From assembly GCF_900105675.1 (NCBI RefSeq), contig NZ_LT629786.1, positions 3,286,001 to 3,350,000 on the forward strand: a stretch of 64,000 nt of DNA, read 5' to 3'. The stretch's first letter is position 1. Every line of letters begins with the position of its first letter. The translations under genes were made by a program, and so were the position numbers. The notes under the pieces are model-generated. The model was not told the origin of the DNA. It saw only the letters and a list, made by a program, of their open reading frames with translations, and searched no databases. Below are positions 1 to 64,000 of the stretch, piece after piece. Source of the DNA: Pseudomonas synxantha (lineage in GTDB: Bacteria; Pseudomonadota; Gammaproteobacteria; Pseudomonadales; Pseudomonadaceae).

Positions 1-1121
1 CCGCGAGGGCCTTCGTCATCCAGGGTGCTGACGCCGGTCGCGTTCAGTGCGCCGTTCATGCGATAGGACAATTCACTGCCCACGGCGATCGAGTCGAACA
101 CCCGCGCGAAGCTGACGCCGGCCAGTTTCACCCCACGTGGGTACACCACGCGGTACTCACCCAGGTTCGCCTTGATTTGCGGGGCCAGCCACGGCTGGTA
201 ATCGTCGAACTGGCGGTAGTAGGCGCCGAAGGTCGACTCGATGGCCTCCAGGTTGTATTTGGCCATCACGCCCCAGTTGGCGCCGTCGCGGCCAAATTTG
301 GAGTTCTGGCGCTTGAACGCGCCAGCACCGGCAGGTAACTGGTCCGGGCCTTCAAACAGGAAGTCCGCGCCGCCGAAATAGGTGCCACCGTAAGGGATAC
401 GGGTGTTGTCCCATTCATAGAAATACTGCCCGGAAATCGACAGAGAATCGGTGACTTGCGCTTTCGCCGAGACTTGGCCAACAGGCAAAAATACTTCTTT
501 TGTCTCAATACCAGGGCTTGTGGCGGCTTTTACCCCATCACTTGGCGCCTGGGAGTAGGAAACGGAGTGGGCACCGAACAGCAGGCCTTCACCCCAATAG
601 TTGGTGTGCCGACCAACCTTGACGTTGACCGGCGTGTCGCCCAGCTGGAAATTCTTCCAGATGAATGCGTCCAGGATTTCGCCCGATGGCCCCCGCACGT
701 AGCGCTTTACTTCGTCGCTGTACCGGTCGTTTTCATAACTGGTCTGGCCACCCACCTGACTTTTTACGCCAGTGTCGCGATAAGCATTGTCGTACCAGCC
801 GGCGAGGCTCAGGCGTGCGCCCCACTCGTTCAAGTATGAAAAATCGACTTCGGTAAACAGATCGACCCGATTTGTCACGATGTCGTGTTTGCCGAACTTG
901 CCGTCGGATTCGTCGTAGGTAGGGTTATTCATGATGTGACTGTCCTGGCCATCCATACGCATGCCCAGGTTGTAACGCACGGTGTTGTCCCAACGCAGGC
1001 GGTAGTCGGGGTTACTCAGGTCGAACGAAACTGCGTGGGCACAGCTCATGCCGCTGAGCACCGCCAGCGCGACAGCGCTACGGCTGAACACCTGCCGACC
1101 GTGCTTGGTCATGTCTTTCAT
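1..1121 (-). CDS. DUF1302 family outer-envelope protein (3' end missing)
   Basis: The reading frame starts at the ATG at 1121 behind AGGTGG and is still open at the window edge, so about the last third of a usual 550-residue protein is missing. The start MKDMTKHG leads into a hydrophobic signal segment ending near AHA. The family pattern follows: YRLRWDNTVRYNLGMRM, DSHIMNNPTYDESDGKF, DIVTNRVDL, and GRHTNYWGEGLLFGAHSVSY. It is a close paralogue of the gene at 8313-9968 and a more distant one of 24251-25921. DUF1302 proteins are exported, beta-rich and usually sit beside DUF1329 genes in catabolic clusters for hydrophobic compounds; their biochemical role is unproven. It is divergent from the SDR gene at 1534. 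Confidence 0.9.
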   Translation of the reverse strand, partial: MKDMTKHGRQVFSRSAVALAVLSGMSCAHAVSFDLSNPDYRLRWDNTVRYNLGMRMDGQDSHIMNNPTYDESDGKFGKHDIVTNRVDLFTEVDFSYLNEWGARLSLAGWYDNAYRDTGVKSQVGGQTSYENDRYSDEVKRYVRGPSGEILDAFIWKNFQLGDTPVNVKVGRHTNYWGEGLLFGAHSVSYSQAPSDGVKAATSPGIETKEVFLPVGQVSAKAQVTDSLSISGQYFYEWDNTRIPYGGTYFGGADFLFEGPDQLPAGAGAFKRQNSKFGRDGANWGVMAKYNLEAIESTFGAYYRQFDDYQPWLAPQIKANLGEYRVVYPRGVKLAGVSFARVFDSIAVGSELSYRMNGALNATGVSTLDDEGPR

Positions 1122-1533
1122 ACGAGCCACCTTTTATTTTTATTTTTCAGTCGTTTATGTGAGATCGGTAGAACGCTTTCTGCTGTATTGCGGGCAGGTG
1201 TCGCGCACCTTGCCCCAAGCGCCTCAGCCCTATCTGTCCAACTTCCCAACAGCTGCAGGCCCAGCGGCTTGGAAATCAAATTAACCGAGAAAAACAAATA
1301 ATTCCATATAAAGATTTCAATTCTATATTCAGAATCACAAGCTTCAGTACCCCATCGGTTCACACCTTCACAACCTACAGAGCTCGGCACATCCACGCAG
1401 ACATATTGCACATAAAAAACTTAACTGTTCAATTGTGTTTTGATCCGGCGTCGGTTTGCGTTCTAATGGGCCTTGCCGGACGCGGCCGCCGCGTCGTCGC
1501 AACGCCCATAAAAACAAGAGGAAAAAGCCGCGA
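1122..1533. other. Divergent intergenic region, AT-rich
   Basis: These 412 bases separate the divergent DUF1302 and SDR genes and contain no convincing gene. Two motifs stand out. One is TTCTATATTCAGAATCA at 1321-1337, which returns with two mismatches in reverse orientation at about 38488-38504. The other is a CACA-N13-TGTTCAATT element at 1409-1434, part of a recurring operator. The ribosome-binding site of the SDR gene, AAGAGGAAAAAG, lies just before 1534. Short reading frames across this stretch have no supporting signals. Confidence 0.6.
1409..1430. promoter_or_regulatory. Candidate operator S1 (CACA-N13-TGTTC)
   Basis: A weaker member of a palindromic family found at 6824, 13236, 17426, 38523 and 40149. 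The right half TGTTCAATT is identical to those at 38540 and 40166. The left half reads CACA instead of AACA, as at 38523. It lies about 100 bases upstream of the SDR start and about 290 bases upstream of the divergent DUF1302 gene. Confidence 0.45.
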
Positions 1534-2379
1534 ATGAACATCGATCTGAGGGGAAAACGAGTCATCATCACGGGTGCTTCAAGGGGCATCGGCCTTGCTA
1601 TAGCAAGCGCGTTCGCCCTTGAAGGTGCTCGTGTAGCGATTTGCGCGCGCAGCCAGGATGCCGTCGACGCCGCCGCCGCCAAATTGCGCGAATCTGCCGA
1701 ACAGGTGCTGGCGCGCGTTGTGGATGTCACCGACACACAGGGTGTTCAACACTTCGTCAGTGAAGTGGCCGAGGCATGGGGTGGCGTGGACATTTTGGTC
1801 AATAACGCCGGTCAAGGGCGTGGCGGCAGCCTCGAAACGCTCACCCCGGAGGCCATTCTTGAACACGCAAATGTGCTGCAAATGGGCCATTTCCGTTTCG
1901 TCCAGGCGGTAGTGCCGCATATGCGCAAGCAGCAGTGGGGGCGGATTATCGAAATCAATGCGCTCGCCGGCACGGTCCCGACGCCGGACGGCATTCCCTC
2001 GGTGATCAACCGCGCTTCGTGTATCGCCCTCTCGCGCTCACTGGGAATGTCCCTGGCCAAGGACAACATCCTGGTCAACAGCCTGAACATGGGTTGGATC
2101 GACACTGGCCAGTGGGACCGCCATTACCGGGAAATGGGGCCCGGGGTCAGCCGCGAAGAGTTTGACGCGATGGTGCTCAAAGTGGTGCCCATCGGGCGCT
2201 ACGGCAAACCCGAAGACGTCGCCGGCATGGTGTTGTTCCTGTCCAGCGAGTACGCCAGCTTCATCAGTGCGGCGTCCATCGACATCGCTGGCGGCATGGG
2301 TGGGCAAATCGCGTATTTCCCAACGCTCAAACGCGATTTCGCACAGGCGGTCAAGGCGCGTAATGCGGCCGATCAATAG
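1534..2379 (+). CDS. SDR-family protein with altered active site
   Basis: A 281-residue short-chain dehydrogenase/reductase fold. The start at 1534 is chosen because AAGAGGAAAAAG precedes it and because the TGASRGIG nucleotide motif then falls at residues 13-20, as usual. NNAG is at 90-93. The catalytic region is abnormal. Where the family has Ser...Tyr-x3-Lys, this protein reads INALAG near 141-146 and PSVINRASC near 155-163, so the aligned Tyr and Lys positions hold Ser156 and Arg160. It may bind NAD(P) without classical dehydrogenase activity, or use different residues. It is followed after 14 bases by the EamA transporter gene, probably one transcript. The substrate is unknown. Confidence 0.85.
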   Translation: MNIDLRGKRVIITGASRGIGLAIASAFALEGARVAICARSQDAVDAAAAKLRESAEQVLARVVDVTDTQGVQHFVSEVAEAWGGVDILVNNAGQGRGGSLETLTPEAILEHANVLQMGHFRFVQAVVPHMRKQQWGRIIEINALAGTVPTPDGIPSVINRASCIALSRSLGMSLAKDNILVNSLNMGWIDTGQWDRHYREMGPGVSREEFDAMVLKVVPIGRYGKPEDVAGMVLFLSSEYASFISAASIDIAGGMGGQIAYFPTLKRDFAQAVKARNAADQ

Positions 2380-2393
2380 TACGGACGCATCCG

Positions 2394-3251
2394 ATGAATA
2401 ACCTGCTGTTTCCCGTGCTTGCCACGCTGATCTGGGCGGCAAGCACCGTGGTCAATCGGCTCTCCGTGGGCGTGATCGACCCGGCCGCGATTTCGTTCTA
2501 CCGCTGGCTGGTGGCACTGCTTGTATTGTCGCCGGTGTTGCTGCCCAGAGTGTGGCGCCTGCGTCGCAACATCGTGCCATTGCTGCCCAAACTTGGCGTA
2601 CTGGGTTTGCTCGGCATGGCGCTGTATCAATCGCTGGCGTATTTTGCCGCGCACACGGTCACTGCAACGTCCATGGGTCTGATCCTGGCGACCCTGCCGC
2701 TGCTGACCATGCTGCTGGCGTTTGCGATTCTGCATACCCGCCCCACCCCGTTGATGCTGGTGGGTGCCGGGGTGTCGTTTATCGGCCTGGCGTGGCTGTT
2801 GTCGGCCGGTAACCTTTCGTCGCTGTGGCAACAAGGGGTTGGCCGCGGGGAGTTGATGATGCTGCTGGCGTCGCTGTCTTATGCGCTGTATTGCGTGTTG
2901 GTCAAGCGTTGGCGTATTCCCTTGCCGACCTGGGAAAGCCTGTACGTGCAGATCGCCTGCGGCACGCTGTTTCTGGTGCCGGCGTTTGTGCTGGCGCCCA
3001 CGGTTGCCTTGACGCCGGCGAATATCCCGTTGGTGTTGTTCGCTGGTCTGTTCGCCTCGGCGCTGGCGCCAGGGCTGTGGATGCGTGGCCTTGACACCCT
3101 CGGCGCGGAAAAAACCGCCGTGCTGATGAACTTGGTGCCGCTGTTTACTGCGGTATTGGCTATTACGCTGTTGGGTGAGACGTTGCATCTGTATCACGCG
3201 GTGGGGGGCGGGTTGATTCTGGTGGGTATCTGGCTTACGCAGGGGAAGTAG
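2394..3251 (+). CDS. EamA/DMT-superfamily membrane transporter
   Basis: A 285-residue protein made almost wholly of hydrophobic segments, with two EamA repeats of about five helices each, as expected for the drug/metabolite transporter superfamily. It begins MNNLLFPVLATLIWAAST, and the second repeat carries the usual VLMNLVPLFTAVLA and GETLHLYHAVGGGLILVGI patterns. Members export or import small metabolites through the inner membrane; the substrate cannot be read from sequence. It starts 14 bases after the SDR stop codon and probably shares its promoter and candidate operator. A REP element follows the stop codon. Confidence 0.9.
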   Translation: MNNLLFPVLATLIWAASTVVNRLSVGVIDPAAISFYRWLVALLVLSPVLLPRVWRLRRNIVPLLPKLGVLGLLGMALYQSLAYFAAHTVTATSMGLILATLPLLTMLLAFAILHTRPTPLMLVGAGVSFIGLAWLLSAGNLSSLWQQGVGRGELMMLLASLSYALYCVLVKRWRIPLPTWESLYVQIACGTLFLVPAFVLAPTVALTPANIPLVLFAGLFASALAPGLWMRGLDTLGAEKTAVLMNLVPLFTAVLAITLLGETLHLYHAVGGGLILVGIWLTQGK

Positions 3252-3265
3252 GTGTCCAGGCAGGC

Positions 3266-3300
3266 CTGTGGTGAGGGAGCTTGCTCCCGTGGCGGCCTGA
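3266..3300. repeat. REP element
   Basis: A short Pseudomonas-type repetitive extragenic palindrome, with GGGAGC-TT-GCTCCC at 3275-3288 inside a longer imperfect hairpin. It lies just after the EamA gene and abuts the long repeat copy A. An opposed copy is at 3655-3690. Confidence 0.75.
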
Positions 3301-3601
3301 CAGCCGACCAGGATGTTGGATTTGACCGGGTACATATCCATTTTTGCGGTAACGGCGGCTATGGGTTCCGCTCTTACAGCGGGTGACTTTGGAAAAGCCC
3401 CAAAGTAACCAAAGGGCTCTTGCCCCACCACTCGGTGCCTCGCCTAGGCTCAGCATGCCCGAACGCAGGCTTGAATCCGTGGGTAACCCGGCTGGACGCC
3501 GGGTTAGCCGTCCTGGGCCAGGGAAGGCCCAGGACGGCGGCCCAAGGATTCAAGCCTGCGTTCGGCCAGCGTGGTTGACGGGGCGCTTGAGATCAAGATC
3601 C
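3290..3601 (+). repeat. Long hairpin repeat, copy A
   Basis: A roughly 310-bp element also present, reversed, at 14012-14331 and in diverged form at 23705-24008. The core is a perfect 19-bp inverted repeat (3460-3478 with 3546-3564). It encloses two smaller hairpins: AACCCGGC/GCCGGGTT (3485-3505) and a perfect 12-bp stem, CCGTCCTGGGCC with its complement, at 3508-3537. Apparent reading frames across it, on both strands, arise from the repeat and not from genes. No transposase is present, so it behaves like a non-autonomous, MITE-like or intergenic repeat family. Confidence 0.8.
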
Positions 3602-3602
3602 A

Positions 3603-3632
3603 AAGCAAATCACAGCAAATCACAGCAAATCA
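3603..3632. repeat. 10-bp tandem repeat
   Basis: The unit AGCAAATCAC occurs three times in a row, the last copy with one change. It sits between long repeat copy A and a REP element. Nothing suggests a coding role. Confidence 0.6.
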
Positions 3633-3654
3633 GGGGAATATTGGGTGGCTGTGA

Positions 3655-3690
3655 GGTTGTCACGGGAGCAAGCTCCCTCGCCACAGGTGC
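3655..3690. repeat. REP element
   Basis: GGGAGC-AA-GCTCCC at 3664-3677, opposite in orientation to the REP at 3266. The two REPs bracket long repeat copy A. The element lies just downstream of the phosphatase pseudogene on the minus strand. Confidence 0.75.
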
Positions 3691-3707
3691 CTGGCCTCCC
3701 AAGATGG

Positions 3708-4512
3708 TTATGTAGGGGGCGCAGCCCACGCAGTCAGTAACGTGTCGCGCAGACGCTGGATACCCGCCGGGGCGAGGCCGGTGAAGCGAGCCAGGTAGGG
3801 ATCGAGCCTGCCGTATTCGGCGTCGATACTGGCGTAGGCAGCCTGCAGATACTCCGGCCTTGCGTCCAGTACCGCATCGATCGCGACTTCGTTTACCGGT
3901 TTGCCGACCATGTGTTCGATCGCATTGCCCAGGGCGGTCTGGCGCTGGGTATCGAGTTGATGGAAACGGCGGGCCGACAGGAGGTAGTCGGCCATGATGG
4001 TTTCGGGGGCCACGCCTAGGGCATGCAACAGCATGCGCGACCACTACGCCGGTGCGATCCTTGCCCGCGGCGCAATGAATCAGCACCGGCGTGTGCCCAC
4101 CGACGAGCAATTCGAACACGGCCGCCAAGTGCGGCGCCAGCAGGCTCGGTAGCTGGCGATATACCTCCAGCATCATCTGTCGCGCGCCCTCCTGCGCCGG
4201 GTTGGCTGCCAACATGGCCGCAATGGCCGGGTCGGCACGCACATCGCCGCTCACCTCCAGGTGCACATGCCGTGTGACGGTTTCGGGCAAGTCACTGGGG
4301 TATCGCTCACGCTCGGCGCCGCTGCGCAGGTCGCACACGGTTTTGAGCCCCATCTGCTGCAGCGCCATCCAATCCTCCACCGTCAGACGATGCAACTGGT
4401 CCGCCCGCAGCAGGGTGTCACCCGCGATGCGCCGCCCACCGTAGGCAGGCAGGCCTTTGAGGCTGCGAAAGTTATCCGCGCCCTGCAGGCGCATAGTCGT
4501 ACTCGGGGTCAC
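3708..4512 (-). pseudogene. Tyrosine-protein phosphatase, frameshifted
   Basis: The N-terminal 160 residues (GTG start at 4512, alternative ATG at 4494) belong to the bacterial Y_phosphatase3 family: GADNFRSLKGLPAYGG, CDLRSGAERER, and the P-loop HCAAGKDRTG at residues 146-155 with its Cys and Arg. Right after GVVVA the frame is wrong. The normal continuation MLLHALGVAPETIMADYLLS is found one base over, starting at 4034. Dropping one base near 4035 restores a protein of about 267 residues, the normal family length. This is a recent inactivating insertion or a sequencing error. The gene starts 3 bases after the kinase stop codon, in an operon with the kinase and amidohydrolase. Confidence 0.85.
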
Positions 4513-4515
4513 AAC

Positions 4516-5715
4516 TCAGGCGTCCAGTTGAGGTTGATAAGCCGGGGCCAATGGCCGCGCATCCTTGCCCAGGATCGGCGTGCGTCGGGGCGTGCGGCCT
4601 TCGGTCAAGAGGTTGATGGTGTCCCAGTCCTCGGCAGCCGCGAAAAAGCGCTCAACCATCGGTAAGCCGGTTTGCCCCCAGTCATCCATGTTCGACATCC
4701 ACGTCTGCATGCCCCACACCGGCAAGCGACACAACTGTTCCCAGGCTGCATCCTGGCCGAGTACGCCCTGCGCGCCCAGGCTGATGAGTTTCTCGCGGTA
4801 CACCCGCAACAGGCGCTGGGCATCCGCTTGCCGCTCCGCCACGGTCAGCGCGCCGAGCATGAAATACGTCACGTCGCGCCAAGGCCGTCCCCATCGCGCG
4901 AGCTGCCAGTCGAGCCAGACGCGCTGGCCATCCGGACGCAGGAAGCTGTTGCCCTGGTGGGCGTCGCCGTGGATCAGGCAACCCGGTGAAGTCTGCTCGC
5001 GCTCAAACGCAGCCATTTCATCGAAGGCATGGCTGAACAATTGCGGCGAGTCATACATCCACGACGGCAGTACCCGCTGATATTCCGGCTTGCTCAGGTT
5101 CACCTGAATGTAGTTGTACATCCGCAACAGGCCGTCGCAGTCCACCGGGTTGGCCATCGACACCGGCAGCCACGCTTGCTGCTGCAACTGCGCACTGCCC
5201 CAGGTCGCGCCATGCAAGGTGGCCAGGGACTCAAGGCCCGCAGCCACACCGTCCACGCCCAGATGATCGGTGCTGTGGCCAAACTGCCCGGCGGCCAGGC
5301 CAAGGTCTTCCATGACCACGATGCCTCGACCGCCGCCGTCGGCGTCCCAGTCGGTGAAGTAGGTCTTGGGCAGAGGCGCCTGCGGCCAACTGCTCGCCAA
5401 ATGATAGAAGCGCGCCTCAAGCTCGCAGATATCGCCGCTTTCAAAGCCCTCGGACCAATTGGACTTCAGGCACAGGTGCGGCGCAATGCCCGCACGCTGG
5501 CCCGCGTCATTCAAGGTCAGCCTGGCGCGAAACTTGGTGGTGTGACCGTTACGCACCTGCACCGGCTCGAGCGCCAGCACCTCGACGCCGGGATAACGCG
5601 GCTGCAACAGCTGCGTCAGCCACTGCGCCGTAACCTCCTGCAGTTGCCTGGGCAAGCGCCCGTTACGCTGTGGATAGGGGCGCCCGGCCGGTAGGTCCAG
5701 CGAGCGTTCGGTCAT
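4516..5715 (-). CDS. APH-fold phosphotransferase (kinase-like)
   Basis: A 399-residue aminoglycoside-phosphotransferase/EcKinase-fold protein. The catalytic loop HGDAHQGNSF and the metal-binding WLDWQLARWG are intact, so it is probably an active small-molecule kinase using ATP or GTP. The start ATG overlaps the amidohydrolase stop codon by 4 bases (ATGA), which points to translational coupling. It is one of three APH-fold genes in the window (also 19538 and 33000). In bacterial catabolic clusters such proteins can phosphorylate hydroxyacyl-CoA or other hydroxylated substrates; an antibiotic-resistance role is unlikely here. The adjacent phosphatase suggests coupled phosphorylation and dephosphorylation. 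The substrate is unknown. Confidence 0.85.
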   Translation of the reverse strand: MTERSLDLPAGRPYPQRNGRLPRQLQEVTAQWLTQLLQPRYPGVEVLALEPVQVRNGHTTKFRARLTLNDAGQRAGIAPHLCLKSNWSEGFESGDICELEARFYHLASSWPQAPLPKTYFTDWDADGGGRGIVVMEDLGLAAGQFGHSTDHLGVDGVAAGLESLATLHGATWGSAQLQQQAWLPVSMANPVDCDGLLRMYNYIQVNLSKPEYQRVLPSWMYDSPQLFSHAFDEMAAFEREQTSPGCLIHGDAHQGNSFLRPDGQRVWLDWQLARWGRPWRDVTYFMLGALTVAERQADAQRLLRVYREKLISLGAQGVLGQDAAWEQLCRLPVWGMQTWMSNMDDWGQTGLPMVERFFAAAEDWDTINLLTEGRTPRRTPILGKDARPLAPAYQPQLDA

Positions 5716-6737
5716 GACGACACCACCGCCGGCACCTTCAATTTGAGCAGTTCGATGGCGTTGCCGCTGCGGATCCGCTCACGGTCATCGGTGGACAAAC
5801 CCAGCCCGGCCGTCAGGTCGCCGTGGTCGTAGGCGCCGCCGAAATTGGTGCCGTAGAGCAGGCGGTCAACGCCCACCACTTCGGCCACGCCACGGCGCAG
5901 GCCTGGCGCATGTACGTCGAGGTCAAAATAGAAGTTCTGCATATATTCCATCAGCGGCCGCTGGTTGCGCGAGTCCGGCGCCATGGCGCGATTGAGTTCA
6001 CTCAAGCGGCCCAACTGGAACACCGCCATGCCGCCCGCATGGGTGATGTAGGTTTTCAAGGTGGGAAATACATCCAGCGCGCCGCCGCAGATCAGGTACC
6101 AGAAGAACAAGGTTTCATCGACGCAATCGCCAACGATCGAGGTGGTTTCGAATTTGTCGTCGGTGTGTTTTTCGCCCCAATAAATCGATTGGTTAAAGCC
6201 GTGCACCATGATGGGCACATCCAGTTGCGTGAGCTTTTCCCACACTGGGAACAGCCGCTCGTCATGCGCCTCCAGCCCGTTGAAATTGGCCCCGCCCACA
6301 CACACGCCCTTGGCGCCCAGTTGGGTCACCGCACGCTCGATTTCGCGGGCAGCGTTCTCGGGGTCCGCCAGGTTGGCATGGCACCAGAAGTCGAAGTGGT
6401 CGGGGTCGGCACGGCAGAATGCGGACAGTTCATCGTTACAAACACGCGCGTATTCGTTGGCGAAGTCACCCGCCCAATACATGAAGCAGTGTGACGGCGT
6501 AGACATCACCAGCTTGTCGACACCGCGCTCGGCCATCAGCTTGCGCCGGCTGGCGTGGGTCATGCGCGCCAGGATATTAGCCTGCGCCTCAGCATCGGTG
6601 GCCGCCTTGGCGGGTTGTTTGGTACCCAGGGAAAAGTGGCCGACGGTCAGCCCCTGCACCTTCATGAACGGGCCCCAGAATTCGTGACGGTTGAGCATAC
6701 CTTCGGTCAACAGGTGGGCGTGGACATCAATCAGCAT
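5712..6737 (-). CDS. Amidohydrolase-2 family (ACMSD-like) hydrolase or decarboxylase
   Basis: The 341-residue protein starts at MLIDVHAHLL, behind AAGGAGAA. An upstream in-frame extension is ignored because it removes this ribosome-binding site. It has the TIM-barrel metal ligands of the ACMSD/amidohydrolase-2 family: D4-V-H6-A-H8, H179 in IMVHG and H233 in ITHAGG. The C-terminal motif, usually GSD or GTD, reads YGTNFGG, so the expected Asp is Asn298. Family members decarboxylate or hydrolyse aromatic acids and lactones. First gene of an operon with the kinase and phosphatase. A strong palindromic operator candidate lies at 6824-6845. Confidence 0.85.
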   Translation of the reverse strand: MLIDVHAHLLTEGMLNRHEFWGPFMKVQGLTVGHFSLGTKQPAKAATDAEAQANILARMTHASRRKLMAERGVDKLVMSTPSHCFMYWAGDFANEYARVCNDELSAFCRADPDHFDFWCHANLADPENAAREIERAVTQLGAKGVCVGGANFNGLEAHDERLFPVWEKLTQLDVPIMVHGFNQSIYWGEKHTDDKFETTSIVGDCVDETLFFWYLICGGALDVFPTLKTYITHAGGMAVFQLGRLSELNRAMAPDSRNQRPLMEYMQNFYFDLDVHAPGLRRGVAEVVGVDRLLYGTNFGGAYDHGDLTAGLGLSTDDRERIRSGNAIELLKLKVPAVVSS

Positions 6738-6823
6738 GGCGTTCTCCTTGTTTTTAGTCATCCGGCTTTTAATTATCTGGCCCGGATGAGCCATCAGGCG
6801 GATAAAGCATCCGAAATAATATA

Positions 6824-6845
6824 AACACATTTTTAATATCTGTTC
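6824..6845. promoter_or_regulatory. Candidate operator S2 (AACA-N13-TGTTC)
   Basis: AACA at 6824-6827 and TGTTC at 6841-6845 enclose 13 AT-rich bases. This layout is the same as at 13236 and 40149. It lies about 90 bases upstream of the amidohydrolase start, in a position to control that operon. Confidence 0.6.
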
Positions 6846-6877
6846 ATTTAATTCCCGCAACACAGTGGATTTCACGC

Positions 6878-6902
6878 AAAAAAAACGGCCCTTTCGGGCC
6901 GT
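6878..6902 (-). terminator. Rho-independent terminator after the DUF1329 gene
   Basis: On the minus strand, ACGGCCC-GAAA-GGGCCGT is followed by a run of eight T. It lies 23 bases past the DUF1329 stop codon. This ends the long minus-strand operon that begins with the GMC oxidoreductase gene at 13130. Confidence 0.9.
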
Positions 6903-6924
6903 AAAAGTGGAGTCGAAGGGTGAA

Positions 6925-8286
6925 TCAGCGCTGGGTTTCCTGGGACACGATGGATTCTGGCTTCATGTCCCGCTCAGTCTCCGGGACGTCATGCACGCGG
7001 TAACCGCCCTTCAAACCGTCGTTGAGCAGCGACCACATGCCCTTGTTGAAGTCGTAGCTGACGTTCTTGACGGTATAGGGGATGACTTTGTCGTACAGCT
7101 GCACTCCGCTGAGGAACAACGCGCGGTACAGCACCCCGCCCTGGTCCCAGGCGTCGTACAAGCCGGCACCGTAGGTGTCTTCATCCAGGTAGTAAGTGCG
7201 TTTGCTGTAGACGTGGCGCTTGCCCGGTTTGAGCGTGGCTTCCACCACCCACACCCGGTGCAGTTCCCAGCGTTCGCACGCGGGATTGGCGTGGTGCGCG
7301 AGGAACTGTTCGTCCTGGCCACAGCTGAAATAGAACTTGTAGGCGGTGTACGGGATGTACATTTCCTTGCGGCCCACCAGCTTGTAGTCAAAGCGGTCCT
7401 GGCTGCCGGAGAACATTTGCAACTCGTCGAACAGGTTCACGCCGCCCTGGTTCGGCACGGGCGTGTCGTAGGCGAATTCCGGCGCCAACTTGATCCGGCG
7501 CATCCCCGGCGTATAGCTCCAGGCGCGACGCGGCTGGCTCTGCGGGTCGAGGTAGTCGGCGAGGATGATCAACTGGCCGGCGCTGCGTGCCGGGTAACTG
7601 TCCAGCGCCCAGGCGCGGTAATACAATTGAGGGTCGCGGTCGGCCTGTTTGACCTGGTAGTACGGCGACTCTTCAAAGGTGGCGGACTCGGCGGTCTTGG
7701 TCACCGAGCCCGAGGAGTCCACCACCCAACTGTTGGATGACGGCGTGGTGGTGTAGCCCGCGCCCTTGTAGCGCAATTGCTGGTTCCAGATCACCTCGTT
7801 GCCGTTCTGTGGCAGCGGAAACGGCAGGCCGCCACGGCAAACCGGGTCGACGGCCAAACCGTCCTTGTTGGTGTGGCAGTTGGTGGCATTGCGCGCCGTG
7901 GCGTCGAGGACTTCCTGCGGGTACGCCGCCGTGCGGTGCGAGGGGTAGATATCTAGGTAGTAGTCGGGGAATTTCTCCAGCAACAGCTTCTGCCCGCCGC
8001 TGAGTTTGTCCGCGTACTGCTGCATGTTTTTCGAGGTGATGCGCAGCAGTGGTTTTTCATCCTTGAAGGGGTCGACCCAGAAGCCGCTGTCGGGTTTGAA
8101 CCCAGGTGGGCTCTGCCGCAGGCCGCCCTGATAGGCGGGGATCGTGCCTTCGGCGTTACCGGCAATAATTGCACCGAACGGCGTGAGGGTTTTACCGATT
8201 TGCGCCACCTGATCGGCGGGCGCCGCCGCCAGGCTGCAAGTGGCCGCGCTCAACAGCGCGAAGGCCAGGGCAAGTTGTCCGTTCAT
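6925..8286 (-). CDS. DUF1329 family exported protein
   Basis: A 453-residue protein with a signal peptide (MNGQLALAFALLSAATCSLA...). The family start IGKTLTPFGAIIAGNAEGTI follows, then PAYQGGL, YPSHRTA, GGLPFPLP and YYLDEDTYGAGLYDAWDQGG. DUF1329 proteins have a LolB-like fold, are exported, and are almost always next to DUF1302 genes. A role in moving hydrophobic molecules across the envelope is suspected but not shown. It follows the DUF1302 gene after 26 bases, and a strong terminator comes after it. It is about as long as its paralogue at 22301-23668. Confidence 0.92.
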   Translation of the reverse strand: MNGQLALAFALLSAATCSLAAAPADQVAQIGKTLTPFGAIIAGNAEGTIPAYQGGLRQSPPGFKPDSGFWVDPFKDEKPLLRITSKNMQQYADKLSGGQKLLLEKFPDYYLDIYPSHRTAAYPQEVLDATARNATNCHTNKDGLAVDPVCRGGLPFPLPQNGNEVIWNQQLRYKGAGYTTTPSSNSWVVDSSGSVTKTAESATFEESPYYQVKQADRDPQLYYRAWALDSYPARSAGQLIILADYLDPQSQPRRAWSYTPGMRRIKLAPEFAYDTPVPNQGGVNLFDELQMFSGSQDRFDYKLVGRKEMYIPYTAYKFYFSCGQDEQFLAHHANPACERWELHRVWVVEATLKPGKRHVYSKRTYYLDEDTYGAGLYDAWDQGGVLYRALFLSGVQLYDKVIPYTVKNVSYDFNKGMWSLLNDGLKGGYRVHDVPETERDMKPESIVSQETQR

Positions 8287-8312
8287 AGCAGGTACTCCGT
8301 TTATTGGCGTTA

Positions 8313-9968
8313 TCAGATGGAGGTCTTGAAGGTGAAGGCCAGCCAGCCACGGTCGGTGCCACCCACGGCACCGTTGCCGCCAATCGTGTCGCCGGGGATG
8401 CGCTTGGACTGGGCGTCGCTGTCGGCGTACCGCAGGCCGAACTCGTAACGCTGGGCATAGGTGAGCTGCACGCCGGCGGACCAGGTCAGCGCGCCTTCAT
8501 TACCGCCACCGGCTGAAGCGGCGTTGCCCGACAGGCCATAGTTGACGGTCAAGGGCACGGTCATGTCCCAGGAGGGGAATACCGACAAGTACTGCGGCGT
8601 GTAGTTGACGGCCATGGCGGCGTAATTGCGGGTGGAGCAGCCGTCGCGCTTGTCGCCCGACCCCGGCGTGCCGACCCGGGGGTCTACACAGTTATTGTTG
8701 TGTTCACCCAGGTACAGCTCCTCGTGGTCAGTGACTTTGCGCAGGTGGCTGTAGGCGAACTCGGCGACCAGGGTGGCGTTGTTGGCGATGAAGTTACGCG
8801 GCACGCCATACACGGCATTGGCGACAAAATGCAGCGTATCGCCGCGCGGCCCTTCGTTGTCCGTAGGGTCGATGCCCACCGCATTCAACGCCCCGCCCTT
8901 GCGATACGACACCTCGCTGCCTACCGAGACCGTGTCGAACACCCTGGAAAAACTCAAACCCACCAACTTGACGTTGCGCGGGTAGACCAGACGGTAGCTG
9001 CCAGTGGCGGCCGAGACTTCTGGCGCAAGCCAGGGTTGGTAATCGTCAAACTGGCGGTAGTACAGGCCGACGTTCGAACTGATCGCCTCGATCTCATACT
9101 TGGCCATCACCCCCCAGTTGGCGGAGTCGCGGCCGAACTTGGAGTTCTCCCTTTTCAAAGAGAAGCCCGGTGCGACGGGCAGCCGGTCGGGGCCTTCGAA
9201 AAACGGGTCTGCCGCGCCAAAATAGGTACCGCCATACGGCAGCCGGGTGTAGTCCCATTCGTAGAAATACTGCGCAGCCAGGGTCAGGTTATCGGTGGCC
9301 TGAGCCTTGGCCGAAATTTGCCCGATGGGCAAAAACACTTCCTTGGTTTCGATACCGGGGCTGGTGACCGCCTTGGCTCCGTCCAGCGGCGCTTGGGAAT
9401 AGGACACGGCATGCGCGCCGAACAGCAACCCTTCGCCCCAGTAGTTGGTATGGCGGCCCGCCTTGACGTTGATCGAGGTGTCGCCGACCCGGAAGTTCTT
9501 CCACAGGAAGGCATCGAGAATTTCCCCCGAAGGCCCTGCGGCATAGCGCTTGACCTCGCCGCTGTAGCGATCACTGTCATAGCTGCTCTGGTAGCCGGCT
9601 ATATGGCTGCGCACGCTATCGTCGTGGTACGCCTGGTCGAACCAGCCGGCGGCGCTGACACGGGCACCCCACTCCTTGCGATAGGAAAAGTCGATTTCAC
9701 TCAAGATGTCGACGCGGTTAGTGACGATATCGCCCTTGTCGAACTTGCCATCGGATTCATCGTAACTGGGGTTATTCATGATGCGCCGGTCCTGGTCTTC
9801 CATGCGCATGCCCAGGGCGTAACGCAAGGTATTGTCCCAACGCAGGCGGTAGTCGGAATTCGGCAACTCGATGGCGGCCGCCAGTGCCGTGCCGCCTTGG
9901 CCCACCAGTACCAGCAAGGCCAGGGTCTGCCAGGCTTGCTCACGCCGCTGCTTATTTATCGGTTTCAT
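8313..9968 (-). CDS. DUF1302 family outer-envelope protein
   Basis: A 551-residue protein starting MKPINKQRRE behind AGGTGG. The open frame continues upstream, but without signals. A signal segment (TLALLVLVGQGGTALAAA) precedes the family pattern: YRLRWDNTLRYALGMRM, IMNNPSYDESDGKF, GRHTNYWGEGLLFGAHAVSY, ETKEVFLP and a terminal Phe-containing beta strand (GWLAFTFKTSI). The C-terminal strand and beta-rich pattern fit an outer-membrane barrel, but this is inferred. It lies 61 bases downstream of the aldehyde dehydrogenase gene and immediately upstream of the DUF1329 gene. Confidence 0.92.
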   Translation of the reverse strand: MKPINKQRREQAWQTLALLVLVGQGGTALAAAIELPNSDYRLRWDNTLRYALGMRMEDQDRRIMNNPSYDESDGKFDKGDIVTNRVDILSEIDFSYRKEWGARVSAAGWFDQAYHDDSVRSHIAGYQSSYDSDRYSGEVKRYAAGPSGEILDAFLWKNFRVGDTSINVKAGRHTNYWGEGLLFGAHAVSYSQAPLDGAKAVTSPGIETKEVFLPIGQISAKAQATDNLTLAAQYFYEWDYTRLPYGGTYFGAADPFFEGPDRLPVAPGFSLKRENSKFGRDSANWGVMAKYEIEAISSNVGLYYRQFDDYQPWLAPEVSAATGSYRLVYPRNVKLVGLSFSRVFDTVSVGSEVSYRKGGALNAVGIDPTDNEGPRGDTLHFVANAVYGVPRNFIANNATLVAEFAYSHLRKVTDHEELYLGEHNNNCVDPRVGTPGSGDKRDGCSTRNYAAMAVNYTPQYLSVFPSWDMTVPLTVNYGLSGNAASAGGGNEGALTWSAGVQLTYAQRYEFGLRYADSDAQSKRIPGDTIGGNGAVGGTDRGWLAFTFKTSI

Positions 9969-10029
9969 GTAACCACCTTTTGTTTTTATTCTCAGTCGGT
10001 TGATCCACGCGCTCATCACGGCCTCGGGG

Positions 10030-11520
10030 CTAGCGCCCGATGGGGTAGATGATGGATTTTTCCTGGGTGAATTCCTTAAGCCAGTTGGGCCCGAATTCGC
10101 GCCCGATACCGGAGCGCTTGAAGCCACCGATCGGCGCGTATGGCAGGCTGCCACTACCGCCATTGAGGTACACGCTGCCGGCACGGATGCGCCGGGCCAG
10201 GGCATAGGCCGTTGCGGCATCGGCCGAGGCGACGGCCGCGTTGAGGCCGAACCGGGAGTCGTTGGCGATGACCACGGCTTCGTCGTCGCTGTCAAAACCG
10301 ATCACCACCCCTACCGGCCCGAAGATCTCTTCCTGGGCGATCAGCATGTCGTTGCGCACGTCATCAAACAGCGTGAGTTCGCTGAAAAAACCACGCGACA
10401 AATGCGCCGGGCGCCCGCCGCCGCACACCAGCGTGGCGCCCGCGTCGCGGCCCTGGCGGATGAAATGCTCGACCTTGTCGCGCTGCGACGCCCGGATCAG
10501 CGGGCCCATCATCACGCCGGGGTCAGCCGGGTCGCCGACCTTCCACTGGCTGGCGACGGCCTTGGCGCACTGCACAAACGCCTCGCGCACGGAGTGATGC
10601 ACCACAAAGCGCGTCAGCAATGCACACCCTTGGCCAGCGTTGACCGCCAACCCGGCCACCGCACCCAGGGCGGTGGCCTGGATATCGGCATCCGCGCGCA
10701 CGATCAACGCCGACTTGCCGCCCAGCTCCAGGTGCACCCGTTTCAAGGTCGGCGCGGCCTGGCTCATGATGCTGCTGCCGACGCTTTCGGAGCCGGTGAA
10801 CGAGACCATGTCTACCCGGGGGTCACTGCTCAACAGGCTGCCGACTTCAATACCGCCGGTGACAATGTTGAGTACGCCCCTGGGCAGGCCGACCTCTTCG
10901 GCGATCTGGCCGAACAGCAACGCGCTGTACGGGGTAAACGGCGAAGGCTTGAGCACCAGGGTGTTGCCCGCCAGCAGCGCCGGGAAGACCTTTGCAAGGT
11001 TGAGTAAAAACGGAAAGTTGTAGCCCGTGATACCGGCCACCACGCCAATTGGCTCACGCTCGACCGTGCCACTGCCGAGGATCAGCGGGCCACCCGGGTT
11101 GAAGGGGTTGGGGTTGGCATGCACAGGAATCTGCTGGCTGTCGCTGTGCAGCGATTGTTCGATCGCCGTCAGCACGTGGGCCAGCGGCATATCCACCTGC
11201 ATCGCGTACGTCACGCCTTGGGAACAGCCGACTTCGGCAATGATCAGTGCGGCGATCTGCTCACGCTTGCTCACCAGCGCGGCATGCATGCGCCGCAGAT
11301 AGCCTGCACGTTCGGCCATGCTCAGCCATGGCCAGGGGCCGTTGTCGAACGCCTCGCGGGCCGCCGCCAGTGCGGCGTCGGCGCTGTGCAGGTCGCCCGT
11401 CGGGGCCAGGCCGATCACCGCTTCGCTGGCGGGATTGAGCACCTCTTCACGAGGGCCGTCGACGTTGACCCAGGCACCGTTGATGTAAAGCTGGTCGAGC
11501 TGAGTAAAGGGAATAGTCAT
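10030..11520 (-). CDS. Aldehyde dehydrogenase, NAD(P)-dependent
   Basis: A 496-residue member of the aldehyde dehydrogenase superfamily. It should oxidise an aldehyde to the acid. All catalytic parts are visible: Asn in GYNFPF, the Glu motif LELGGKSA, the nucleophile in NAGQGCALL, and the EEIFGPV and GGFKRSGIGRE signatures. The start MTIPFTQLDQLY at 11520 overlaps the GMC oxidoreductase stop codon by 4 bases; a longer upstream frame is rejected. Together with the GMC enzyme it forms an alcohol to aldehyde to acid pair. The DUF1302 and DUF1329 genes follow in the same operon. Confidence 0.93.
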   Translation of the reverse strand: MTIPFTQLDQLYINGAWVNVDGPREEVLNPASEAVIGLAPTGDLHSADAALAAAREAFDNGPWPWLSMAERAGYLRRMHAALVSKREQIAALIIAEVGCSQGVTYAMQVDMPLAHVLTAIEQSLHSDSQQIPVHANPNPFNPGGPLILGSGTVEREPIGVVAGITGYNFPFLLNLAKVFPALLAGNTLVLKPSPFTPYSALLFGQIAEEVGLPRGVLNIVTGGIEVGSLLSSDPRVDMVSFTGSESVGSSIMSQAAPTLKRVHLELGGKSALIVRADADIQATALGAVAGLAVNAGQGCALLTRFVVHHSVREAFVQCAKAVASQWKVGDPADPGVMMGPLIRASQRDKVEHFIRQGRDAGATLVCGGGRPAHLSRGFFSELTLFDDVRNDMLIAQEEIFGPVGVVIGFDSDDEAVVIANDSRFGLNAAVASADAATAYALARRIRAGSVYLNGGSGSLPYAPIGGFKRSGIGREFGPNWLKEFTQEKSIIYPIGR

Positions 11521-13130
11521 GCTGCGCTGGCTCCAGAAAGTGTGCCGGTGATCAGTTCGGCCGCACGCATGGCAATCGCCATCGCCGGGGCATTGGTGTT
11601 TCCGGACACCAGGCAAGGCATCACGGAGGTATCGACCACCCGCAGGCCCTCCACGCCGCGAACACGCAATTGCGGGTCCAGCACCGAAGCGCTGTCGGCG
11701 CCCATGCGGCACGTACCGGAAACATGGAAAGCGGTCTGGCCGTAACGGCGAAAGGCCGCGAGGATTTGCTCGTCGCTTTGCACCTGCGGGCCGGGGGTAA
11801 GCTCCTTGACGATGAACGGCTTGAGCGCGGTTTGGGCCGCCAGGCGACGGAACCAGCGGAATAAGGCAACGGCCGAGGTCCGGTCGATTTCTGCGCTCAG
11901 GTAGCGGGCGTTGATCTGCGGTGGCACCGACGGGTCGGCAGATTGAATCCGCACCTCGCCCTGGCTTTGCGGGCGCAGGAAGTAGCCGCCGATCGTCAGG
12001 CCGGGCTGTTTGTCGATTTCCACCTTGTTGCCATCACCGTCCATGGAATACAGGCTGACGCCAATCTGCGCATCCGGCTGCTCAAGCTCCGGGCGCGTCT
12101 TGATAAACCCCCCGGCCTCGTGGGCGGCATGGGTCATCGGCCCCTTTTTGCGCAGAAAATACTGCCCCAGCGCGCCGAGCAAACCCAGGCCATGGAAACA
12201 GTGGTTGAAGCTGCCGCGTGTCACTCGGTACTGCATGGCCATGTACACATGTTCGCGCAGGTTGCGACCCACTTCGGGGGCATCCTGCACCACGGCAATT
12301 CCCAGGGGCTCAAGCACACTGGCCGGGCCGATGCCGGACAATTGCAACAGCTTGGGCGACTCAATGGCTCCGGCGCACAACAGCACTTCGCGGCGTACCT
12401 GGAAGCGCGCCTTGCCGGCGCGGACCTGCACGGCCGTGGCACGTCGGCCGTTGAACTCGATGCGCTGCACATCGGTGCCGGTCATCACCGTGAGGTTCGG
12501 GCGTTCGCGCACCGGGTCGAGAAACGCCTTGGCGGCGCTGAACCGCTGGCCGTTCCAGGTCGTTTGTGGTTGGTAACCGAAGCCGCCCTGGCGCACCGAG
12601 TCCACGTGGTTAGTGTCGTCGGTGCGCGCCGCACCCAGCTCGCCAGCGGCGCTGATCACCGCGTCGCACAACGCATCCCCCGCCGGATGCACCGTGACCT
12701 TCAAGGGCCCGCCGACGCCGCGCCACTGGCTTTCGCCCAACTGGTGGTCTTCCAGCGCGACAAACTGGCGCCCCATGTCGGCCCAGCCCCAACCGACGCA
12801 CCCCTGGGCTTCCCAGCCGTCGTAGTCAGCAGGTGTACCGCGCACATACACCATGCCGTTGACCGAGCTGGAACCGCCGATGGTCCGGCCTTTGAGCCAC
12901 TGCTCACTGGCCATGCCTTCGCCGCGCTCGGCCTGGTAGTTCCATACATGAGGGTTGCCCGGGTTGAGCAATTTGCCGATGCCACGGGGCATGGCGATCA
13001 GCGGGCTGGTGTGGTCCGGGCCGCTTTCGATCAGCAGCACCGAAACCTTCGGATCGGCGGACAAACGATTGGCCAGCACGCACCCCGCCGAACCCGCCCC
13101 GATAATGATGTAGTCGTAGATAGTGCTCAT
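11517..13130 (-). CDS. GMC-family alcohol (choline-type) oxidoreductase
   Basis: A 537-residue FAD enzyme of the glucose-methanol-choline family. The FAD motif IIIGAGSAGCVLANRL is near the N terminus, followed by GGSSSVNGMVYVRG, the substrate-region GAIESPKLLQLSGIGP, and HVSGTCRMG with the catalytic His near the C terminus. It oxidises a primary alcohol to an aldehyde, as choline or alkanol dehydrogenases do. The start MSTIYDYIIIGAG at 13130 has GGAGAAC upstream. It is the first gene of a four-gene operon. The promoter region shared with the divergent TetR gene holds two palindromes. Confidence 0.92.
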   Translation of the reverse strand: MSTIYDYIIIGAGSAGCVLANRLSADPKVSVLLIESGPDHTSPLIAMPRGIGKLLNPGNPHVWNYQAERGEGMASEQWLKGRTIGGSSSVNGMVYVRGTPADYDGWEAQGCVGWGWADMGRQFVALEDHQLGESQWRGVGGPLKVTVHPAGDALCDAVISAAGELGAARTDDTNHVDSVRQGGFGYQPQTTWNGQRFSAAKAFLDPVRERPNLTVMTGTDVQRIEFNGRRATAVQVRAGKARFQVRREVLLCAGAIESPKLLQLSGIGPASVLEPLGIAVVQDAPEVGRNLREHVYMAMQYRVTRGSFNHCFHGLGLLGALGQYFLRKKGPMTHAAHEAGGFIKTRPELEQPDAQIGVSLYSMDGDGNKVEIDKQPGLTIGGYFLRPQSQGEVRIQSADPSVPPQINARYLSAEIDRTSAVALFRWFRRLAAQTALKPFIVKELTPGPQVQSDEQILAAFRRYGQTAFHVSGTCRMGADSASVLDPQLRVRGVEGLRVVDTSVMPCLVSGNTNAPAMAIAMRAAELITGTLSGASAA

Positions 13131-13194
13131 TGTTGTTCTCCAGGGTCTCTTGCGGACCGCAGAAAACATAAGTCGCCGGGCATCAACCCACAAC

Positions 13195-13216
13195 GAACAG
13201 AACCGCGAATCTGTTC
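13195..13216. promoter_or_regulatory. Palindrome GAACAG-N10-CTGTTC
   Basis: A perfect 6-bp inverted repeat between the divergent GMC oxidoreductase and TetR genes. Its half-sites match the AACA-N13-TGTTC family, but the spacing is one base shorter. A TetR dimer from the neighbouring gene is the natural candidate to bind it. Confidence 0.55.
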
Positions 13217-13235
13217 GACATCGCAGTTTTTAATT

Positions 13236-13257
13236 AACACTTTTTTAAAAAATGTTC
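13236..13257. promoter_or_regulatory. Candidate operator S3 (AACA-N13-TGTTC)
   Basis: AACA at 13236 and TGTTC at 13253 enclose 13 bases. The site is nearly symmetrical, because the spacer is a T-run followed by an A-run. It lies 106 bases upstream of the GMC oxidoreductase start and 113 bases upstream of the TetR start. It is the best link between the operator family and a local regulator. Confidence 0.6.
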
Positions 13258-13369
13258 TAAAACTAAGGTGCTTGTCTTGGCGGTCGATGCCATGATTCAA
13301 GCCTCAACGCCGAGGTAAATCCTCTCGCCCGGCGCCAAGATTCCAATAAAAAAGCTGCAGAGGTACCGG

Positions 13370-13987
13370 ATGACACACGCCGCCCCCGCACACAGGCTCG
13401 ATAACACGCACTGCCACCAGCGCCACATGCTGCGCTCCCAGCGAACCCGCGATCTGCTGTTGGATAACATGTATCGACTGGCCCTGGAGAAGGACTACAA
13501 CGAAATCACCGTGCAGGATCTGCTCGACCGAAGCGGTGTGGCGCGCTCGACGTTCTACGCGCACTTTCGTGACAAGGAAGACCTGATCATCGCCGGCTAC
13601 GAAATTATCGGCGTACCGGCCACCAAGCTCACCGACGTCCAGGGCGACCGGCGCGTAGTGCTGGACGTCTCGACCTGGCTGTTTGGCGCCACCGAACGTC
13701 ATGCCGCACTCACCACATCGTTCTTCAGCGGCGCCGGACACCGCGTGGTGCTGGCGCACCTGGAAAACATCCTGATCATTCAAGTACGCGAACACTACCG
13801 CAAGCAGGGCCTGTACCAGGCCACAAAACTACGCGGAGAAGTCGCCGTGCGCTGCTTCGTCGGCGCGTTGCTAGGGTTGTGGCTGTGGTGGGTACGCCAT
13901 GATTATCCGGGCTCGGCGCAAGACATGACGGAGGCGTTTGATACATTAATGAATGATGGGAGCTGGCCTGGTCCTTCGCCGGGGTAG
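13370..13987 (+). CDS. TetR-family transcriptional regulator
   Basis: A 205-residue protein with a TetR N-terminal DNA-binding domain: TRDLLLDNMYRLALEKDY, then the helix-turn-helix ITVQDLLDRSGVARSTFYAH and FRDKEDLI. About 20 extra residues precede the usual start, so translation could begin at the internal ATG of MLRSQRTRD. The C-terminal domain, which would bind a ligand, is not recognisable. Divergent from the GMC oxidoreductase operon with two palindromes in between. It is the likely repressor of that operon and possibly of all copies of the AACA-N13-TGTTC element. Confidence 0.88.
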   Translation: MTHAAPAHRLDNTHCHQRHMLRSQRTRDLLLDNMYRLALEKDYNEITVQDLLDRSGVARSTFYAHFRDKEDLIIAGYEIIGVPATKLTDVQGDRRVVLDVSTWLFGATERHAALTTSFFSGAGHRVVLAHLENILIIQVREHYRKQGLYQATKLRGEVAVRCFVGALLGLWLWWVRHDYPGSAQDMTEAFDTLMNDGSWPGPSPG

Positions 13988-14011
13988 GACTAACCACTTT
14001 TACACTGCTTT

Positions 14012-14331
14012 TGCTCTTGACCTTGATCTCAGGCGCCCCGTCAACCACGCTGGCCGAACGCAGGCTTGAATCCGTGGGTAACCCGGCAGGACGCCGGGTT
14101 AGCCGTCCTGGGCCAGGGATGGCCATGACGGCGGCCCACGGATTCAAGCCTGCGTTCGGGCACACCGAGCCTGAGCGAGGTGCCGAGTGGTGGGGCAAGA
14201 GCCCTTTGGTTACTTTGGGGCTTTTCCAAAGTGACCCGCTGTAAGAGCGGAACCGATAGCCGCCGTTACCGCAAAAATGGATATGTACCCGGTCAAATCC
14301 AACATCCTGGTCGGCTATCAGGCCGCCATCG
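14012..14331 (-). repeat. Long hairpin repeat, copy B
   Basis: An inverted copy of the element at 3290-3601, with only scattered differences. Its hairpin arms, 14055-14078 and 14135-14158, are a perfect 24-bp inverted repeat. It lies between the TetR and LysR genes. Copies A and B are in opposite orientation and flank about 10.4 kb. Confidence 0.8.
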
Positions 14332-14425
14332 CAGGCAAGCCAGCTCCTACAGTTTGATCCGGTTTACATCCGGCAAATGGTGGCGCCCGGGAGGCCGCCA
14401 CGGGAGCAAGCTCCCTCGCCACACG
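14323..14425. repeat. Two REP elements
   Basis: GCCATCGCAGGCAAGCCAGC at about 14328-14347 is one known fluorescens-group REP type. GGGAGC-AA-GCTCCC at 14402-14415 is the same type as the REPs at 3266 and 3655. They directly adjoin long repeat copy B. Confidence 0.7.
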
Positions 14426-14455
14426 ACCCGCCAATCAACATCCACGCACAAACAC

Positions 14456-15367
14456 TCAGGACGCACACGCCATAATCAAAAACTGCCTAAACGCCTCGGC
14501 CGGCCGCGACAGAGCCCGATCTGGCAACCAGATCAACCCCAACTCCATGGGCGGAATCACGTCCACCAACGGCCGTATCTCGATTTTCTTGCCCTCCAGC
14601 GACCAAGCGCGGTACAGCATGTCCGAAAGAATCGTCACCCCAAACCCATGCCCCACCAAGCCTCGCAGCGCCTCCAGCGACGACGTGCGAAATGCCACCT
14701 TGGGCGCCAACCCCCGCGACTCCCAGTAACGCAGCGTCGAGGTGTCGCCTTCATCCAGCGTGGCGAGGATATAGGCATGCTCGGCAACGTCTTCGAGGTT
14801 GATCGACGCCGCTGCCATCAGCGGGTGTTGACTCGACAGCCAGAGCTGGCGCCGCGAGCGGATCAGCACATGATGGGCAAACCCGCGCAGGTCGGGGGTG
14901 TTGGACAGGATGACCAACCCCAGGTCCAGCTCGCCATTGCTGACGGCCGCCTCGATGCTCTGGCGATCCATGTCCACCAGGTCAACCTCGACCAGCGGGT
15001 AGCTGCGCTTGAAACGCGCCAGCAGCGCCGGCAAAAAATACCCCAGCACCGTGTAGGAAGCGCCAACCCGCACCGTGCCTTGCATCCCGTGGCTGAGAAA
15101 CAGTGGCTCGCTGAGTGCGTCTTGCAGCGTGTCGAGGATATGCCGGGCATGCTGGGAAAACTTATTGCCTTCAGCCGTCAGCGCAACGCCGTAGGGCAAG
15201 CGATCAAACAGGCTGACACCGAGCGACTCCTCCAGTTGCAACACTGCGGCGGTGATGGCCGATTGTGAGACGTGCACCTTGAGCGCCGCCTGGGAAAACT
15301 GCCCGGCGTCGGCGGCGGCCACGAAATAGCGCAACTGGCGCATGGAAATATCTTTGCCTTTGGTCAT
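14456..15367 (-). CDS. LysR-family transcriptional regulator
   Basis: A 303-residue protein with an N-terminal winged helix-turn-helix: MRQLRYFVAAADAGQFSQAA, then VSQSAITAAVLQLEESLG and LFDRLPYG. A LysR substrate-binding domain follows (VRVGASYTVLGYFLPALLARF, VGHGFGVTILSD). The start MTKGKDISMRQ at 15367 is preferred; ATG at 15343 is an alternative. It is divergent from the AraC gene at 15508, with 140 bases between. Its targets are unknown. LysR proteins usually activate the divergent or nearby gene with a pathway compound as inducer. Confidence 0.9.
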   Translation of the reverse strand: MTKGKDISMRQLRYFVAAADAGQFSQAALKVHVSQSAITAAVLQLEESLGVSLFDRLPYGVALTAEGNKFSQHARHILDTLQDALSEPLFLSHGMQGTVRVGASYTVLGYFLPALLARFKRSYPLVEVDLVDMDRQSIEAAVSNGELDLGLVILSNTPDLRGFAHHVLIRSRRQLWLSSQHPLMAAASINLEDVAEHAYILATLDEGDTSTLRYWESRGLAPKVAFRTSSLEALRGLVGHGFGVTILSDMLYRAWSLEGKKIEIRPLVDVIPPMELGLIWLPDRALSRPAEAFRQFLIMACAS

Positions 15368-15507
15368 CTGATTTCCTGATACCTGCCACCTGAATATATG
15401 AAACAGCTCAGTCCGCGCGCTGGGTACACTCGGGTCAGGCTGCGCCCCTTGGAGGCGCTGACCCTCGAATTTCAGCACCAACAATAAAAATCGCTGAAGG
15501 TAGAAAA

Positions 15508-16413
15508 ATGAACACGATCCAATACAGCGAGTACGACTGTGAAGACACGGGGCATTTCCTCACCGAGGCCTCAGTGGCCAAGCAAGGCTTCGACATCCGC
15601 ATTGAACACGCCCAGTGGTCCAACAGCGGCACGGCCCTGATTGAAACCGGCGACAGCTGCCTGCTGCGCCTGATGCTGCCTGCCAGCGCGCATGACAACC
15701 CCAATTGCGGCAGTTTTTCCAGCCGCGCAGGGCATGCATTCCAGCCGCTGGGAAAACTGCTGTTCATTCCCCACGACACCCAGTTCCACTTGCGCCACGA
15801 CGCGTGCGCGCAAAAGGCGCTTGTCTGCGTCTTCGACCCTGCCGCCTTGGGCGTGCTGGGGTGCTACCGCTGGAACTGGCAAGACAACGTCCACGAATCC
15901 ATGCTCAACCTGAAAAGCCACTACCTGCATGCCTCGTTGCAGCGTCTGGCCGAAGAAGTGGCTCAACCCAGCTTCGCCAGCGAACTGCAGACCGAATGCC
16001 TGCTTACCAGCATTGCCCTGGACCTGCGCCGCGAATACATCGATGCACCTGCCAGCGGTATTTCAGAAGGTGCCAGCGGCGAAAAACTCAGCCCCGGGCA
16101 ACTTAAATTCCTGCGCGAACTGCTGGATGCCAGCCCCGACGTCGAGTGCTCGCTGCAACGCCTGGCCCAGGCATGCGACTTGCCGTTGCGCACCCTCTCC
16201 AGCCGCTGCAAAAACACCACGGGCATGACCCTGCGCCGCTACGCCGCGCAATGCCGCCTGCAAACCGCCATGGCGTTATTGGCCGACCCGCATTTGTTGG
16301 TCAAGCAGGTGGCTTATCAGTCAGGCTTCAACAATGCCGCCGCCTTTGGCGCCGCCTTCCGCAAGGAACTGGGCGTGACGCCGGAAGAGTTTCGCCGCCA
16401 GCGCCAACGGTAA
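15508..16413 (+). CDS. AraC-family transcriptional regulator
   Basis: A 301-residue regulator. The N-terminal half looks like an AraC ligand-binding cupin region (AQWSNSGTALIETGDSCLLR, PLGKLLFIPHDTQFHLRH). The C-terminal 100 residues hold two helix-turn-helices: CSLQRLAQACDLPLRTLSSR and LLVKQVAYQSGFNNAAAFGA, followed by FRKELGVTPEEFRR. The ribosome-binding site GAAGG precedes MNTIQYSEY. Among the regulators here it is the best candidate for binding the 16-bp direct repeats at 26021-26057, which have AraC-type spacing. That link is an inference. Confidence 0.9.
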   Translation: MNTIQYSEYDCEDTGHFLTEASVAKQGFDIRIEHAQWSNSGTALIETGDSCLLRLMLPASAHDNPNCGSFSSRAGHAFQPLGKLLFIPHDTQFHLRHDACAQKALVCVFDPAALGVLGCYRWNWQDNVHESMLNLKSHYLHASLQRLAEEVAQPSFASELQTECLLTSIALDLRREYIDAPASGISEGASGEKLSPGQLKFLRELLDASPDVECSLQRLAQACDLPLRTLSSRCKNTTGMTLRRYAAQCRLQTAMALLADPHLLVKQVAYQSGFNNAAAFGAAFRKELGVTPEEFRRQRQR

Positions 16414-16415
16414 AG

Positions 16416-16435
16416 GGCGCCCTTTCAGGGGCGCC
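16416..16435. terminator. Convergent hairpin between AraC and MDR genes
   Basis: A perfect 7-bp stem, GGCGCCC-N6-GGGCGCC, sits between two converging genes. T-runs are short on both sides, so it is at best a weak bidirectional terminator. Confidence 0.45.
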
Positions 16436-16447
16436 GCGCCTGGCGAC

Positions 16448-17374
16448 CTAACGTCGAATCGTTGCGGTAATTTTTGCGTGAGGGCCACTGACCTGCGCCG
16501 CCCAGGCTTCGGCCGCCTGGTCGAGCGTGAAGTCGAGGTAATCGACCTGGATCTGCTGCTCTTTGGCGATACTCAGCAAGCGCAGCCAGATCTGCTCACG
16601 GTCGGCTGGCGGGCGTTGACCGGTGCCGATGCACGACAAGTTGCGAAACAGCAGGTCGGCGATGTCCAGGTTCAACTGACGCCCGGCGCCGGTGCCGATG
16701 GTCATGATGCGCGCGCCCCAGTTGGTGGCCTTCAAGGACGTCAACATCGGCTGGCCGCAGACCAGGTCCAGCACCACATCAAACCCGCCGTCGGCGGCGT
16801 CCTTGAGGGCGGCGACATCATCGCTGCCGCCCAGGGTCACCACCTCGTCGGCAATCCCCCGGGATTTCAGGCGGCCCAGCGCCTCTGCGGAACGCGCGGC
16901 GCCCACGACTTTACCGGCGCCCATGCCGCGTGCCAACTGCAAGGCGATCTGCCCAAGGGTGCCGGTGGCGCCGAGCACCAGGACCTTTTCGCCCTTCTGG
17001 ATCTGCGCCTTTTCCAACGGCACGATGGCGCCGGTGGCGGCAATACCCATGCTGATGGCGGTCTTGTCGTCGACATCATCCGGCACATTCCAGACTTCGG
17101 CTTGAGGCACCAGGGTACGTTCTGCCCAGGCACCGAACGGCAACACCGAACGCTCGCCAAAGTACACCCGGCGACCATCCGGGGCACGGCCCACGCCCTC
17201 ACCGCGAATCACACAGGGGTACTCGACGCCCAGGCGATAAGCGCCCAGTACGTCCCAACCGCCAAGCCCGGCGGTATCCACGTCAATCAGTACTGCCCCG
17301 TCCTGGGGTTGTGGTTCCCGAAAGTCCTGTATGACCGGTGGCGCATTGCGCTCGGTGATGATGGCTGCTCGCAT
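16448..17374 (-). CDS. Medium-chain dehydrogenase/quinone oxidoreductase
   Basis: A 308-residue MDR-superfamily NAD(P)H-dependent oxidoreductase. The start MRAAIITERNAPPV lies behind AAGGAGAA. The N-terminal GroES-like domain lacks the zinc-ligand signature of alcohol dehydrogenases. The Rossmann motif VLVLGATGTLGQIALQLARG is intact, so it resembles quinone oxidoreductase or enoyl reductase types. It converges on the AraC gene. A palindromic operator candidate lies at 17426-17447, 52 bases upstream of the start codon. Its substrate in the pathway is unknown. Confidence 0.88.
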   Translation of the reverse strand: MRAAIITERNAPPVIQDFREPQPQDGAVLIDVDTAGLGGWDVLGAYRLGVEYPCVIRGEGVGRAPDGRRVYFGERSVLPFGAWAERTLVPQAEVWNVPDDVDDKTAISMGIAATGAIVPLEKAQIQKGEKVLVLGATGTLGQIALQLARGMGAGKVVGAARSAEALGRLKSRGIADEVVTLGGSDDVAALKDAADGGFDVVLDLVCGQPMLTSLKATNWGARIMTIGTGAGRQLNLDIADLLFRNLSCIGTGQRPPADREQIWLRLLSIAKEQQIQVDYLDFTLDQAAEAWAAQVSGPHAKITATIRR

Positions 17375-17425
17375 CGCATTCTCCTTGTCTGTTTTGTTGT
17401 CAGGTTGCGCATGCAGCAATAATTG

Positions 17426-17447
17426 AACACATTTCTATTTATTGTCC
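17426..17447. promoter_or_regulatory. Candidate operator S4 (AACA-N13-TGTCC)
   Basis: GAACACAT on the left and ATTGTCCAT on the right, with the same 13-base spacing as the other members and one mismatch in the right half. It lies between the MFS stop codon and the MDR start codon, in a position to control the MDR gene. Confidence 0.5.
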
Positions 17448-17470
17448 ATATATTTTACTGAATAGCGATT

Positions 17471-18709
17471 TTACGTAGCGGCCAATGCCTGCCCTTGATA
17501 GCGCGGATACCCGCCAAGCGTCAGCAGTAGCAAGGGGCCGACCACAAAACAGATGCCGCTGAACAACAGCATCGCCGAGTAGCCGCCGGTGACTTTGTAC
17601 AACAGGGCAAACAGCAAGGGTGACAGCGCCGCGCCGGCAGTAATCAAGCCCAGGTGCGCACCAAACAGGCGCCCGTAATCGCGCATGCCGAAGTAGCGTG
17701 CGATCAAGAACGCGGCGATGTCGAACTCGGCGCCTGCACCCACGCCCACCAGCAGTGTCGCCAGAATGTACAGGCCAATCGTCGCATCGCCGTAGGCAAA
17801 AATGCCGCAGGCAAACGCCGGCATCAGCAGCGCCAGTGACGCCACCGCCGGCGCCCAAAGGCGATCGATCAGGTAGCCCACCACCAATCGCCCAAGGATC
17901 AACGACACGCCAAAGCTGCTGAATACCTGGCTGGCCTGCAACGCGCTCAAGCCCCGGTCCTGCAGCAACGGCACAATGTTGGTGACCATGCCCACCACGC
18001 ACGCCACCACCAGGGTCATCGACAGGTTGCACACCCAGAACCGCCACGAGCGCAGGGCTTCGCTCAGCAACAAACCGCCGGCCAGTGCCGTGCTCGCTGT
18101 GCTGGTTTGCCGGGCATCAGCGGTCGGCAGCAGCCAGCGCAGGGCCAGTGGCAAGGCCAGCAACAGCGGCAACAGCCCGAGTGCGAGGAAGCCTGCCTGC
18201 CAGTTCCAGCGGTTGATAGCCCAGGCGGTGATCAACGGCAAGCCGATGGCCGCCAGCCCTGAACCACTGAGGATAATGGCCAGCGCCAGCCCCCGGTTTT
18301 CGTCGAACCACAGGTTGACCAGATGCGACCAGGTCACCTGCAAGGTGCCCAGCCCGGCCAGTGGTACCAGGAAAAAACCCAGGTACAGGCTCCAGATCGA
18401 ACCGTTGATGCCGGTCATGGCCCAGACACTCAGGCATAACGTGACCAGCGACACCAGCGTGACCGCGCGCAGGCCATACCGCAGGTTGAGCCAGCCGGCC
18501 AGTTGCGAGGCGACGATAGTGCCCAATGACAGCGCGGTGATTGCCGCCTGCAACTGCGCGCGATCCCAGCCCATGGCGTTTTGCAGGGGAATCACCATGG
18601 AACTGAAGCTGTACAGCAGCAATGAACTGGAACTGGTGGCGACGCCAACCAGGGCCAGCACCAGTACCCTCCAGCTGCGTTTGAACTCAGCGTTATCGAA
18701 GCCTTTCAT
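17471..18709 (-). CDS. MFS transporter
   Basis: A 412-residue major facilitator with about 12 hydrophobic segments. It begins MKGFDNAEFKRSWRVLVLAL and has LSLGTIVASQLAGWLNLRYG in the first conserved loop region. The pattern fits the oxalate/formate or monocarboxylate-type MFS group that brings organic acids across the inner membrane. It follows the SDR gene at 18721 after 11 bases, so it is the last gene of a minus-strand operon starting near 22240. The substrate is probably the compound this locus degrades or an intermediate. Confidence 0.88.
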   Translation of the reverse strand: MKGFDNAEFKRSWRVLVLALVGVATSSSSLLLYSFSSMVIPLQNAMGWDRAQLQAAITALSLGTIVASQLAGWLNLRYGLRAVTLVSLVTLCLSVWAMTGINGSIWSLYLGFFLVPLAGLGTLQVTWSHLVNLWFDENRGLALAIILSGSGLAAIGLPLITAWAINRWNWQAGFLALGLLPLLLALPLALRWLLPTADARQTSTASTALAGGLLLSEALRSWRFWVCNLSMTLVVACVVGMVTNIVPLLQDRGLSALQASQVFSSFGVSLILGRLVVGYLIDRLWAPAVASLALLMPAFACGIFAYGDATIGLYILATLLVGVGAGAEFDIAAFLIARYFGMRDYGRLFGAHLGLITAGAALSPLLFALLYKVTGGYSAMLLFSGICFVVGPLLLLTLGGYPRYQGQALAAT

Positions 18710-18720
18710 GGTGCATTACC

Positions 18721-19527
18721 TCAGTCGTTGCCAATAAACACAGCCGCTTGCGCGCTCGTCGCCAGGACGTGCTCGCGTCGCGCCTGGCCCGGTGGATCGC
18801 CCAGGGTGTCCTGGGGGTGAATCAGCGTCGGGCCTTTGGCCAGATTCTGCAGCGCCCACAGCGCCAGCTCCTCGGCTTGGGGCAGGACCATGCTCAGGGC
18901 GTCGGGAATATTCAGCTTGACCATTGCCTCGCGCATGGTGGGGGTGTCGACGGTGCCGATCAGCACGTTGAGGACATCCACCCCATGGTCCTTCCACTCC
19001 GCCCAAAGCGATTCGCCCAGGTTCAACGCGAACCCTTTGGTGGCGCTGTACATCGCCAGTTTGCGCACGCCGCCGAGTGCCGCCTGGGACCCCACCAGCA
19101 GTAGCCCGCCCCGCCCGCGTTCGAGCATGGCGCCGCCAAAGGCATGACTGCAGCGCATCACGGTCAGGCTGTTGAGACAGAGCAGGCGCTCCCAGTCATC
19201 CGCCGAGGTGGCGATGAACCGGGTGATATAGGGATCGCCGCCGGCGTTGTACACGAACAAGCCGACTTGCCGCGTGCCTACGGCCGCCACCAGTTGCTCA
19301 CAGGCGTCGTGCCGGGCCAGGTCCTGGATGACGGTCAATACTTCGACGGCATACTCGCGCTCTAGCTGCGCCTTGAGTTCGGCCAGCGGCTCGCCGCGAC
19401 GGGCCACCAATACACAATTGAGGCCACGGGCCGCGAGCAGATGGGCAAAGGCTGCGCCCACCCCGTGGGAGGCGCCCGCGATCACGGCCCAGGGGCCATA
19501 GCGATGCACAAAATCCGGATCAGACAT
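18721..19527 (-). CDS. Short-chain dehydrogenase/reductase
   Basis: A 268-residue SDR with a complete active site. The nucleotide motif is AGASHGVG, then YNAGG, the catalytic Ser in LLVGSQAALGG and Tyr-x3-Lys in MYSATKGFA. It is an NAD(P)-dependent oxidoreductase acting on an alcohol or ketone. The gap to the upstream phosphotransferase gene is 10 bases, so they are co-transcribed. Its place in the pathway cannot be read from sequence. Confidence 0.9.
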   Translation of the reverse strand: MSDPDFVHRYGPWAVIAGASHGVGAAFAHLLAARGLNCVLVARRGEPLAELKAQLEREYAVEVLTVIQDLARHDACEQLVAAVGTRQVGLFVYNAGGDPYITRFIATSADDWERLLCLNSLTVMRCSHAFGGAMLERGRGGLLLVGSQAALGGVRKLAMYSATKGFALNLGESLWAEWKDHGVDVLNVLIGTVDTPTMREAMVKLNIPDALSMVLPQAEELALWALQNLAKGPTLIHPQDTLGDPPGQARREHVLATSAQAAVFIGND

Positions 19528-19537
19528 ACAGGTTTCC

Positions 19538-20902
19538 TCAGCTCACAGGTGGCAGGTCGATGTGGCTGGCAGAGGCGCCAATCGCTGTGCTGCCATACAC
19601 CAACACCCGACGTTCGACCTGGGCCATGAACAAGCGCAGCAGCGGCTCGTCATATTCGGGCCCGGCGCTTTTAACGAAGGTTTCCAGGGCCACCTCGATT
19701 TCGCTGTAGTCGGCGAAGGTACGGTCCAGCAAGGTTTGCGCTTCTTGTTGTTCCAGCTCGCGCAGCTTCAGCTCCATGGCGTCACCGCGCCCTAGGTACT
19801 CCACCAATTTGCCCACCGCACGCAGTTTGGTTTGCTGGAAGTCGCTGGTGACCTCCACTTGCGCCAGCGCGTCCGTCAGCATGGTCAGCAACTGGGCATT
19901 CGGACCGCTGTCGACAATCGGCAGGTGCGGCGTGTGCAAGGGCACGCCCATGGCTTCGGCCAGCGCATGCACCACCACCCGGCGCAGCGCCAGATCGAAT
20001 TCGGTGTAGGTGTCATGCGGGTCGCCCGGTTGTGGCGTGGCCACCGAGGCGGAGAACTGCAAAGTGCTGACCGTGGCGAACAGCAAGGTGTGGAAGCGCA
20101 CCACATCGGGGTCGGCCGGCTCACCGGTCAGCGTTTGGTAATGGCGATACAGCGCGGCAAAGCTGTCGCCCAAGGGTTCGTAATTGTCACGCATGCGTGC
20201 CGAGGCCAGGTCGGCCAACGGATCGCCGATCATTGCGAACTCAAAGTCGTACAGGCCATGCACTTGGCCGTTCTCGAACAGAAACTGCCCCGAGTCGTAC
20301 TGCACGAAGCCGGGCCGGGTGCGATGCTGCGGCACATTGCGCCGCAGCCAGCCCAGGGCGAACTCGGCCAGGGGCTGGGCGCGGGTCTTGTTGCGCTCAT
20401 ACAAGGGGTAGTAGGCGTACAGCCCCGCCAGAGCAATGTCCTCTGCCGTGCGGGGCAAATCGATGCCCTGTTCGACAAACGGCTGCAGCGGTAGCTGGTG
20501 CATGCGCGCCATGGCCGCGACCCACTGGCGAGCGACGCTGTGGCGTTCGGCATCGTCCTTGGCGGTGGTGACGTCACGGCTGCCGGGCACCAGCTCCATC
20601 ACGATCGCCTGAGGGTCTTCGCACAGCCCGTAGATATGCGGCACCGGTACGCCTTGCTGCTTGAGCTGGGTGAGGATATCCGCCTCGCGCCGCAGTTCAG
20701 GGAACGGGCTGACGTCGCCGCCGCGCTCGCCCCGAATGTGCAACTGCAGGGTTTCGTCGCCGCGCTGCAGTTCCAGGTTCCAGGCCGGGCGCCAGCGCAA
20801 CAGGCGCTGCATGGCCGTGATCTTGCCGCCCAGCAAGTCTTCGACGAAGGTGCGCAGCTTTGCTTCGACGGCGTCAGCGGTCGGGCTCTCGGTTGTTTGC
20901 AT
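19538..20902 (-). CDS. APH-fold phosphotransferase (variant active site)
   Basis: A 454-residue protein with the APH/ACAD10-type kinase fold in its first 330 residues (MELVPGSRDV, then VHGLYDFEFAMIGDPLADLA with the metal-binding Asp). The catalytic loop, usually HGDxxxxN, reads FVQYDSGQFLFEN: His and Gly are lost, but Asp and Asn can be aligned. The last 110 residues are an extra, mostly helical domain. The start MQTTESP at 20902 has GGAG seven bases upstream; a longer frame to 21043 is rejected. It is the second of three APH-fold genes here, in an operon with two SDRs, a SnoaL-like protein and an MFS transporter. Confidence 0.85.
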   Translation of the reverse strand: MQTTESPTADAVEAKLRTFVEDLLGGKITAMQRLLRWRPAWNLELQRGDETLQLHIRGERGGDVSPFPELRREADILTQLKQQGVPVPHIYGLCEDPQAIVMELVPGSRDVTTAKDDAERHSVARQWVAAMARMHQLPLQPFVEQGIDLPRTAEDIALAGLYAYYPLYERNKTRAQPLAEFALGWLRRNVPQHRTRPGFVQYDSGQFLFENGQVHGLYDFEFAMIGDPLADLASARMRDNYEPLGDSFAALYRHYQTLTGEPADPDVVRFHTLLFATVSTLQFSASVATPQPGDPHDTYTEFDLALRRVVVHALAEAMGVPLHTPHLPIVDSGPNAQLLTMLTDALAQVEVTSDFQQTKLRAVGKLVEYLGRGDAMELKLRELEQQEAQTLLDRTFADYSEIEVALETFVKSAGPEYDEPLLRLFMAQVERRVLVYGSTAIGASASHIDLPPVS

Positions 20903-20939
20903 GTCGATCTCCATCAAGGGCTGAAGGCCAGCGCCGCTA

Positions 20940-21389
20940 TCAATTGGCACTGGCAGCGCCGGCGTTCGGGCCACCCACCTCTGCCAGCGGAACACCCTTT
21001 TTCTTCGCCAGGTCGGCGGTATCGAGGTACTCACGCCAGGCACAGATCAGGCCCTGTTCATTCAGTTCGTACACCGCCACCATCGAGTGCGGCATCGGCA
21101 CGCCATTGTTGACGCAATAATCATCGCGCTCGGTCATCACTACCCGCGCCGAAGACACGATGTGCCGGGTGGTACAGCGGTTATGAGTGACGTAACTCAT
21201 CTGCCGTTCTATCTCCTGGTGCAACGCTGCTCGCCCGCGAATCACCGGGCCGCCAGGCACCCACAACTGCCAGACGGCGTCTTCGGCAAAGGTGGCCATG
21301 ATGCGTTCGATATCCGGGCGGCTGCCGTCGGAGCCATCGCCCCAGGCCGCCAGCATGTCGAGAATGAAGTGTTCTTGTTCGAGGGCCAT
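20940..21389 (-). CDS. SnoaL/NTF2-like small protein
   Basis: A 149-residue protein of the NTF2 fold, near the SnoaL, ketosteroid isomerase and limonene-epoxide hydrolase groups. Family marks are ERIMATFAEDAVWQLW, GGPVIRGRAALHQEI and the C-terminal GLICAWREYLDT. Members act as isomerases, hydrolases or binding proteins; the actual reaction cannot be assigned. It lies 32 bases after the SDR at 21422 and 37 bases before the phosphotransferase. Confidence 0.8.
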   Translation of the reverse strand: MALEQEHFILDMLAAWGDGSDGSRPDIERIMATFAEDAVWQLWVPGGPVIRGRAALHQEIERQMSYVTHNRCTTRHIVSSARVVMTERDDYCVNNGVPMPHSMVAVYELNEQGLICAWREYLDTADLAKKKGVPLAEVGGPNAGAASAN

Positions 21390-21421
21390 GGGCCGGGCTC
21401 CTGTGTCGGGGATGGGGAGAG

Positions 21422-22240
21422 TCAGGCCGAGGCCTGGGGCAGCAGCAAATTACGCACCACCGGCACCATCGGCGTACCGCAGCTCATGCCGCCGTCGACG
21501 CGCATCAGGGTGCCGTTGACATAGGCGGCATCGTCACTGGCCAAAAACGCGGCCATCGCGGCAATGTCGCGCGGTTCGCCCAACTGGGGCACGTTCTGCA
21601 GGTCGAGGAAGGCTGCCTGCATCGCTTCGGTGGCCCAGCTTTCCATGGCCGGCGTACGGATCACGCCGGGCAGGATGCCGTTGCAGCGGACGCCGCGCTT
21701 GCCAAACGTCGCGGCGATGGTTTGCACGTACCAGTTCAACGCGGCCTTGGACGCGCCGTAGCTGAACTGGCTGATTTCGCCGGCGATCGAACTGGTGGAG
21801 GACGTAAACAGAATCGACCCGCTGCCCTGGGCGAGCATGTGCGGCAACGCGTATTTGCACGCCAGCACGCCACCCAGCACATTCACACGCATACAGTTGT
21901 GAAACAGCTCGGTATTGAAGTTGATGAAGTCGATATCCCGCGTAGTCTCCGGGTTGCGGTACACCGCGTTGTTAAAGAGCACATCGATACGCCCGAAGGT
22001 GTGCACCGTGGTCTCGATCATTTGCCGCAGCTGATCCTCGTCGCCGACATCGACCTGCAGCGCCAGGGCACGCGGGCCGATTTCGGTGGCCACGGCCTGG
22101 GCCGAGTCGAGGAACAGATCGGTCACCACTACCCTGGCGCCCTCCTCGGCAAAACGTAAGGCCGAGGCGCGGCCAATGCCGCTGCCCGCGCCGGTAATCA
22201 CGCACACTTTGCCGTCCAGGCGCTGTAAAAGCTGGCTCAT
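21422..22240 (-). CDS. Short-chain dehydrogenase/reductase
   Basis: A 272-residue SDR starting MSQLLQRLDGKV; five residues further upstream in frame are not needed. TGAGSGIG binds the nucleotide, and the acidic residue after it (VVVTDLFLD) favours NAD. The active site is complete: Ser in LFTSSTSSIAG and Tyr-x3-Lys in YGASKAAL. It is the first gene of an operon with the SnoaL-like protein, phosphotransferase, second SDR and MFS transporter. A terminator lies between it and the DUF1329 gene upstream. Confidence 0.92.
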   Translation of the reverse strand: MSQLLQRLDGKVCVITGAGSGIGRASALRFAEEGARVVVTDLFLDSAQAVATEIGPRALALQVDVGDEDQLRQMIETTVHTFGRIDVLFNNAVYRNPETTRDIDFINFNTELFHNCMRVNVLGGVLACKYALPHMLAQGSGSILFTSSTSSIAGEISQFSYGASKAALNWYVQTIAATFGKRGVRCNGILPGVIRTPAMESWATEAMQAAFLDLQNVPQLGEPRDIAAMAAFLASDDAAYVNGTLMRVDGGMSCGTPMVPVVRNLLLPQASA

Positions 22241-22258
22241 AAAAAACTCTCGCAATTC

Positions 22259-22287
22259 GAAAAAAAGGCGCCCTGCACGACGCCTAA
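22259..22287 (-). terminator. Rho-independent terminator after the DUF1329 gene
   Basis: On the minus strand, AGGCG and CGCCT pair across a 10-base loop and are followed by a run of T. It sits 15 bases past the DUF1329 stop codon and just upstream of the SDR ribosome-binding site, so it may cause only partial read-through into the SDR operon. Confidence 0.65.
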
Positions 22288-22300
22288 AAGGAGCTTCAGG

Positions 22301-23668
22301 TCAGCGCGTCTGGCCACCGGCAATCGTCTGCGGGTTAGCCTCGCGCTCGGATACCGGCGCTGCGCGATAGCGTGTCGGGCCATTGCCAAACATGCCGTAC
22401 TGGTCACGCGTGAAGTCGTACAACGCGTAGGAGTCCTGCTGCGGGTTATTGGGTATGCCGTAGGCCTCGATGTTGAACTGCGAGCCGGTACGGAACAGCG
22501 CGCCACTGTCATCCCAGGCGTCATACACCGCCGCGCCGAACGTATCCTCGTCGATGTAATAGCGGCGCTTCTTGTGGGCGTGACGTACACCGTCCTTGCG
22601 AGTCGCCTCGACGACCCACACGCGGTGCAGCTCCCAACGCTCGCAGTCGGGGTTGATGTGCTTGGGCATCAGCTTCTTCTGCATGTCGCAGCCCCATTTC
22701 AGCGTGTAATTGCTGTAGGGAATGAACATCTCCTGCTTGCCCACCAGCTTCCAGTCAAAGCGATCCATTTTCCCGGAGAACAGGAAGATTTCGTCATAGA
22801 ACGCCACGCCACCAAACGCCGAGTTGGGCGTGTCGTAGTTGAATTCCGGAGCCTTGCGCACGCGACGCTGGCCGGTGCTGTAGCTCCAGGCATAACGCGC
22901 ATTGGCGACCGGATCCAGGTAGTCCCAATAGCCCGATGCCTGCCCCGCCGTCCGCGCCGGTGCGACGATAAACGACCAGATACGCTGGCCGATCTTCGGG
23001 TCACGCCCCGGCACGTCCAATTGATAGAAGGGTTTCTCACCGGTGGAGCGGTTGGTGTTGGTCAGCGTCGGGTGCCCCTGGTTGACCACATAGGCGCTGT
23101 GGTTCCAGTCCCAACCGTTGACGCCCTGATAGTTGAGGATGTAGTTCCACATGACCTCGTGCCCGTCCTTGGGCAACGGAAACGGCAAGCCACCGCGACA
23201 GCCCTCGCTGATCGACAAACCGTCGTTTTCGGTCCTGCAATCCTGCCGACTGGCGTTGCGCTGGCTGGCGGCCAGAAAGTTGGCCGGAAACGTCGCCGTG
23301 CGGTGGGTGGGGTAAACCTCAAGGTAGTAGGTCGTCGGGTTTTGCTTGAGCAATTGCACCTGCCCGGCGGCCAACTGGTCCTTGTACTGATCAACGTTGG
23401 CGGCAGTAATGCGCAAGCGCGGCTTCTCCCCGGCAAACGGATTGGGCCAGTTACCGTCACCCGGCACCAACCCCGCAGGGACCTTCAAACCGCCGTCATA
23501 CGCCGGAATAGTCCCAGCCGCATTCCCCGCCACAATAGCGCCGAATGGCGTGAGCTTGCCGCCAAGGTCAGCTGCCGTATAGGCATCATCCGCCGTCGCG
23601 GAAGCCGTGAACACCAAAGCCACCAAACCGGCACTCACACCAGTGAGAACCTTCGAAAAACCAGCCAT
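22301..23668 (-). CDS. DUF1329 family exported protein
   Basis: A 455-residue paralogue of the protein at 6925. The start MAGFSKVLTGVS at 23668 opens a clear signal peptide ending at ATADD. The family core follows: LGGKLTPFGAIVAGNAAGTI, PAYDGGLK, YPTHRTATFPANF, GGLPFPLPKDGHEVMWN and YYIDEDTFGAAVYDAWDD. The frame stays open for 175 codons upstream, but that stretch is long repeat copy C and REP sequence and is not part of the protein. The ribosome-binding site before 23668 is poor, perhaps because the repeat displaced the native leader. Confidence 0.9.
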   Translation of the reverse strand: MAGFSKVLTGVSAGLVALVFTASATADDAYTAADLGGKLTPFGAIVAGNAAGTIPAYDGGLKVPAGLVPGDGNWPNPFAGEKPRLRITAANVDQYKDQLAAGQVQLLKQNPTTYYLEVYPTHRTATFPANFLAASQRNASRQDCRTENDGLSISEGCRGGLPFPLPKDGHEVMWNYILNYQGVNGWDWNHSAYVVNQGHPTLTNTNRSTGEKPFYQLDVPGRDPKIGQRIWSFIVAPARTAGQASGYWDYLDPVANARYAWSYSTGQRRVRKAPEFNYDTPNSAFGGVAFYDEIFLFSGKMDRFDWKLVGKQEMFIPYSNYTLKWGCDMQKKLMPKHINPDCERWELHRVWVVEATRKDGVRHAHKKRRYYIDEDTFGAAVYDAWDDSGALFRTGSQFNIEAYGIPNNPQQDSYALYDFTRDQYGMFGNGPTRYRAAPVSEREANPQTIAGGQTR

Positions 23669-23704
23669 TGAAGGCTTCAGCTTTTGACTTGGCTGTTGAT
23701 CCTG

Positions 23705-24008
23705 CTTTTGATCTGCTTCTGATCTCAATCGCCCCGTCAAACCACGCTGGCCGAACGCAGGCTTTGGAGCGTGGGTAACCCGGCAGGACGCCGGGTTAGC
23801 CGCGCTGGGCCAAGGATGGCCCATCGCGGCGGCCCACGCTCCACAGCCGGAGTGAGGGCATGCCGAGCCCAGGCGAGGCACCGAGTGGTGGGGCGAGGAC
23901 CTTTTGGTTACTTTTGGCTGGGCCGGCTTCCGGTCTCTCCAAAAGTGACCCGCTGTAAGAGCGGAACCATAAGCGGACTTTACCGCAGCAACGGATATGT
24001 ACTCCGAC
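23705..24008 (-). repeat. Long hairpin repeat, copy C (diverged)
   Basis: Same orientation as copy B. The outer ends and the AACCCGGC/GCCGGGTT hairpin are conserved. The 24-bp arms are shortened to GGAGCGTGGG (23766-23775) paired with CCCACGCTCC (23833-23842). The changes in the two arms compensate each other, so the hairpin is kept although the sequence differs. It lies 37 bases upstream of the DUF1329 start. Confidence 0.75.
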
Positions 24009-24033
24009 CCAAAACCCTGGCCGCCTGACCCAA

Positions 24034-24136
24034 AGCTTTCGCGAGCAAGCCCGCTCCCACATTTAGACTGCGGGGTGCCAGCTGACTCAGGGTTGGCCCC
24101 GAGGCCGTCATCGCAGGCAAGCCAGCTCCCACCTTT
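24034..24136. repeat. Two REP elements
   Basis: GCGAGCAAGCCCGCTCCCAC near 24041-24060 and GTCATCGCAGGCAAGCCAGC near 24107-24126. Both are fluorescens-group REP types. They adjoin long repeat copy C, as at copies A and B. Confidence 0.7.
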
Positions 24137-24181
24137 GGATTCGGGGGTATCAACCAGCGCCCCATGGAAATCAACCGTCAT
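24135..24181 (-). pseudogene. Possible truncated gene start
   Basis: On the minus strand, TGGAGAGTGTT is an excellent ribosome-binding site before ATG at 24181. It is followed by MTVDFHGALVDTPESK and then directly by REP sequence. It looks like the first 12-16 codons of a gene cut off when the REP/long repeat arrived. It could also be chance. It lies 69 bases downstream of the DUF1302 stop codon, in operon position. Confidence 0.3.
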
Positions 24182-24250
24182 AACACTCTCCATTCAGATG
24201 AAGTAACCGCCGCACTCGACGACCACTGCAATGCAAAACCTGGGGCCCAA

Positions 24251-25921
24251 TCAAAAGGCCGTGCTGAGCGTCAGCGACACCCAATTACGGTCCGTGAGCC
24301 CCACATCGCCGCTGCCGCCCACCACGGTTTTACCCACGCCGGGGACGTTCGCGTATTTGCGCTCGCTGCCATAACCGATGTACGACAAGGTCACGTCATA
24401 GCGCTCGTCGTAGGTGCCCTTGATCCCGGCCTTCCAGGTGTATTTGCCTTCGTTGCCACCGCCGGTGGCGGCATTGCCATACACGCCGTAGTCCACACTC
24501 ATCGGTGCCGAGATATTCCAGCCGGGAAACACCCCCAGCCATTGCGGGGTAAAACTGACCGCCATGCCGACATAGTTTTTGGTCGCGCAGCCGTAGTGTT
24601 TGTCCTGCCCGGACGGACAACCGCCGTAACCTTCGCCCTTGTACAACTCCGCGTGCTCGGTCACCCGTTGCACATGGCTGAACGCGGTTTCGACGATCAG
24701 GTTGCCGGTGTCGAAATACGCCGTGCGCGGCAGCAGCCACAGGCCGTTCACCACCATGTGCCAGGTGTCGCCCCGGGCGCCTTCGTTATCGACGGTGCTG
24801 ATGTTGCTGGAGACCAGCGAGGTGTTCTGTCGGTACGACAGGTCCACGCCAAGGGAGCCGCCGCCCAACACAGGCCCGGCGGAAAAGCCCAGGCCGTAGA
24901 GCTTGACGTCCTTGGGGTAGACGTAGCGGGCAAACGTCGGTGCCACTTGCAGGCCCCAGGGGTTGTAGTCGGCAAATTCGCGGTAATACAGGCTCACATC
25001 CGAGTGCAGCCAATCCAGGCTATAGGTGCCCATCACGCCCCAGTTGCCGGAGTTTTTAGGCTTGAGAGGGTCCACCAGTGGACGCGTAACCCCGCTGAGC
25101 AACGGCAACTGATTCGGCCCTTGCAAGGCCACATCCGCCGAAGCCAGGTAGGTCCCGCCTTCCGGCGCCCGGGTGGTGTCCCACTCGAAGAAATATTGCG
25201 CGGCGACCGACAACCTGTCGGTGATTTGCGCCTGGGTGGAAATCTGCGTCAGCGGCAGGAAGATCTCGCGCGTTTCGGTGCCCGGGTTACTCACGGCCTT
25301 ACGCCCATCCAGCGGCGCTTGCGAATAGGAAATCGCATGCCCGGCAATCAACAAACCATTGCCCCAATACACCGTGTGGCGACCGGCGCGCACGCTGACG
25401 GGAATTTCACCCAGGTCAAAACGGGTGAACGCAAAGGCATCCAGCAACTCGCCGCTGGGGCCGCGGTGATAGCGCTTGGTAAAGCCCGAATAATGCCCGC
25501 CCCGGTAACTGGGCGTACTGGCACCGGGAACGGCGCCAGGGTAATAGACATTGCCATCGGTGGTCTTGACGTCGGTGTTGTCATAGGCCTGGTCGTACCA
25601 CGCGGCACCACTGATGCGTACGCCGTGATACTGCTTGTAGGCGACCTCCAGTTCGCTCATCAGGTCGACGCGGTTGGTCACCACGTCGCCGCGATCGAAC
25701 TTGGCATCGGACTCGTCATAACTCGCGTTATTTGCCAGCGCAGAGTCCCGCGACTCGGCCCGCACGCCCAGGTTGTAACGCACGGTATTGTCCCAGCGCG
25801 CAGACAAATCCGGGTTGCCGGTGTCGATCTCGGCGGCCTGCGCCATGCCCGCAGACACCGCGCCCGTACTCAGGCTGAACCAGAGGGCCAGCCGCAGCGG
25901 CTTCAGTTTTGGGTTGCTCAT
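24251..25921 (-). CDS. DUF1302 family outer-envelope protein
   Basis: A 556-residue DUF1302 protein starting MSNPKLKPLRLALWF behind GGGAGTG, with a signal peptide ending near AQAAE. It has the family pattern LSARWDNTVRYNLGVRAESR, NNASYDESDAKFDRGDVVTN, GRHTVYWGNGLLIAGHAISY and a C-terminal strand ending in Phe (NWVSLTLSTAF). It is more distant from the two other DUF1302 proteins here than they are from each other. It is divergent from the indolepyruvate oxidoreductase gene, with AraC-type direct repeats between. It is paired with the DUF1329 gene at 22301, but the repeat block separates them. Confidence 0.92.
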   Translation of the reverse strand: MSNPKLKPLRLALWFSLSTGAVSAGMAQAAEIDTGNPDLSARWDNTVRYNLGVRAESRDSALANNASYDESDAKFDRGDVVTNRVDLMSELEVAYKQYHGVRISGAAWYDQAYDNTDVKTTDGNVYYPGAVPGASTPSYRGGHYSGFTKRYHRGPSGELLDAFAFTRFDLGEIPVSVRAGRHTVYWGNGLLIAGHAISYSQAPLDGRKAVSNPGTETREIFLPLTQISTQAQITDRLSVAAQYFFEWDTTRAPEGGTYLASADVALQGPNQLPLLSGVTRPLVDPLKPKNSGNWGVMGTYSLDWLHSDVSLYYREFADYNPWGLQVAPTFARYVYPKDVKLYGLGFSAGPVLGGGSLGVDLSYRQNTSLVSSNISTVDNEGARGDTWHMVVNGLWLLPRTAYFDTGNLIVETAFSHVQRVTEHAELYKGEGYGGCPSGQDKHYGCATKNYVGMAVSFTPQWLGVFPGWNISAPMSVDYGVYGNAATGGGNEGKYTWKAGIKGTYDERYDVTLSYIGYGSERKYANVPGVGKTVVGGSGDVGLTDRNWVSLTLSTAF

Positions 25922-26020
25922 CAACACTCCCGTCACATTCTTGTTATTGGCAGCCGAGGGCTGTGGGTTTCGGTGTGAGCAGCAGTAGACGGCACGCGGC
26001 GGCGCCTCACAACGCGCAAC

Positions 26021-26057
26021 GCTATCGCCCAAATGCGTTTTGCTATTGGCCAAATGC
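26021..26057. promoter_or_regulatory. 16-bp direct repeats, candidate AraC-type sites
   Basis: GCTATCGCCCAAATGC at 26021-26036 and GCTATTGGCCAAATGC at 26042-26057 differ at two positions. Their starts are 21 bases apart, two turns of DNA. This layout is typical for AraC-type activators bound next to a promoter. They lie about 160 bases upstream of the ferredoxin-oxidoreductase gene and about 100 bases upstream of the divergent DUF1302 gene. Confidence 0.65.
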
Positions 26058-26212
26058 AGCCGCCGTGACACGTGCACCCAGGTATCCGAAAAGCCAATAC
26101 CTGCAGGGTGTTTTTGTGATTTTACGATGCCAGGCACGCTGCCTAGACTGCGGCGAACAAGGCCGTGCCGTGCTCCCGGCGCCGCCATAAAAATAAAGCC
26201 TGGAGGATCAAC

Positions 26213-29200
26213 ATGAGTGCCGCCCCGTCCCTGGACGACAAGTACATCCAGCACAGCGGAAACGTTTTGCTCACCGGCATTCAAGCGCTGGTGCGCCTGC
26301 CGCTGATGCAGCGGCAACGCGACCTGGCGAATGGCTTGAACACTGCCGGGTTCATTTCCGGCTACCGTGGCTCGCCGCTGGGTGGGTTCGACCAGGCACT
26401 ATGGAAAGCGCGCGACTACCTCAAGGAGCACCACACGGTGTTCCATCCAGGCATGAACGAGGACCTCGCGGCGACCTCGATCTGGGGCACCCAGCAGGTC
26501 AATCTGTTTGAAGGCGCGACCTACGATGGCGTGTTTGGCATGTGGTACGGCAAGGGCCCGGGGGTGGACCGCTGTGGTGATGTGTTCCGCCACGCCAATG
26601 CCGCCGGCACCTCCGCGTTTGGCGGTGTGCTGGCAATTGCCGGGGATGACCATGGCGCCCGCTCCTCTTCGCTGCCGCACCAGACCGAGCATATTTTCAA
26701 GGCGGTGATGATGCCGGTGCTGGCGCCGTCAGGCGTGCAGGAGTACCTCGACTACGGCATGCATGGCTGGGCCATGTCGCGTTACTCCGGTTGCTGGGTG
26801 GCGCTCAAGGCCGTCGCCGATACCGTGGAGAGCGCGGCGGTGGTCGATATCGACATCCATCGCGTGCAGCCGGTGATCCCGGATATCCCCCTGCCCGAGG
26901 GCGGCTTGAATATCCGCTGGCCCGACCCGCCGCTGGCGCAGGAACAACGCCTGCTGGAACACAAACTGTATGCCGCCCTGGCCTATGCCCGGGTCAACCG
27001 CCTCGACCGGATCGTCATGGATTCGCCCGGCGCACGCATCGGCATCGTGACCTCCGGTAAGTCATACCTGGACGTGTGCCAGGCCCTGAAAATCCTCGGC
27101 ATCGATGACGCCCTCGCGCAACAGATCGGCCTGCGCGTGTACAAGGTCGGCATGGTCTGGCCCCTGGAAGCCGAGGGTGTGCGCCAGTTTGCCGAAGGCC
27201 TGGAAGAGATCGTGGTGGTGGAAGAAAAGCGCCACTTGATCGAATACCAATTGAAAGAAGAGCTCTACAACTGGCGCGAAGACGTGCGCCCGCGCATCGT
27301 CGGCAAGTTCGATGACAAGGGCGAATGGAGCCTGCCCCACACCGACTGGCTGCTCCCCGCCACCAACGACCTGACCCCGGCGATGATTGCCCGAGCCTTG
27401 GCCAAGCGCATTTTGCGCCTGCACCAAAGCGGGCCATTGCAGGTGCGCCTGGCGGTGCTGGACGCGCAATTGGCGAGCAAACACCAGTTCAGCAACCTGA
27501 TGGACCGCGTCCCCCACTATTGCTCCGGCTGCCCCCACAACACCTCGACCAAAGTGCCCGAGGGCAGTCGCGCGCTGGCCGGCATCGGCTGCCATTACAT
27601 GGCGGCGTGGATCTACCCGCAGACCCAGACCTTCAGCCAGATGGGCGGCGAAGGTGTGGCCTGGATCGGCCAGGCGCCCTTCACGGCCACCGAGCATGTA
27701 TTCGCCAACCTGGGCGACGGCACGTACTTCCACTCCGGCATTCTGGCGATTCGCGCGGCCGTCGCCGCCAACGTCCAGATCACCTACAAGATTCTCTACA
27801 ACGATGCGGTTGCCATGACCGGCGGCCAGCCCGTGGACGGCAGCCTGAGCGTCGCGCAAATCAGCCGGCAGCTGGCCGCCGAAGGCGTGCAGCGCATTGT
27901 GGTGGTCAGCGAGGATGTCGATAAGTACCAGCACATCGATGACCTGGCCGACGGCGTGCCCGTGCTGCGTCGCGACAAAATGGACGCGGTTCAGCAAGAG
28001 CTGCGCCAGTTCAAGGGCGTGTCCGCGATCATCTATGACCAGACCTGCGCCGCCGAAAAACGCCGGCGCCGCAAGCGCGGTAAATTCCCCGACCCGGCAC
28101 GTCGGGTGGTGATCAACGAAGCGGTGTGCGAGGGCTGCGGCGACTGCAGCAGCAAGTCCAACTGCATGTCGGTGGTGGCCGTGGAAACCGAGTTCGGGCG
28201 CAAGCGCGAAATCGACCAGTCGTCCTGCAACAAGGATTTCACCTGCCTCAACGGCTTCTGCCCCAGCTTTGTCACGGTCGAAGGCGGCACCCTGCGCAAA
28301 CCCAAGCCGCTGGCCAACACCGAGGAAGCCTGGAACCTGCCGACCCCGGCCGTCGCGGCGCTGGATGAGCCCTATAGCATCCTGGTGACAGGCGTTGGCG
28401 GCACCGGTGTGGTGACCATCGGCGCACTGCTCGGCATGGCGGCCTTTATCGAAGGCAAGGGCACCCTCAACCTGGACATGGCCGGCATGGCGCAAAAAGG
28501 CGGCGCCGTGTGGTCGCATATCCGCATTGCCGCACGCCAGGACCAGCTGTTCGCCCCACGTATCGCCGAAGGTGAGGCCGCGCTGCTGCTGGGGTGCGAC
28601 CTGGTGGTAAGTGCCAACACCGAAACCCTGTCGAAACTGCGCCAGGGCGTGACCCATGCGCTGGTCAATTGCGAAGAAAGCATCACCAGTGCCTTTGTCC
28701 GCACCTTTGCCTTGCAGGCGCAAAGCGGGGATTTGCTCAAACACCCCGACCCGACCTTCCATACCCACAGCATGAGCGCGCAGATCAGCGAAGCGGTCGG
28801 CCCCGACCAGGCGGACTTTGTGGATGCGAGCAAGGTTGCCACGGCGCTGATGGGCGATTCGATTGCCACCAACACCTTCATGCTCGGCTACGCCTGCCAG
28901 AAAGGCTGGCTGCCGGTGGGTGAAGCGGCCTTGCTGCAAGCGATTGAACTGAACGGTACGGCGGTGGCGTTCAACCTGTCGGCTTTCGCCTGGGGCCGGC
29001 GCAGCGCGCAGGACTTGCCGCGGGTGCTGCGAAAGTTGCGCGACGCCAACGTGCAGAACGCCGAGCGCACGCTCTCCAAAGACCTGCAACAAAGCGTGAC
29101 ACCCCGCGTGAACGCACTCGGCGCCTACCAGAACGCCGCCCTCGGGCAACGCTACCAGCAGCGGGTCAAGCAGTTCATGGCTGCAGAAACCGCCCTGCTC

Positions 29201-29773
29201 GGACAGCCGGGCGCACTGTCGGCGAGTGTCGCGCGGCACTACTTCAAAGTGCTGGCAATCAAGGATGAGTACGAAGTGGCGCGGCTGTTCACCGATGGCC
29301 GGTTCCTGCAAAACATTCAGGCCCAGTTCGAGGGTGACTACCGCCTGCGTTTTCACTTGGCACCACCGGTACTCAACCGTACAAACCCAGGCGCCGAAGC
29401 AAAAAAACGCAGCTACGGCCCGTGGATGCTGCAGGGCTTCAAGCTCCTGGCCAGCCTGAAGGGCTTGCGTAATACCTGGCTCGATCCGTTCGGGTACACC
29501 CACGAACGCAAAGTCGAACGCGCCTGGCTGGCCAACTATGAATCGATCCTGGATGAGTTGCTCGCGGGCCTGACGCCCGACAACCTGGCCCTGGCGCAGG
29601 ACCTTGCCGACCTGCCGGACAGCGTGCGCGGTTATGGCCCAGTGAAAGAGCGCTACCTGACCCACGCCTATCAGCGCCAGGCACAGTTACTGGAGCAGTG
29701 GCGCCGGGGTCCGTCCGCGATGTTCCACGATGCCGCCCAAGGCACCGGCAAAATTGCCGTCACACACCTTTAG
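26213..29773 (+). CDS. Indolepyruvate:ferredoxin oxidoreductase-family protein, fused
   Basis: A 1186-residue single-chain 2-oxoacid:ferredoxin oxidoreductase of the proteobacterial indolepyruvate type, which turns 2-oxoacids into acyl-CoA with thiamine diphosphate and FeS clusters. Order: N-terminal pyrimidine-binding region (GFISGYRGSPLGGFDQAL), CSGCPHNTS near residue 440, the TPP-binding FANLGDGTYFHSG near 500 with YNDAVAMTGGQP, a Cys-rich ferredoxin-like segment (CEGCGDC, then SSCNKDFTC) near 640-680, and the gamma domain VTGVGGTGVVTIG from about 720. The start MSAAPSLDDKY at 26213 has GGAGGA upstream. It heads an operon with a thiolase, TetR and probably folE. The true substrate, aryl or branched 2-oxoacid, is not known. 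Confidence 0.9.
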   Translation: MSAAPSLDDKYIQHSGNVLLTGIQALVRLPLMQRQRDLANGLNTAGFISGYRGSPLGGFDQALWKARDYLKEHHTVFHPGMNEDLAATSIWGTQQVNLFEGATYDGVFGMWYGKGPGVDRCGDVFRHANAAGTSAFGGVLAIAGDDHGARSSSLPHQTEHIFKAVMMPVLAPSGVQEYLDYGMHGWAMSRYSGCWVALKAVADTVESAAVVDIDIHRVQPVIPDIPLPEGGLNIRWPDPPLAQEQRLLEHKLYAALAYARVNRLDRIVMDSPGARIGIVTSGKSYLDVCQALKILGIDDALAQQIGLRVYKVGMVWPLEAEGVRQFAEGLEEIVVVEEKRHLIEYQLKEELYNWREDVRPRIVGKFDDKGEWSLPHTDWLLPATNDLTPAMIARALAKRILRLHQSGPLQVRLAVLDAQLASKHQFSNLMDRVPHYCSGCPHNTSTKVPEGSRALAGIGCHYMAAWIYPQTQTFSQMGGEGVAWIGQAPFTATEHVFANLGDGTYFHSGILAIRAAVAANVQITYKILYNDAVAMTGGQPVDGSLSVAQISRQLAAEGVQRIVVVSEDVDKYQHIDDLADGVPVLRRDKMDAVQQELRQFKGVSAIIYDQTCAAEKRRRRKRGKFPDPARRVVINEAVCEGCGDCSSKSNCMSVVAVETEFGRKREIDQSSCNKDFTCLNGFCPSFVTVEGGTLRKPKPLANTEEAWNLPTPAVAALDEPYSILVTGVGGTGVVTIGALLGMAAFIEGKGTLNLDMAGMAQKGGAVWSHIRIAARQDQLFAPRIAEGEAALLLGCDLVVSANTETLSKLRQGVTHALVNCEESITSAFVRTFALQAQSGDLLKHPDPTFHTHSMSAQISEAVGPDQADFVDASKVATALMGDSIATNTFMLGYACQKGWLPVGEAALLQAIELNGTAVAFNLSAFAWGRRSAQDLPRVLRKLRDANVQNAERTLSKDLQQSVTPRVNALGAYQNAALGQRYQQRVKQFMAAETALLGQPGALSASVARHYFKVLAIKDEYEVARLFTDGRFLQNIQAQFEGDYRLRFHLAPPVLNRTNPGAEAKKRSYGPWMLQGFKLLASLKGLRNTWLDPFGYTHERKVERAWLANYESILDELLAGLTPDNLALAQDLADLPDSVRGYGPVKERYLTHAYQRQAQLLEQWRRGPSAMFHDAAQGTGKIAVTHL

Positions 29774-29818
29774 GCAACAGCACCGTGCTGCGGCACGGTC
29801 ATATTTTTGGAGAGCGCC

Positions 29819-31000
29819 ATGCAAGATGTCGTCATAGTCGCGGCCACCCGCACCGCCATCGGGACCTTTCAAGGGGCACTGGCCAACACGCCTGCCGTGG
29901 AGCTGGGCAGCATTGTGATCCGGGCACTGCTGAAAACGTCCGGCATCGATGCCGCGCTGGTGGACGAGGTGATCCTCGGCCAGGTCCTCACCGCAGGCTG
30001 CGGCCAGAACCCGGCACGCCAGGCGGCGTTGAATGCCGGCCTGCCATTCGGCGTGGCGGCGATGACCGTCAACAAGCTCTGCGGCTCGGGCCTCAAGACC
30101 GTCAGCCTGGCCGTCCAGGCGATCCGCTGTGGCGACGCCGACGTGGTGATCGCCGGCGGTATGGAAAACATGAGCCTGGCGCCCTACACCCTGGCCAAGG
30201 CGCGCACCGGCCTGCGCCTGGGCCACGCGCAACTGGCCGACTCGCTGCTGCAGGATGGCCTGCTGGACGCGTTCAACGACTACCACATGGGCATCACCGC
30301 CGAGAACCTGGTCGACCGCTTCCAGCTGACTCGCGAGCAACAAGACAGTTACGCCCTGCGTTCGCAGCAACGCGCCAGCGCAGCCCTCGAGGCCGGGTAT
30401 TTTACCGAGCAGATCACCCCGGTGGCCGTGCCCCAGCGCAAAGGCGAGCCGCTGCTGTTTGCGAAGGATGAACAACCCCGCGAGCACACCACGGCGGACA
30501 GCCTGGCCAAGCTCAAGCCGGCCTTCAAGGCGGATGGCAGCGTCACGGCAGGCAACGCCTCGGCGATCAACGATGGCGCGGCGGCGGTGCTGCTGATGAG
30601 CGCGAGCAAGGCCCAGGCCCTGGGTGTGCCGGTGCTGGCCACCATCAAGGCATATGCCAGCAGCGGTGTCGACCCGGCGATCATGGGGATCGGGCCGGTG
30701 TCGGCCACCGAAAAATGCCTGGCCAAGGCCGGTTGGCAGTTGGCTGACCTGGACCTGATCGAAGCCAATGAAGCCTTCGCCGCGCAGTCACTGGCCGTTG
30801 GCAAGGCGCTGGGTTGGGACAGCGACAAGGTGAATGTCAACGGCGGCGCCATTGCGCTAGGCCATCCCATCGGTGCTTCGGGTTGCCGGGTGCTGGTGAC
30901 GCTGCTGCATGAAATGCGCCGGCGCGATGTGAAAAAAGGCCTGGCCACCTTGTGCATTGGTGGCGGCATGGGTGTGGCCCTTGCGGTAGAACGGCCATGA
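29819..31000 (+). CDS. Acetyl-CoA acetyltransferase (thiolase)
   Basis: A 393-residue thiolase starting [15 protein letters not shown] behind GGAGAG. The acyl-accepting Cys88 is in [12 protein letters not shown]. The His motif is [14 protein letters not shown] and the second catalytic Cys is in [10 protein letters not shown]. It cleaves or condenses 3-ketoacyl-CoA with acetyl-CoA. The gene lies 45 bases after the oxidoreductase gene and overlaps the TetR start by 4 bases. In this context a degradative role at the end of the pathway is likely. Confidence 0.95.
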
Positions 31001-31620
31001 GCGGCGGGCGCCTGGCCGCCGTGCCCGCATCGCCATGGCCTGGCGAAACCGACGATGACGTGAGCACCCGTCAGTTGTTGCGCCAGGTGGCACAGGAGCT
31101 GTTCGCCGAGCAGGGTTTCCAGGCGGTCAGCCTGCGCCAACTGGCGGTGGCAATGGGCATGCAAGTGGGCTCGCTGTACAACCACATCGACAGCAAGCAG
31201 GTATTACTGTTCGAGCTGATCCAGGACCATGAAAGCGAGCTGTTGGCGCTGCTGTGCAAAGACCTCGTGCGCCGCGCCGAAGGCCTGCCGCAACTGGAGG
31301 CCTACGTGCGCCTGTATTTGCAGTTCAACTGCCTGCACGACCAGCGCCATACCCTCGCCCGCCTGGAATTTCGCAGCCTGGCACCCGAGCAGCAACACAG
31401 CATCAAGCTGTTGCGCCAAACCCATGTCGATCTGCTGGAAGACCTGCTGCGCCGCTGTGCCCTGCCCGCCAGGGAATGCGGCACCATCGCGCTCGGCATG
31501 CGCGCCCTGCTCGACGGCGTGGTGGCCGGCTACCCCGTGGGAGGACGGCCACCGCTGGGTAACCTGGCGGCGCTGTTCAGCCGCATGGTGATGAGCGGGT
31601 TGAGCCAACCCCAGGCCTGA
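30997..31620 (+). CDS. TetR-family transcriptional regulator
   Basis: A 207-residue regulator whose ATG overlaps the thiolase stop codon (ATGA), so it is translated with the thiolase. The TetR DNA-binding domain spans about residues 26-75: [20 protein letters not shown], then [20 protein letters not shown] and KQVLLFELI. The C-terminal domain resembles acyl-CoA-responsive regulators of fatty-acid type operons ([15 protein letters not shown]), but that is only a resemblance. Being inside the operon, it probably controls its own transcription. Confidence 0.88.
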
Positions 31621-31655
31621 AGCACTTCTTGAACCCAAAACAATAAGGTCGACCC

Positions 31656-32213
31656 ATGAACGAAGAACTGGCCCGGCATTACCGCGAGATTATCCAGGGT
31701 ATCGGTGAAGACCCGCGGCGCGAAGGCTTGCTGGACACCCCCAAGCGCGCGGCGAAAGCCATGCAGTATTTGTGTCACGGCTACCAGCAGAGCCTGGCGC
31801 AAGTGGTCAACGACGCGCTGTTTGAATCGGATAACGATGAGATGGTGATCGTGCGGGATATTGAGCTGTACTCCCTGTGCGAGCACCACCTGCTGCCATT
31901 CATTGGCAAGGCCCACGTCGCCTACATGCCCACCGGCAAGGTCCTCGGTTTGTCCAAGGTGGCGCGCATTGTCGACATGTATGCCCGCCGCTTGCAGATC
32001 CAGGAAAACCTCACCCGGCAAATCGCCGAGGGCATTGCCCACGTCACTGGCGCCGCCGGGGTGGCCGTGGTGATCGAAGCCAAGCACATGTGCATGATGA
32101 TGCGCGGCGTCGAGAAGCAAAACTCGGTGATGACCACGTCGGTGATGCTGGGTGCGTTTCGCGAGTCGTTCAACACGCGCCAGGAGTTCCTGCAGTTGAT
32201 CCGCAACCATTGA
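31656..32213 (+). CDS. folE: GTP cyclohydrolase I
   Basis: A 185-residue type I GTP cyclohydrolase, which makes 7,8-dihydroneopterin triphosphate from GTP. The zinc site [19 protein letters not shown] (Cys75, His78) and the later [18 protein letters not shown] are intact, as is [13 protein letters not shown]. Length and motifs are normal, so it should be active. It lies 35 bases after the TetR gene on the same strand and converges on the SDR at 32220. Pseudomonads often carry several folE copies. A copy inside a catabolic operon suggests a pterin demand or a duplicated housekeeping function; neither is proven. Confidence 0.95.
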
Positions 32214-32219
32214 TCACCT

Positions 32220-32975
32220 TCAACTGAGCATCACCATCCCGCCATCGATCATCAGGGTCTGCCCGGTGACAAAACGCGAGCCCTCCCCCGCCAGGAACAC
32301 CAGCACCGGCGCGAGATCGCGGGCGGGGTCACCCAGGCGGCCGCCCAATGGCAACTGCCCGGCCATGAACGCGTCATGCTGCGCCAACTGCTCGCCACTC
32401 ATGCTGGCGCGGGTTGCCTCGTACATCGGCGTCCACATTGCCGGGGCAATCGCGTTGACCGTGATACCGAGCGGGCCCCACTCGCGGGCCACGGTGCGGG
32501 TCCAGGCCAGTACCGCACCTTTGCTCGCCGCGTAGTGAGCCTTGCCGGGCTGGCCGACCACGCCGGCGGCCGAGGCAAAATTGATGATGCGCCCGCCTGC
32601 ATGCTTGAGCCGTTCATAGGCCGCGCGGTTGGTGAGGAAGGTGCCACGGGTATTCACCGCAAAGACCTGCTCCCATTCATCCAGGCTGATCGCCTCGGCA
32701 CGCGCATTGGGGGCGATCCCGGCTGCGTGCATCAGTACGTCAAGCCCGTCCAGCTGCTGGTCGGCCCACTCGAAGGCGGCATCCACCGAGTGCCGGTCGG
32801 CGATATCGCAGGTGCGGCTTGTCGACCAACCGCCATCGGCCCCCGCAAGGTCTGCCGATTGGCCGAGATCGAGGCTGACCACATGGGCGCCTTCATCAAC
32901 GAAGGCCTGGACCATGGCGGCGCCGATACCTCGGCCGCCCCCCGTGACGATGATGCGTTTGCCTGCCAGTTGCAT
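32220..32975 (-). CDS. Short-chain dehydrogenase/reductase
   Basis: A 251-residue SDR with TGGGRGIG, the NAD-favouring VVSLDLGQ, catalytic Ser in INFASAAGVVG and Tyr-x3-Lys in YAASKGAVLAW. It resembles 3-hydroxyacyl-CoA or 3-ketoacyl reductase-type SDRs. It is the last gene of the CoA-transferase, SDR, acyl-CoA dehydrogenase, kinase operon, 24 bases after the kinase. In the levulinate pathway an SDR (LvaD) oxidises the 3-hydroxyacyl-CoA product, and this protein or the one at 35363 could fill that role here. Confidence 0.9.
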   Translation of the reverse strand: MQLAGKRIIVTGGGRGIGAAMVQAFVDEGAHVVSLDLGQSADLAGADGGWSTSRTCDIADRHSVDAAFEWADQQLDGLDVLMHAAGIAPNARAEAISLDEWEQVFAVNTRGTFLTNRAAYERLKHAGGRIINFASAAGVVGQPGKAHYAASKGAVLAWTRTVAREWGPLGITVNAIAPAMWTPMYEATRASMSGEQLAQHDAFMAGQLPLGGRLGDPARDLAPVLVFLAGEGSRFVTGQTLMIDGGMVMLS

Positions 32976-32999
32976 GAGCGGTTCCTCGTGGGGTGCGGG

Positions 33000-34046
33000 T
33001 TATTGATCGATGCGCTGCAACGCCGTCGCCAACAAGCGTAACGCCGAAGCATGGTGTTTTTCGCCAGTGGCCATCGGCGCCTTGCCGGCGCAGGCACGGG
33101 CATAACTGACTTCCAGAAAGATGCCGAGCTTGAACCCGGCCAATACCAGGTACCAGGTGAAGTCGGCCAGCGAGCGCGAGCTGCCGGCGCGGTAGTGGGC
33201 GACCAGCTCATCCGTGCTGCAAAAGCCCGCCCAGGGGTGCACCTCAATCGTGCCGGCGCCGAAACCATCGGCGTCGGGCCAGGTAACCACCAGCCAAGCC
33301 AGGTCGAGCAAGGGGTCGCCAACGGTGGCCAACTCCCAATCGACCACGGCCGCCAGCTCGGCACTGTCGTGGCGGAACATCACATTGGAGAGGTGAAAGT
33401 CGCCATGCAGGATGCCGGCCTCAAACTGTTGCGGGCAGTGTGCGTTGAGCCACGCTGCCACCCGATCCAGGCCAGGCAACTCGCTGGCGCCCGGCCAATC
33501 GGCATAACCCTTGACGCTGTCGAGGTGCGCCAGCCACCGTGCCACCTGACGCTGACGGAAACCTGCGGGGCGGCCAAAATCCGCCAGCCCGACCGCGTGG
33601 TAATCGACTTCGCCCAGGCGCAGCAGCGCGTCCACCATGGCCAGCCCCATACGCCGACGCAGCTGGGGGTCGCTGGCCTGCAGGGGCGGCAGGCCAGCGA
33701 CGTTGTTGGGGTTGAAGCCTTGCACCGGCTCCATCAGGTAGAAACTCGCCCCCAGCACATCCGGGTTATCGCACGCAGCAATCAGCCCGGCATGCGGCAC
33801 CGCTGAACCCGCCAACGCCTGCAGCAGCCGGGCCTCGCGCTTGATGGTGGTGTTGCCGACCTCGCGCAGTTCCCGCGATGGGCAGCGCAACACGAACTCA
33901 CGCGCACCACGGCGAAAGTGCAGCAGCAGGTTTTGCGTACCGCCGGCCAGGACCCGCGCAGCCTCGATCGGACCGTGCTCCAGGCCGCAGTCATCCATCC
34001 AGCGCGCCAGGCGATCCGGCTCGACCAACGCCTGCCAGTCGTTCAT
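33000..34046 (-). CDS. APH-fold acyl-CoA hydroxyl kinase (LvaA/ACAD10-like)
   Basis: A 348-residue phosphotransferase. The nucleotide-binding part is in the first 110 residues (EFVLRCP, YLMEPVQGFN). The catalytic loop is HGDFHLSN at 214-221, and the metal-binding VVDWELATVGDPLLDLAW follows. This kinase type is fused to the acyl-CoA dehydrogenase in animal ACAD10/ACAD11 and stands next to it in bacterial operons such as lva of Pseudomonas putida. There it phosphorylates the hydroxyl group of 4-hydroxyacyl-CoA. The start codon overlaps the acyl-CoA dehydrogenase stop by 4 bases, as expected for partners. The substrate chain is unknown. Confidence 0.9.
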   Translation of the reverse strand: MNDWQALVEPDRLARWMDDCGLEHGPIEAARVLAGGTQNLLLHFRRGAREFVLRCPSRELREVGNTTIKREARLLQALAGSAVPHAGLIAACDNPDVLGASFYLMEPVQGFNPNNVAGLPPLQASDPQLRRRMGLAMVDALLRLGEVDYHAVGLADFGRPAGFRQRQVARWLAHLDSVKGYADWPGASELPGLDRVAAWLNAHCPQQFEAGILHGDFHLSNVMFRHDSAELAAVVDWELATVGDPLLDLAWLVVTWPDADGFGAGTIEVHPWAGFCSTDELVAHYRAGSSRSLADFTWYLVLAGFKLGIFLEVSYARACAGKAPMATGEKHHASALRLLATALQRIDQ

Positions 34047-35338
34047 GCCTGCGGCTCGTCGAAGTGTGCCAATACGTCGGCATATTTTTCCCTGGCACGG
34101 GCGGCAGCGGTCGGCCGATGGTAGGCGGGGAACACCTCGTCACAGGCGTGGTAGTCGCGCAGCAGCTGTTTGGCGACGGTGATTTTGTGCACCTCGGTAG
34201 GCCCATCCGCCAGCCCCATCTGGAATGAGCGAACGATGTAGCCGGTAAACGGCATTTCGTCGCTGACCCCCAGCGAACCGTGCACATGCAAGGCGCGTGC
34301 GGCAATGTCATGCAGCACCTTGGGCATGGCGGCCTTGACGGCGGCGATGTCTTTGCGCACCCGTTGGTAATCCTGGTACTGGTCGATTCGCCAGGCGGTG
34401 CGCATCACCAGCAAGCGGAATTGCTCAAGCTCGATCCAGGAGTCGGCGATCTTTTCCTGGACGAGTTGCTTGTCGGCCAGGCGACTGCCCTGGGTTTTGC
34501 GCGACAAGGCGCGTTCGCACAACGCATCCAGGGCCTTCTGGGCCTGGCCGATCACGCGCATGGCGTGGTGCACCCGGCCGCCGCCCAGGCGCACCTGGGC
34601 CACCACAAACGCCTGCCCCGGCGCGCCGAGCATGGCGCTGGCGGGTACACGCACATTGTCGAAAGACAGGTAGGCATGGGTGGCCGCCGGGTCATCGGCG
34701 ATGCCGACGTTGCGGATGATGCTCACCCCTGGCGTATCGGCGGGCACGATAAACATCGACATGCCGTTGTACACCGAGACACTTTTGTCGGTGACCGCCA
34801 TCACGATGTAGAACGCCGCGTAGCGCGCGTTGGAGGCGAACCACTTCTGGCCGTTGAGCAACCAGTCATCGCCCTCGCGCACCGCGTCGGTGGTGAAGAC
34901 CGCAGGGTCGGCGCCGCCCTGGGGTTCGGTCATGGCGAAGCAGGACACGATATCCCCCGCAAGCAGCGGTTGCAGGTAACACTGCTTTTGCTGCGGCGTG
35001 CCGAAATGCGCAAGGATTTCACTGTTGCCCGAGTCCGGTGCCTGGCAACCGAACACGATGGGGCCGAACAGCGAACGCCCGAGAATTTCATTGATCAGCG
35101 CCAGCCGCACCTGGCCATAGCCCGCACCGCCCAGCTCTGGCCCCAGGTGGCAGGCCCACAACTTGCGCGCCTTGACCCGCGCCTGCAACGGCTTGACCAG
35201 TTGCTGGAACAGCGGGTCATGGATATTCCATGGGCTGCCCAACACATGGTCGAGGGGCTCGACCTCTTCACGCACGAACTGCTCGATCCAGTCCAGTTCA
35301 GCTTGAATCTCGGGGTCTGTCTGGAAGTCCCAGGCCAT
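34043..35338 (-). CDS. ACAD10/11-like acyl-CoA dehydrogenase family protein
   Basis: A 431-residue protein of the acyl-CoA dehydrogenase fold. Its signature APDSGN at 100-105, FAMTEP near 134-139, GRVHHAMRVIGQAQKALD and the C-terminal FQMGLADGPTEVHKITVAK follow the ACAD10/ACAD11 group more closely than ordinary fatty acyl-CoA dehydrogenases. In that group the enzyme eliminates phosphate from a phosphorylated acyl-CoA and gives an enoyl-CoA. It is translationally coupled to the kinase gene at 33000 and follows an SDR after 24 bases. Confidence 0.92.
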   Translation of the reverse strand: MAWDFQTDPEIQAELDWIEQFVREEVEPLDHVLGSPWNIHDPLFQQLVKPLQARVKARKLWACHLGPELGGAGYGQVRLALINEILGRSLFGPIVFGCQAPDSGNSEILAHFGTPQQKQCYLQPLLAGDIVSCFAMTEPQGGADPAVFTTDAVREGDDWLLNGQKWFASNARYAAFYIVMAVTDKSVSVYNGMSMFIVPADTPGVSIIRNVGIADDPAATHAYLSFDNVRVPASAMLGAPGQAFVVAQVRLGGGRVHHAMRVIGQAQKALDALCERALSRKTQGSRLADKQLVQEKIADSWIELEQFRLLVMRTAWRIDQYQDYQRVRKDIAAVKAAMPKVLHDIAARALHVHGSLGVSDEMPFTGYIVRSFQMGLADGPTEVHKITVAKQLLRDYHACDEVFPAYHRPTAAARAREKYADVLAHFDEPQA

Positions 35339-35362
35339 GGTGTCTCTCCTAGCAATAAGTGA

Positions 35363-36100
35363 TCAGGCCAGCAGCATGCCGCCGTCGACCAACAGGGTCT
35401 GGCCCAGCAGGTAGCCCGCCAGGGGCGAGGCCAGGAACAGCGCCACATTGGCCATGTCCTGCGGTGTGCCCAGGCGCCCCAGAGGGATGCCGCGCAACGC
35501 GCTTTCAAGGCGTTTGGGGTTGGCGGTGGTGACCTGGGTCAGCTTGGTCTCCACCAGGCCAGGCGCAATGCCGTTGACCCGGATACCGTCCCGCGCCCAC
35601 GCTTCGGCCAGGGTGCGCGTAAGGCCGAAAGCGCCGGTCTTGGAGGCGTTATAGGCTGGGTTACCCCGGGTGGAATGGAACGCCGCCGCCGAGCTGACAA
35701 CGATCAACGCGCCCTTTGCGTCCTTGAGCAGCGGGTAAAATTTCTGCGCGCAGACCATCACGCTGGTGAGGTTGACATCCAGCACATGCTTGAAGCCTTC
35801 GGTGAGAAACTCCTGGCGGTCATAGAGCACCGTGCCCTGGGCCAGTACCAGCACATCCAGCCGCGCAAACGGCACCCGGGTCGCTTCGATCAGGTCGGCA
35901 TCGGCCACGTTGACCCGGGCGTAGTGCAAGCCTTCGAGGTCCGAATCCGCCGAGTCCGCGTAGGCGGCGGCATTCGCCCGCGTACCCCACACGTGCACCT
36001 GGGCTCCGCGTCGGCGAAAGTTCTGCGCGATGCTGTTGCCTATACCGCTGGAGCCGCCCACCACCAGCACGGTTTTGTCGTTGAAGTCCAACTCGTCCAT
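35363..36100 (-). CDS. Short-chain dehydrogenase/reductase
   Basis: A 245-residue SDR. GGSSGIG near the N terminus is a slightly shortened nucleotide motif, followed by VWGTRANA. The active site is complete: Ser in VVSSAAAFHS and Tyr-x3-Lys in AYNASKTGAFGL. It lies between the CoA-transferase (32 bases upstream) and the ACAD10/11-like gene (24 bases downstream) in the same operon. It probably oxidises or reduces a hydroxy or keto group on the CoA-linked intermediate. Confidence 0.9.
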   Translation of the reverse strand: MDELDFNDKTVLVVGGSSGIGNSIAQNFRRRGAQVHVWGTRANAAAYADSADSDLEGLHYARVNVADADLIEATRVPFARLDVLVLAQGTVLYDRQEFLTEGFKHVLDVNLTSVMVCAQKFYPLLKDAKGALIVVSSAAAFHSTRGNPAYNASKTGAFGLTRTLAEAWARDGIRVNGIAPGLVETKLTQVTTANPKRLESALRGIPLGRLGTPQDMANVALFLASPLAGYLLGQTLLVDGGMLLA

Positions 36101-36132
36101 GGAAATTCCTTGTGCTGCGTGTCGAGAAATCG

Positions 36133-38379
36133 TCAGGGTTGCTGCAGCGTCAACCAGCCATCGGCGGCCAATCGCTGCAGTTCGTCATCGGCAAAACCCA
36201 GCCCCTGCAGGACTTGCCGCGTGTGTTGGCCCAGCGCCGGCGGCGGACGCGACAACGCCAGGGGCAGGTCACCGAAGTCCCAGAACTCGCCGATCTGTTG
36301 CAGCTGGCCATACTCCGCGTGGTCAGTGTGAGCGTGCAGGCCGGCCGCGGCGTGCTCGGGGTTGTCGAGAAAAGCCTCGCGCTGTGCCTCCAGCACCGCT
36401 TCGGCGGGCACCTGCGCCTCTGCCAGTGCCGCCAATGCCGCATCACGCGGTTGGCGGTCGCACCAGTCGTGAGGCGCATCGCCCACCAGCGCGTGAAAAC
36501 GCTGCACTTCATCAGGGGTCAGGGCCGCGACGGCGATCCATGCATCGCGGCAGAGGTATAAGCGATGGTTGTCCGCCAGGCCGGTCTGTTGCCCGTCCAT
36601 CGGTTCGAACGGTGTGAGGCTGCCGTCTGCACGTACCACCACTTCACTCATGGTGAGCAACGTGGCACCCAGTAAAGAGGCGTTGACCATTTGCCCGGTG
36701 CCACTGCGATTGCGTTGATACAGCCCCAGCAGCAAGGCGTACAGCGAGGACAGGCCGGCGAAGAAATCCCCGACGCCAAAGCGCAGCCACATGGGTGCCT
36801 GCCCCTCGCCGCCCTGCGCGACCTCCCAGCCGCACGCGGCTTGCATCAATTGATCAAACCCCGGCCAGTCGGCACGCGGCCCGGTGGGTCCATAGGCGCT
36901 GACGTGGCAATACAGCAACTGCGGGTTGATCGTCTTGAGCGAGGCGTAATCGACCTTGAGCTTGCGCGCTGCCGGCAGGCGCATGTTGTGGTGGACCACA
37001 TCCGCCCAGCGCACCAGCGCCTCCACCGCCGGCCGGGTGTGCGTATCGCCCAATTGCAGCGCCACACCCAGCTTGCCGCGCTGGGTACCGCTGAATACGC
37101 GTTCCAGGCGTCGCATGGCGTCGCCCTTGGGCGCCTCGACCTTGATCACTTCGGCCCCGAGGTCGGCCAATAACATGCAGGCAAACGGTCCAGCCAGATA
37201 AGCGCCCAGGTCGAGTACCTTCAAGCCGTGCAGTGGCGGCAATGGTGCCGCCCCCTCAGCGGCTAGCGCTATAGGGGCGAGCGCAGGGAATTCGGGTAGC
37301 CCGGCCCCGGCTTCGTTGGCCCGTGGCGCACCAGTACCGATGGGCGGTAGGGGCTGCACTTGCCAGGCGCGTCCAGGCTGCCAAGTCGTGCCTAACTGCT
37401 CATCCTCGACCTGCACCACGTAGCCATTGAGACGGGCTTGCTCGTCGAAATAAATATCGCCAAACGGCGCCGCGATTTGCGCTGCCACATCGTGCTGCCA
37501 GAAGTGCTCGACCCAATCCTGTGCAGGGCGCGTGGCGATCACGGCCTTGTTCGCACCGAAGTTCGGTGCTACATGACTGGGTGGCCACAGCGCGTTCAGC
37601 CGGGCTACCTCGACCTCTCCCAACGCGGCGAGCGCGGTAGCCATCCACGGTGCCTTGTCCGGTGAATAGTGCACATGCAGCCAGCGACCGTCGGCGCATT
37701 GATGCAGGGGAATGGGAATGTGTTTGTCCAGGCCTTTGGCAAACGCCGGGGTAGGCGTTTGTGCGCGGCTCCAATGCATGGTCATCGGTACTAGTGCGGC
37801 TTGCGCCAGGCTGGTGTGGGCGAGCCCGCCCCGGCCATCACGGTCGCGGGCAAGCAGGCGCGCCATCACCCCGACGACACAGAGCCAGCCCGCCAGCCAG
37901 TTGGCAAAGGGTATGCGCACGAACACCGGGCCAGATCGGTGACCGGGCTGCTCGTCCAGCAACCCCAGACGCGCCAATATCAAGGTTTCCCGCGACAAGG
38001 CGTTTGCCAGCGCGTGACGCCGGGGCCAGCCGCTGATGGATGAAATCACCAAGCGGGGAAACGCCGCCGTGAGTAAGGCGTCCGCCAGACCGTGGGCCTT
38101 TGCCACGTCCGGCGTGAAGTCATGCAGCAACACATCCGCATCGCTGAGCAGTTGTTGCAGCTGTTCAAGGCCGACAGCCGCTTCGAGGTCGAGAACGACG
38201 CTGCGTTTGCCCCGGTTGAGTACCGCAAACAGCACAGGCTGGTCTCGGGCCGGGTTAACAACTGGCTCGACCATTATCACCTGCGCTCCGGCCTCACTCA
38301 GTTGCAGGCCAGCCGCTGAGCCGGCAATGCCGGAACACAGGCTGATAACGCGAATTCCTTGAAGCACGGCATGGCTCAT
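36133..38379 (-). CDS. Family III CoA-transferase, two CaiB-like domains fused
   Basis: A 748-residue fusion of two CaiB/BaiF domains. The first (about 1-345) keeps the fold pattern IRVISLCSGIAGSAAGLQLS but lacks a recognisable catalytic Asp. The second (from LKVLDLGAYLAGPFACMLLA near 386) is normal and has the Asp in WPGFDQLMQAACGW at 509. One active and one degenerate half is a known layout in this family. It should activate the pathway acid by moving CoA from another acyl-CoA. First gene of the operon; candidate operator S5 lies about 145 bases upstream. Confidence 0.92.
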   Translation of the reverse strand: MSHAVLQGIRVISLCSGIAGSAAGLQLSEAGAQVIMVEPVVNPARDQPVLFAVLNRGKRSVVLDLEAAVGLEQLQQLLSDADVLLHDFTPDVAKAHGLADALLTAAFPRLVISSISGWPRRHALANALSRETLILARLGLLDEQPGHRSGPVFVRIPFANWLAGWLCVVGVMARLLARDRDGRGGLAHTSLAQAALVPMTMHWSRAQTPTPAFAKGLDKHIPIPLHQCADGRWLHVHYSPDKAPWMATALAALGEVEVARLNALWPPSHVAPNFGANKAVIATRPAQDWVEHFWQHDVAAQIAAPFGDIYFDEQARLNGYVVQVEDEQLGTTWQPGRAWQVQPLPPIGTGAPRANEAGAGLPEFPALAPIALAAEGAAPLPPLHGLKVLDLGAYLAGPFACMLLADLGAEVIKVEAPKGDAMRRLERVFSGTQRGKLGVALQLGDTHTRPAVEALVRWADVVHHNMRLPAARKLKVDYASLKTINPQLLYCHVSAYGPTGPRADWPGFDQLMQAACGWEVAQGGEGQAPMWLRFGVGDFFAGLSSLYALLLGLYQRNRSGTGQMVNASLLGATLLTMSEVVVRADGSLTPFEPMDGQQTGLADNHRLYLCRDAWIAVAALTPDEVQRFHALVGDAPHDWCDRQPRDAALAALAEAQVPAEAVLEAQREAFLDNPEHAAAGLHAHTDHAEYGQLQQIGEFWDFGDLPLALSRPPPALGQHTRQVLQGLGFADDELQRLAADGWLTLQQP

Positions 38380-38486
38380 CGGGCACCTTCAGGTGTTGTT
38401 TTTTGCTCACGGTGGTTGGCAGCGAAGCTGCCTGACAATTCCATGGCTCAACTCTACGACGACCCGATGAAATTCCACATCTAGAT

Positions 38487-38544
38487 TATAATTCTGAATA
38501 TGGAACAATAAAAATAAATGAGCACACTATGACTATAACTGTTC
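38487..38544. promoter_or_regulatory. Candidate operator S5 and TTCAGAAT element
   Basis: CACA at 38523-38526 and TGTTC at 38540-38544 have the 13-base spacing of the operator family, with TGTTCAATT as at 1426 and 40166. Just before it, ATTCTGAATATGGAA at 38490-38504 is the reverse of the element at 1321-1337, with two mismatches overall. The block sits between panC (ends 38585) and the CoA-transferase start at 38379, so it probably controls the CoA-transferase operon. Confidence 0.5.
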
Positions 38545-38584
38545 AATTATTGCGAGCAGCTCAGCCGTTAGTCACGAGGCAGCT

Positions 38585-39445
38585 TCAGGCGTTATCGACC
38601 AACTCCACCGTCACATTATCGATCAGGCGCGTTTTCCCCAGCCGCGCGGCCAGTAACACGGCCAACCGAGTAGCGTCTTCAAGCCTGGGGCTCAGGTTGA
38701 ATGCATTGCGCACTTCAAGGTACTCAAGCTCAAAACCGGCTTGGCAAATGCGTTGGGCAAAGTCATCCATCAGGTGCGGGTCGACATGCCCGGCACTCTC
38801 GATGGCGGCTGCGACCCGCTGCAGGTAGCCATACAGCAGCGGCGCCTGCCTGCGTTCCTGTTCCGTCAGATAACCGTTACGCGACGACAGGGCCAACCCA
38901 TCACTCGCACGACAGGTCGGCACAGCAATAATCCTGACCGGCATATCCAGACCACTGACCATGGCGCGAATCACCGCCAACTGCTGATAGTCCTTTTCGC
39001 CAAACAACGCGCTGTCGGGCTGAACCATATTCAGCAGCTTGCAGACAATGGTCGCCATCCCATCGAAGTGCCCAGGACGGGACCCACCACAGAGCCCCCA
39101 CGACACACCCGGCACGCTGATACGCGCCTGGGCCGCTTGGCCATTGGGGTACATTGCTTCAACCGACGGACAGAACAGCAGATCGCAGCCTGCATCCTCG
39201 AGCTTTTGCCGATCAGCCTCCAGGGTGCGCGGATACGTAGCGAAATCCTCGTTGGGACCGAACTGCAAGGGGTTGACGAAAATGCTCGCCACTACATAGT
39301 CGGCGCATTGCCTGGCCCTGCGAATCAGCTCGATGTGCCCCTCGTGCAGGTTGCCCATGGTCGCCACCAGGGCAATAGATTTCTGCACGCCGCGCGCGCG
39401 CGCGGTGTGGGCGCGAAGCGCGACGATGTTGTTCACTGTCAACAT
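38585..39445 (-). CDS. panC: Pantothenate synthetase (probable second copy)
   Basis: A 286-residue enzyme that joins pantoate and beta-alanine with ATP. Signatures are intact: [13 protein letters not shown] (HxGH at 34-37), [24 protein letters not shown] and SSRNGYL. The start [11 protein letters not shown] fits the family; an ATG six codons earlier is possible. The usual partner panB is not beside it, which suggests an extra copy tied to high CoA demand in this pathway. The gene lies 45 bases after the glutathione peroxidase gene on the same strand. Confidence 0.93.
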
Positions 39446-39490
39446 TGATGCTCGATCCTGCATTGCAGCCCGTGTATCAGACGCGTGGGT

Positions 39491-40042
39491 TCAGGCCGTC
39501 AGGGCTAACTGTGCGTCTATCGCAGACAGCAATCGAGGATCATCGGCAGCGACATCCGGGGCGAAGCGAGCCACGACCTTTCCCGAACGACCAACCAGGA
39601 ATTTCTCGAAGTTCCACAGCACCTGGGTGGTGTCGTCCGAGGTGACACCGTACCCCTTGAGGCGCTCGCGGAACGGTCCTTCGCCGGTCGCGGCGGGTTG
39701 CGCGGCCGTCAGTTGGGCATAAAGTGGATGCTGGTCAGCGCCGGTCACCGACACCTTTGAAAACAGCGGAAACTGCACGCCGTAAGTCAGGGAACAGAAC
39801 GCCTTGATCTCTTCTTCGCTACCGGGCTCCTGTTCCTTGAAATTGTTGGCAGGGAAACCCAACACCTCCAGGCCTTCGGCGCGCTTGCTTTGATAGAGTT
39901 TTTCCAGCCCCTCATACTGCGGCGTCAGGCCACATTTGGAGGCAACGTTGACCACCAGCAGCACTTTACCTTGGTAGTCGCCCAAGCTCGTGTCAGAGCC
40001 ATCAATCTGCTTCAGGGGAATGTCATACAGAGAGCCGGACAT
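39491..40042 (-). CDS. Glutathione peroxidase-family thiol peroxidase
   Basis: A 183-residue cytoplasmic peroxidase of the glutathione-peroxidase family with Cys, not selenocysteine, at residue 37 (NVASKCGLTPQY). The Gln/Trp partners lie in FPANNFKEQEPG and LWNFEKFLVG. The second Cys in EEIKAFCSLTYG makes a thioredoxin-dependent mechanism plausible. Operator candidate S6 is 107 bases upstream. It is the first gene of a short operon with panC. A protective role during oxidative steps of the pathway is a guess. Confidence 0.92.
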   Translation of the reverse strand: MSGSLYDIPLKQIDGSDTSLGDYQGKVLLVVNVASKCGLTPQYEGLEKLYQSKRAEGLEVLGFPANNFKEQEPGSEEEIKAFCSLTYGVQFPLFSKVSVTGADQHPLYAQLTAAQPAATGEGPFRERLKGYGVTSDDTTQVLWNFEKFLVGRSGKVVARFAPDVAADDPRLLSAIDAQLALTA

Positions 40043-40685
40043 CTGAAAACCTCATACGCATGGATAAAGATCGCCTGCCCAATCTGTGTGCGCAGACCTG
40101 AACGAATAGGAGAAGCCTGACGGTCACCCCTCCCAACGGGACAAATAAAACACATATATAATATTTGTTCAATTTCATAATGATCGAACGGATAGAGTTT
40201 GACGCGTTTCAGGCGGACTTCGGATTAGGTACCGAAGGACATGCGCGTCCGCCCCCCTTTCCAGTAGTAGCGCAACAGCCACAGCTTACCGCCTGCTTTA
40301 GTCACCCCAAAGAGATAGGCCAGCAATGTCGTCGAGGGTTTAGTTTCTAGCGGTGATTCGGGCGAAAAAATTAGACTCTCGACAGGCAGTATCGACACGG
40401 TTTTCTTCGGCACCCTGCCCGTCCGGAGAGTAATCAAAAAGATCAAAAAATATGAAGATGAATCCGACTATGACCATCGCGATACCACCACTGAAGATCT
40501 CACCGCTCTCAAACACCAATCCCATTACAGTCAATGGTCAAAGCCGCTGGCCCCTATGCCGGGAAAGCCCGTTGCAAATACTGTACAGTGTCGCATCCAA
40601 ACGACCTCCCCTGCCCAATATAAAAAGTAGGGTAAAAGCTCGACGGATAACAAGACATGCATGGTTTAACATCTTCACATACTCC
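40043..40685. other. AT-rich intergenic region, possible gene remnant
   Basis: This 643-base gap holds operator S6. On the minus strand around 40340-40665 there are membrane-protein-like pieces: ALVIRRAFTLLFILG-like residues in one stretch and GGIAMVIVGFIFIFFDLF in the next. They lie in the same frame but are interrupted by a TGA at about 40537-40539. They look like a decayed small membrane protein. No good ribosome-binding site is present, and no function can be given. Confidence 0.35.
40149..40170. promoter_or_regulatory. Candidate operator S6 (AACA-N13-TGTTC)
   Basis: AACACATAT on the left and ATTTGTTCA on the right make a clear palindrome with 13 AT-rich bases between the core halves. 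It is the best match to the site at 6824. It lies upstream of the glutathione peroxidase/panC operon. Confidence 0.6.
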
Positions 40686-41969
40686 TTAGATAGATTGGCC
40701 CAGTCTCGTGGCTGCTGGCTCTGATGGCGCGCCGCTCAACTTCTGCGCCTCGGAGTAGCTTGGATAAGGTCGAAATCCCAGCAGGATTAACGTCGCCAGC
40801 AGAAACGCACCAAGCAACGTCCACTCAGCCAACACATAAGAGCCGGTCTGGTCATACAGCGCGCCAATCAGCCAGGCACCGAGGCTGATCGAAAGGGCAA
40901 ACGTGAACGGCTGCACCGCCCCATAGATCACACTGAAACGACGCAAACCGAAGTAGCGTGCGATGAAGTATTTGGTCGTACCACTTTCGCCACCGCCACC
41001 CAGGCCGATCAAGAATATCGAGAGCCACAAGCCGGCAAAGCCGTTCGCAGACTCGAATATCAGCATGCCGAGTACGGCGATCAACGCAAAGGGTAGCGCG
41101 ACCCTGGGCGTCTGGAAGCGGTCCATCAAGCCCCCCATCAGTGGCTGGGACACCACCATGCCGATCGACAACGCCGACAGCACCGTAGCAGCCTGACCCC
41201 GAGTCAGTTCACGTTCTATGAGCATTGGTACCCCGTGCGTCATCACGCCCGACACCACAAATACCGTCAGCACTTGGTTGATCAGCAGCAACCAGAACGT
41301 TGGCGTTCGCCAGGCTTCGAACTCGGACATGCCCGGCTCCACCGCAGGCGCGGCTTGCTGGACGGCGGGGACTGCACGCTCGCGAAACAACCACCATAAC
41401 AATGGCAACGCCACCCCGCCCTCCAGAACGCCATACACTAAGTAAGTGGTACGCCACCCCCATGCCTCGATGCACACATGGCCCACCCACAACCCGAACG
41501 GACCGCCGATGCCAAATCCCAGCCCCAACAATCCATAGGCCATGCCACGTCGCTGCACAAACCAACCGCCCAAAATCTTGCCGTAGGGCATATTCCCCGG
41601 TGCAACGATACCCAGCAGCAAAAACAAACCGCGTAGCTGCCAGACTTCTTCGATGATCGCCAACCCCATCAGCAGTGGTGCCAGCAACGCGGTGCTTACG
41701 AGCATCAACCGCCTGGCCCCCCAGCGGTCGATCAGCCAGCCTTTGACCGGGCTGCTCAGCGCCACCGCCAGACCGAACAGCGTCACCAGCAACACGACCT
41801 GGGCGCGGTCCCAGCTGAATTCGAGGCTCATCGGCGCGATGAACAAACTGAACGTAGTGAGCAGGATGCCGGTGGGGCCAAGCATGATGGCGATCACCGA
41901 AGCCAGCAGCACACCGAGGGCGGCCGGAGAATACTCCGCGTGGCCGCCCTTTTGAGTTTCAAGGGCCAT
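40686..41969 (-). CDS. MFS transporter
   Basis: A 427-residue major facilitator with about 12 membrane segments. It is a clear paralogue of the MFS at 47599: both share FSLFI...WDRAQVVLLVT or WDRSHVALLVT, GLAVALSSP, GWRTTYL and LPLLWWLFRER. It resembles the oxalate/formate and monocarboxylate MFS group. It starts 33 bases after the TonB receptor stop codon, forming a receptor to inner-membrane transporter pair. A substrate taken up through the outer-membrane receptor is the natural guess. Confidence 0.9.
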   Translation of the reverse strand: MALETQKGGHAEYSPAALGVLLASVIAIMLGPTGILLTTFSLFIAPMSLEFSWDRAQVVLLVTLFGLAVALSSPVKGWLIDRWGARRLMLVSTALLAPLLMGLAIIEEVWQLRGLFLLLGIVAPGNMPYGKILGGWFVQRRGMAYGLLGLGFGIGGPFGLWVGHVCIEAWGWRTTYLVYGVLEGGVALPLLWWLFRERAVPAVQQAAPAVEPGMSEFEAWRTPTFWLLLINQVLTVFVVSGVMTHGVPMLIERELTRGQAATVLSALSIGMVVSQPLMGGLMDRFQTPRVALPFALIAVLGMLIFESANGFAGLWLSIFLIGLGGGGESGTTKYFIARYFGLRRFSVIYGAVQPFTFALSISLGAWLIGALYDQTGSYVLAEWTLLGAFLLATLILLGFRPYPSYSEAQKLSGAPSEPAATRLGQSI

Positions 41970-42002
41970 AGTCGTATCCCATCAGCCACTATCCGTTGAG
42001 TA

Positions 42003-44663
42003 TCAGAACTGATACCGCGCCTTCACGTAGTAGAACGCACCGTTGAAACCGATCTGTGAGCCGTAGGTGTCGTAACGCAACACATCGCCGTAAGTAGTAC
42101 TCGCGGCCGGCAGCTTGTCGGGGCGTACGTCCAGCACGTTGTCGGCGCCCGCACTCAGTTGCAGGTTGCGATTTACCGCGTATCGCACGGCGACATCGGT
42201 GATGTATTTCGGGCTGTTAACAAAGTGATTGAACACCGTAGGGGACCAGGCGTTAGGCCCAACGGTGTAGTCGAGCTCCGAGGTAGTCTTGCCGTAGCGT
42301 GTCAGACGCAGGCTCACGTCAAGGTTATCTAGGCTCCAGGTACTGCCCAACGACACTTGGCTGCGCGGCGTGGAAGATGTCAACCAGGCAATCTGCTGGG
42401 CATTGAGCAGCACGTCACCGTTGGCGCCCTGGTGGTTCTTTTCTACTTTGGTGCGATTGAAGTTGGCCGATGCTTCCCAGTCAATCGCGCCATAAGCGCC
42501 AAGGGACGTGAGGTAATGCCCTGTGATATCGACCCCACGCGTGAGGGTGTCGGCACCATTGGCCAGGTAGTGCGTACTGACCGTGTCCAGGCCCGCGGGC
42601 AACGAGATACCGGCCAGCGTCAACGCATCGATCGCCTCGGTACCCGAATAGGTGCCGCTGTCGACGATACGGTCACGAATGCGGATCTGGTAGGCATCGA
42701 TGTTCAGGCTCACATCGTCCCGCGGGGTCAGCACCAACCCGAGGTTGAAATTGGTGGACTTCTCCGGTTTCAGGTCCTTAGCCCCCAACAATTTGGCGGC
42801 CGGTGAATTGGCCGCCAGCAGCCCGAGGGCGATGTCCGGCCCCACGCTCAGCCCGGTATAGTGTTCCTGCACCAGAGAGGGCGCGCGAAAGCCACTGCTC
42901 ACACTGGCGCGCACTGCCACCGCCGGCGTGAAGTCATAGCGGGTGGATAATTTGCCATTGGTCGTGCTGCCAAACTCGCTGAAATGCTCGTAGCGGCCGG
43001 CAACGTCCACCTGCCATTTCTCGGTGATCGACGACGACAGATCGATGTAGGACGCCAGCACATCACGCGACCATTTGCCCGCACTCAGCGGTGAGAGCCC
43101 GGCCAGCCCCTCAGCTCCGCCCAGGTCGTACGAAGCCGGATCGCCGGCGTTGATCTGATAGGTTTCCCGCCGTTGCTCCAGGCCCAGCGCGACATTCAAC
43201 GGTTTGGCAAGGAACCCGACGTCATAAGCGCGGCCGATGTCAAAATTGTTGGTCCACTGGGTGTTGCGATACGTAGCCAGGTCGAAACTGGTGGGGCTGG
43301 TGCCGGTGTTGCGATAGAGCGCCGCGTTGACCGATTGGGTCATGCTGATTTCGGGCCTATCGGCGCCATAGGCGGTGCTCAGGTCCCAGTGCCATTGATC
43401 GAATAACGAGTTACCGCGGATGCCGAAGACGGCCGAATAGTCATCCTCGTCATTATTGGGGCGCGGGGTAAAGCCTTGCGGGTAGATCGTCGGAGCCACC
43501 GAACCCAGGCGATAGTTTGCCGCCGACGAGCCCTTTCGGCTGGTGTAGGTCCCAAAGCTATACAGCTCGACGTCATCGTCAAAACCATAGCCGCTGTTGT
43601 ATGCCATCGACTGGCGATGGAAGGCAGGGTCACCGATGGAAATGTTGTCGCGATGGCCCGTGCGGTTATCGATACCACTCCTGACGGTACGCTCCTGCTC
43701 CCGGTATTCGGCACTCAGGTTAAGAAAACCGCTCTCGCCGAACGCCAGCCCGCCGTTGATGCCCGAGCCCTGGGACAGCCCGTCACCGGCGCCGTACTGC
43801 CCGATATCAGTGTTGAACAGCGCCCCATGGTCGGCAGACTTGAGGATGATATTGATCACCCCGGCGATGGCGTCCGAGCCGTACTGTGCGGACGCCCCGT
43901 CTCGCAGCACCTCGATGCGCTCGATGGCGCTAACGGGAATGGTGTCCAGGTCGACGCCCGTCGAGCCTTTTTGCAAACCACCACTGATGTTCAGGTTGGC
44001 CGTCTCGTGGCGACGTTTGCCGTTGACCAGGACCAGCACATGGTCTGGGCTCAGGCCGCGCAACGACTGGGTATGGGTCAAGGCTGAGGCATTGAACGGC
44101 TGCGCCTGTCGAGTCAGCGCGGGCAGCAACTTGACCAGCATGTCGCGCAGGTCAGTCGCCCCGCTGCTCTGCAGTTGCTCGCTGCTCACCACGTCGATGG
44201 GGCTCAGGCTCTCGCTGGCTTTCACATTGGTCTGGCGAGTGCCGGTCACCACTACCGTCGCCAGCGTGCCCGTCGACGTCGGCGCACGCGGCACAACGGA
44301 TGCTGCCGGCGCGGACGCTACGGGGTGCAACGTCAGTACGCCATTGTTGCGGCTAAACCCCAAGCCACTGCCGCGCAATGCTTGCTCCAGCGCCTGATCA
44401 ACACTCAACGAGCCCTTGATCGCCGGCGCCGACAACCCCTCGACCTGCGTCTGGTCAAACGAGATCGGCGTACGACTCTGCCGGACAATGCTCAACAGCA
44501 CCTGGGATAGGCTTGCGCCAGGAATATCAAAAGCCAGGGCCTGGACCTTGCCGGCCACGGCGACAGGCTCGGCCCAAAGCGGCGGCGCCGACACTAGGCA
44601 GGTGAGCCCCACCGCCCAGATCATTGAGCTGCGAGGCACGCGAGACAAACGTTTTATGGTCAT
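42003..44663 (-). CDS. TonB-dependent receptor with STN signalling domain
   Basis: An 886-residue outer-membrane receptor starting MTIKRLSRVPRSS; a GTG eight codons earlier is less likely. After a signal peptide (ending near PLWAE) comes an STN domain (ALAFDIPGASLSQVLLSIV), the kind that signals to FecR. Then a plug domain (TVVVTGTRQTNVKASESLSP, GRDGASAQYGSDAIAG-like VLRDGASAQYGSDAIAGVIN) and a beta-barrel ending in Phe (FYYVKARYQF). It follows the sigma factor and FecR genes in the classical FecI-FecR-FecA order. It is a paralogue of the receptor at 49958. The ligand is unknown; iron chelates are usual, but other solutes are possible. Confidence 0.93.
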   Translation of the reverse strand: MTIKRLSRVPRSSMIWAVGLTCLVSAPPLWAEPVAVAGKVQALAFDIPGASLSQVLLSIVRQSRTPISFDQTQVEGLSAPAIKGSLSVDQALEQALRGSGLGFSRNNGVLTLHPVASAPAASVVPRAPTSTGTLATVVVTGTRQTNVKASESLSPIDVVSSEQLQSSGATDLRDMLVKLLPALTRQAQPFNASALTHTQSLRGLSPDHVLVLVNGKRRHETANLNISGGLQKGSTGVDLDTIPVSAIERIEVLRDGASAQYGSDAIAGVINIILKSADHGALFNTDIGQYGAGDGLSQGSGINGGLAFGESGFLNLSAEYREQERTVRSGIDNRTGHRDNISIGDPAFHRQSMAYNSGYGFDDDVELYSFGTYTSRKGSSAANYRLGSVAPTIYPQGFTPRPNNDEDDYSAVFGIRGNSLFDQWHWDLSTAYGADRPEISMTQSVNAALYRNTGTSPTSFDLATYRNTQWTNNFDIGRAYDVGFLAKPLNVALGLEQRRETYQINAGDPASYDLGGAEGLAGLSPLSAGKWSRDVLASYIDLSSSITEKWQVDVAGRYEHFSEFGSTTNGKLSTRYDFTPAVAVRASVSSGFRAPSLVQEHYTGLSVGPDIALGLLAANSPAAKLLGAKDLKPEKSTNFNLGLVLTPRDDVSLNIDAYQIRIRDRIVDSGTYSGTEAIDALTLAGISLPAGLDTVSTHYLANGADTLTRGVDITGHYLTSLGAYGAIDWEASANFNRTKVEKNHQGANGDVLLNAQQIAWLTSSTPRSQVSLGSTWSLDNLDVSLRLTRYGKTTSELDYTVGPNAWSPTVFNHFVNSPKYITDVAVRYAVNRNLQLSAGADNVLDVRPDKLPAASTTYGDVLRYDTYGSQIGFNGAFYYVKARYQF

Positions 44664-44726
44664 TATCGATTTACCTGAGGGATGCACGTTCCTATGTGTG
44701 CAATTGCCCCCAGGATTGTTTAGCGC

Positions 44727-44758
44727 CGATCGAGACTGTTTTTTTATAAGGTTATGCC
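44727..44758 (-). promoter_or_regulatory. Conserved promoter block upstream of receptor 1
   Basis: On the minus strand GGCATAACCTTAT is followed by AAAAAAACAGTCTCGATCG. The same 32 bases with four changes lie upstream of the other receptor at 52683-52714, at the same distance from the start codon (about 62-64 bases). It is probably a shared promoter or activator site, perhaps for the FecI-type sigma factor. Confidence 0.6.
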
Positions 44759-44866
44759 GTCATTCCGCGCGGAGTGGCATTGCCTCTGGAGCAGTGTGTG
44801 CCCAGTGCGAACCTATGAAGATCACCTCGGGCCAGCATTCACCACCAAGGCAACCTAAGTGGGTTG

Positions 44867-45823
44867 CTATGAGGCAGTAATACTGACCCAATAATCGCTA
44901 TACCGGCTGACCGCCACTGGCAGGCTGCGCTCCAGCATCTCAAGGGAGATGGGCATATCGTCCAGCGGGAACAGGCCGTTGACGCGAATTTTCGCAGCCT
45001 TGTCGTCGAGCATGACCACACCGGGCAGATAAGGCCTGAACGCCTCCGCGACCCAACTCAACGGCTTGTCATTGACTTCAAGCCAACCGCTGGCCCAGGA
45101 GCCTTCGCCCGGTTGCAGCGATGCCTCTGACAGCACGCCATGGGCATCGAACAGCAGGGAATGGGCGCCGGGCACCGCCACGTTCTCGCCATTGGGTAAA
45201 CGCAGGAGCACATCGCCTTGCAAGGTCAGCAGACGGATACCCGCCCCCTCTTCTCCTACCTGCAACCGCCCCGCCTGGCTATGCACGACCCCGACCGCCG
45301 TCGCGATCTCGAAGGACGAAACAGTGTTCTCGACGATGTCCAGCAGCAGCGTGCCCTTGCGCAAGACCAACGCCCGCTGCTGGTCGAAAAAGCGCGGCAA
45401 TACGCGGCTGCGGGCGTTGAGTTCCAAGCGGCTGCCGTCGTCCAGCTGCCAGTGTCGTCGCTCGCCGGTACCGGTCGCCCACTCACCAGGCAGCCCCATG
45501 CCCGATTGCAACCAGCGTCCGAACAGCCCGGCGCCCAGGGCAACCCCGAGCACGCCGAGGCTATTGCCGATAAATCGCCTTCGACTGGAAGGCTGCTCCA
45601 GGGCACGTAGTAAAGGCGTGCTGGTACGCCCGCGCCAGGGAGAGGCTTGAACGGCCTCCAGCCCTTTGAGCAACTGATCGAACACCTGGGCATGGCGTGG
45701 TGATTGCCCACGCCACCGCTCCAGGGCGCGTTGCTGCTGGCTGTCAAACGCGCCGGACTGAATTCGCGCCATCCATTCAATCGCCTCTTCCAGCACCGGG
45801 TCGTCGCGCTCGTCCGTGCTCAT
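44867..45823 (-). CDS. FecR-family anti-sigma regulator
   Basis: A 318-residue protein with the FecR layout. A cytoplasmic N-terminal DUF4880 region (VLEEAIEWMARIQSGAF, RWRGQSPRHAQVFDQL) would bind the sigma factor. One membrane segment follows near 80-100 (RRFIGNSLGVLGVALGAGLF), then the periplasmic FecR domain (RHWQLDDGSRLELNARSRV) and a C-terminal STN-like part that should contact the receptor. Its ATG overlaps the sigma-factor stop codon by 4 bases. It transmits receptor occupancy to the sigma factor. Confidence 0.92.
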   Translation of the reverse strand: MSTDERDDPVLEEAIEWMARIQSGAFDSQQQRALERWRGQSPRHAQVFDQLLKGLEAVQASPWRGRTSTPLLRALEQPSSRRRFIGNSLGVLGVALGAGLFGRWLQSGMGLPGEWATGTGERRHWQLDDGSRLELNARSRVLPRFFDQQRALVLRKGTLLLDIVENTVSSFEIATAVGVVHSQAGRLQVGEEGAGIRLLTLQGDVLLRLPNGENVAVPGAHSLLFDAHGVLSEASLQPGEGSWASGWLEVNDKPLSWVAEAFRPYLPGVVMLDDKAAKIRVNGLFPLDDMPISLEMLERSLPVAVSRYSDYWVSITAS

Positions 45824-46335
45824 TCGGCCAGCCCCCGGTAGCAGCAGCGCAACGCCTCTTTCATCAACTGATGAATGCGCGCCTGAGACAACCCCACACG
45901 TTCACTGATCTGCAGGTAGGTCAGGCCCTCCAGTTGACTGAGCACGAACACCGTCTTGGCTTGCCCCGAGAGGCCGTCGAGCAGGCGGTCGATGGCTTGC
46001 AGGCTTTCGATGAGCATCCACTGTTCATGGGGCGAAGGGTGGACCTGATCCGGCGCCTCCGCCAGTACCTGCAGGTAGGCGCGCTCCAGATCCTTGCGCC
46101 GCCAGGTCTCGTACATCAGACGCTGGGCAATGGTCGCCAGCAGCGCCCTGGGCGAACGAATCGCCGCTGGATCCGGCAGCAACCAAACCTGCAGAAAGGC
46201 CTCCGCCGCCAAGTCCTCGGCGCTGTGGCTGCAACCGGTGTGGCGCGACAAGCGCCGGCACAACCAGCCGTAGTTCTGCTGGAACAGTTGAGCAATCAGC
46301 GTGCTCTTGAAAGGTGAAGGGCTATCCATATGCAT
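45820..46335 (-). CDS. FecI-type ECF sigma factor
   Basis: A 171-residue extracytoplasmic-function sigma factor. Region 2 contains LIAQLFQQNYGWLCRRLSRH and SAEDLAAEAFLQVWL. Region 4 contains LSGQAKTVFVLSQLEGLTYL and the helix-turn-helix ISERVGLSQARIHQLMKEAL. Two ATG codons at 46335 and 46329 can serve as start. With FecR and the STN receptor downstream it makes a complete cell-surface signalling set. Its expected target is the promoter block at 44727-44758 and possibly 52683-52714. Confidence 0.93.
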   Translation of the reverse strand: MHMDSPSPFKSTLIAQLFQQNYGWLCRRLSRHTGCSHSAEDLAAEAFLQVWLLPDPAAIRSPRALLATIAQRLMYETWRRKDLERAYLQVLAEAPDQVHPSPHEQWMLIESLQAIDRLLDGLSGQAKTVFVLSQLEGLTYLQISERVGLSQARIHQLMKEALRCCYRGLAE

Positions 46336-46408
46336 TCAGTCACTTGAGACACCCCACGCCAACGGATACGACGGTAGTGAGCTTGCCAGGTTGAAGTTCT
46401 CTCGACGG

Positions 46409-47602
46409 TCAGTCGTTTTCCTGTGTTTTGGGCAGCCGTGCCGACCACCAGCCGCACCCGGCACCGCCGAGTACCAGGGCCGCTCCCAGCCACGGCAGCA
46501 GTTGAACGGAAAAATGATCCACCACACCGGCACCGAGGAACGCCCCCAGGGCCACGCCCAACTGGATTGCACTGGTGTTGAGGCTGATCTGCACGGCTGC
46601 GGTTTCGGGGTTGAGTTGCACCAGGTACTTCTGGATCGCGGGGCCCGGCGCCATGTTGAAAATGCACCAGGTCACCACCGCCACCAGCAGCGTCAGCAGG
46701 GAAATCGTCGCAAGGGGCAACAGGCTCATCGCCAGGGCATGCAACAGCAGAAACACCACGAACGTGCGTGGCCCGGGCCACCGGTCCGCCGCGCGTCCGC
46801 CCAGCACCGCGCCCACGATGCCACCGATACCGTAGACCAGCAGCACCAGGCTGATCACGGTTTTCGACAGGCCCATGCTGCGCACCAGAAACGGCACGAT
46901 GTAGGTGTAAAGCGTGAATTGCCCGGTCATTTGCAACAGCGCCGCCCCATGGGCGAGAAAGACCTTGGCCCGCACCAGCTCCGCCCATTGCCGGGACGGC
47001 GCTATGCCGGGTGCGCCGGGAATATCCGGCAGCCACTGTGACACCAGCGGCACACTGAGCAACGCCACGCCCGCCAGCAGCAGGAACAGGCTGCGCCAAC
47101 CCCAGTACTCGCCAATCAGCGTGCCCAGGGGCACCCCCAGCACCAACGACGCCACGATGCCGGCGAACACCAGGCCGATGGCCTGCCCGCTGCGATTGGC
47201 CGGCACCAGCGCCACAGCGACGGTGATGGCGACCACCACGGTGACCGAGGCACTGGCCGCCACCAGGAGCCGGCTGAGCAGCAACAGCATGAACGTCCCC
47301 GCCGCTGCCCCGGCCAGGTTGGCTAGCACAAACACCAGCAGCGCCACCAGCAACAGGCGTCGCCTGGACACCCTGGCGCTGAGGTAGATCAATACCGGAC
47401 CGGCCAACGCATAGACCAGCGCATAGAGGCTCATCAACAAGCCGGCTTGCCCCTGGGTGACGCCGAATGTCTGGGCGAGCTGATCGAGAATCCCCGCCAC
47501 CACCAATTCAACGGTGCCGACCACAAACGCCAGGACTGCCAGTAACCATACACCGGGCGCCAGGCGGTCGCGCTCGCTTGCGGCTTCCAATGCCTTACTC
47601 AT
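46409..47602 (-). CDS. MFS efflux transporter (AraJ/DHA1 type)
   Basis: A 397-residue major facilitator with about 12 membrane segments. It begins LAPGVWLLAVLAFVVGTVEL and has LLMSLYALVYALAGPVLIYLS in the first conserved region, typical of DHA1 sugar/drug exporters such as AraJ. Its start overlaps the stop codon of the MFS gene at 47599 by 4 bases. An exporter directly coupled to an importer-type MFS suggests release of a product or by-product. It lies 73 bases before the sigma-factor gene. Confidence 0.9.
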   Translation of the reverse strand: MSKALEAASERDRLAPGVWLLAVLAFVVGTVELVVAGILDQLAQTFGVTQGQAGLLMSLYALVYALAGPVLIYLSARVSRRRLLLVALLVFVLANLAGAAAGTFMLLLLSRLLVAASASVTVVVAITVAVALVPANRSGQAIGLVFAGIVASLVLGVPLGTLIGEYWGWRSLFLLLAGVALLSVPLVSQWLPDIPGAPGIAPSRQWAELVRAKVFLAHGAALLQMTGQFTLYTYIVPFLVRSMGLSKTVISLVLLVYGIGGIVGAVLGGRAADRWPGPRTFVVFLLLHALAMSLLPLATISLLTLLVAVVTWCIFNMAPGPAIQKYLVQLNPETAAVQISLNTSAIQLGVALGAFLGAGVVDHFSVQLLPWLGAALVLGGAGCGWWSARLPKTQEND

Positions 47603-48873
47603 GGCGGTGTTGCTCCCTTGTTTGATAAACCGGTGGCGGTGTAACGATAACGGCCCAGGCCCAACAGCAATACGGTAGCCACCGAGAAGGCCGCCAGCAG
47701 CACCTGACTCGATAAGCCGTAGCCGCCCGAGCGGTCATACATCACGCCCAACACATAGGTGCCCAGGCTGATCGCGATGGCAAATGTAAACGGCTGCACC
47801 GAACCATAGATCACGCTGAAGTGGCGCAAGCCAAAATACCGCGTCAGAAAATACTGGGTAGTGCCGGTTTCACCGCCAGCACCAAGGCCGATCAGGAACA
47901 CCGCGGCCCACAGCCAGCCGTGCTGGCCGGCCTGAATCAACACCAGCATGCCCAACACCGCCAGCAATGCAAATGGCAGCGCCACCCGGGGGCTGTTGTA
48001 GCGGTCCAGTGCAAGCCCCAGCAGCGGTTGCGACACGATCATGCCCAGCCACAACGCCGACAGCACGTCTACGGCGTCTGAGCGTGTCAGGCCCTTCTCC
48101 ACCAGTAAGGGCACGCCATGGATGATCACCCCAGTGACCGCAAACACCCCCAGCAGCAAATTTGCCAGAATCAACCAGAACGTTATCCCCGCCCAGGCTT
48201 GGCGCGGTGTGCTGCCCTCGGTCGGGCGCCGCCGGCTGGATGCAGACACCACCACAGGCCGCTCGCGAAACAGCCACCACAACAGGGGCAAGGCCACCAG
48301 CCCCTCAAGCAGGCCGTAGATCAAATAGGTGGTGCGCCATCCAAACGCCTCGATACACAGGTTGCCAGCATACAACGCCAGCGGACCACCGACACCGAAA
48401 CCCAGGCCCAGCAACCCATAGGCGGCGCCCCGTCGATGATTGAACCAACCGCCGAGAATTCGCGCATAGGGAATGTTGCCCGGCGCCAGCAAACCCATCA
48501 GCAAAAACAACAGATACAACTGCCAATCGGCCCGTACCCAGGCAGTGCACGCCATGCACACCGCCAGCAGTGCCGTAAGCGGCAACACCAGCGCCCGCGC
48601 GCCCCAACGGTCCACAGCCCAGCCTTTGAACGGGCTACTCAGCGCCACCGCCAAGCCCAGCCAGGTCACCAGCAATGCCACGTGGCTGCGGTCCCAGTGC
48701 AATTCGGCGCTGATGGGGTCGATAAACAACGAGAAGCTGCTGATCACCAACCCGGTGGGGCCAACGATGACGCCGATGACACAGGCCAGCAGCACCCCCA
48801 GCGTCACCGGTGTGAACTCAGAAGCGCGTGGCTCGACCAGCGGTTCGGCCCGGCTGATGGACGTATCACTCAT
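47599..48873 (-). CDS. MFS transporter
   Basis: A 424-residue MFS protein starting MSDTSISRAEPL; the open frame continues further upstream but overlaps the flavin monooxygenase gene. It is a close paralogue of the transporter at 40686 (shared LSSPFKGWAVDRWGARALVL, APGNIPYARILGGWF, AAYGLLGLGFGVGG). Its ATG overlaps the monooxygenase stop codon by 4 bases, and its own stop codon overlaps the next MFS start. It probably imports the substrate of the neighbouring monooxygenase. Confidence 0.9.
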   Translation of the reverse strand: MSDTSISRAEPLVEPRASEFTPVTLGVLLACVIGVIVGPTGLVISSFSLFIDPISAELHWDRSHVALLVTWLGLAVALSSPFKGWAVDRWGARALVLPLTALLAVCMACTAWVRADWQLYLLFLLMGLLAPGNIPYARILGGWFNHRRGAAYGLLGLGFGVGGPLALYAGNLCIEAFGWRTTYLIYGLLEGLVALPLLWWLFRERPVVVSASSRRRPTEGSTPRQAWAGITFWLILANLLLGVFAVTGVIIHGVPLLVEKGLTRSDAVDVLSALWLGMIVSQPLLGLALDRYNSPRVALPFALLAVLGMLVLIQAGQHGWLWAAVFLIGLGAGGETGTTQYFLTRYFGLRHFSVIYGSVQPFTFAIAISLGTYVLGVMYDRSGGYGLSSQVLLAAFSVATVLLLGLGRYRYTATGLSNKGATPP

Positions 48874-49943
48874 GAGGCCGCCCTCAGGCGCTCGATCAAC
48901 TCGCGCCGCAACTGAATATCGAGCGCACTCTCGGTGGTGGCTTCCAATTGGACAATATCGATGCCAGCCTGATGAAACGCCAGGATGTCCGAGGCGACCT
49001 TGTCGATCGTCCCGACCCGCAGGCCGGCGAACGCGCGCTCGACCACTTCGACCGCCCATTGCTGACGCCTGGCCGGGCTCAACTGCCCGAGTAGCTCGCG
49101 TTCGTTGTCCCGCGCCAACTGAGGTGAGGCACTCAGTTCCGCAGCGGGGCGCGCCAATAACAAGCCCAGGGCTGCCTCACGCCACTTTCGCGCGGTGTCA
49201 CGCGCCGCCTGTTCGGTCTCGCCGAGAATCACCTGGAAATGCTTCCAGAACTTCAAGGGGCGCCCATCGGCCAATGCCTGCAGTTTCACTTTCAGCTGAT
49301 AGGTGGCCTCAGGGCTGCTGAAGCTGCCGGCGTAGATGTCGGCAAAGCGCACCGCCAGTTGCTGGGCACTGTCCGACGAACCACCGATGGATAAGGGCGG
49401 ACGCGGCTGCTGCACCGCCGAAAAGCCGCTGCCGGCGTTCTCGAGCCGATAGAACTCGCCCGCATAATCGAAGGGCTCGGAACTGGCCAGGGTGCGGGTG
49501 AAGATATCCAGGTATTCGAAGGCTCGCCGATAGCGTTGCTCCTTGTCGGCAAAATCACCGTCGCGGCGCACATCGGCGTCGCTGGAGCCGATCACCACAT
49601 GCACCGCCGCACGTCCCTGGGACAAACGGTCCAGGGTCGCCAGGGAGCGTGCCGCGACGGTGGGTTGAGTGACTCCTGGACGGTGGGCCACGGTCACCCG
49701 CAGTGTGTCGGTAGACGACAAGGCGTAACCGGCCACCAGCCAGGGGTCCGGCCACGCGCTGGCCACGGTCACCAAGGCACTGTCCAGGCCATCGGCCTCC
49801 TCCAACCGGGCTTTCTGCTGAATATCGAAGGGGCATACCGGGCGACTGCGCAGGTCGGGCAGGAAACGCCCGGCCTGGCGTTCAAACACCGTGTCACCGG
49901 CGACGGCACAGGCACGCACGCCGCCGCGCAATTCAATGGACAT
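48870..49943 (-). CDS. LLM-class FMN-dependent monooxygenase (SsuD-like)
   Basis: A 357-residue bacterial-luciferase-like enzyme that would use FMNH2 and oxygen. The start MSIELRGGV at 49943 has GGAGG eight bases before it. Family patterns: ALSSTDTLRVTVAHRPGVTQ, ATLDRLSQGRAAVHVVIGSS, KEQRYRRAFEYLDIFTRTL and FYRLENAGSGF. It is nearest to alkanesulfonate-type monooxygenases, so C-S bond cleavage is one option, but nitrilotriacetate- or Baeyer-Villiger-type chemistry cannot be excluded. No flavin reductase gene is adjacent. It lies between the TonB receptor (14 bases upstream) and two MFS genes in one operon. Confidence 0.88.
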   Translation of the reverse strand: MSIELRGGVRACAVAGDTVFERQAGRFLPDLRSRPVCPFDIQQKARLEEADGLDSALVTVASAWPDPWLVAGYALSSTDTLRVTVAHRPGVTQPTVAARSLATLDRLSQGRAAVHVVIGSSDADVRRDGDFADKEQRYRRAFEYLDIFTRTLASSEPFDYAGEFYRLENAGSGFSAVQQPRPPLSIGGSSDSAQQLAVRFADIYAGSFSSPEATYQLKVKLQALADGRPLKFWKHFQVILGETEQAARDTARKWREAALGLLLARPAAELSASPQLARDNERELLGQLSPARRQQWAVEVVERAFAGLRVGTIDKVASDILAFHQAGIDIVQLEATTESALDIQLRRELIERLRAAS

Positions 49944-49957
49944 CGTGTTCACCTCCC

Positions 49958-52621
49958 CTAGAAGCTGTAGACCGCGTTCACGTAATAGAAAGCCCCGTTG
50001 AAGCTGATCTGCGAGGCATAGGTGTCGTAGTGGTTGAACCCCAGGTAAGCGCTTTCAGCGGGCAGTTTGTCGGGTTTGACGTCGAACACGTTGTTTGCAC
50101 CCACGGCCAGCGACAGTTGGCGAGTCGCGGCGTAGCGCAACTCGATGTCGGTGAGGTACTTGGGGGAGTTCTCGAAATGGTTGAACTCGGTGGTGGAGTA
50201 CGCATTGGGCCCGGTGTAATAGTCCAGTTCAGAGATGGTTTTGCTGTAGCGCGTCTCGCGTACGGTCAGGCCCCATTTATCGCGACTCCAATTGGCTTCC
50301 AGGGACACCTGGCTACGGGGTGTGGAACTGGTGATCCAGGCCTGTTGCTGATCGTTGAGCAGCGGCCGGCCGTCGCTGCCGATGTGGTTTTTCAGCAGCT
50401 TGGTGCGGTTGAAGTTGGCGCCCAGGCGCCAGTCGATCTGGCCCCAGCCGTCGAGCCGGGTCAGGTAGGTGGCCGTGATGTCGACACCGTGGGTGCGGGT
50501 GTCGGCGCCATTGGTCATGTAGTGAGTGCTTACCGAGGCCAGGCCCGACGGCACCGAAATGCCGCCGGCACGTAGCGCGTCGATGGCTTGCTGGCCCGAG
50601 TAGGTGCCGCCGTCGACGATACGGTCACGCAGGGTGATCTGGTACGCGTCGATGGCGATATTCAAGTCGCTCAGCGGGTTGAGCACCAACCCCAGGTTGT
50701 AGTTGATCGACTTCTCGGGCTTGAGGTCCTCGGCTCCCAGCATCTTGGCCGCCGCCGAGTTGGCGGCGAGCAACCCGGTGGCAATCGTCGGCGAGACCCC
50801 AAGGCTGGTATAGTTCTCCTGGGCCAGGGACGGCGCACGAAACCCGGAACTGACACTGGCCCGCAGGCCCACCTGGGGGTTGAAATCGTACCGGGTCGAG
50901 AGCTTGCCGTTGGTGGTACTGCCAAAGTCGCTGTAATGCTCGTAACGGGCCGCCGTCGCCACTTGCCATTGCTCGGTCAGGTGGGTGGAGAGGTCCAGGT
51001 AGCCGCCCAGCACGTCCCGCGTCCACTGCCCGGCAGTGGCGGGTGCCTGGCCGGGCAAGGCTTTGGAGCCGCCGTTGTAGTAGGAGTAGTAATCGCCGGC
51101 GCCAACCTTATACAGGTCGCGGCGCTGCTCCAGCCCCCAGGAAAAGTTCAGCGGCTTGGGCAGCAGCGCCACGTCGAAGGCACGGCGCAGGTCCAGGTTG
51201 TTGGCCCATTGGGTGACCTTGTATTCGGCCAGGTCAAACTTGCGCGGGGTGGTGCCGGTTTCGTTGTACAGCGCGAGGTTCACCGAGTGGTCCATTCCGA
51301 TATCGGGCTTGTCGGCGCCGTAGGTGGAGCTCAGGTCCCAGTCCCAGTCACCGAACAGTTCCACGCCGCGCAGGCCGGCGGTGAGGGAATAGTCGTCCTC
51401 ATCACTGGTGATGCGTGGCGTAAAGCCGTTGGGGTAAATGGTCGGCACCAGTGTGGGCAACTGGTAGATCTGCGCCGACGACACCGTGCGATGGGTGTAG
51501 GTCGCGAAGCTGTAGAAATCCAGCTGGTCGGTCAGCGCCGCCCCTGTGTTGAACGCCAGGGCCTGGCGATGCACGGCCGGGTCGCCAATGGAGGGGTTGC
51601 CGTAATGCCCGGTACGCTCGTCGATGCCGGCGCGGATCGTACTCTTTTGCTCGCGGAACTCGGCGCTGAGATTCAGATAGCCGGTCTCCCCCACCCGGTA
51701 GCCGTTGTTCACCGCCCCGCCCTGGGAAAAGCCGTCACCCGCGCCGTACTGGCCAGCGTTGTAAGAGACCAACCCGCCGTGGTCGGCCGAGCGCAGAATG
51801 ATGTTGATCACCCCGGCAATGGCATCGGAGCCGTATTGGGCCGAGGCGCCGTCGCGCAGTACTTCGATGTGGTCGATGGCGGCCATGGGGATGGTATCCA
51901 GGTCGACCCCGGTGGAACCACTCTGCAAGCCGCCGCTGACGTTAATATTGGCCGTCTCGTGGCGACGCTTGCCATTGACCAGCACCAGTACATGGTTGGG
52001 GCTCAGGCCCCGCAGGGACTGCGCGTTGGTCAGCGCCGAAGCGTTGTAGGCCTGGGCCTGGCGCGACAACGAGGGCAATAACTTGATCAAGGCTTCGCGC
52101 ACATTGTGGGTGCCGGTCTGGCGCAATTGCTCGTTGGAGACCACGTCAATCGGGCTCAGGCTGTCAGTGGCCTTGACGTCGGCCTGGCGAGTCCCGGTCA
52201 CCACCACGGTGGCCAGGGTTCCCGCCGAGGTGGCGAGGGTTGAGGTGGTGGGCTGCGGCGCCTGGGAGGCCACCGTGTGCAAGGTCAATACGCCGGAGGC
52301 GTTGCGGCTGAAACCCAGGCCGCTGCCGCGCAAGGCTTGCTCCAGGGCCTGGTCCATGCTCAACGAGCCTTTGATGGCAGGCCCCGACAACCCCTGCACC
52401 CGCGCCTGATCAAACGAGATCGGCGTGCGGCTCTGGCGGACGATGCTCAGCAGCACCTGAGACAAATCCCCCGCCGGAATATCAAAAGACAACACCTGAA
52501 CCTTGCCCGCCGGCGCGGCAGGTTGGGCCCAGAGGGGCTCAACCGCCATCAGGCAGGTAAAGCCCACAGCCCAGATCATGGGAGTACGGTGCAAACAGGA
52601 TGGACGTTCAATGGACATCAT
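49958..52621 (-). CDS. TonB-dependent receptor with STN domain
   Basis: An 887-residue paralogue of the receptor at 42003, alike over the whole length. The start MMSIERPSCLHR lies behind AGGGTAAG. The signal peptide ends near PLWAQ. The STN domain is SFDIPAGDLSQVLLSIVRQS, the plug reads LATVVVTGTRQADVKATDSL and VLRDGASAQYGSDAIAGVIN, and the barrel ends in FYYVNAVYSF. It heads an operon with the flavin monooxygenase and two MFS transporters. Its promoter block overlaps the end of the methyltransferase gene upstream. The ligand is unknown. Confidence 0.93.
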   Translation of the reverse strand: MMSIERPSCLHRTPMIWAVGFTCLMAVEPLWAQPAAPAGKVQVLSFDIPAGDLSQVLLSIVRQSRTPISFDQARVQGLSGPAIKGSLSMDQALEQALRGSGLGFSRNASGVLTLHTVASQAPQPTTSTLATSAGTLATVVVTGTRQADVKATDSLSPIDVVSNEQLRQTGTHNVREALIKLLPSLSRQAQAYNASALTNAQSLRGLSPNHVLVLVNGKRRHETANINVSGGLQSGSTGVDLDTIPMAAIDHIEVLRDGASAQYGSDAIAGVINIILRSADHGGLVSYNAGQYGAGDGFSQGGAVNNGYRVGETGYLNLSAEFREQKSTIRAGIDERTGHYGNPSIGDPAVHRQALAFNTGAALTDQLDFYSFATYTHRTVSSAQIYQLPTLVPTIYPNGFTPRITSDEDDYSLTAGLRGVELFGDWDWDLSSTYGADKPDIGMDHSVNLALYNETGTTPRKFDLAEYKVTQWANNLDLRRAFDVALLPKPLNFSWGLEQRRDLYKVGAGDYYSYYNGGSKALPGQAPATAGQWTRDVLGGYLDLSTHLTEQWQVATAARYEHYSDFGSTTNGKLSTRYDFNPQVGLRASVSSGFRAPSLAQENYTSLGVSPTIATGLLAANSAAAKMLGAEDLKPEKSINYNLGLVLNPLSDLNIAIDAYQITLRDRIVDGGTYSGQQAIDALRAGGISVPSGLASVSTHYMTNGADTRTHGVDITATYLTRLDGWGQIDWRLGANFNRTKLLKNHIGSDGRPLLNDQQQAWITSSTPRSQVSLEANWSRDKWGLTVRETRYSKTISELDYYTGPNAYSTTEFNHFENSPKYLTDIELRYAATRQLSLAVGANNVFDVKPDKLPAESAYLGFNHYDTYASQISFNGAFYYVNAVYSF

Positions 52622-52682
52622 CAACTTACCCTAAGGGAATCACGTACCTGTGAGTGCAAATGGCCCAGGGCTTTTTCAGCAG

Positions 52683-52714
52683 CGATCCAGACTGTTTATT
52701 CATAAGGTTATGCC
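52683..52714 (-). promoter_or_regulatory. Conserved promoter block upstream of receptor 2
   Basis: On the minus strand GGCATAACCTTAT is followed by GAATAAACAGTCTGGATCG. It is nearly identical to 44727-44758 and at the same distance from its start codon. It overlaps the methyltransferase stop codon at 52708, so the receptor operon can be controlled separately from the oxygenase operon. Confidence 0.6.
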
Positions 52715-53562
52715 CCACTTTTTTCCGCACGTCGTACACAGCGCCAGACGCTGACGGGGATGTCTGTCACATGCCCCTGGCGCGCCATGCGTTGTTCGGC
52801 GATGGCGCCCAGGCGGGCAAAGAACTCCTCGATTCGTTCCGGTGGCACCAACGGGCTGAAATAGGTGCCAAAGGTAGCGGCGTGAAAGCGCTGATATTCC
52901 TCGATGCTGTGGATCCGCAGCGCCGCCGAGCGACTGGCAATCGAACGCACCTGAAAATGGCGCTGCACCAGTGCTTCCAGCGCCACCCGTGGTCGGGTAC
53001 GCATGCCCATCGGCAGTACCGCCGCTTCGGCGAAATGCGCCTGCACGTGCCCCGGCGTGACCAGTTTCATCGCCAGCAGTGCCTCGGCTACCAACTCATC
53101 CTCACCGCCCAACCCTTGCTGCGAAACGGGGTGATGAGACGTGAAGAGAAACACGCCCTGTTCACCCAGATGCCGTGCCACCCACTGGAACAACCTGTCC
53201 TCATGGGGATACAACCAATGCAGGACAGCAGTCATGCTTATCAGGTCAAAACGCTGCTCCAGCGCGGGCAGGTCCAGCAGGTCGCCCTGCTGCAACACCA
53301 CCTCGGCCGGGACATGGCGTAATTGCTCGCGCGCCAGGTCCAGGCGCAACTGCGAACGCTCGATGCCCCACACCTGCTCCAGGCTCGGCCAGCGCTCCAC
53401 GGCCCCCTGCAGCAGCGAACCGATGCCGCAACCCAGGTCGAGCAAACGTCTGGGCTGGATCTGTGCACGCCCCAGGACCCAGTCCTGGTCACGCAACTGC
53501 AAGAGTTGGCTGGAGGTTTCATAACCGGCCAGGGTACGGGCTTGCTCAATGATCGTGCTCAT
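52708..53562 (-). CDS. Class I SAM-dependent methyltransferase
   Basis: A 284-residue methyltransferase starting MSTIIEQARTLAGYE. Motif I is RLLDLGCGIGSLL, the acidic ribose-binding residue is in VWGIERSQ, and QQGDLLDLP and FDLISMTAVLHWL follow. The C-terminal part has no further recognisable domain. The methyl acceptor is unknown; small-molecule O-, N- or S-methylation fits the operon better than RNA or protein methylation. The gene overlaps the preceding one by 17 bases and is the last of the oxygenase/asparagine synthase operon. Confidence 0.9.
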   Translation of the reverse strand: MSTIIEQARTLAGYETSSQLLQLRDQDWVLGRAQIQPRRLLDLGCGIGSLLQGAVERWPSLEQVWGIERSQLRLDLAREQLRHVPAEVVLQQGDLLDLPALEQRFDLISMTAVLHWLYPHEDRLFQWVARHLGEQGVFLFTSHHPVSQQGLGGEDELVAEALLAMKLVTPGHVQAHFAEAAVLPMGMRTRPRVALEALVQRHFQVRSIASRSAALRIHSIEEYQRFHAATFGTYFSPLVPPERIEEFFARLGAIAEQRMARQGHVTDIPVSVWRCVRRAEKSGA

Positions 53563-54205
53563 GCTCGACGACTCCTGCGTGAATGAGGCTTTCCTTGGTA
53601 ATGGTCCATTCGCAGCCATGGCCCTGTTCGTCGGCCAGCAACGTCCAGCGGGCGTCACACCCCTTGGCATGGACCAGCGAAGACAGCAACTTGGTGCAAT
53701 AGGTGCAAGCCGACTTCAAGGTGATTGGCACGCCGTTGGCTCGGGCACGCTCGCGGTAGTCCCAGATTCCGCAGTGGTGCACCTTGAACAGACTGGCGTC
53801 GGGGGCGACCTGGCGAATCTCGAAACGCGTGCCGTAGAGCGAAGCCTGTCGCCCCAGGCGTTCTGCCGCCGCAGCGGGTTCACCCTGGCCGGCAGGCTCC
53901 AGGGCGCGATACACCTGGCCGGTGGCGGCCGCCCAGGCATCCAGGTCGTAAAACTGCTTGCGCTGCACGATGAATTGTTCGATCAACGCCTGGGTGCGGA
54001 AAAACACCGCCTGCCACTCGGTACTGCCGGCGCCCAAGGCGGGCGGCAAGTCGCGGAAGATCCGCCCGGTGACGTCAACCCAGTCGGCGAGGTCCTGCGC
54101 CCGATGTTCCTGGATCAGGTAGGCCGTCATCGCGCTGTGGGCCTCAAACAGACGCTGACGCCACAGCGCACCTTGCTCGGCTGGCGTCAGGGGTGCCGCA
54201 CTCAT
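53546..54205 (-). CDS. L-2-amino-thiazoline-4-carboxylate hydrolase-like protein
   Basis: A 219-residue soluble protein starting MSAAPLTPAEQGALW. Its C-terminal part has a Cys/His-rich core: FKVHHCGIWDYRERARANGV, then SACTYCTKLLSSLVHAKGC and GHGCEWTITK. This resembles the ATC_hydrolase family, which opens a thiazoline ring on the way to cysteine; the match is from memory and moderate. The C-terminal HEHDH could bind metal. The start overlaps the hydrolase stop codon upstream by 4 bases. If the family call is right, the substrate may contain sulfur and nitrogen. Confidence 0.5.
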   Translation of the reverse strand: MSAAPLTPAEQGALWRQRLFEAHSAMTAYLIQEHRAQDLADWVDVTGRIFRDLPPALGAGSTEWQAVFFRTQALIEQFIVQRKQFYDLDAWAAATGQVYRALEPAGQGEPAAAAERLGRQASLYGTRFEIRQVAPDASLFKVHHCGIWDYRERARANGVPITLKSACTYCTKLLSSLVHAKGCDARWTLLADEQGHGCEWTITKESLIHAGVVEHEHDH

Positions 54206-55098
54206 GGCTGCGCAACCTGATGCAGGAAGGGCAAGAGCTGCTCCAGTACCGCCTCGGGTGCTTCTTCGGCCAGCATATGGCTGGCCGCAATCGCCGCGCC
54301 CCGCACCTCCACGGCCCAGGATCGCCACACCGTCAACGGGTGGCTGGCCGCTGCGTAGGGACGGTCCTGCCACAGCACCAGCACCGGGCAGCGCAACTGG
54401 TGACCGGCGTCGCGGTCGGCCTGGTCGGCGGCGGCATCGGCGCCGGCTGCCGCCCGGTAGTCTTCGCACATCGCGTGCAATACCTCGGGACGGGCAAAAG
54501 CCTGGTGGTAACTTTCCAGCGCCTGCGGATGATAAATATCGCGCCCCTGAGCCATGCGCTGTAACGTCCAGTCAAGGAAATAGCCGGGGTTGGCACCGAT
54601 CAGCCGCTCCGGCAGATCAAACGGCTGGGCCAGGAAAAACCAGTGGTAGGCGTTCAGGGCAAAGGCCTTGTTGACCCCCGCCCAGACATCCAGGATCGGC
54701 ACCACTGTCAGCGACACCAGAGCACTCACCACCTGCGGGTGTTCCAGCGCCAAGCGATACGCCACCCGTGCGCCACGGTCATGGCCCACTACCGCGAACC
54801 GCGAAAACCCCAGCTTCTGCATGACGTCCAACTGATCCAGGGCCAGTGCGCTCTTGTCATAAGCGCCCGGAGCGTCAGCATCCAGGGCGCGGGATTCGCC
54901 GTAGCCGCGCAGGTCTGCCAGCACCACGGTGTAGTCCTCGGCCAGGCGCGGGGCAACGCGGTGCCAGGCTAGGTGGTTTTGCGGGTAACCGTGCAACAGC
55001 AACAGTGGCGGGCCACTGCCCTTGACCGCCACCTGAATCCGCGCACCGCGGGTGGTCAGGGTCGAGTACTCGAAACCGGGAAGCAATGAATGACTCAT
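54202..55098 (-). CDS. Alpha/beta hydrolase, haloacetate dehalogenase-like
   Basis: A 298-residue alpha/beta hydrolase starting MSHSLLPGFEYS behind AGGAG. The nucleophile motif is VGHDRGARVAYRL, with Asp instead of Ser, as in fluoroacetate dehalogenases and epoxide hydrolases. The two Arg that hold the carboxylate, the HGYPQNHLAWHRVAPRLAE oxyanion region, HWFF, CEDYRAAA and the C-terminal His in ASHMLAEEAP all match the haloacetate dehalogenase group. Dehalogenation or ester/epoxide hydrolysis is possible. It is in the middle of the Rieske oxygenase/asparagine synthase operon. Confidence 0.8.
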   Translation of the reverse strand: MSHSLLPGFEYSTLTTRGARIQVAVKGSGPPLLLLHGYPQNHLAWHRVAPRLAEDYTVVLADLRGYGESRALDADAPGAYDKSALALDQLDVMQKLGFSRFAVVGHDRGARVAYRLALEHPQVVSALVSLTVVPILDVWAGVNKAFALNAYHWFFLAQPFDLPERLIGANPGYFLDWTLQRMAQGRDIYHPQALESYHQAFARPEVLHAMCEDYRAAAGADAAADQADRDAGHQLRCPVLVLWQDRPYAAASHPLTVWRSWAVEVRGAAIAASHMLAEEAPEAVLEQLLPFLHQVAQP

Positions 55099-55112
55099 GA
55101 AGGGCTCCTGCC

Positions 55113-55628
55113 TCATAAAATGATGCTGATGCGCCGCTGGGCACTGATGGTTTCGTGGTCCAGGCGAATGTCGCGCTTGAGAATCCGCAAGCCACGAGGG
55201 CTGTCGTACAGCACATGGGTGGCCTCGCCGACGAAGTACCAGGTTTGCTGGTTGCGAAACTGGTGCACCACGAAGTTGCTTTTGATGGTCAACTGCTCGC
55301 CGTCCCTGGACTTGATCCGCACGTTGCTCACCAGCCGTCGGGTACGCGAAGGCGGCGTCTCCATCCAGCTATGGCCACTGAGCAGGCTGTCGACCCGCTC
55401 ACGCAGGCGGCCGTAGTCATCGGCAATGATGAACAGGCTGTCGTGGGGCTCACCCTCAACCAGATGGCGTTGCAACGGCAGTACCCGGTACTGGGCGGGT
55501 TGATCGAACAGGCCGATCCAGGTTTCCAGCTCGCGGTTGTCCAGCAGCTCGGCTTCGCTGATCAGGAAGTCGCTGACCCGGGCCTGCAAGCTCGGGGCGC
55601 TGATGTTCAATGGAAGGCTCATGGGCAT
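55113..55628 (-). CDS. Aromatic-ring-hydroxylating dioxygenase, beta subunit
   Basis: A 171-residue protein of the NTF2-like fold that forms the small subunit of Rieske oxygenases. Typical patterns are ISEAELLDNRELETWIGLF, YRVLPLQR, RLRERVDSLLSG, PPSRTRRLVSNVRI and the C-terminal LRILKRDIRLDHETI. It is the partner of the alpha subunit at 57573, but the asparagine synthase gene lies between the two, an unusual order. No ferredoxin or reductase gene is near, so electrons must come from elsewhere. Confidence 0.88.
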   Translation of the reverse strand: MPMSLPLNISAPSLQARVSDFLISEAELLDNRELETWIGLFDQPAQYRVLPLQRHLVEGEPHDSLFIIADDYGRLRERVDSLLSGHSWMETPPSRTRRLVSNVRIKSRDGEQLTIKSNFVVHQFRNQQTWYFVGEATHVLYDSPRGLRILKRDIRLDHETISAQRRISIIL

Positions 55629-55652
55629 GTCCCCTGAAGGTTGAAGGCGGTG

Positions 55653-57482
55653 CTACAGGCGGATTTCCACCTGGTACAGGCGTAACCAGCGGTCCAGGTT
55701 CAGCAGGTAGGCCAAGCCGGCCGTGGGGCTGCTGGAGGCCCGGGGACTGGGCAGCGGCTGCTCCAGTTCGAGCAACTCACCCACCCGGCGCGTATCCACC
55801 AGGTCGAACACCGGCGAGTCGCCGTCAATCAGCAACTGCCTGAGCTGGCTGCGCAACAACGCCAGGTAGCGCGGGTCGGGATTGGCCGGAAAGCCGCTTT
55901 TCCTGCGCTCGACAATCGCTTCGGGCAATTCACCGCGCACGGCGTTACGCAACAGGCTCTTGCCCTCCCCGGCCACGCTCTTGATCGACCAGGGCACATT
56001 CCATACGTAGTCCACCAGGCGGTGATCGCAAAACGGCACCCGCACCTCCAGGCCCACCGCCATGCTGATGCGGTCCTTGCGGTCGAGCATCGCCGGCAAC
56101 CAGCGCGTCAGCGCCAGGTACGTGACCTCGCGCTGTCGCCGCTCAACCGGGCTGTCTGCGGCCAGGTGCGGAACCTCCGCCAAAGCTTCCTGGTAACGCC
56201 TGGCCATGTACGCCTGCGGTGCAACTCGCTCGGCGACCTCGGGCCGCAGCAGTTCCCAAAGACCACTCTTGCCTGCCAGCCAAGGAAACCCGCAAAAATC
56301 CAGGGCCTGCTGGTCGTGAAAAAACGGATAACCGCCGAACACCTCGTCCGCCGACTCCCCCGAGAGCGCCACCGTGGTGTGCTCGCGCACCTGTTGGAAC
56401 AGCAGGTACAGCGAGCTGTCCAGCTCTCCCCAACCCGGCAGGTCCCGGGCACGCAGTACCGCGTCTTCCTGCTCCAGCACCTGTTCGGGTGCGACCGCCA
56501 AGGTGGTGTGCGGCGTACCCAGCGCTGCGGATGCCAACTGCGCGAAAGGTTCGTCCCAACTGCTTTGCCACGGGGTTGGGGTAAAGCCTTCACCACCGCC
56601 GGTAAAGTCCACCGAAAAGGTCGGCAACGAGCGCCCTTCACGCCCCAGCGCCTGAGCGGCATAGGCGCTGATGGCGCTGGAATCCAGGCCGCCGGAAAGC
56701 AGGCTGCCCAGGGGTACATCCGCCACCAATTGTTCCTCGACCACCTGGCGCAACAAGCTGGCAACCTGCCGGGCAGTGTCGGCCGGGCTGTCACTGTGAG
56801 GCTCGGCCGTCAGCGACCAATAGACAAGGTCCTGTCGCCCGTTGGCATCGAACCTCAAGGCATGGCCAGGCTTGAGCTGATAAAAACCCTGGTAGATCCC
56901 GTGGCCAGGCGTGGGCGCGGTACTCAGCGCAAACAGCTCGGCAACCCCACTGGCATCCAGCACCGGGCGTACCTGGGGATGGGCAAGGATGGCCTTGGGC
57001 TCGGAGCCGAACAGCACGCCGGTGCCGGTGGCAAAGTAATACAGCGGCTTGACACCAAAACGGTCGCGTACCAGCCACAGGCTTTGGTCCCGTTCATCCC
57101 ACAGGGCAAAGGCGAAAATCCCGGTCAACCGGGCGAACGCGTGCTCGCCCCATTGCAGGTAGGCACGCAGCACCACTTCAGTGTCCGAACGGGTGGTGAA
57201 GGCCTGCCCCAGCGCCTGCAGTTCTTCGCGCAAGGCCAGGTAGTTGTAGACTTCTCCGCTGTAGGTCAGCACCACTTCGTTGCTGGCGTCGGCCATGGGT
57301 TGGGCGCCATGGGCCAGATCAATGATCGACAGGCGCCGATGCCCCAGCAGCGCGTGGGGCGCCACCCATATCCCTTCGGCATCCGGGCCCCGCAGCGCCA
57401 GGGTGCGCGTCATGTTTTCGATCACCTCGCGCTGGGGGCGCAGGTCTTGGGTCCAATCGGTCCATCCGGCAATTCCGCACAT
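55653..57482 (-). CDS. Asparagine synthase (glutamine-hydrolysing) family amidotransferase
   Basis: A 609-residue class II amidotransferase. It begins MCGIAGWTDW with the N-terminal catalytic Cys. The glutaminase half has LRGPDAEGIW and HRRLSIIDLAHGAQPM. The synthetase half has the ATP loop LLSGGLDSSAISAYAAQ and SGESADEVFGGYPFFHD. All key residues are present. It amidates a carboxylate through an acyl-adenylate; the substrate may be aspartate or a pathway acid. Its place between the two oxygenase subunits suggests a dedicated role, for example making a carboxamide before or after ring oxidation. Confidence 0.92.
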   Translation of the reverse strand: MCGIAGWTDWTQDLRPQREVIENMTRTLALRGPDAEGIWVAPHALLGHRRLSIIDLAHGAQPMADASNEVVLTYSGEVYNYLALREELQALGQAFTTRSDTEVVLRAYLQWGEHAFARLTGIFAFALWDERDQSLWLVRDRFGVKPLYYFATGTGVLFGSEPKAILAHPQVRPVLDASGVAELFALSTAPTPGHGIYQGFYQLKPGHALRFDANGRQDLVYWSLTAEPHSDSPADTARQVASLLRQVVEEQLVADVPLGSLLSGGLDSSAISAYAAQALGREGRSLPTFSVDFTGGGEGFTPTPWQSSWDEPFAQLASAALGTPHTTLAVAPEQVLEQEDAVLRARDLPGWGELDSSLYLLFQQVREHTTVALSGESADEVFGGYPFFHDQQALDFCGFPWLAGKSGLWELLRPEVAERVAPQAYMARRYQEALAEVPHLAADSPVERRQREVTYLALTRWLPAMLDRKDRISMAVGLEVRVPFCDHRLVDYVWNVPWSIKSVAGEGKSLLRNAVRGELPEAIVERRKSGFPANPDPRYLALLRSQLRQLLIDGDSPVFDLVDTRRVGELLELEQPLPSPRASSSPTAGLAYLLNLDRWLRLYQVEIRL

Positions 57483-57572
57483 GAATAATGCCCTTGCAGT
57501 GCCCGATATTCCCCACGTAGCCCAAGCTCGGTGCGCGTGGAAGATCTGCCAGGAGTCGGTGATAGTGACTGG

Positions 57573-58844
57573 CTAAACAGCGATGGCCAGTTGGCGCAGA
57601 GGGATCTGTTGCCCGAGGCGACGGCTCCATTCACGCCAGAAACTGCGGTTTTGTTCTTCATCGGTGTGGCGCTGGGTGCCTGGCCCCATGCCCCGGGAAA
57701 AATCACTGTAGCCCAGGGCACTGTGGGCATAGGCCCGCTGGCAGGACTCAAGGATTTCCACATCATCCGGGGTGCCGAAGCCGCCCGGGCCAATAAAGGA
57801 GATCAGGCCGTTGATCCGCGCTGCCCGCTCCTCTCGGCTCTCGTTGCTGAACCCCGCGCCCCATACGGTGACATTGACCTGGGTAGCGGAGACGGGGAAA
57901 AAGGTGCGGATGTTCAGGCCCAGGATGTCGTTGATCACCAGGTTGGGAAAGATGAACAGGCTCTTGTTGGTGTGGGCGATGGTCTGCGCCCGCGCCAGTC
58001 CGAAGCGCTGTACCAAGTGCTCGAATTTGTCGGCAATCGGCGCTTTCAGTGCCTCGGGAAACAACGGGCTCCAATAGGCAATCGGCCGGCCCGTGGAGGG
58101 TGGCCCGCTCATGATCAAGCCGTGCCCGTTGCCCAGGGACAAACCTTCGCCGGTACGCTTGTGGGACGCCGGATCGGTGCCCAGGCTGTTGAGGTATTCG
58201 AGGTAACGCTTGTGGGCGAACGGCAGGTGGTAGGCATCAACACCGTTCTCGGCGAGCAACTTCCAGTTGCCTTGAATGGCATGGTCAAACGCGCCGGGGA
58301 TTATTTCCAGGGAGGATTCGGACTGGTCGAGGATCAGGTCGATGTAGTCGACAGCCTGCCCGAGGTAGTCCTCCAGGGTGTTCTGCGTGCGGGCAAAGTG
58401 GATGAACACAAAACCCTTGTAGACGGAGTGCTTGATGCGGGTCAGCGACAGGTCGAGGTTGCATTGGCCGTGATGCTCGTAGGCTGCCTTGTCAGGCTGG
58501 CCGATCAGCGAGCCAGCGGTGTCGTAGGTCCAGCCGTGGTAAGGACAGTTAAAACGCTGGGTATTGCCCTGAGGCTCGGAACATACCCGCGCGCCCCGGT
58601 GCGAACAGGCATTGAGGAACACCGCAAGTTCACCGTTGCCCTGACGCTGGAAGATCAGGTTGCGCCCGCCCACGTCACGGGTAAGGAAGTCCCCGGCCGC
58701 TGGCACCTCGCTGAGGTGGGCCAGATACAACCAACTCTTGTCGAAGACCGCTTCGAGTTCTTGCTGATAAACCTGGGGGGAAACATAAGCCTGTCGATTG
58801 ACTTTGAAATAACTAAGATTATCGGTCTCTATAAATCCATTCAC
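57573..58844 (-). CDS. Rieske ring-hydroxylating oxygenase, alpha subunit
   Basis: A 423-residue catalytic subunit. The GTG start at 58844 has GGAGG seven bases before it; an ATG 16 codons earlier lacks such a site. The Rieske [2Fe-2S] ligands are C80, H82, C100 and H103 (CSHRGARVC, then CPYHGW). The mononuclear iron site is in ENGVDAYHLPFAHKRYL, with D204, H206 and H211. It hydroxylates or demethylates an aromatic or amine substrate with oxygen and external electrons. First gene of the operon; upstream is AT-rich sequence and then the ICE module. Confidence 0.93.
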   Translation of the reverse strand: MNGFIETDNLSYFKVNRQAYVSPQVYQQELEAVFDKSWLYLAHLSEVPAAGDFLTRDVGGRNLIFQRQGNGELAVFLNACSHRGARVCSEPQGNTQRFNCPYHGWTYDTAGSLIGQPDKAAYEHHGQCNLDLSLTRIKHSVYKGFVFIHFARTQNTLEDYLGQAVDYIDLILDQSESSLEIIPGAFDHAIQGNWKLLAENGVDAYHLPFAHKRYLEYLNSLGTDPASHKRTGEGLSLGNGHGLIMSGPPSTGRPIAYWSPLFPEALKAPIADKFEHLVQRFGLARAQTIAHTNKSLFIFPNLVINDILGLNIRTFFPVSATQVNVTVWGAGFSNESREERAARINGLISFIGPGGFGTPDDVEILESCQRAYAHSALGYSDFSRGMGPGTQRHTDEEQNRSFWREWSRRLGQQIPLRQLAIAV

Positions 58845-59364
58845 GTCACGCCCTCCCTTGCTGTTTCGATAGAACTTATAAAAACCTAACACAACAAACC
58901 CGGCGACAACTATAACGATTGACCATTAGCTCATAACTGAAAGCCGCAGGCATAAGCACTGAAAAAATAAATCTAAGGCGACAGTAAAAAAATCCAGGAG
59001 CTATTGCACTCATAGAGGGATTCATTGCACTTAGCAAAAACTAAAGCCGTCACTGACCACTCACTAGTTCCCCCACAGATAACAACAACGCAAAATTGCA
59101 TTATCCAGGAAATAAATAGTAATTTTCGGTTATGCGACGACGTGAGCGTTTGTCTAGATTTTCCTTCGCGCACCGAGCTCAAGCCATTAGTTCGCTAACT
59201 GCTGGGATCGGCGAATGCACGCGCTGGGTATTTATCCCTAACGACTGCCAAGCCGCGACTTGCATGAACAAATTCACACTGGTAGCAACCACGGAAGCCT
59301 ATTTCATCGCGTAAGGCATTCAGACCTCCCGTAGCGGACCACCCTTCTATTAGAGGCCACCTCT
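58845..59364. other. AT-rich junction between catabolic cluster and ICE module
   Basis: These 520 bases have much lower GC than the flanks and no convincing gene. They must hold the promoter of the Rieske oxygenase operon (reading left) and that of the first ICE gene (reading right). ATTGCACT repeats lie at 59003 and 59024. No tRNA gene end, integrase gene or long direct repeat was found. An AGAGG-CCA-CCTCT hairpin lies at 59352-59364, directly before the next start codon. Confidence 0.55.
59003..59031. repeat. ATTGCACT direct repeat pair
   Basis: ATTGCACT at 59003-59010 and at 59024-59031, starts 21 bases apart. The same word, extended to a palindrome, is repeated with 20-base spacing at 60124-60155. 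Both pairs are plausible sites for an ICE-encoded regulator. Confidence 0.45.
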
Positions 59365-60120
59365 ATGAACGAAGCTAGTAGAGTGACTCCAACTGAAAAG
59401 CTGTTCTACAGGCCCATCGAAGCCGCAATACGTTGGAGTAATTTAACTGCTCATGAGTCCGTGATCCTCGAGTTCGCATGGGGCCATCCCGATCGCCTAA
59501 GCAATGAGTTTCCGCAGTGGCCGTGCCTGCACGCGAACTTCTGGAAGATTCTGGATGCCATTCGAAATCGTGAGATTCCGTACGGAGCCTTGGGTATTAC
59601 GGTCACTCCAGGCACACCTGTCGACTTCAGGCTCCTGACCATCCGACATTCAGATTTAAAGCGCTGGATGTCTATGTACCACCCTGATCAACGACCATCT
59701 TTTCTTTTCGGCCCACCGCTAATCAGTCAGGAAACAATCCACAACCACACGTACTTGACCTTACAAGCCGATCGAGATGCCCTACAGGTACAGCTAAAAG
59801 CTAGCGACGCGAAACTCCAAACTTTGACTGATGAGTTGAAAGCTGCAGGACTGGAGCGCGAACAGCTTCGCGAGCTCGCCGAAAACAAACTCCAACTTAG
59901 TGAAGACAGCAAGGAAACTTTACTTAACATTATCGGCGCGCTGGTCGAAACCATCTTAGGTTCCACCAGCACCGGTAGACGGCACTCCGTTTTCGACAGT
60001 CAAGCTTCTCTCGTCGACTCAATTACCGCGCACTACGGCGGCGTAAAGGGTCTGAGCAAACGCACACTAGACGGAAAGTTTGCGGCCGGCAGACGCAACC
60101 TTGCAAAGGCTAAAAAGTGA
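59365..60120 (+). CDS. ICE-associated protein of unknown function
   Basis: A 251-residue protein. The N-terminal 120 residues have a composition seen in ICE-borne proteins next to alpA (LFYRPIEAAIRWSNL, FPQWPCLHANFWKILDAIR, REIPYGALGIT). Residues about 132-175 form a predicted coiled coil (ALQVQLKASDAKLQTLTDEL and onward). The C terminus reads FDSQASLVDSITAHYGGVKG, then SKRTLDGKFAAGRRNLAKA, which might bind DNA. No enzyme motif is visible. A small hairpin, AGAGG-CCA-CCTCT, includes its ribosome-binding site and could block translation. Confidence 0.75.
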   Translation: MNEASRVTPTEKLFYRPIEAAIRWSNLTAHESVILEFAWGHPDRLSNEFPQWPCLHANFWKILDAIRNREIPYGALGITVTPGTPVDFRLLTIRHSDLKRWMSMYHPDQRPSFLFGPPLISQETIHNHTYLTLQADRDALQVQLKASDAKLQTLTDELKAAGLEREQLRELAENKLQLSEDSKETLLNIIGALVETILGSTSTGRRHSVFDSQASLVDSITAHYGGVKGLSKRTLDGKFAAGRRNLAKAKK

Positions 60121-60123
60121 GGG

Positions 60124-60155
60124 TTGCACTGCAATCACTTCAATTGCACTGCAAT
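60124..60155. repeat. Two TTGCACTGCAAT palindromes
   Basis: The 12-bp near-palindrome TTGCACTGCAAT occurs at 60124-60135 and again at 60144-60155, starts 20 bases apart. It lies about 75-105 bases upstream of the alpA start. The arrangement suggests cooperative binding of a regulator on one face of the DNA. Confidence 0.6.
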
Positions 60156-60229
60156 GACTACTCCCGCTTTCTACTATTGAATCCAGGTCACTTCCCACCC
60201 GATGCCATACGGCGCTAGGAGTGACCAAC

Positions 60230-60460
60230 ATGCTTAATCAATCTTTCTCTACGGCTGATGCACCTAATCCTCAGGTCGAGCGCCATATCATGCGCCGTGA
60301 TGAGGTGGAGCGAAAAACCGGATTCAAGCGCGCTCACATCTACAACCTGATGAAGGAAGGTAAGTTCCCTAAAGCTAAACGTATTGGACTGCGTGCAGTC
60401 GGATGGGACTCGCTGGAAATCGAGCAATGGATCACCGAACGTTTGGTGCAAGAGGGCTGA
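60230..60460 (+). CDS. AlpA-family transcriptional regulator
   Basis: A 76-residue MerR-like helix-turn-helix protein of the AlpA family: IMRRDEVERKTGFKRAHIYN, LMKEGKFPKAKRI, then WDSLEIEQWITER. The start at 60230 has AGGAG eight bases before it. AlpA proteins act as activators of integrase/excision genes in prophages and ICEs. It lies 4 bases before parA, so the two are co-transcribed. It may bind the palindromes at 60124-60155. Confidence 0.88.
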   Translation: MLNQSFSTADAPNPQVERHIMRRDEVERKTGFKRAHIYNLMKEGKFPKAKRIGLRAVGWDSLEIEQWITERLVQEG

Positions 60461-60464
60461 TGGT

Positions 60465-61337
60465 ATGCGTGTGATATCGATTGTTTCGACCAAAGGAGCT
60501 GTCGGCAAAACCACTGTAGCGGCCAATCTTGCCGGTCTGCTAGTGGATGCGGGCCTCCGTGTGCTGCTACTTGATCTGGACAGCCAACCCACCCTCTCCA
60601 GCTATTACGCATTGAATCAAAAAGCGTCTGCGGGGACGTACGAGTTTATAGCACTCAATCAGACATCTCCTGCACAGATTATTTCCAAAACAGAGGTCAA
60701 AGGTCTCGACTTGATTATCTCCAATGACGATCAAGGTCGGTTGAGCACATTACTGCTGCATGCCCCCGACTGTCGGCTGCGGCTGCGAAATTTACTTGAC
60801 CAATTCGGCGCCAGCTATGACCTTCTTTTGATCGACACCCAAGGCGCACGCAGCGTGCTTCTGGAGATGGCCACGCTGGCCTCCGATCTTGCCCTCTCGC
60901 CCGTCACTCCGGAAATGCTCGCCGCACGCGAGCTGCATCGCGGCATCCTAAAGCTGCTGAGTGAACTAGAACCGTTTCGTCACTTGGGCATAACAACACC
61001 ATCGCTGCGACTGCTGCTTAACCAAGTAAACGCACGGTGGAAGGATACCCAGATGATCATTCGGGGTCTGCGCGAAACCCTCATTAAAACACCCAACATA
61101 TCAATCCTATATACCCTAATTCCAGATCGGGTGGCGTACCTCAACGCCGCATCTCTTGGACTTCCAGTACACCGAATGGAGAGTCGCCAGTCACCCGGAC
61201 GACGTTCGTCATCAACGCTAGAAACCATGCGAGCGTTGGCCGCCGAGCTGTTCCCGGAATGGCGTTCGGCAATCTACACGGTAAACAGAGTCTCGGTGAT
61301 TCAATCAGGCGACTCGTCGCGCGAGTGTTCTCGATAG
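60465..61337 (+). CDS. ParA/Soj-family ATPase of an ICE
   Basis: A 290-residue MinD/ParA ATPase starting MRVISIVSTKGAVGKTTVAA. The deviant Walker A box reads KGAVGKTT, with Ala where most relatives have Gly; the signature and catalytic Lys are kept. Walker A' and B regions follow (VLLLDLDSQPTLSSYYAL, LLLIDTQGA). In PFGI-1/PAPI-1 type elements this gene (soj) stabilises the excised circular form. It is followed by a small gene and then parB. A longer frame starting at 60384 overlaps alpA and is not used. Confidence 0.92.
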   Translation: MRVISIVSTKGAVGKTTVAANLAGLLVDAGLRVLLLDLDSQPTLSSYYALNQKASAGTYEFIALNQTSPAQIISKTEVKGLDLIISNDDQGRLSTLLLHAPDCRLRLRNLLDQFGASYDLLLIDTQGARSVLLEMATLASDLALSPVTPEMLAARELHRGILKLLSELEPFRHLGITTPSLRLLLNQVNARWKDTQMIIRGLRETLIKTPNISILYTLIPDRVAYLNAASLGLPVHRMESRQSPGRRSSSTLETMRALAAELFPEWRSAIYTVNRVSVIQSGDSSRECSR

Positions 61338-61390
61338 CCGTTTAGGTTAATCGATCTTGATGCCAACAGCGTTTGGCAAGGAGTCTGTTG

Positions 61391-61600
61391 ATGTTGTATC
61401 AGCTTCCCATCATCGTTCCACCGTCCACTCAACCACACCACCCACCTTGTGAGGAGTACTGCACCGTGGTCTTTCGCCTGCAGGGTGGGCGCTCGGCCAT
61501 GGGCTGGTTCCTCGCAGAACTCTCCCGACATTTCGAAGGTTCGGGCACTGCCGAGATCGTCAAGTTCGAGGTCGGTGACCATTTGCGCAACCGGCGTTAA
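61391..61600 (+). CDS. Small ICE protein of unknown function
   Basis: A 69-residue protein starting MLYQLPIIVPPS behind AGGAG. It contains CEEYCTVVFRLQGGRSAMGW, then FLAELSRHFEGSGTAEIVKF. No known motif was recognised. It lies between parA and parB in the same direction, 14 bases before parB, and the good ribosome-binding site supports it as a real gene. Confidence 0.6.
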   Translation: MLYQLPIIVPPSTQPHHPPCEEYCTVVFRLQGGRSAMGWFLAELSRHFEGSGTAEIVKFEVGDHLRNRR

Positions 61601-61614
61601 CTGAGGTTGTTCAG

Positions 61615-63201
61615 ATGAAGAAGCTGAGTCAGGAGCAGATCACCGACAAGCTGCACCAGGACCACTTCCCTCGGGGCCCGGAGCTGGAGCGGCTGTCCGA
61701 TCCACTCATCGACACGCCCATGCTGGTCACGCTGGAGCAGTTGCGGCCCTACGAACACAACCCGCGCTTCATCCGTAATCCGCTGTACGACGACATCAAG
61801 GTGTCGATCCGTGAGCGCGGACTGGATCAACCGCCACCGATTACCCGCCGCCCGGGCGAAACCTATTTCATCATCCGCAACGGGGGTAATACGCGCTTGG
61901 CGATTCTCGGCGAGCTGTGGCAGGAAACCCGCGACGAGCGCTTCTTTCGCATTCATTGCCTGTTCCGACCTTGGACCAATGAGCTCACCGCCCTACTCGG
62001 CCATCTGGCTGAAAGCGATCTGCACGGCCAACTCACCTTCATCGAACGGGCTCTGGCGGTAGCCAAGCTCAAAACCATGCTCGAAGCAGAGGGAGCGGTG
62101 CTCTCGCAACGCGAGTTGGCACGACATCTTGCCGCTGGAGGCTATCCGATTTCGCAGTCGCACATCAGCCGAATGCTGGACACCCTCGAACACTTATTGC
62201 CCGCCATTCCACAAACCCTGTATGCCGGGTTGGGCAAGCCCCAGATCGAACGCCTGATCGGCCTACGTAGCCAGGTTGAACGAACCTGGAACCGTTATCC
62301 AACCGCCACCGTTGCGTTCGCTGAATTTTGGCTCGAGACCCTGGGTTACTTCGATGCCGAGCCCGAGTCCTTCGATCTTGAGCAAATCCAGGACGAACTG
62401 CTCGAACGTATGAGCCGCTTGCTCGGACAGTCCTACCGTATGTTGGCCTTGGAGCTGAGCGATACCCAACGGGTCATCTCGACGCCTGGCGTTGCAGTCA
62501 CCACGCCCTCGGAAAACAGTCATCTGCCGAACGATAATGAAGCCGCGGCAGGACCTCTCTCCTCCGAGTCCCGCCCTCAATCAACTGAGACCTGGACCCA
62601 GACCGAAACAGCGCGAGAGGAACTGCTCACACCGCCTGAAACGAATGTCGAATCAGCGGTCAGCCCTCCGTCACGCGTTCAACAGATTCGCGAACAGATC
62701 AATCACGAGACCGCCACCGAAACAGCACCGACCTTCGAGGCCTGCTCGACCGACGACATCTGGACCATTGCACCAGCACTAAATACCCCCGAACAACTGC
62801 GTTTAGCCATTGCCGGACTGGCGCGGGAAATGGCGACCTATGCCGGACATCCCGAGAGCATCATCGATCAGCAGCTTGGCTTGGGTTTCACTCTGAACAT
62901 CGAGCGACTTGATCTTGCCGCGCCTCGCGCGACCGGCGTTCACCTAATGCTCCTGGCCCTGTTGCGCGCTCAAGACGACGTGAACTGGGAGGATCGCAAG
63001 CAACTGCCCTCAGCCCTGTTCGGCCAACTGTTGTTGGGCATCTATCAACTCCCCCTGACAGATCGTCCAGCTGTGGATGTGGGACTGGAGCGACTGCCCG
63101 ACAGCCTGTTAATCAAACTGTATCGCCTGATCCGCCTAGCCCGTCGCCTGATCGACTTAACACTTCCCCCTGAAGACGACTCACCGAAGGAGCTGCCATG
63201 A
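61615..63201 (+). CDS. ParB-family protein, PFGI-1 class ICE type
   Basis: A 528-residue ParB-like protein. The nuclease-like N-terminal domain is at about 35-130 (MLVTLEQLRPYEHNPRFIRN, PPITRRPGETYFIIRNGGNT). A helix-turn-helix follows near 165-195 (LSQRELARHLAAGGYPISQS, HISRMLDTLEHLLPAI). A Pro/Ser/Thr-rich linker (about 300-370) and a C-terminal domain come after. Length and domain order fit the integrating-conjugative-element PFGI-1 ParB family. Its stop overlaps the DUF2857 start by 4 bases. With ParA it serves maintenance or partition of the element. Confidence 0.92.
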   Translation: MKKLSQEQITDKLHQDHFPRGPELERLSDPLIDTPMLVTLEQLRPYEHNPRFIRNPLYDDIKVSIRERGLDQPPPITRRPGETYFIIRNGGNTRLAILGELWQETRDERFFRIHCLFRPWTNELTALLGHLAESDLHGQLTFIERALAVAKLKTMLEAEGAVLSQRELARHLAAGGYPISQSHISRMLDTLEHLLPAIPQTLYAGLGKPQIERLIGLRSQVERTWNRYPTATVAFAEFWLETLGYFDAEPESFDLEQIQDELLERMSRLLGQSYRMLALELSDTQRVISTPGVAVTTPSENSHLPNDNEAAAGPLSSESRPQSTETWTQTETAREELLTPPETNVESAVSPPSRVQQIREQINHETATETAPTFEACSTDDIWTIAPALNTPEQLRLAIAGLAREMATYAGHPESIIDQQLGLGFTLNIERLDLAAPRATGVHLMLLALLRAQDDVNWEDRKQLPSALFGQLLLGIYQLPLTDRPAVDVGLERLPDSLLIKLYRLIRLARRLIDLTLPPEDDSPKELP

Positions 63202-63746
63202 ACCTGTCCTTCAATGTGCTCAACCATGCCATGCTGACCCAGGTGCTCCACGAGTTGAGGCTGGGTAACCTGCAACGCTGTAAGGCACTCGGACTGGGTG
63301 AGGACGACATCTACCTGTTGCAATCCTTACCACCCACCACGCTGTCGCGCCTGGCCCATGCCACCGTAACCTGGGTTGAGGTCAAGATTGACTCGCCGGT
63401 GCTACATCGATTGATCGAGCAAGCCGAACGCGACGAGCAGAACGAACGTTTGATCAACCGAGCGCTCAAGCTAGGCGCCAGCAGCACCATCATGTATCAG
63501 TGCTTCGGCTTGGCGCATTCGGAAACCGCCCTGCGTCGACGTCTGCTCAAGATAGAAACCCGTAAGGGCCGTCCTCAGCATTTGAGCGAAGCGCAGGAAC
63601 ATGCACTCTGGCAGCGATGGTGCCAGCTACGCTCTCAGGACGGTACCGAGGATCAGCTCGACGCCATGATGATGCTGGCCGAAGAACAACAGATCAGCTT
63701 GACCATCGTTTGGCAGCAGATTGACCAGTACAGCAATGGAACATGA
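63198..63746 (+). CDS. DUF2857 family ICE protein
   Basis: A 182-residue protein starting MNLSFNVLNHAMLTQVLHEL. The pattern VLHELRLGNLQRCKALGLGE and LINRALKLGASSTIMYQCFG is typical of DUF2857, found next to parB in PFGI-1, PAGI and SPI-7-like elements. A helix-turn-helix-like stretch in the middle suggests DNA binding, but no function is established. It is translationally coupled to both neighbours by ATGA overlaps. Confidence 0.85.
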   Translation: MNLSFNVLNHAMLTQVLHELRLGNLQRCKALGLGEDDIYLLQSLPPTTLSRLAHATVTWVEVKIDSPVLHRLIEQAERDEQNERLINRALKLGASSTIMYQCFGLAHSETALRRRLLKIETRKGRPQHLSEAQEHALWQRWCQLRSQDGTEDQLDAMMMLAEEQQISLTIVWQQIDQYSNGT

Positions 63747-64000
63747 ACACTGCCCCCTCCAGTCGCTGGCAGCGTGTCCTGCAGCAATGCACCCAGCAGC
63801 TGAGTGAACGCTGGCCCGCACGCCCTACCACCGAACAACCGTCCAACCAGGTTCTACAGGCTGGCTTTTTGTTCAGTGGCCAATCTCACGAAGTCGTGCC
63901 ACGTCGGCTGCTGTTGGATCATCGGCTGACGCCATTGGAACGTAATGCCTGGCAGGTGTTCCGACTCATGCTGCAAGGCCAGGGCGTGGTCACACCGCGC
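63743..64000 (+). CDS. STY4528-like ICE protein (start only)
   Basis: The first 86 codons of a gene that runs off the window: MNTAPSSRWQRVLQQCTQQL, then VVPRRLLLDHRLTPLERNAW and QVFRLMLQGQGVVTPR. In elements of this class the gene after DUF2857 encodes an STY4528-type protein with a winged-helix N terminus, and this start agrees. The identification rests mainly on gene order. The ATG overlaps the DUF2857 stop codon. Confidence 0.65.
   Translation, partial: MNTAPSSRWQRVLQQCTQQLSERWPARPTTEQPSNQVLQAGFLFSGQSHEVVPRRLLLDHRLTPLERNAWQVFRLMLQGQGVVTPR

Follow-up and report, generated by a model that had tools for sequence, protein, structure and literature searches.

We analysed a stretch of Pseudomonas DNA (the window, 64,000 nucleotides in all) and describe in it an operon of five genes that probably encodes a phosphorylation-dependent dehydroxylation module, predicted to feed hydroxylated acyl-CoA into beta-oxidation. 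As judged from sequence, it is likely to be a variant form of LvaA/LvaC-ACAD10/11 systems, in which a second, distinct type of acyl-CoA dehydrogenase (ACAD) would eliminate the phosphate. According to published accounts, LvaA and LvaC turn 4-hydroxyacyl-CoA, through a phosphate ester, into 2-enoyl-CoA (PMC6692424, PMC11342911), and the corresponding ACAD10/ACAD11 chemistry in animals was demonstrated only in 2024-2025 (PMC11342911, PMC12440821). The two-step reaction put forward in an earlier note on this DNA, in which a hydroxyacyl-CoA would be phosphorylated and phosphate then eliminated by an ACAD-like flavoprotein, gains support from phylogeny, diagnostic residues and partner exchange, and remains a prediction.

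Gene order and recurrence of the operon

The operon comprises the following genes:

36133-38379, minus strand: CaiB, fused family III CoA-transferase (748 aa; Pfam PF02515, 472 bits)
35363-36100, minus strand: SDR1, short-chain dehydrogenase (245 aa; Pfam adh_short_C2)
34043-35338, minus strand: ACAD, 'window-type' flavoprotein of the ACAD10/11 superfamily (431 aa; Pfam Acyl-CoA_dh N/M/1)
33000-34046, minus strand: APH-fold kinase, candidate hydroxyacyl-CoA kinase (348 aa; Pfam APH, 123.7 bits)
32220-32975, minus strand: SDR2, second short-chain dehydrogenase and last gene of the operon (251 aa; Pfam)

All five tightly packed genes described earlier were recovered as open reading frames at these positions on the minus strand, in the order CaiB, SDR1, ACAD, kinase, SDR2, with gaps of 32 bases (CaiB-SDR1), 24 bases (SDR1-ACAD) and 24 bases (kinase-SDR2). 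The ACAD stop and the kinase start share four bases (ATGA); this overlap is consistent with the translational coupling that had been claimed, the coupling itself staying predicted. Among the matches listed, the five proteins occur in identical order in eight other Pseudomonas genomes, at about 62-93% identity, and because the same order recurs there the arrangement is not a chance one. The relatives survey covered the best 80 of 587 relatives, the genome scan scored the best five candidates per genome, its matches being among those listed, and nine records were examined from 30 listed out of 282. Outside the operon, the genome carries a second, canonical ACAD11-type ACAD, 38% identical to the window ACAD, and elsewhere a further kinase of the operon-kinase kind, unlinked to the canonical ACAD.

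The dehydrogenase belongs to a sister subfamily of ACAD11

Matches of the window ACAD in the PDB were 4hr3 (268 bits), ACAD11 (245 bits) and short-chain ACAD (168 bits). Homologues were grouped by identity, window-type at at least 48% to the window ACAD and canonical at at least 50% to the canonical ACAD of the same genome, after exclusion of two of the 121 matches with a length of 300 residues or shorter. In a quick tree of 78 rows, calculated without bootstrap, with long branches flagged and an outgroup that did not fall on one side of a branch, the window-type proteins formed one clade (34 rows, SH-aLRT 100), whose sister clade held mouse ACAD11 and 4hr3 (32 rows, SH-aLRT 98); the two were joined with a support of 92, and ordinary ACADs fell outside. 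Nine near-copies, along with 34 of the 46 other ACADs, had been left out of this tree by hand. Clustering with ordinary fatty acyl-CoA dehydrogenases, named earlier as evidence that would speak against the proposal, was looked for in the tree and not found, and an identity of that kind is rejected on tree position together with the residues below. Phylogenetically, the window ACAD is placed in a sister subfamily, not inside the canonical ACAD11/4hr3 clade, and it shares 40% identity with ACAD11, as against 61% for the canonical paralog of the genome. Its earlier description as ACAD10/11-like holds for the superfamily and for the phosphate-site residues; with about 40% identity and a place in a sister subfamily it is no ACAD11 ortholog.

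Residues P101, R250, H257, H258, R261 and D378 of the window ACAD align with P463 (human numbering), R626, H633, H634, R637 and D753 of ACAD11. Equivalents of these six and of H756 are present in the window protein, in 40/40 window-type and in 32/32 canonical proteins; the 46 other ACADs keep R626 in three cases, H634 in two, R637 in 11, D753 in two and the proline in two. R631, by comparison, is kept in 42 of the 46, in line with its published description as a residue common to the ACAD family, and the same source reports that conventional ACADs are without R626, H634 and R637 and that changing these three in ACAD11 stops the ACAD step, so that the phospho-intermediate accumulates (PMC12440821). 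In the HCMR motif, the window ACAD has alanine for cysteine (HAMR), as have 39/40 window-type proteins, 4hr3, which groups with ACAD11, and one of the 32 canonical proteins, and the aspartate after DGP is replaced by threonine (DGPT), again in 39/40 window-type proteins. These two replacements and the 40% identity to ACAD11 are points against phosphoelimination by the window ACAD; with its full set of diagnostic residues, the protein is a candidate phosphate-eliminating enzyme.

The kinase and its probable exchange of dehydrogenase partners

The kinase matched 9o56, 3dxp and ACAD11 in the PDB. Its predicted catalytic residues are D216, N221 and D236, and R70 and R166 occupy the positions proposed to contact CoA, so that the APH fold, the HGDxxxxN and DWE motifs and the arginines at the CoA contacts are all present. 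The alphaC Arg-Glu pair, R176, D220, N225 and DWE (ACAD11 numbering; the Arg before the alphaC Glu was counted as residue 84 and equated with the published R86) are conserved in the window kinase and in 106/106 relatives. Two further APH-fold proteins within the window are without some of these residues. The kinase residue tree was a quick one without bootstrap, with long branches flagged and four near-copy rows left out by hand. On these features the protein is a candidate hydroxyacyl-CoA kinase. Aminoglycoside, macrolide and capreomycin resistance kinases were considered and rejected, the NCBIfam models giving only 22-29 bits against cut-offs of 205-650. No NCBIfam cut-off was reached by the ACAD or the kinase, for which Pfam and NCBIfam names are generic (ACAD, APH), and no close kinase match was found in viral contigs in a search limited to close relatives.

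Gene neighbourhoods were counted at 105 kinase loci, with L070 left out because its contig, 268,618 bases long, was judged by this length to be that of L102; both remain in the sets of 107 and 106. A same-strand ACAD of either type lay within 4 kb of the kinase at 61 of the 105 loci, 52 of which also had SDR1. The commonest kinase partner was SDR1 itself (at least 50% identity, within 4 kb), found near 56/105 kinases and, after 20 near-copy locus ids had been left out by hand, in 34 of the 42 thinned loci having an ACAD. The common core is an SDR1-ACAD-kinase triad. The earlier statement that no other lva-like genes are present leaves this SDR, which is the enzyme type of LvaD, out of account. 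Against linkage counts that a same-strand ACAD of either type was missing within 4 kb of 44 of the 107 kinases, among them 17 mycobacterial loci with no ACAD seen nearby; some of the ACAD-less loci are at contig ends, have an ACAD on the other strand or are adjoined by a third ACAD type.

Among 55 ACAD-partnered kinases, seven changes between window-type and canonical partners were inferred (six to nine across bootstrap trees; at least three forced by starred branches), in a tree with long branches flagged and eight near-copy rows left out by hand, and a single grouping of the kinases by ACAD type was rejected (p-AU 0.0017). Within one kinase clade, the partner ACAD thus appears to have switched repeatedly from one type to the other, which argues for one shared reaction.

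A catabolic island and the candidate activation step

The operon forms one end of a catabolic island of about 37 kb:

26165-29773, plus strand: indolepyruvate ferredoxin oxidoreductase (IOR)-family protein (NCBIfam NF009588, 1711 bits)
29807-31000, plus strand: thiolase, acetyl-CoA C-acetyltransferase (NCBIfam NF004206, above cut-off)
30952-31620, plus strand: TetR-type regulator (Pfam)
31656-32213, plus strand: FolE-type GTP cyclohydrolase I (NCBIfam, above cut-off)
1456-26317, no strand assigned: rest of the island, with SDRs, a tyrosine-phosphatase-like protein, an EcKL kinase, an amidohydrolase and two DUF1329/DUF1302 pairs (Pfam)
1456-26317, no strand assigned: rest of the island, continued, with ALDH, GMC oxidoreductase, LysR/AraC/TetR regulators, MFS and a second APH protein (Pfam)

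Among the matches listed, the island is common, in whole or part, to eight other Pseudomonas genomes (compared one gene at a time, with not every gene in each, and with only parts of G295 and G193 covered by the comparison). The IOR-family protein is conserved at 80-89% in eight other Pseudomonas among the matches listed and may be a source of acyl-CoA from a 2-oxo acid; the thiolase lies beside the operon in some relatives only (L068-L071 among L066-L076). FolE, whose gene is convergent with SDR2 at a distance of six bases, was found at L066-L075 and L102 and not at L076, L103 and L104. In relatives there are also P450, Rieske and MMPL genes. The operon is also carried by P. abietaniphila, and for that reason the abietane dit cluster was considered. 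Among 30 island ORFs scanned with Pfam, which are part of all and include a few likely spurious frames, there was no AMP-binding protein or acyl-CoA ligase and, by Pfam names only, no match of the LvaB, LvaR or acetate-type symporter kind. A search for NCBIfam names led nowhere for ten more proteins, of which nine belong to the window and one to a relative.

CaiB is a fused double domain, with CoA_transf_3 matched in several stretches (Pfam). Its N-terminal half has Asn (IPFANW) at the position expected for the catalytic Asp, which is present in the C-terminal half (GVGDFFAG), and this pattern was seen in 14/14 sequences compared, the window protein and those of 13 of the 16 ortholog loci (L059, L119 and L149 being outside the comparison). 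The best PDB matches were alpha-methylacyl-CoA racemases for the N-terminal half and, for the C-terminal half, a formyl-CoA-transferase-named chain, a CaiB/BaiF protein and succinate-HMG CoA-transferase. CaiB was near 16 of the 105 kinase loci, all 16 of which also had SDR2; at the other 89, some of them cut short, it was not found at 55% identity or more within 8 kb. The earlier suggestion of CoA transfer in place of a CoA ligase remains plausible, with CaiB as the candidate for this step, and is weakened by the catalytic Asp being confined to the C-terminal half and by the presence of CaiB at only 16/105 loci.

Proposed reaction sequence and alternative readings

In the sequence that we propose, CaiB would shift CoA from an acyl-CoA donor to a free hydroxy or oxo acid, and SDR1 (or SDR2) would bring the hydroxyl group to the required oxidation state or stereochemistry; both steps are guesses, SDR1 being a candidate 4-oxoacyl-CoA reductase or hydroxyacyl-CoA oxidoreductase in the role of LvaD. 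By analogy with the relatives assayed in the ACAD10/11 papers, the kinase would then phosphorylate the acyl-CoA hydroxyl, most likely at C4, and D378 of the ACAD would abstract the alpha proton while R250, H258 and R261 hold the phosphate, whose expulsion would give 2-enoyl-CoA with no net oxidation. Our guess is that the substrate is apolar, perhaps terpenoid-like. The 4-position and the different substrate are among the less firmly based parts of the earlier proposal.

On one alternative reading, the ACAD would be a dehydrogenase of the ordinary alpha,beta type that delivers electrons to ETF, and the kinase would act on something unrelated, for instance as a resistance-type phosphotransferase; the generic family names and the NCBIfam cut-offs that neither protein reached would fit this. 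We hold this to be very unlikely in view of the tree position, the phosphate-site residues, the gene overlap and a kinase clade paired with either ACAD10/11-superfamily type, and the resistance models scored far below their cut-offs (22-29 bits against 205-650). There is equally little probability that the operon is a second, redundant pathway for levulinate or 4-hydroxyvalerate: its SDR, ACAD and kinase are the enzyme types of LvaD, LvaC and LvaA (PMC6692424), yet the ORFs scanned in the island included no ligase or symporter-type gene, redox genes and genes for transport of hydrophobic compounds are present there, and the canonical-type ACAD and kinase are located elsewhere in the genome. 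Rather unlikely, too, is CaiB as a racemase/isomerase-like or CoA-shuffling enzyme, with activation left to a ligase encoded elsewhere or to the IOR-family protein. Family III includes the alpha-methylacyl-CoA racemases that best match the N-terminal half, the catalytic Asp is kept in one half only, and a conserved IOR-family gene adjoins the operon; the C-terminal half, however, is best matched by the transferase-named chain, CaiB/BaiF and succinate-HMG CoA-transferase.

A real possibility, if somewhat short of even, is phosphoelimination with the hydroxyl group at another position, or with an acyl-CoA that is branched or cyclic (a terpenoid or ring-cleavage product) instead of a straight 4-hydroxy fatty acid. 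The split of the window-type subfamily from ACAD11 agrees with it, as do the GMC oxidoreductase and ALDH of the island, the acyl-CoA ligase count of 0/30 scanned ORFs, the P450, Rieske and MMPL genes of relatives and the two DUF1302/DUF1329 pairs, families to which AmeA and AmeB of the Castellaniella monoterpene efflux system belong (PMC6394551). These families are not terpene-specific, however, and among the literature matches listed they occur also in oil isolates and in a strain that degrades toluene. As to position, ACAD10-dependent phosphorylation in cells was described for 4-hydroxyhexanoate and not for 5- or 6-hydroxyhexanoate (PMC11342911), and relatives may therefore have the same limit.

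Within our preferred reading of a phosphorylation-dependent module, we tentatively raise a wider idea, which we consider possible and rather doubtful: that a separately evolved second subfamily of phosphate-eliminating ACADs can take the place of ACAD10/11-LvaC beside a single kinase-SDR pair and has become part, in Pseudomonas, of an island for an apolar natural product, making ATP-driven removal of unactivated hydroxyl groups a general tool of terpenoid and ring-compound catabolism, beyond 4-hydroxy fatty acids. Should the operon carry out the animal-type reaction with its diverged ACAD, it would expose the needs of the active site (R/H/R/D kept, Cys dispensable) and offer a bacterial pair for study of the odd redox-neutral flavin mechanism; many genes in catabolic clusters that are named only 'phosphotransferase family protein' or 'acyl-CoA dehydrogenase' would then become candidates for removing hydroxyl groups.

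Comparison with known systems

The P. putida lva operon, in which LvaA and LvaC are known here by published description, likewise has separate kinase and ACAD genes of the same two enzyme superfamilies clustered with an SDR; unlike it, the window has CaiB where lva has the ligase LvaE. ACAD11 served as the stand-in for LvaA and LvaC in sequence comparisons and in the tree. LvaC is reported to be 62% identical to ACAD10 and 56% to ACAD11 (PMC11342911), as compared with 40% to ACAD11 for the window ACAD, which lies in a clade sister to that of ACAD11. Pseudomonas genomes yielded twelve second copies of the canonical ACAD, of which six were examined; a kinase adjoined three of the six, and a recognisable lva operon was present at none.

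With mammalian ACAD10/ACAD11 (compared through ACAD11), the window pair shares the kinase catalytic and CoA-contact residues, the R626/H634/R637 site and the catalytic Asp. The mammalian proteins are single kinase-ACAD fusions, whereas the window encodes two polypeptides with the ACAD gene first, and ACAD11 has HCMR and DGPD where the sister-subfamily window ACAD has HAMR and DGPT.

A partial counterpart of CaiB, which has a single active-site Asp for its two family III domains, is the benzylsuccinate CoA-transferase BbsEF, a family III heterodimer of which one subunit is not known to carry the catalytic Asp. Both BbsEF chains were among the PDB matches of CaiB, at a low similarity (86-102 bits for the C-terminal half), and they are two chains in contrast to one fused polypeptide.

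There are also other window-type pairs, on which no publication was among the literature matches listed. Loci of a Massilia putida plasmid, P. grimontii, P. abietaniphila, Variovorax, Caulobacter, Piscinibacter and others share the SDR1-ACAD-kinase triad, with ACAD identities to the window of 67-93% in the named loci; those of Variovorax, Caulobacter and Piscinibacter differ in being without a CaiB of the window kind nearby.

Organisation of the operon

The earlier note had proposed a five-gene operon for phosphorylation-dependent dehydration of a hydroxyacyl-CoA, and all five genes were borne out on the minus strand, in this order:

36133-38379, minus strand, CaiB-type CoA-transferase (CaiB)
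35363-36100, minus strand, first SDR (SDR1)
34043-35338, minus strand, ACAD-family dehydrogenase (ACAD)
33000-34046, minus strand, APH-fold kinase
32220-32975, minus strand, second SDR (SDR2)

The window covers positions 3286001-3350000 of a 6.84-Mb genome in a single contig. In gene order, gaps of 32 and 24 bases are followed by a 4-base ACAD/kinase overlap (ATGA) and a further 24 bases, and the products match the Pfam domains CoA_transf_3, adh_short, Acyl-CoA_dh and APH by wide margins.

Affiliation of the ACAD

Against solved structures, the window ACAD scored 268 bits with 4hr3 and 245 bits with mouse ACAD11, higher than with short-chain ACAD (168 bits). A canonical copy elsewhere in the genome (1440510-1441703) scored 520 bits to 4hr3 and 486 bits to ACAD11, and its identity to ACAD11 is 61%, against 40% for the window protein. 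In a tree of 78 ACADs (SH-aLRT support only, long branches flagged), the window ACAD falls in a clade of 34 members (support 100), sister to a clade of 32 (support 98) with ACAD11, 4hr3 and the canonical copy; the two are united at support 92. A further branch with support 96 excludes ten of the 12 ordinary ACADs; the remaining two, of a third type (L101 and L164), branch between these ten and the two main clades. On this placement, the window protein is neither an ordinary ACAD nor, given also the 40% identity, an ACAD11 orthologue. The clustering with ordinary fatty acyl-CoA dehydrogenases that the earlier note had named as refuting its reading was not seen.

The third type (L101:12534-14192 and L164:10558-12162, from Rhodococcus and Mycobacterium) adjoins kinases of the window group; it is rarer, shares approximately 35% identity with the other two and branches just outside both. 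Across the genus, 290 of 298 genomes had an ACAD10/11-like match at E <= 1e-60 (among the matches listed, best five candidates per genome).

In ACAD11, R626, H634 and R637 are reported to contact the phosphate and to be absent from conventional ACADs; substituting them blocks the ACAD reaction and lets the phospho-intermediate build up, and D753 is described as the catalytic base (PMC12440821). A pocket-widening Pro has also been reported (PMC11342911). In an alignment of 121 sequences, the window protein has R, H, R, D and P at these five positions, as do 40/40 window-type proteins (at least 48% identity to the window ACAD) and 32/32 canonical ones (at least 50% to the genome's own copy). Among 46 other ACADs, R626 occurs in 3, H634 in 2, R637 in 11, D753 in 2 and the Pro in 2; R631, said to be family-wide, is present in 42.

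The kinase and its partners

The closest solved structures to the window kinase are 9o56, 3dxp and ACAD11. The catalytic Asp and Asn, DWE, the alphaC Arg-Glu and the equivalent of R176, an Arg assigned to the CoA site in the ACAD11 paper (PMC12440821), are present in it and in 106/106 relatives; in two other APH-fold proteins of the window, used as controls, some of these are missing. A quick tree separated 103 window-group kinases from ten reference and canonical kinases by a branch with support 100.

The window holds three different APH-fold proteins (4516-5715, 19538-21043 and 33000-34046); with 14 APH matches in the genome, the chance of at least three in one such window at random is ~0.0003. 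The first matches the ecdysteroid-kinase-like family, and the second lacks the kinase Asn in the kinase alignment. Elsewhere in the genome, the canonical ACAD11-type ACAD (L083:6510-7739) and a kinase of this kind (L084:6449-7516) are unlinked, ~430 kb apart.

Among 107 window-group kinases including the window's own, the same-strand ACAD lying no more than 4 kb away is of window type at 39 and canonical at 24; at the other 44 neither type is present in that range, and a few of these 44 are truncated by contig ends, carry the ACAD on the opposite strand or adjoin one of the third type. With the window kinase and one duplicate contig taken out, 105 loci remain, of which 61 carry an ACAD, 56 SDR1 (at least 50% identity within 4 kb) and 52 the whole triad. 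CaiB (at least 55% within 8 kb) is found in 16/105, and the full CaiB-SDR1-ACAD-kinase-SDR2 set at all 16; the indolepyruvate ferredoxin oxidoreductase-family (IOR) gene lies within 9 kb in 15/105. In 42 thinned ACAD-bearing loci, the largest protein clusters were kinase (41), SDR1 (34), window-type ACAD (21) and canonical ACAD (21).

On a careful bootstrapped tree of 55 ACAD-partnered kinases and three references, the ACAD type changes seven times (6-9 in bootstrap trees, at least three forced by well-supported branches), and a single grouping of canonical-partnered kinases was rejected (p-AU 0.0017). The simplest reading of this repeated change is that both types do the same job behind a window-group kinase. 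We found no publication on this exchange in the literature searched, where subscription papers were mostly out of reach. A 102-base 'vanG' resistance prediction (PLSDB; L061:13800-13901), at the start of the ACAD adjoining a Sulfitobacter kinase, looks like a spurious call.

Genomic setting

Beyond the operon, the following features lie in the island:

3610-6875, packed trio: tyrosine-phosphatase-like (Y_phosphatase3), EcKL kinase, Amidohydro_2
6925-10295 and 22301-26317, two DUF1329/DUF1302 pairs
26165-29773, plus strand, IOR-family gene
30952-31620, plus strand, TetR gene
31656-32213, plus strand, FolE-type GTP cyclohydrolase I

From the operon down to position 1456 the island encodes SDRs, a phosphatase, an EcKL kinase, an amidohydrolase, DUF1329/DUF1302 pairs, ALDH, a GMC oxidoreductase, regulators and MFS. 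Eight other Pseudomonas genomes keep the operon linked to the IOR-family gene, FolE (except in genome G106) and, among the matches listed, most or part of the window genes down to 1456; for genes right of 38379, no match was listed in the compared stretches. Some relatives carry extra genes for VOC and for Rieske proteins, VanA-type ones among them, and G106 has P450, enoyl-CoA hydratase, MMPL and YCF48-like genes. The operon is patchy in the genus, since an ACAD with at least 80% identity occurs in 12/298 genomes including its own (among the matches listed, best five candidates per genome).

FolE separates the operon from the TetR gene, and loci L066-L075 and L102 share this arrangement; among the ORFs scanned, none was recognised as a pterin-dependent enzyme. 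A kinase-phosphatase pair is odd within a catabolic island. AmeA and AmeB of Castellaniella defragrans monoterpene efflux are described as DUF1302 and DUF1329 proteins (PMC6394551). The setting points to an apolar substrate, and no further.

Proposed chemistry and comparison with known systems

The sequence comparisons directly establish the genes with their homologies, the diagnostic residues, the ACAD clade, the SDR1-ACAD-kinase triad, the partner exchange and the island. By analogy with assayed relatives, the kinase would phosphorylate the hydroxyl of a hydroxyacyl-CoA and the ACAD would eliminate the phosphate in a redox-neutral step to 2-enoyl-CoA, a chemistry that we consider probable; partner exchange is regarded as the strongest argument for it after the residues. 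The CaiB step, the roles of the SDRs and the substrate are guesses. CaiB is a fusion of two family III domains. Its N-terminal half resembles racemases and has Asn at the catalytic-Asp position, whereas its C-terminal half resembles formyl- and succinate-HMG-type CoA-transferases and retains GVGD there (14/14 sequences compared). CoA transfer to the substrate by CaiB is a plausible candidate step, and fits the finding of no acyl-CoA ligase among 30 island ORFs scanned.

As for the hydroxyl, C4 is the best guess by analogy, since ACAD10-dependent phosphorylation in cells is reported with 4-hydroxyhexanoate but not with 5- or 6-hydroxyhexanoate (PMC11342911). Two differences speak against a simple equation with ACAD11: in 39/40 window-type proteins the Cys of its HCMR is replaced by Ala, and in 39/40 the residue after DGP is Thr.
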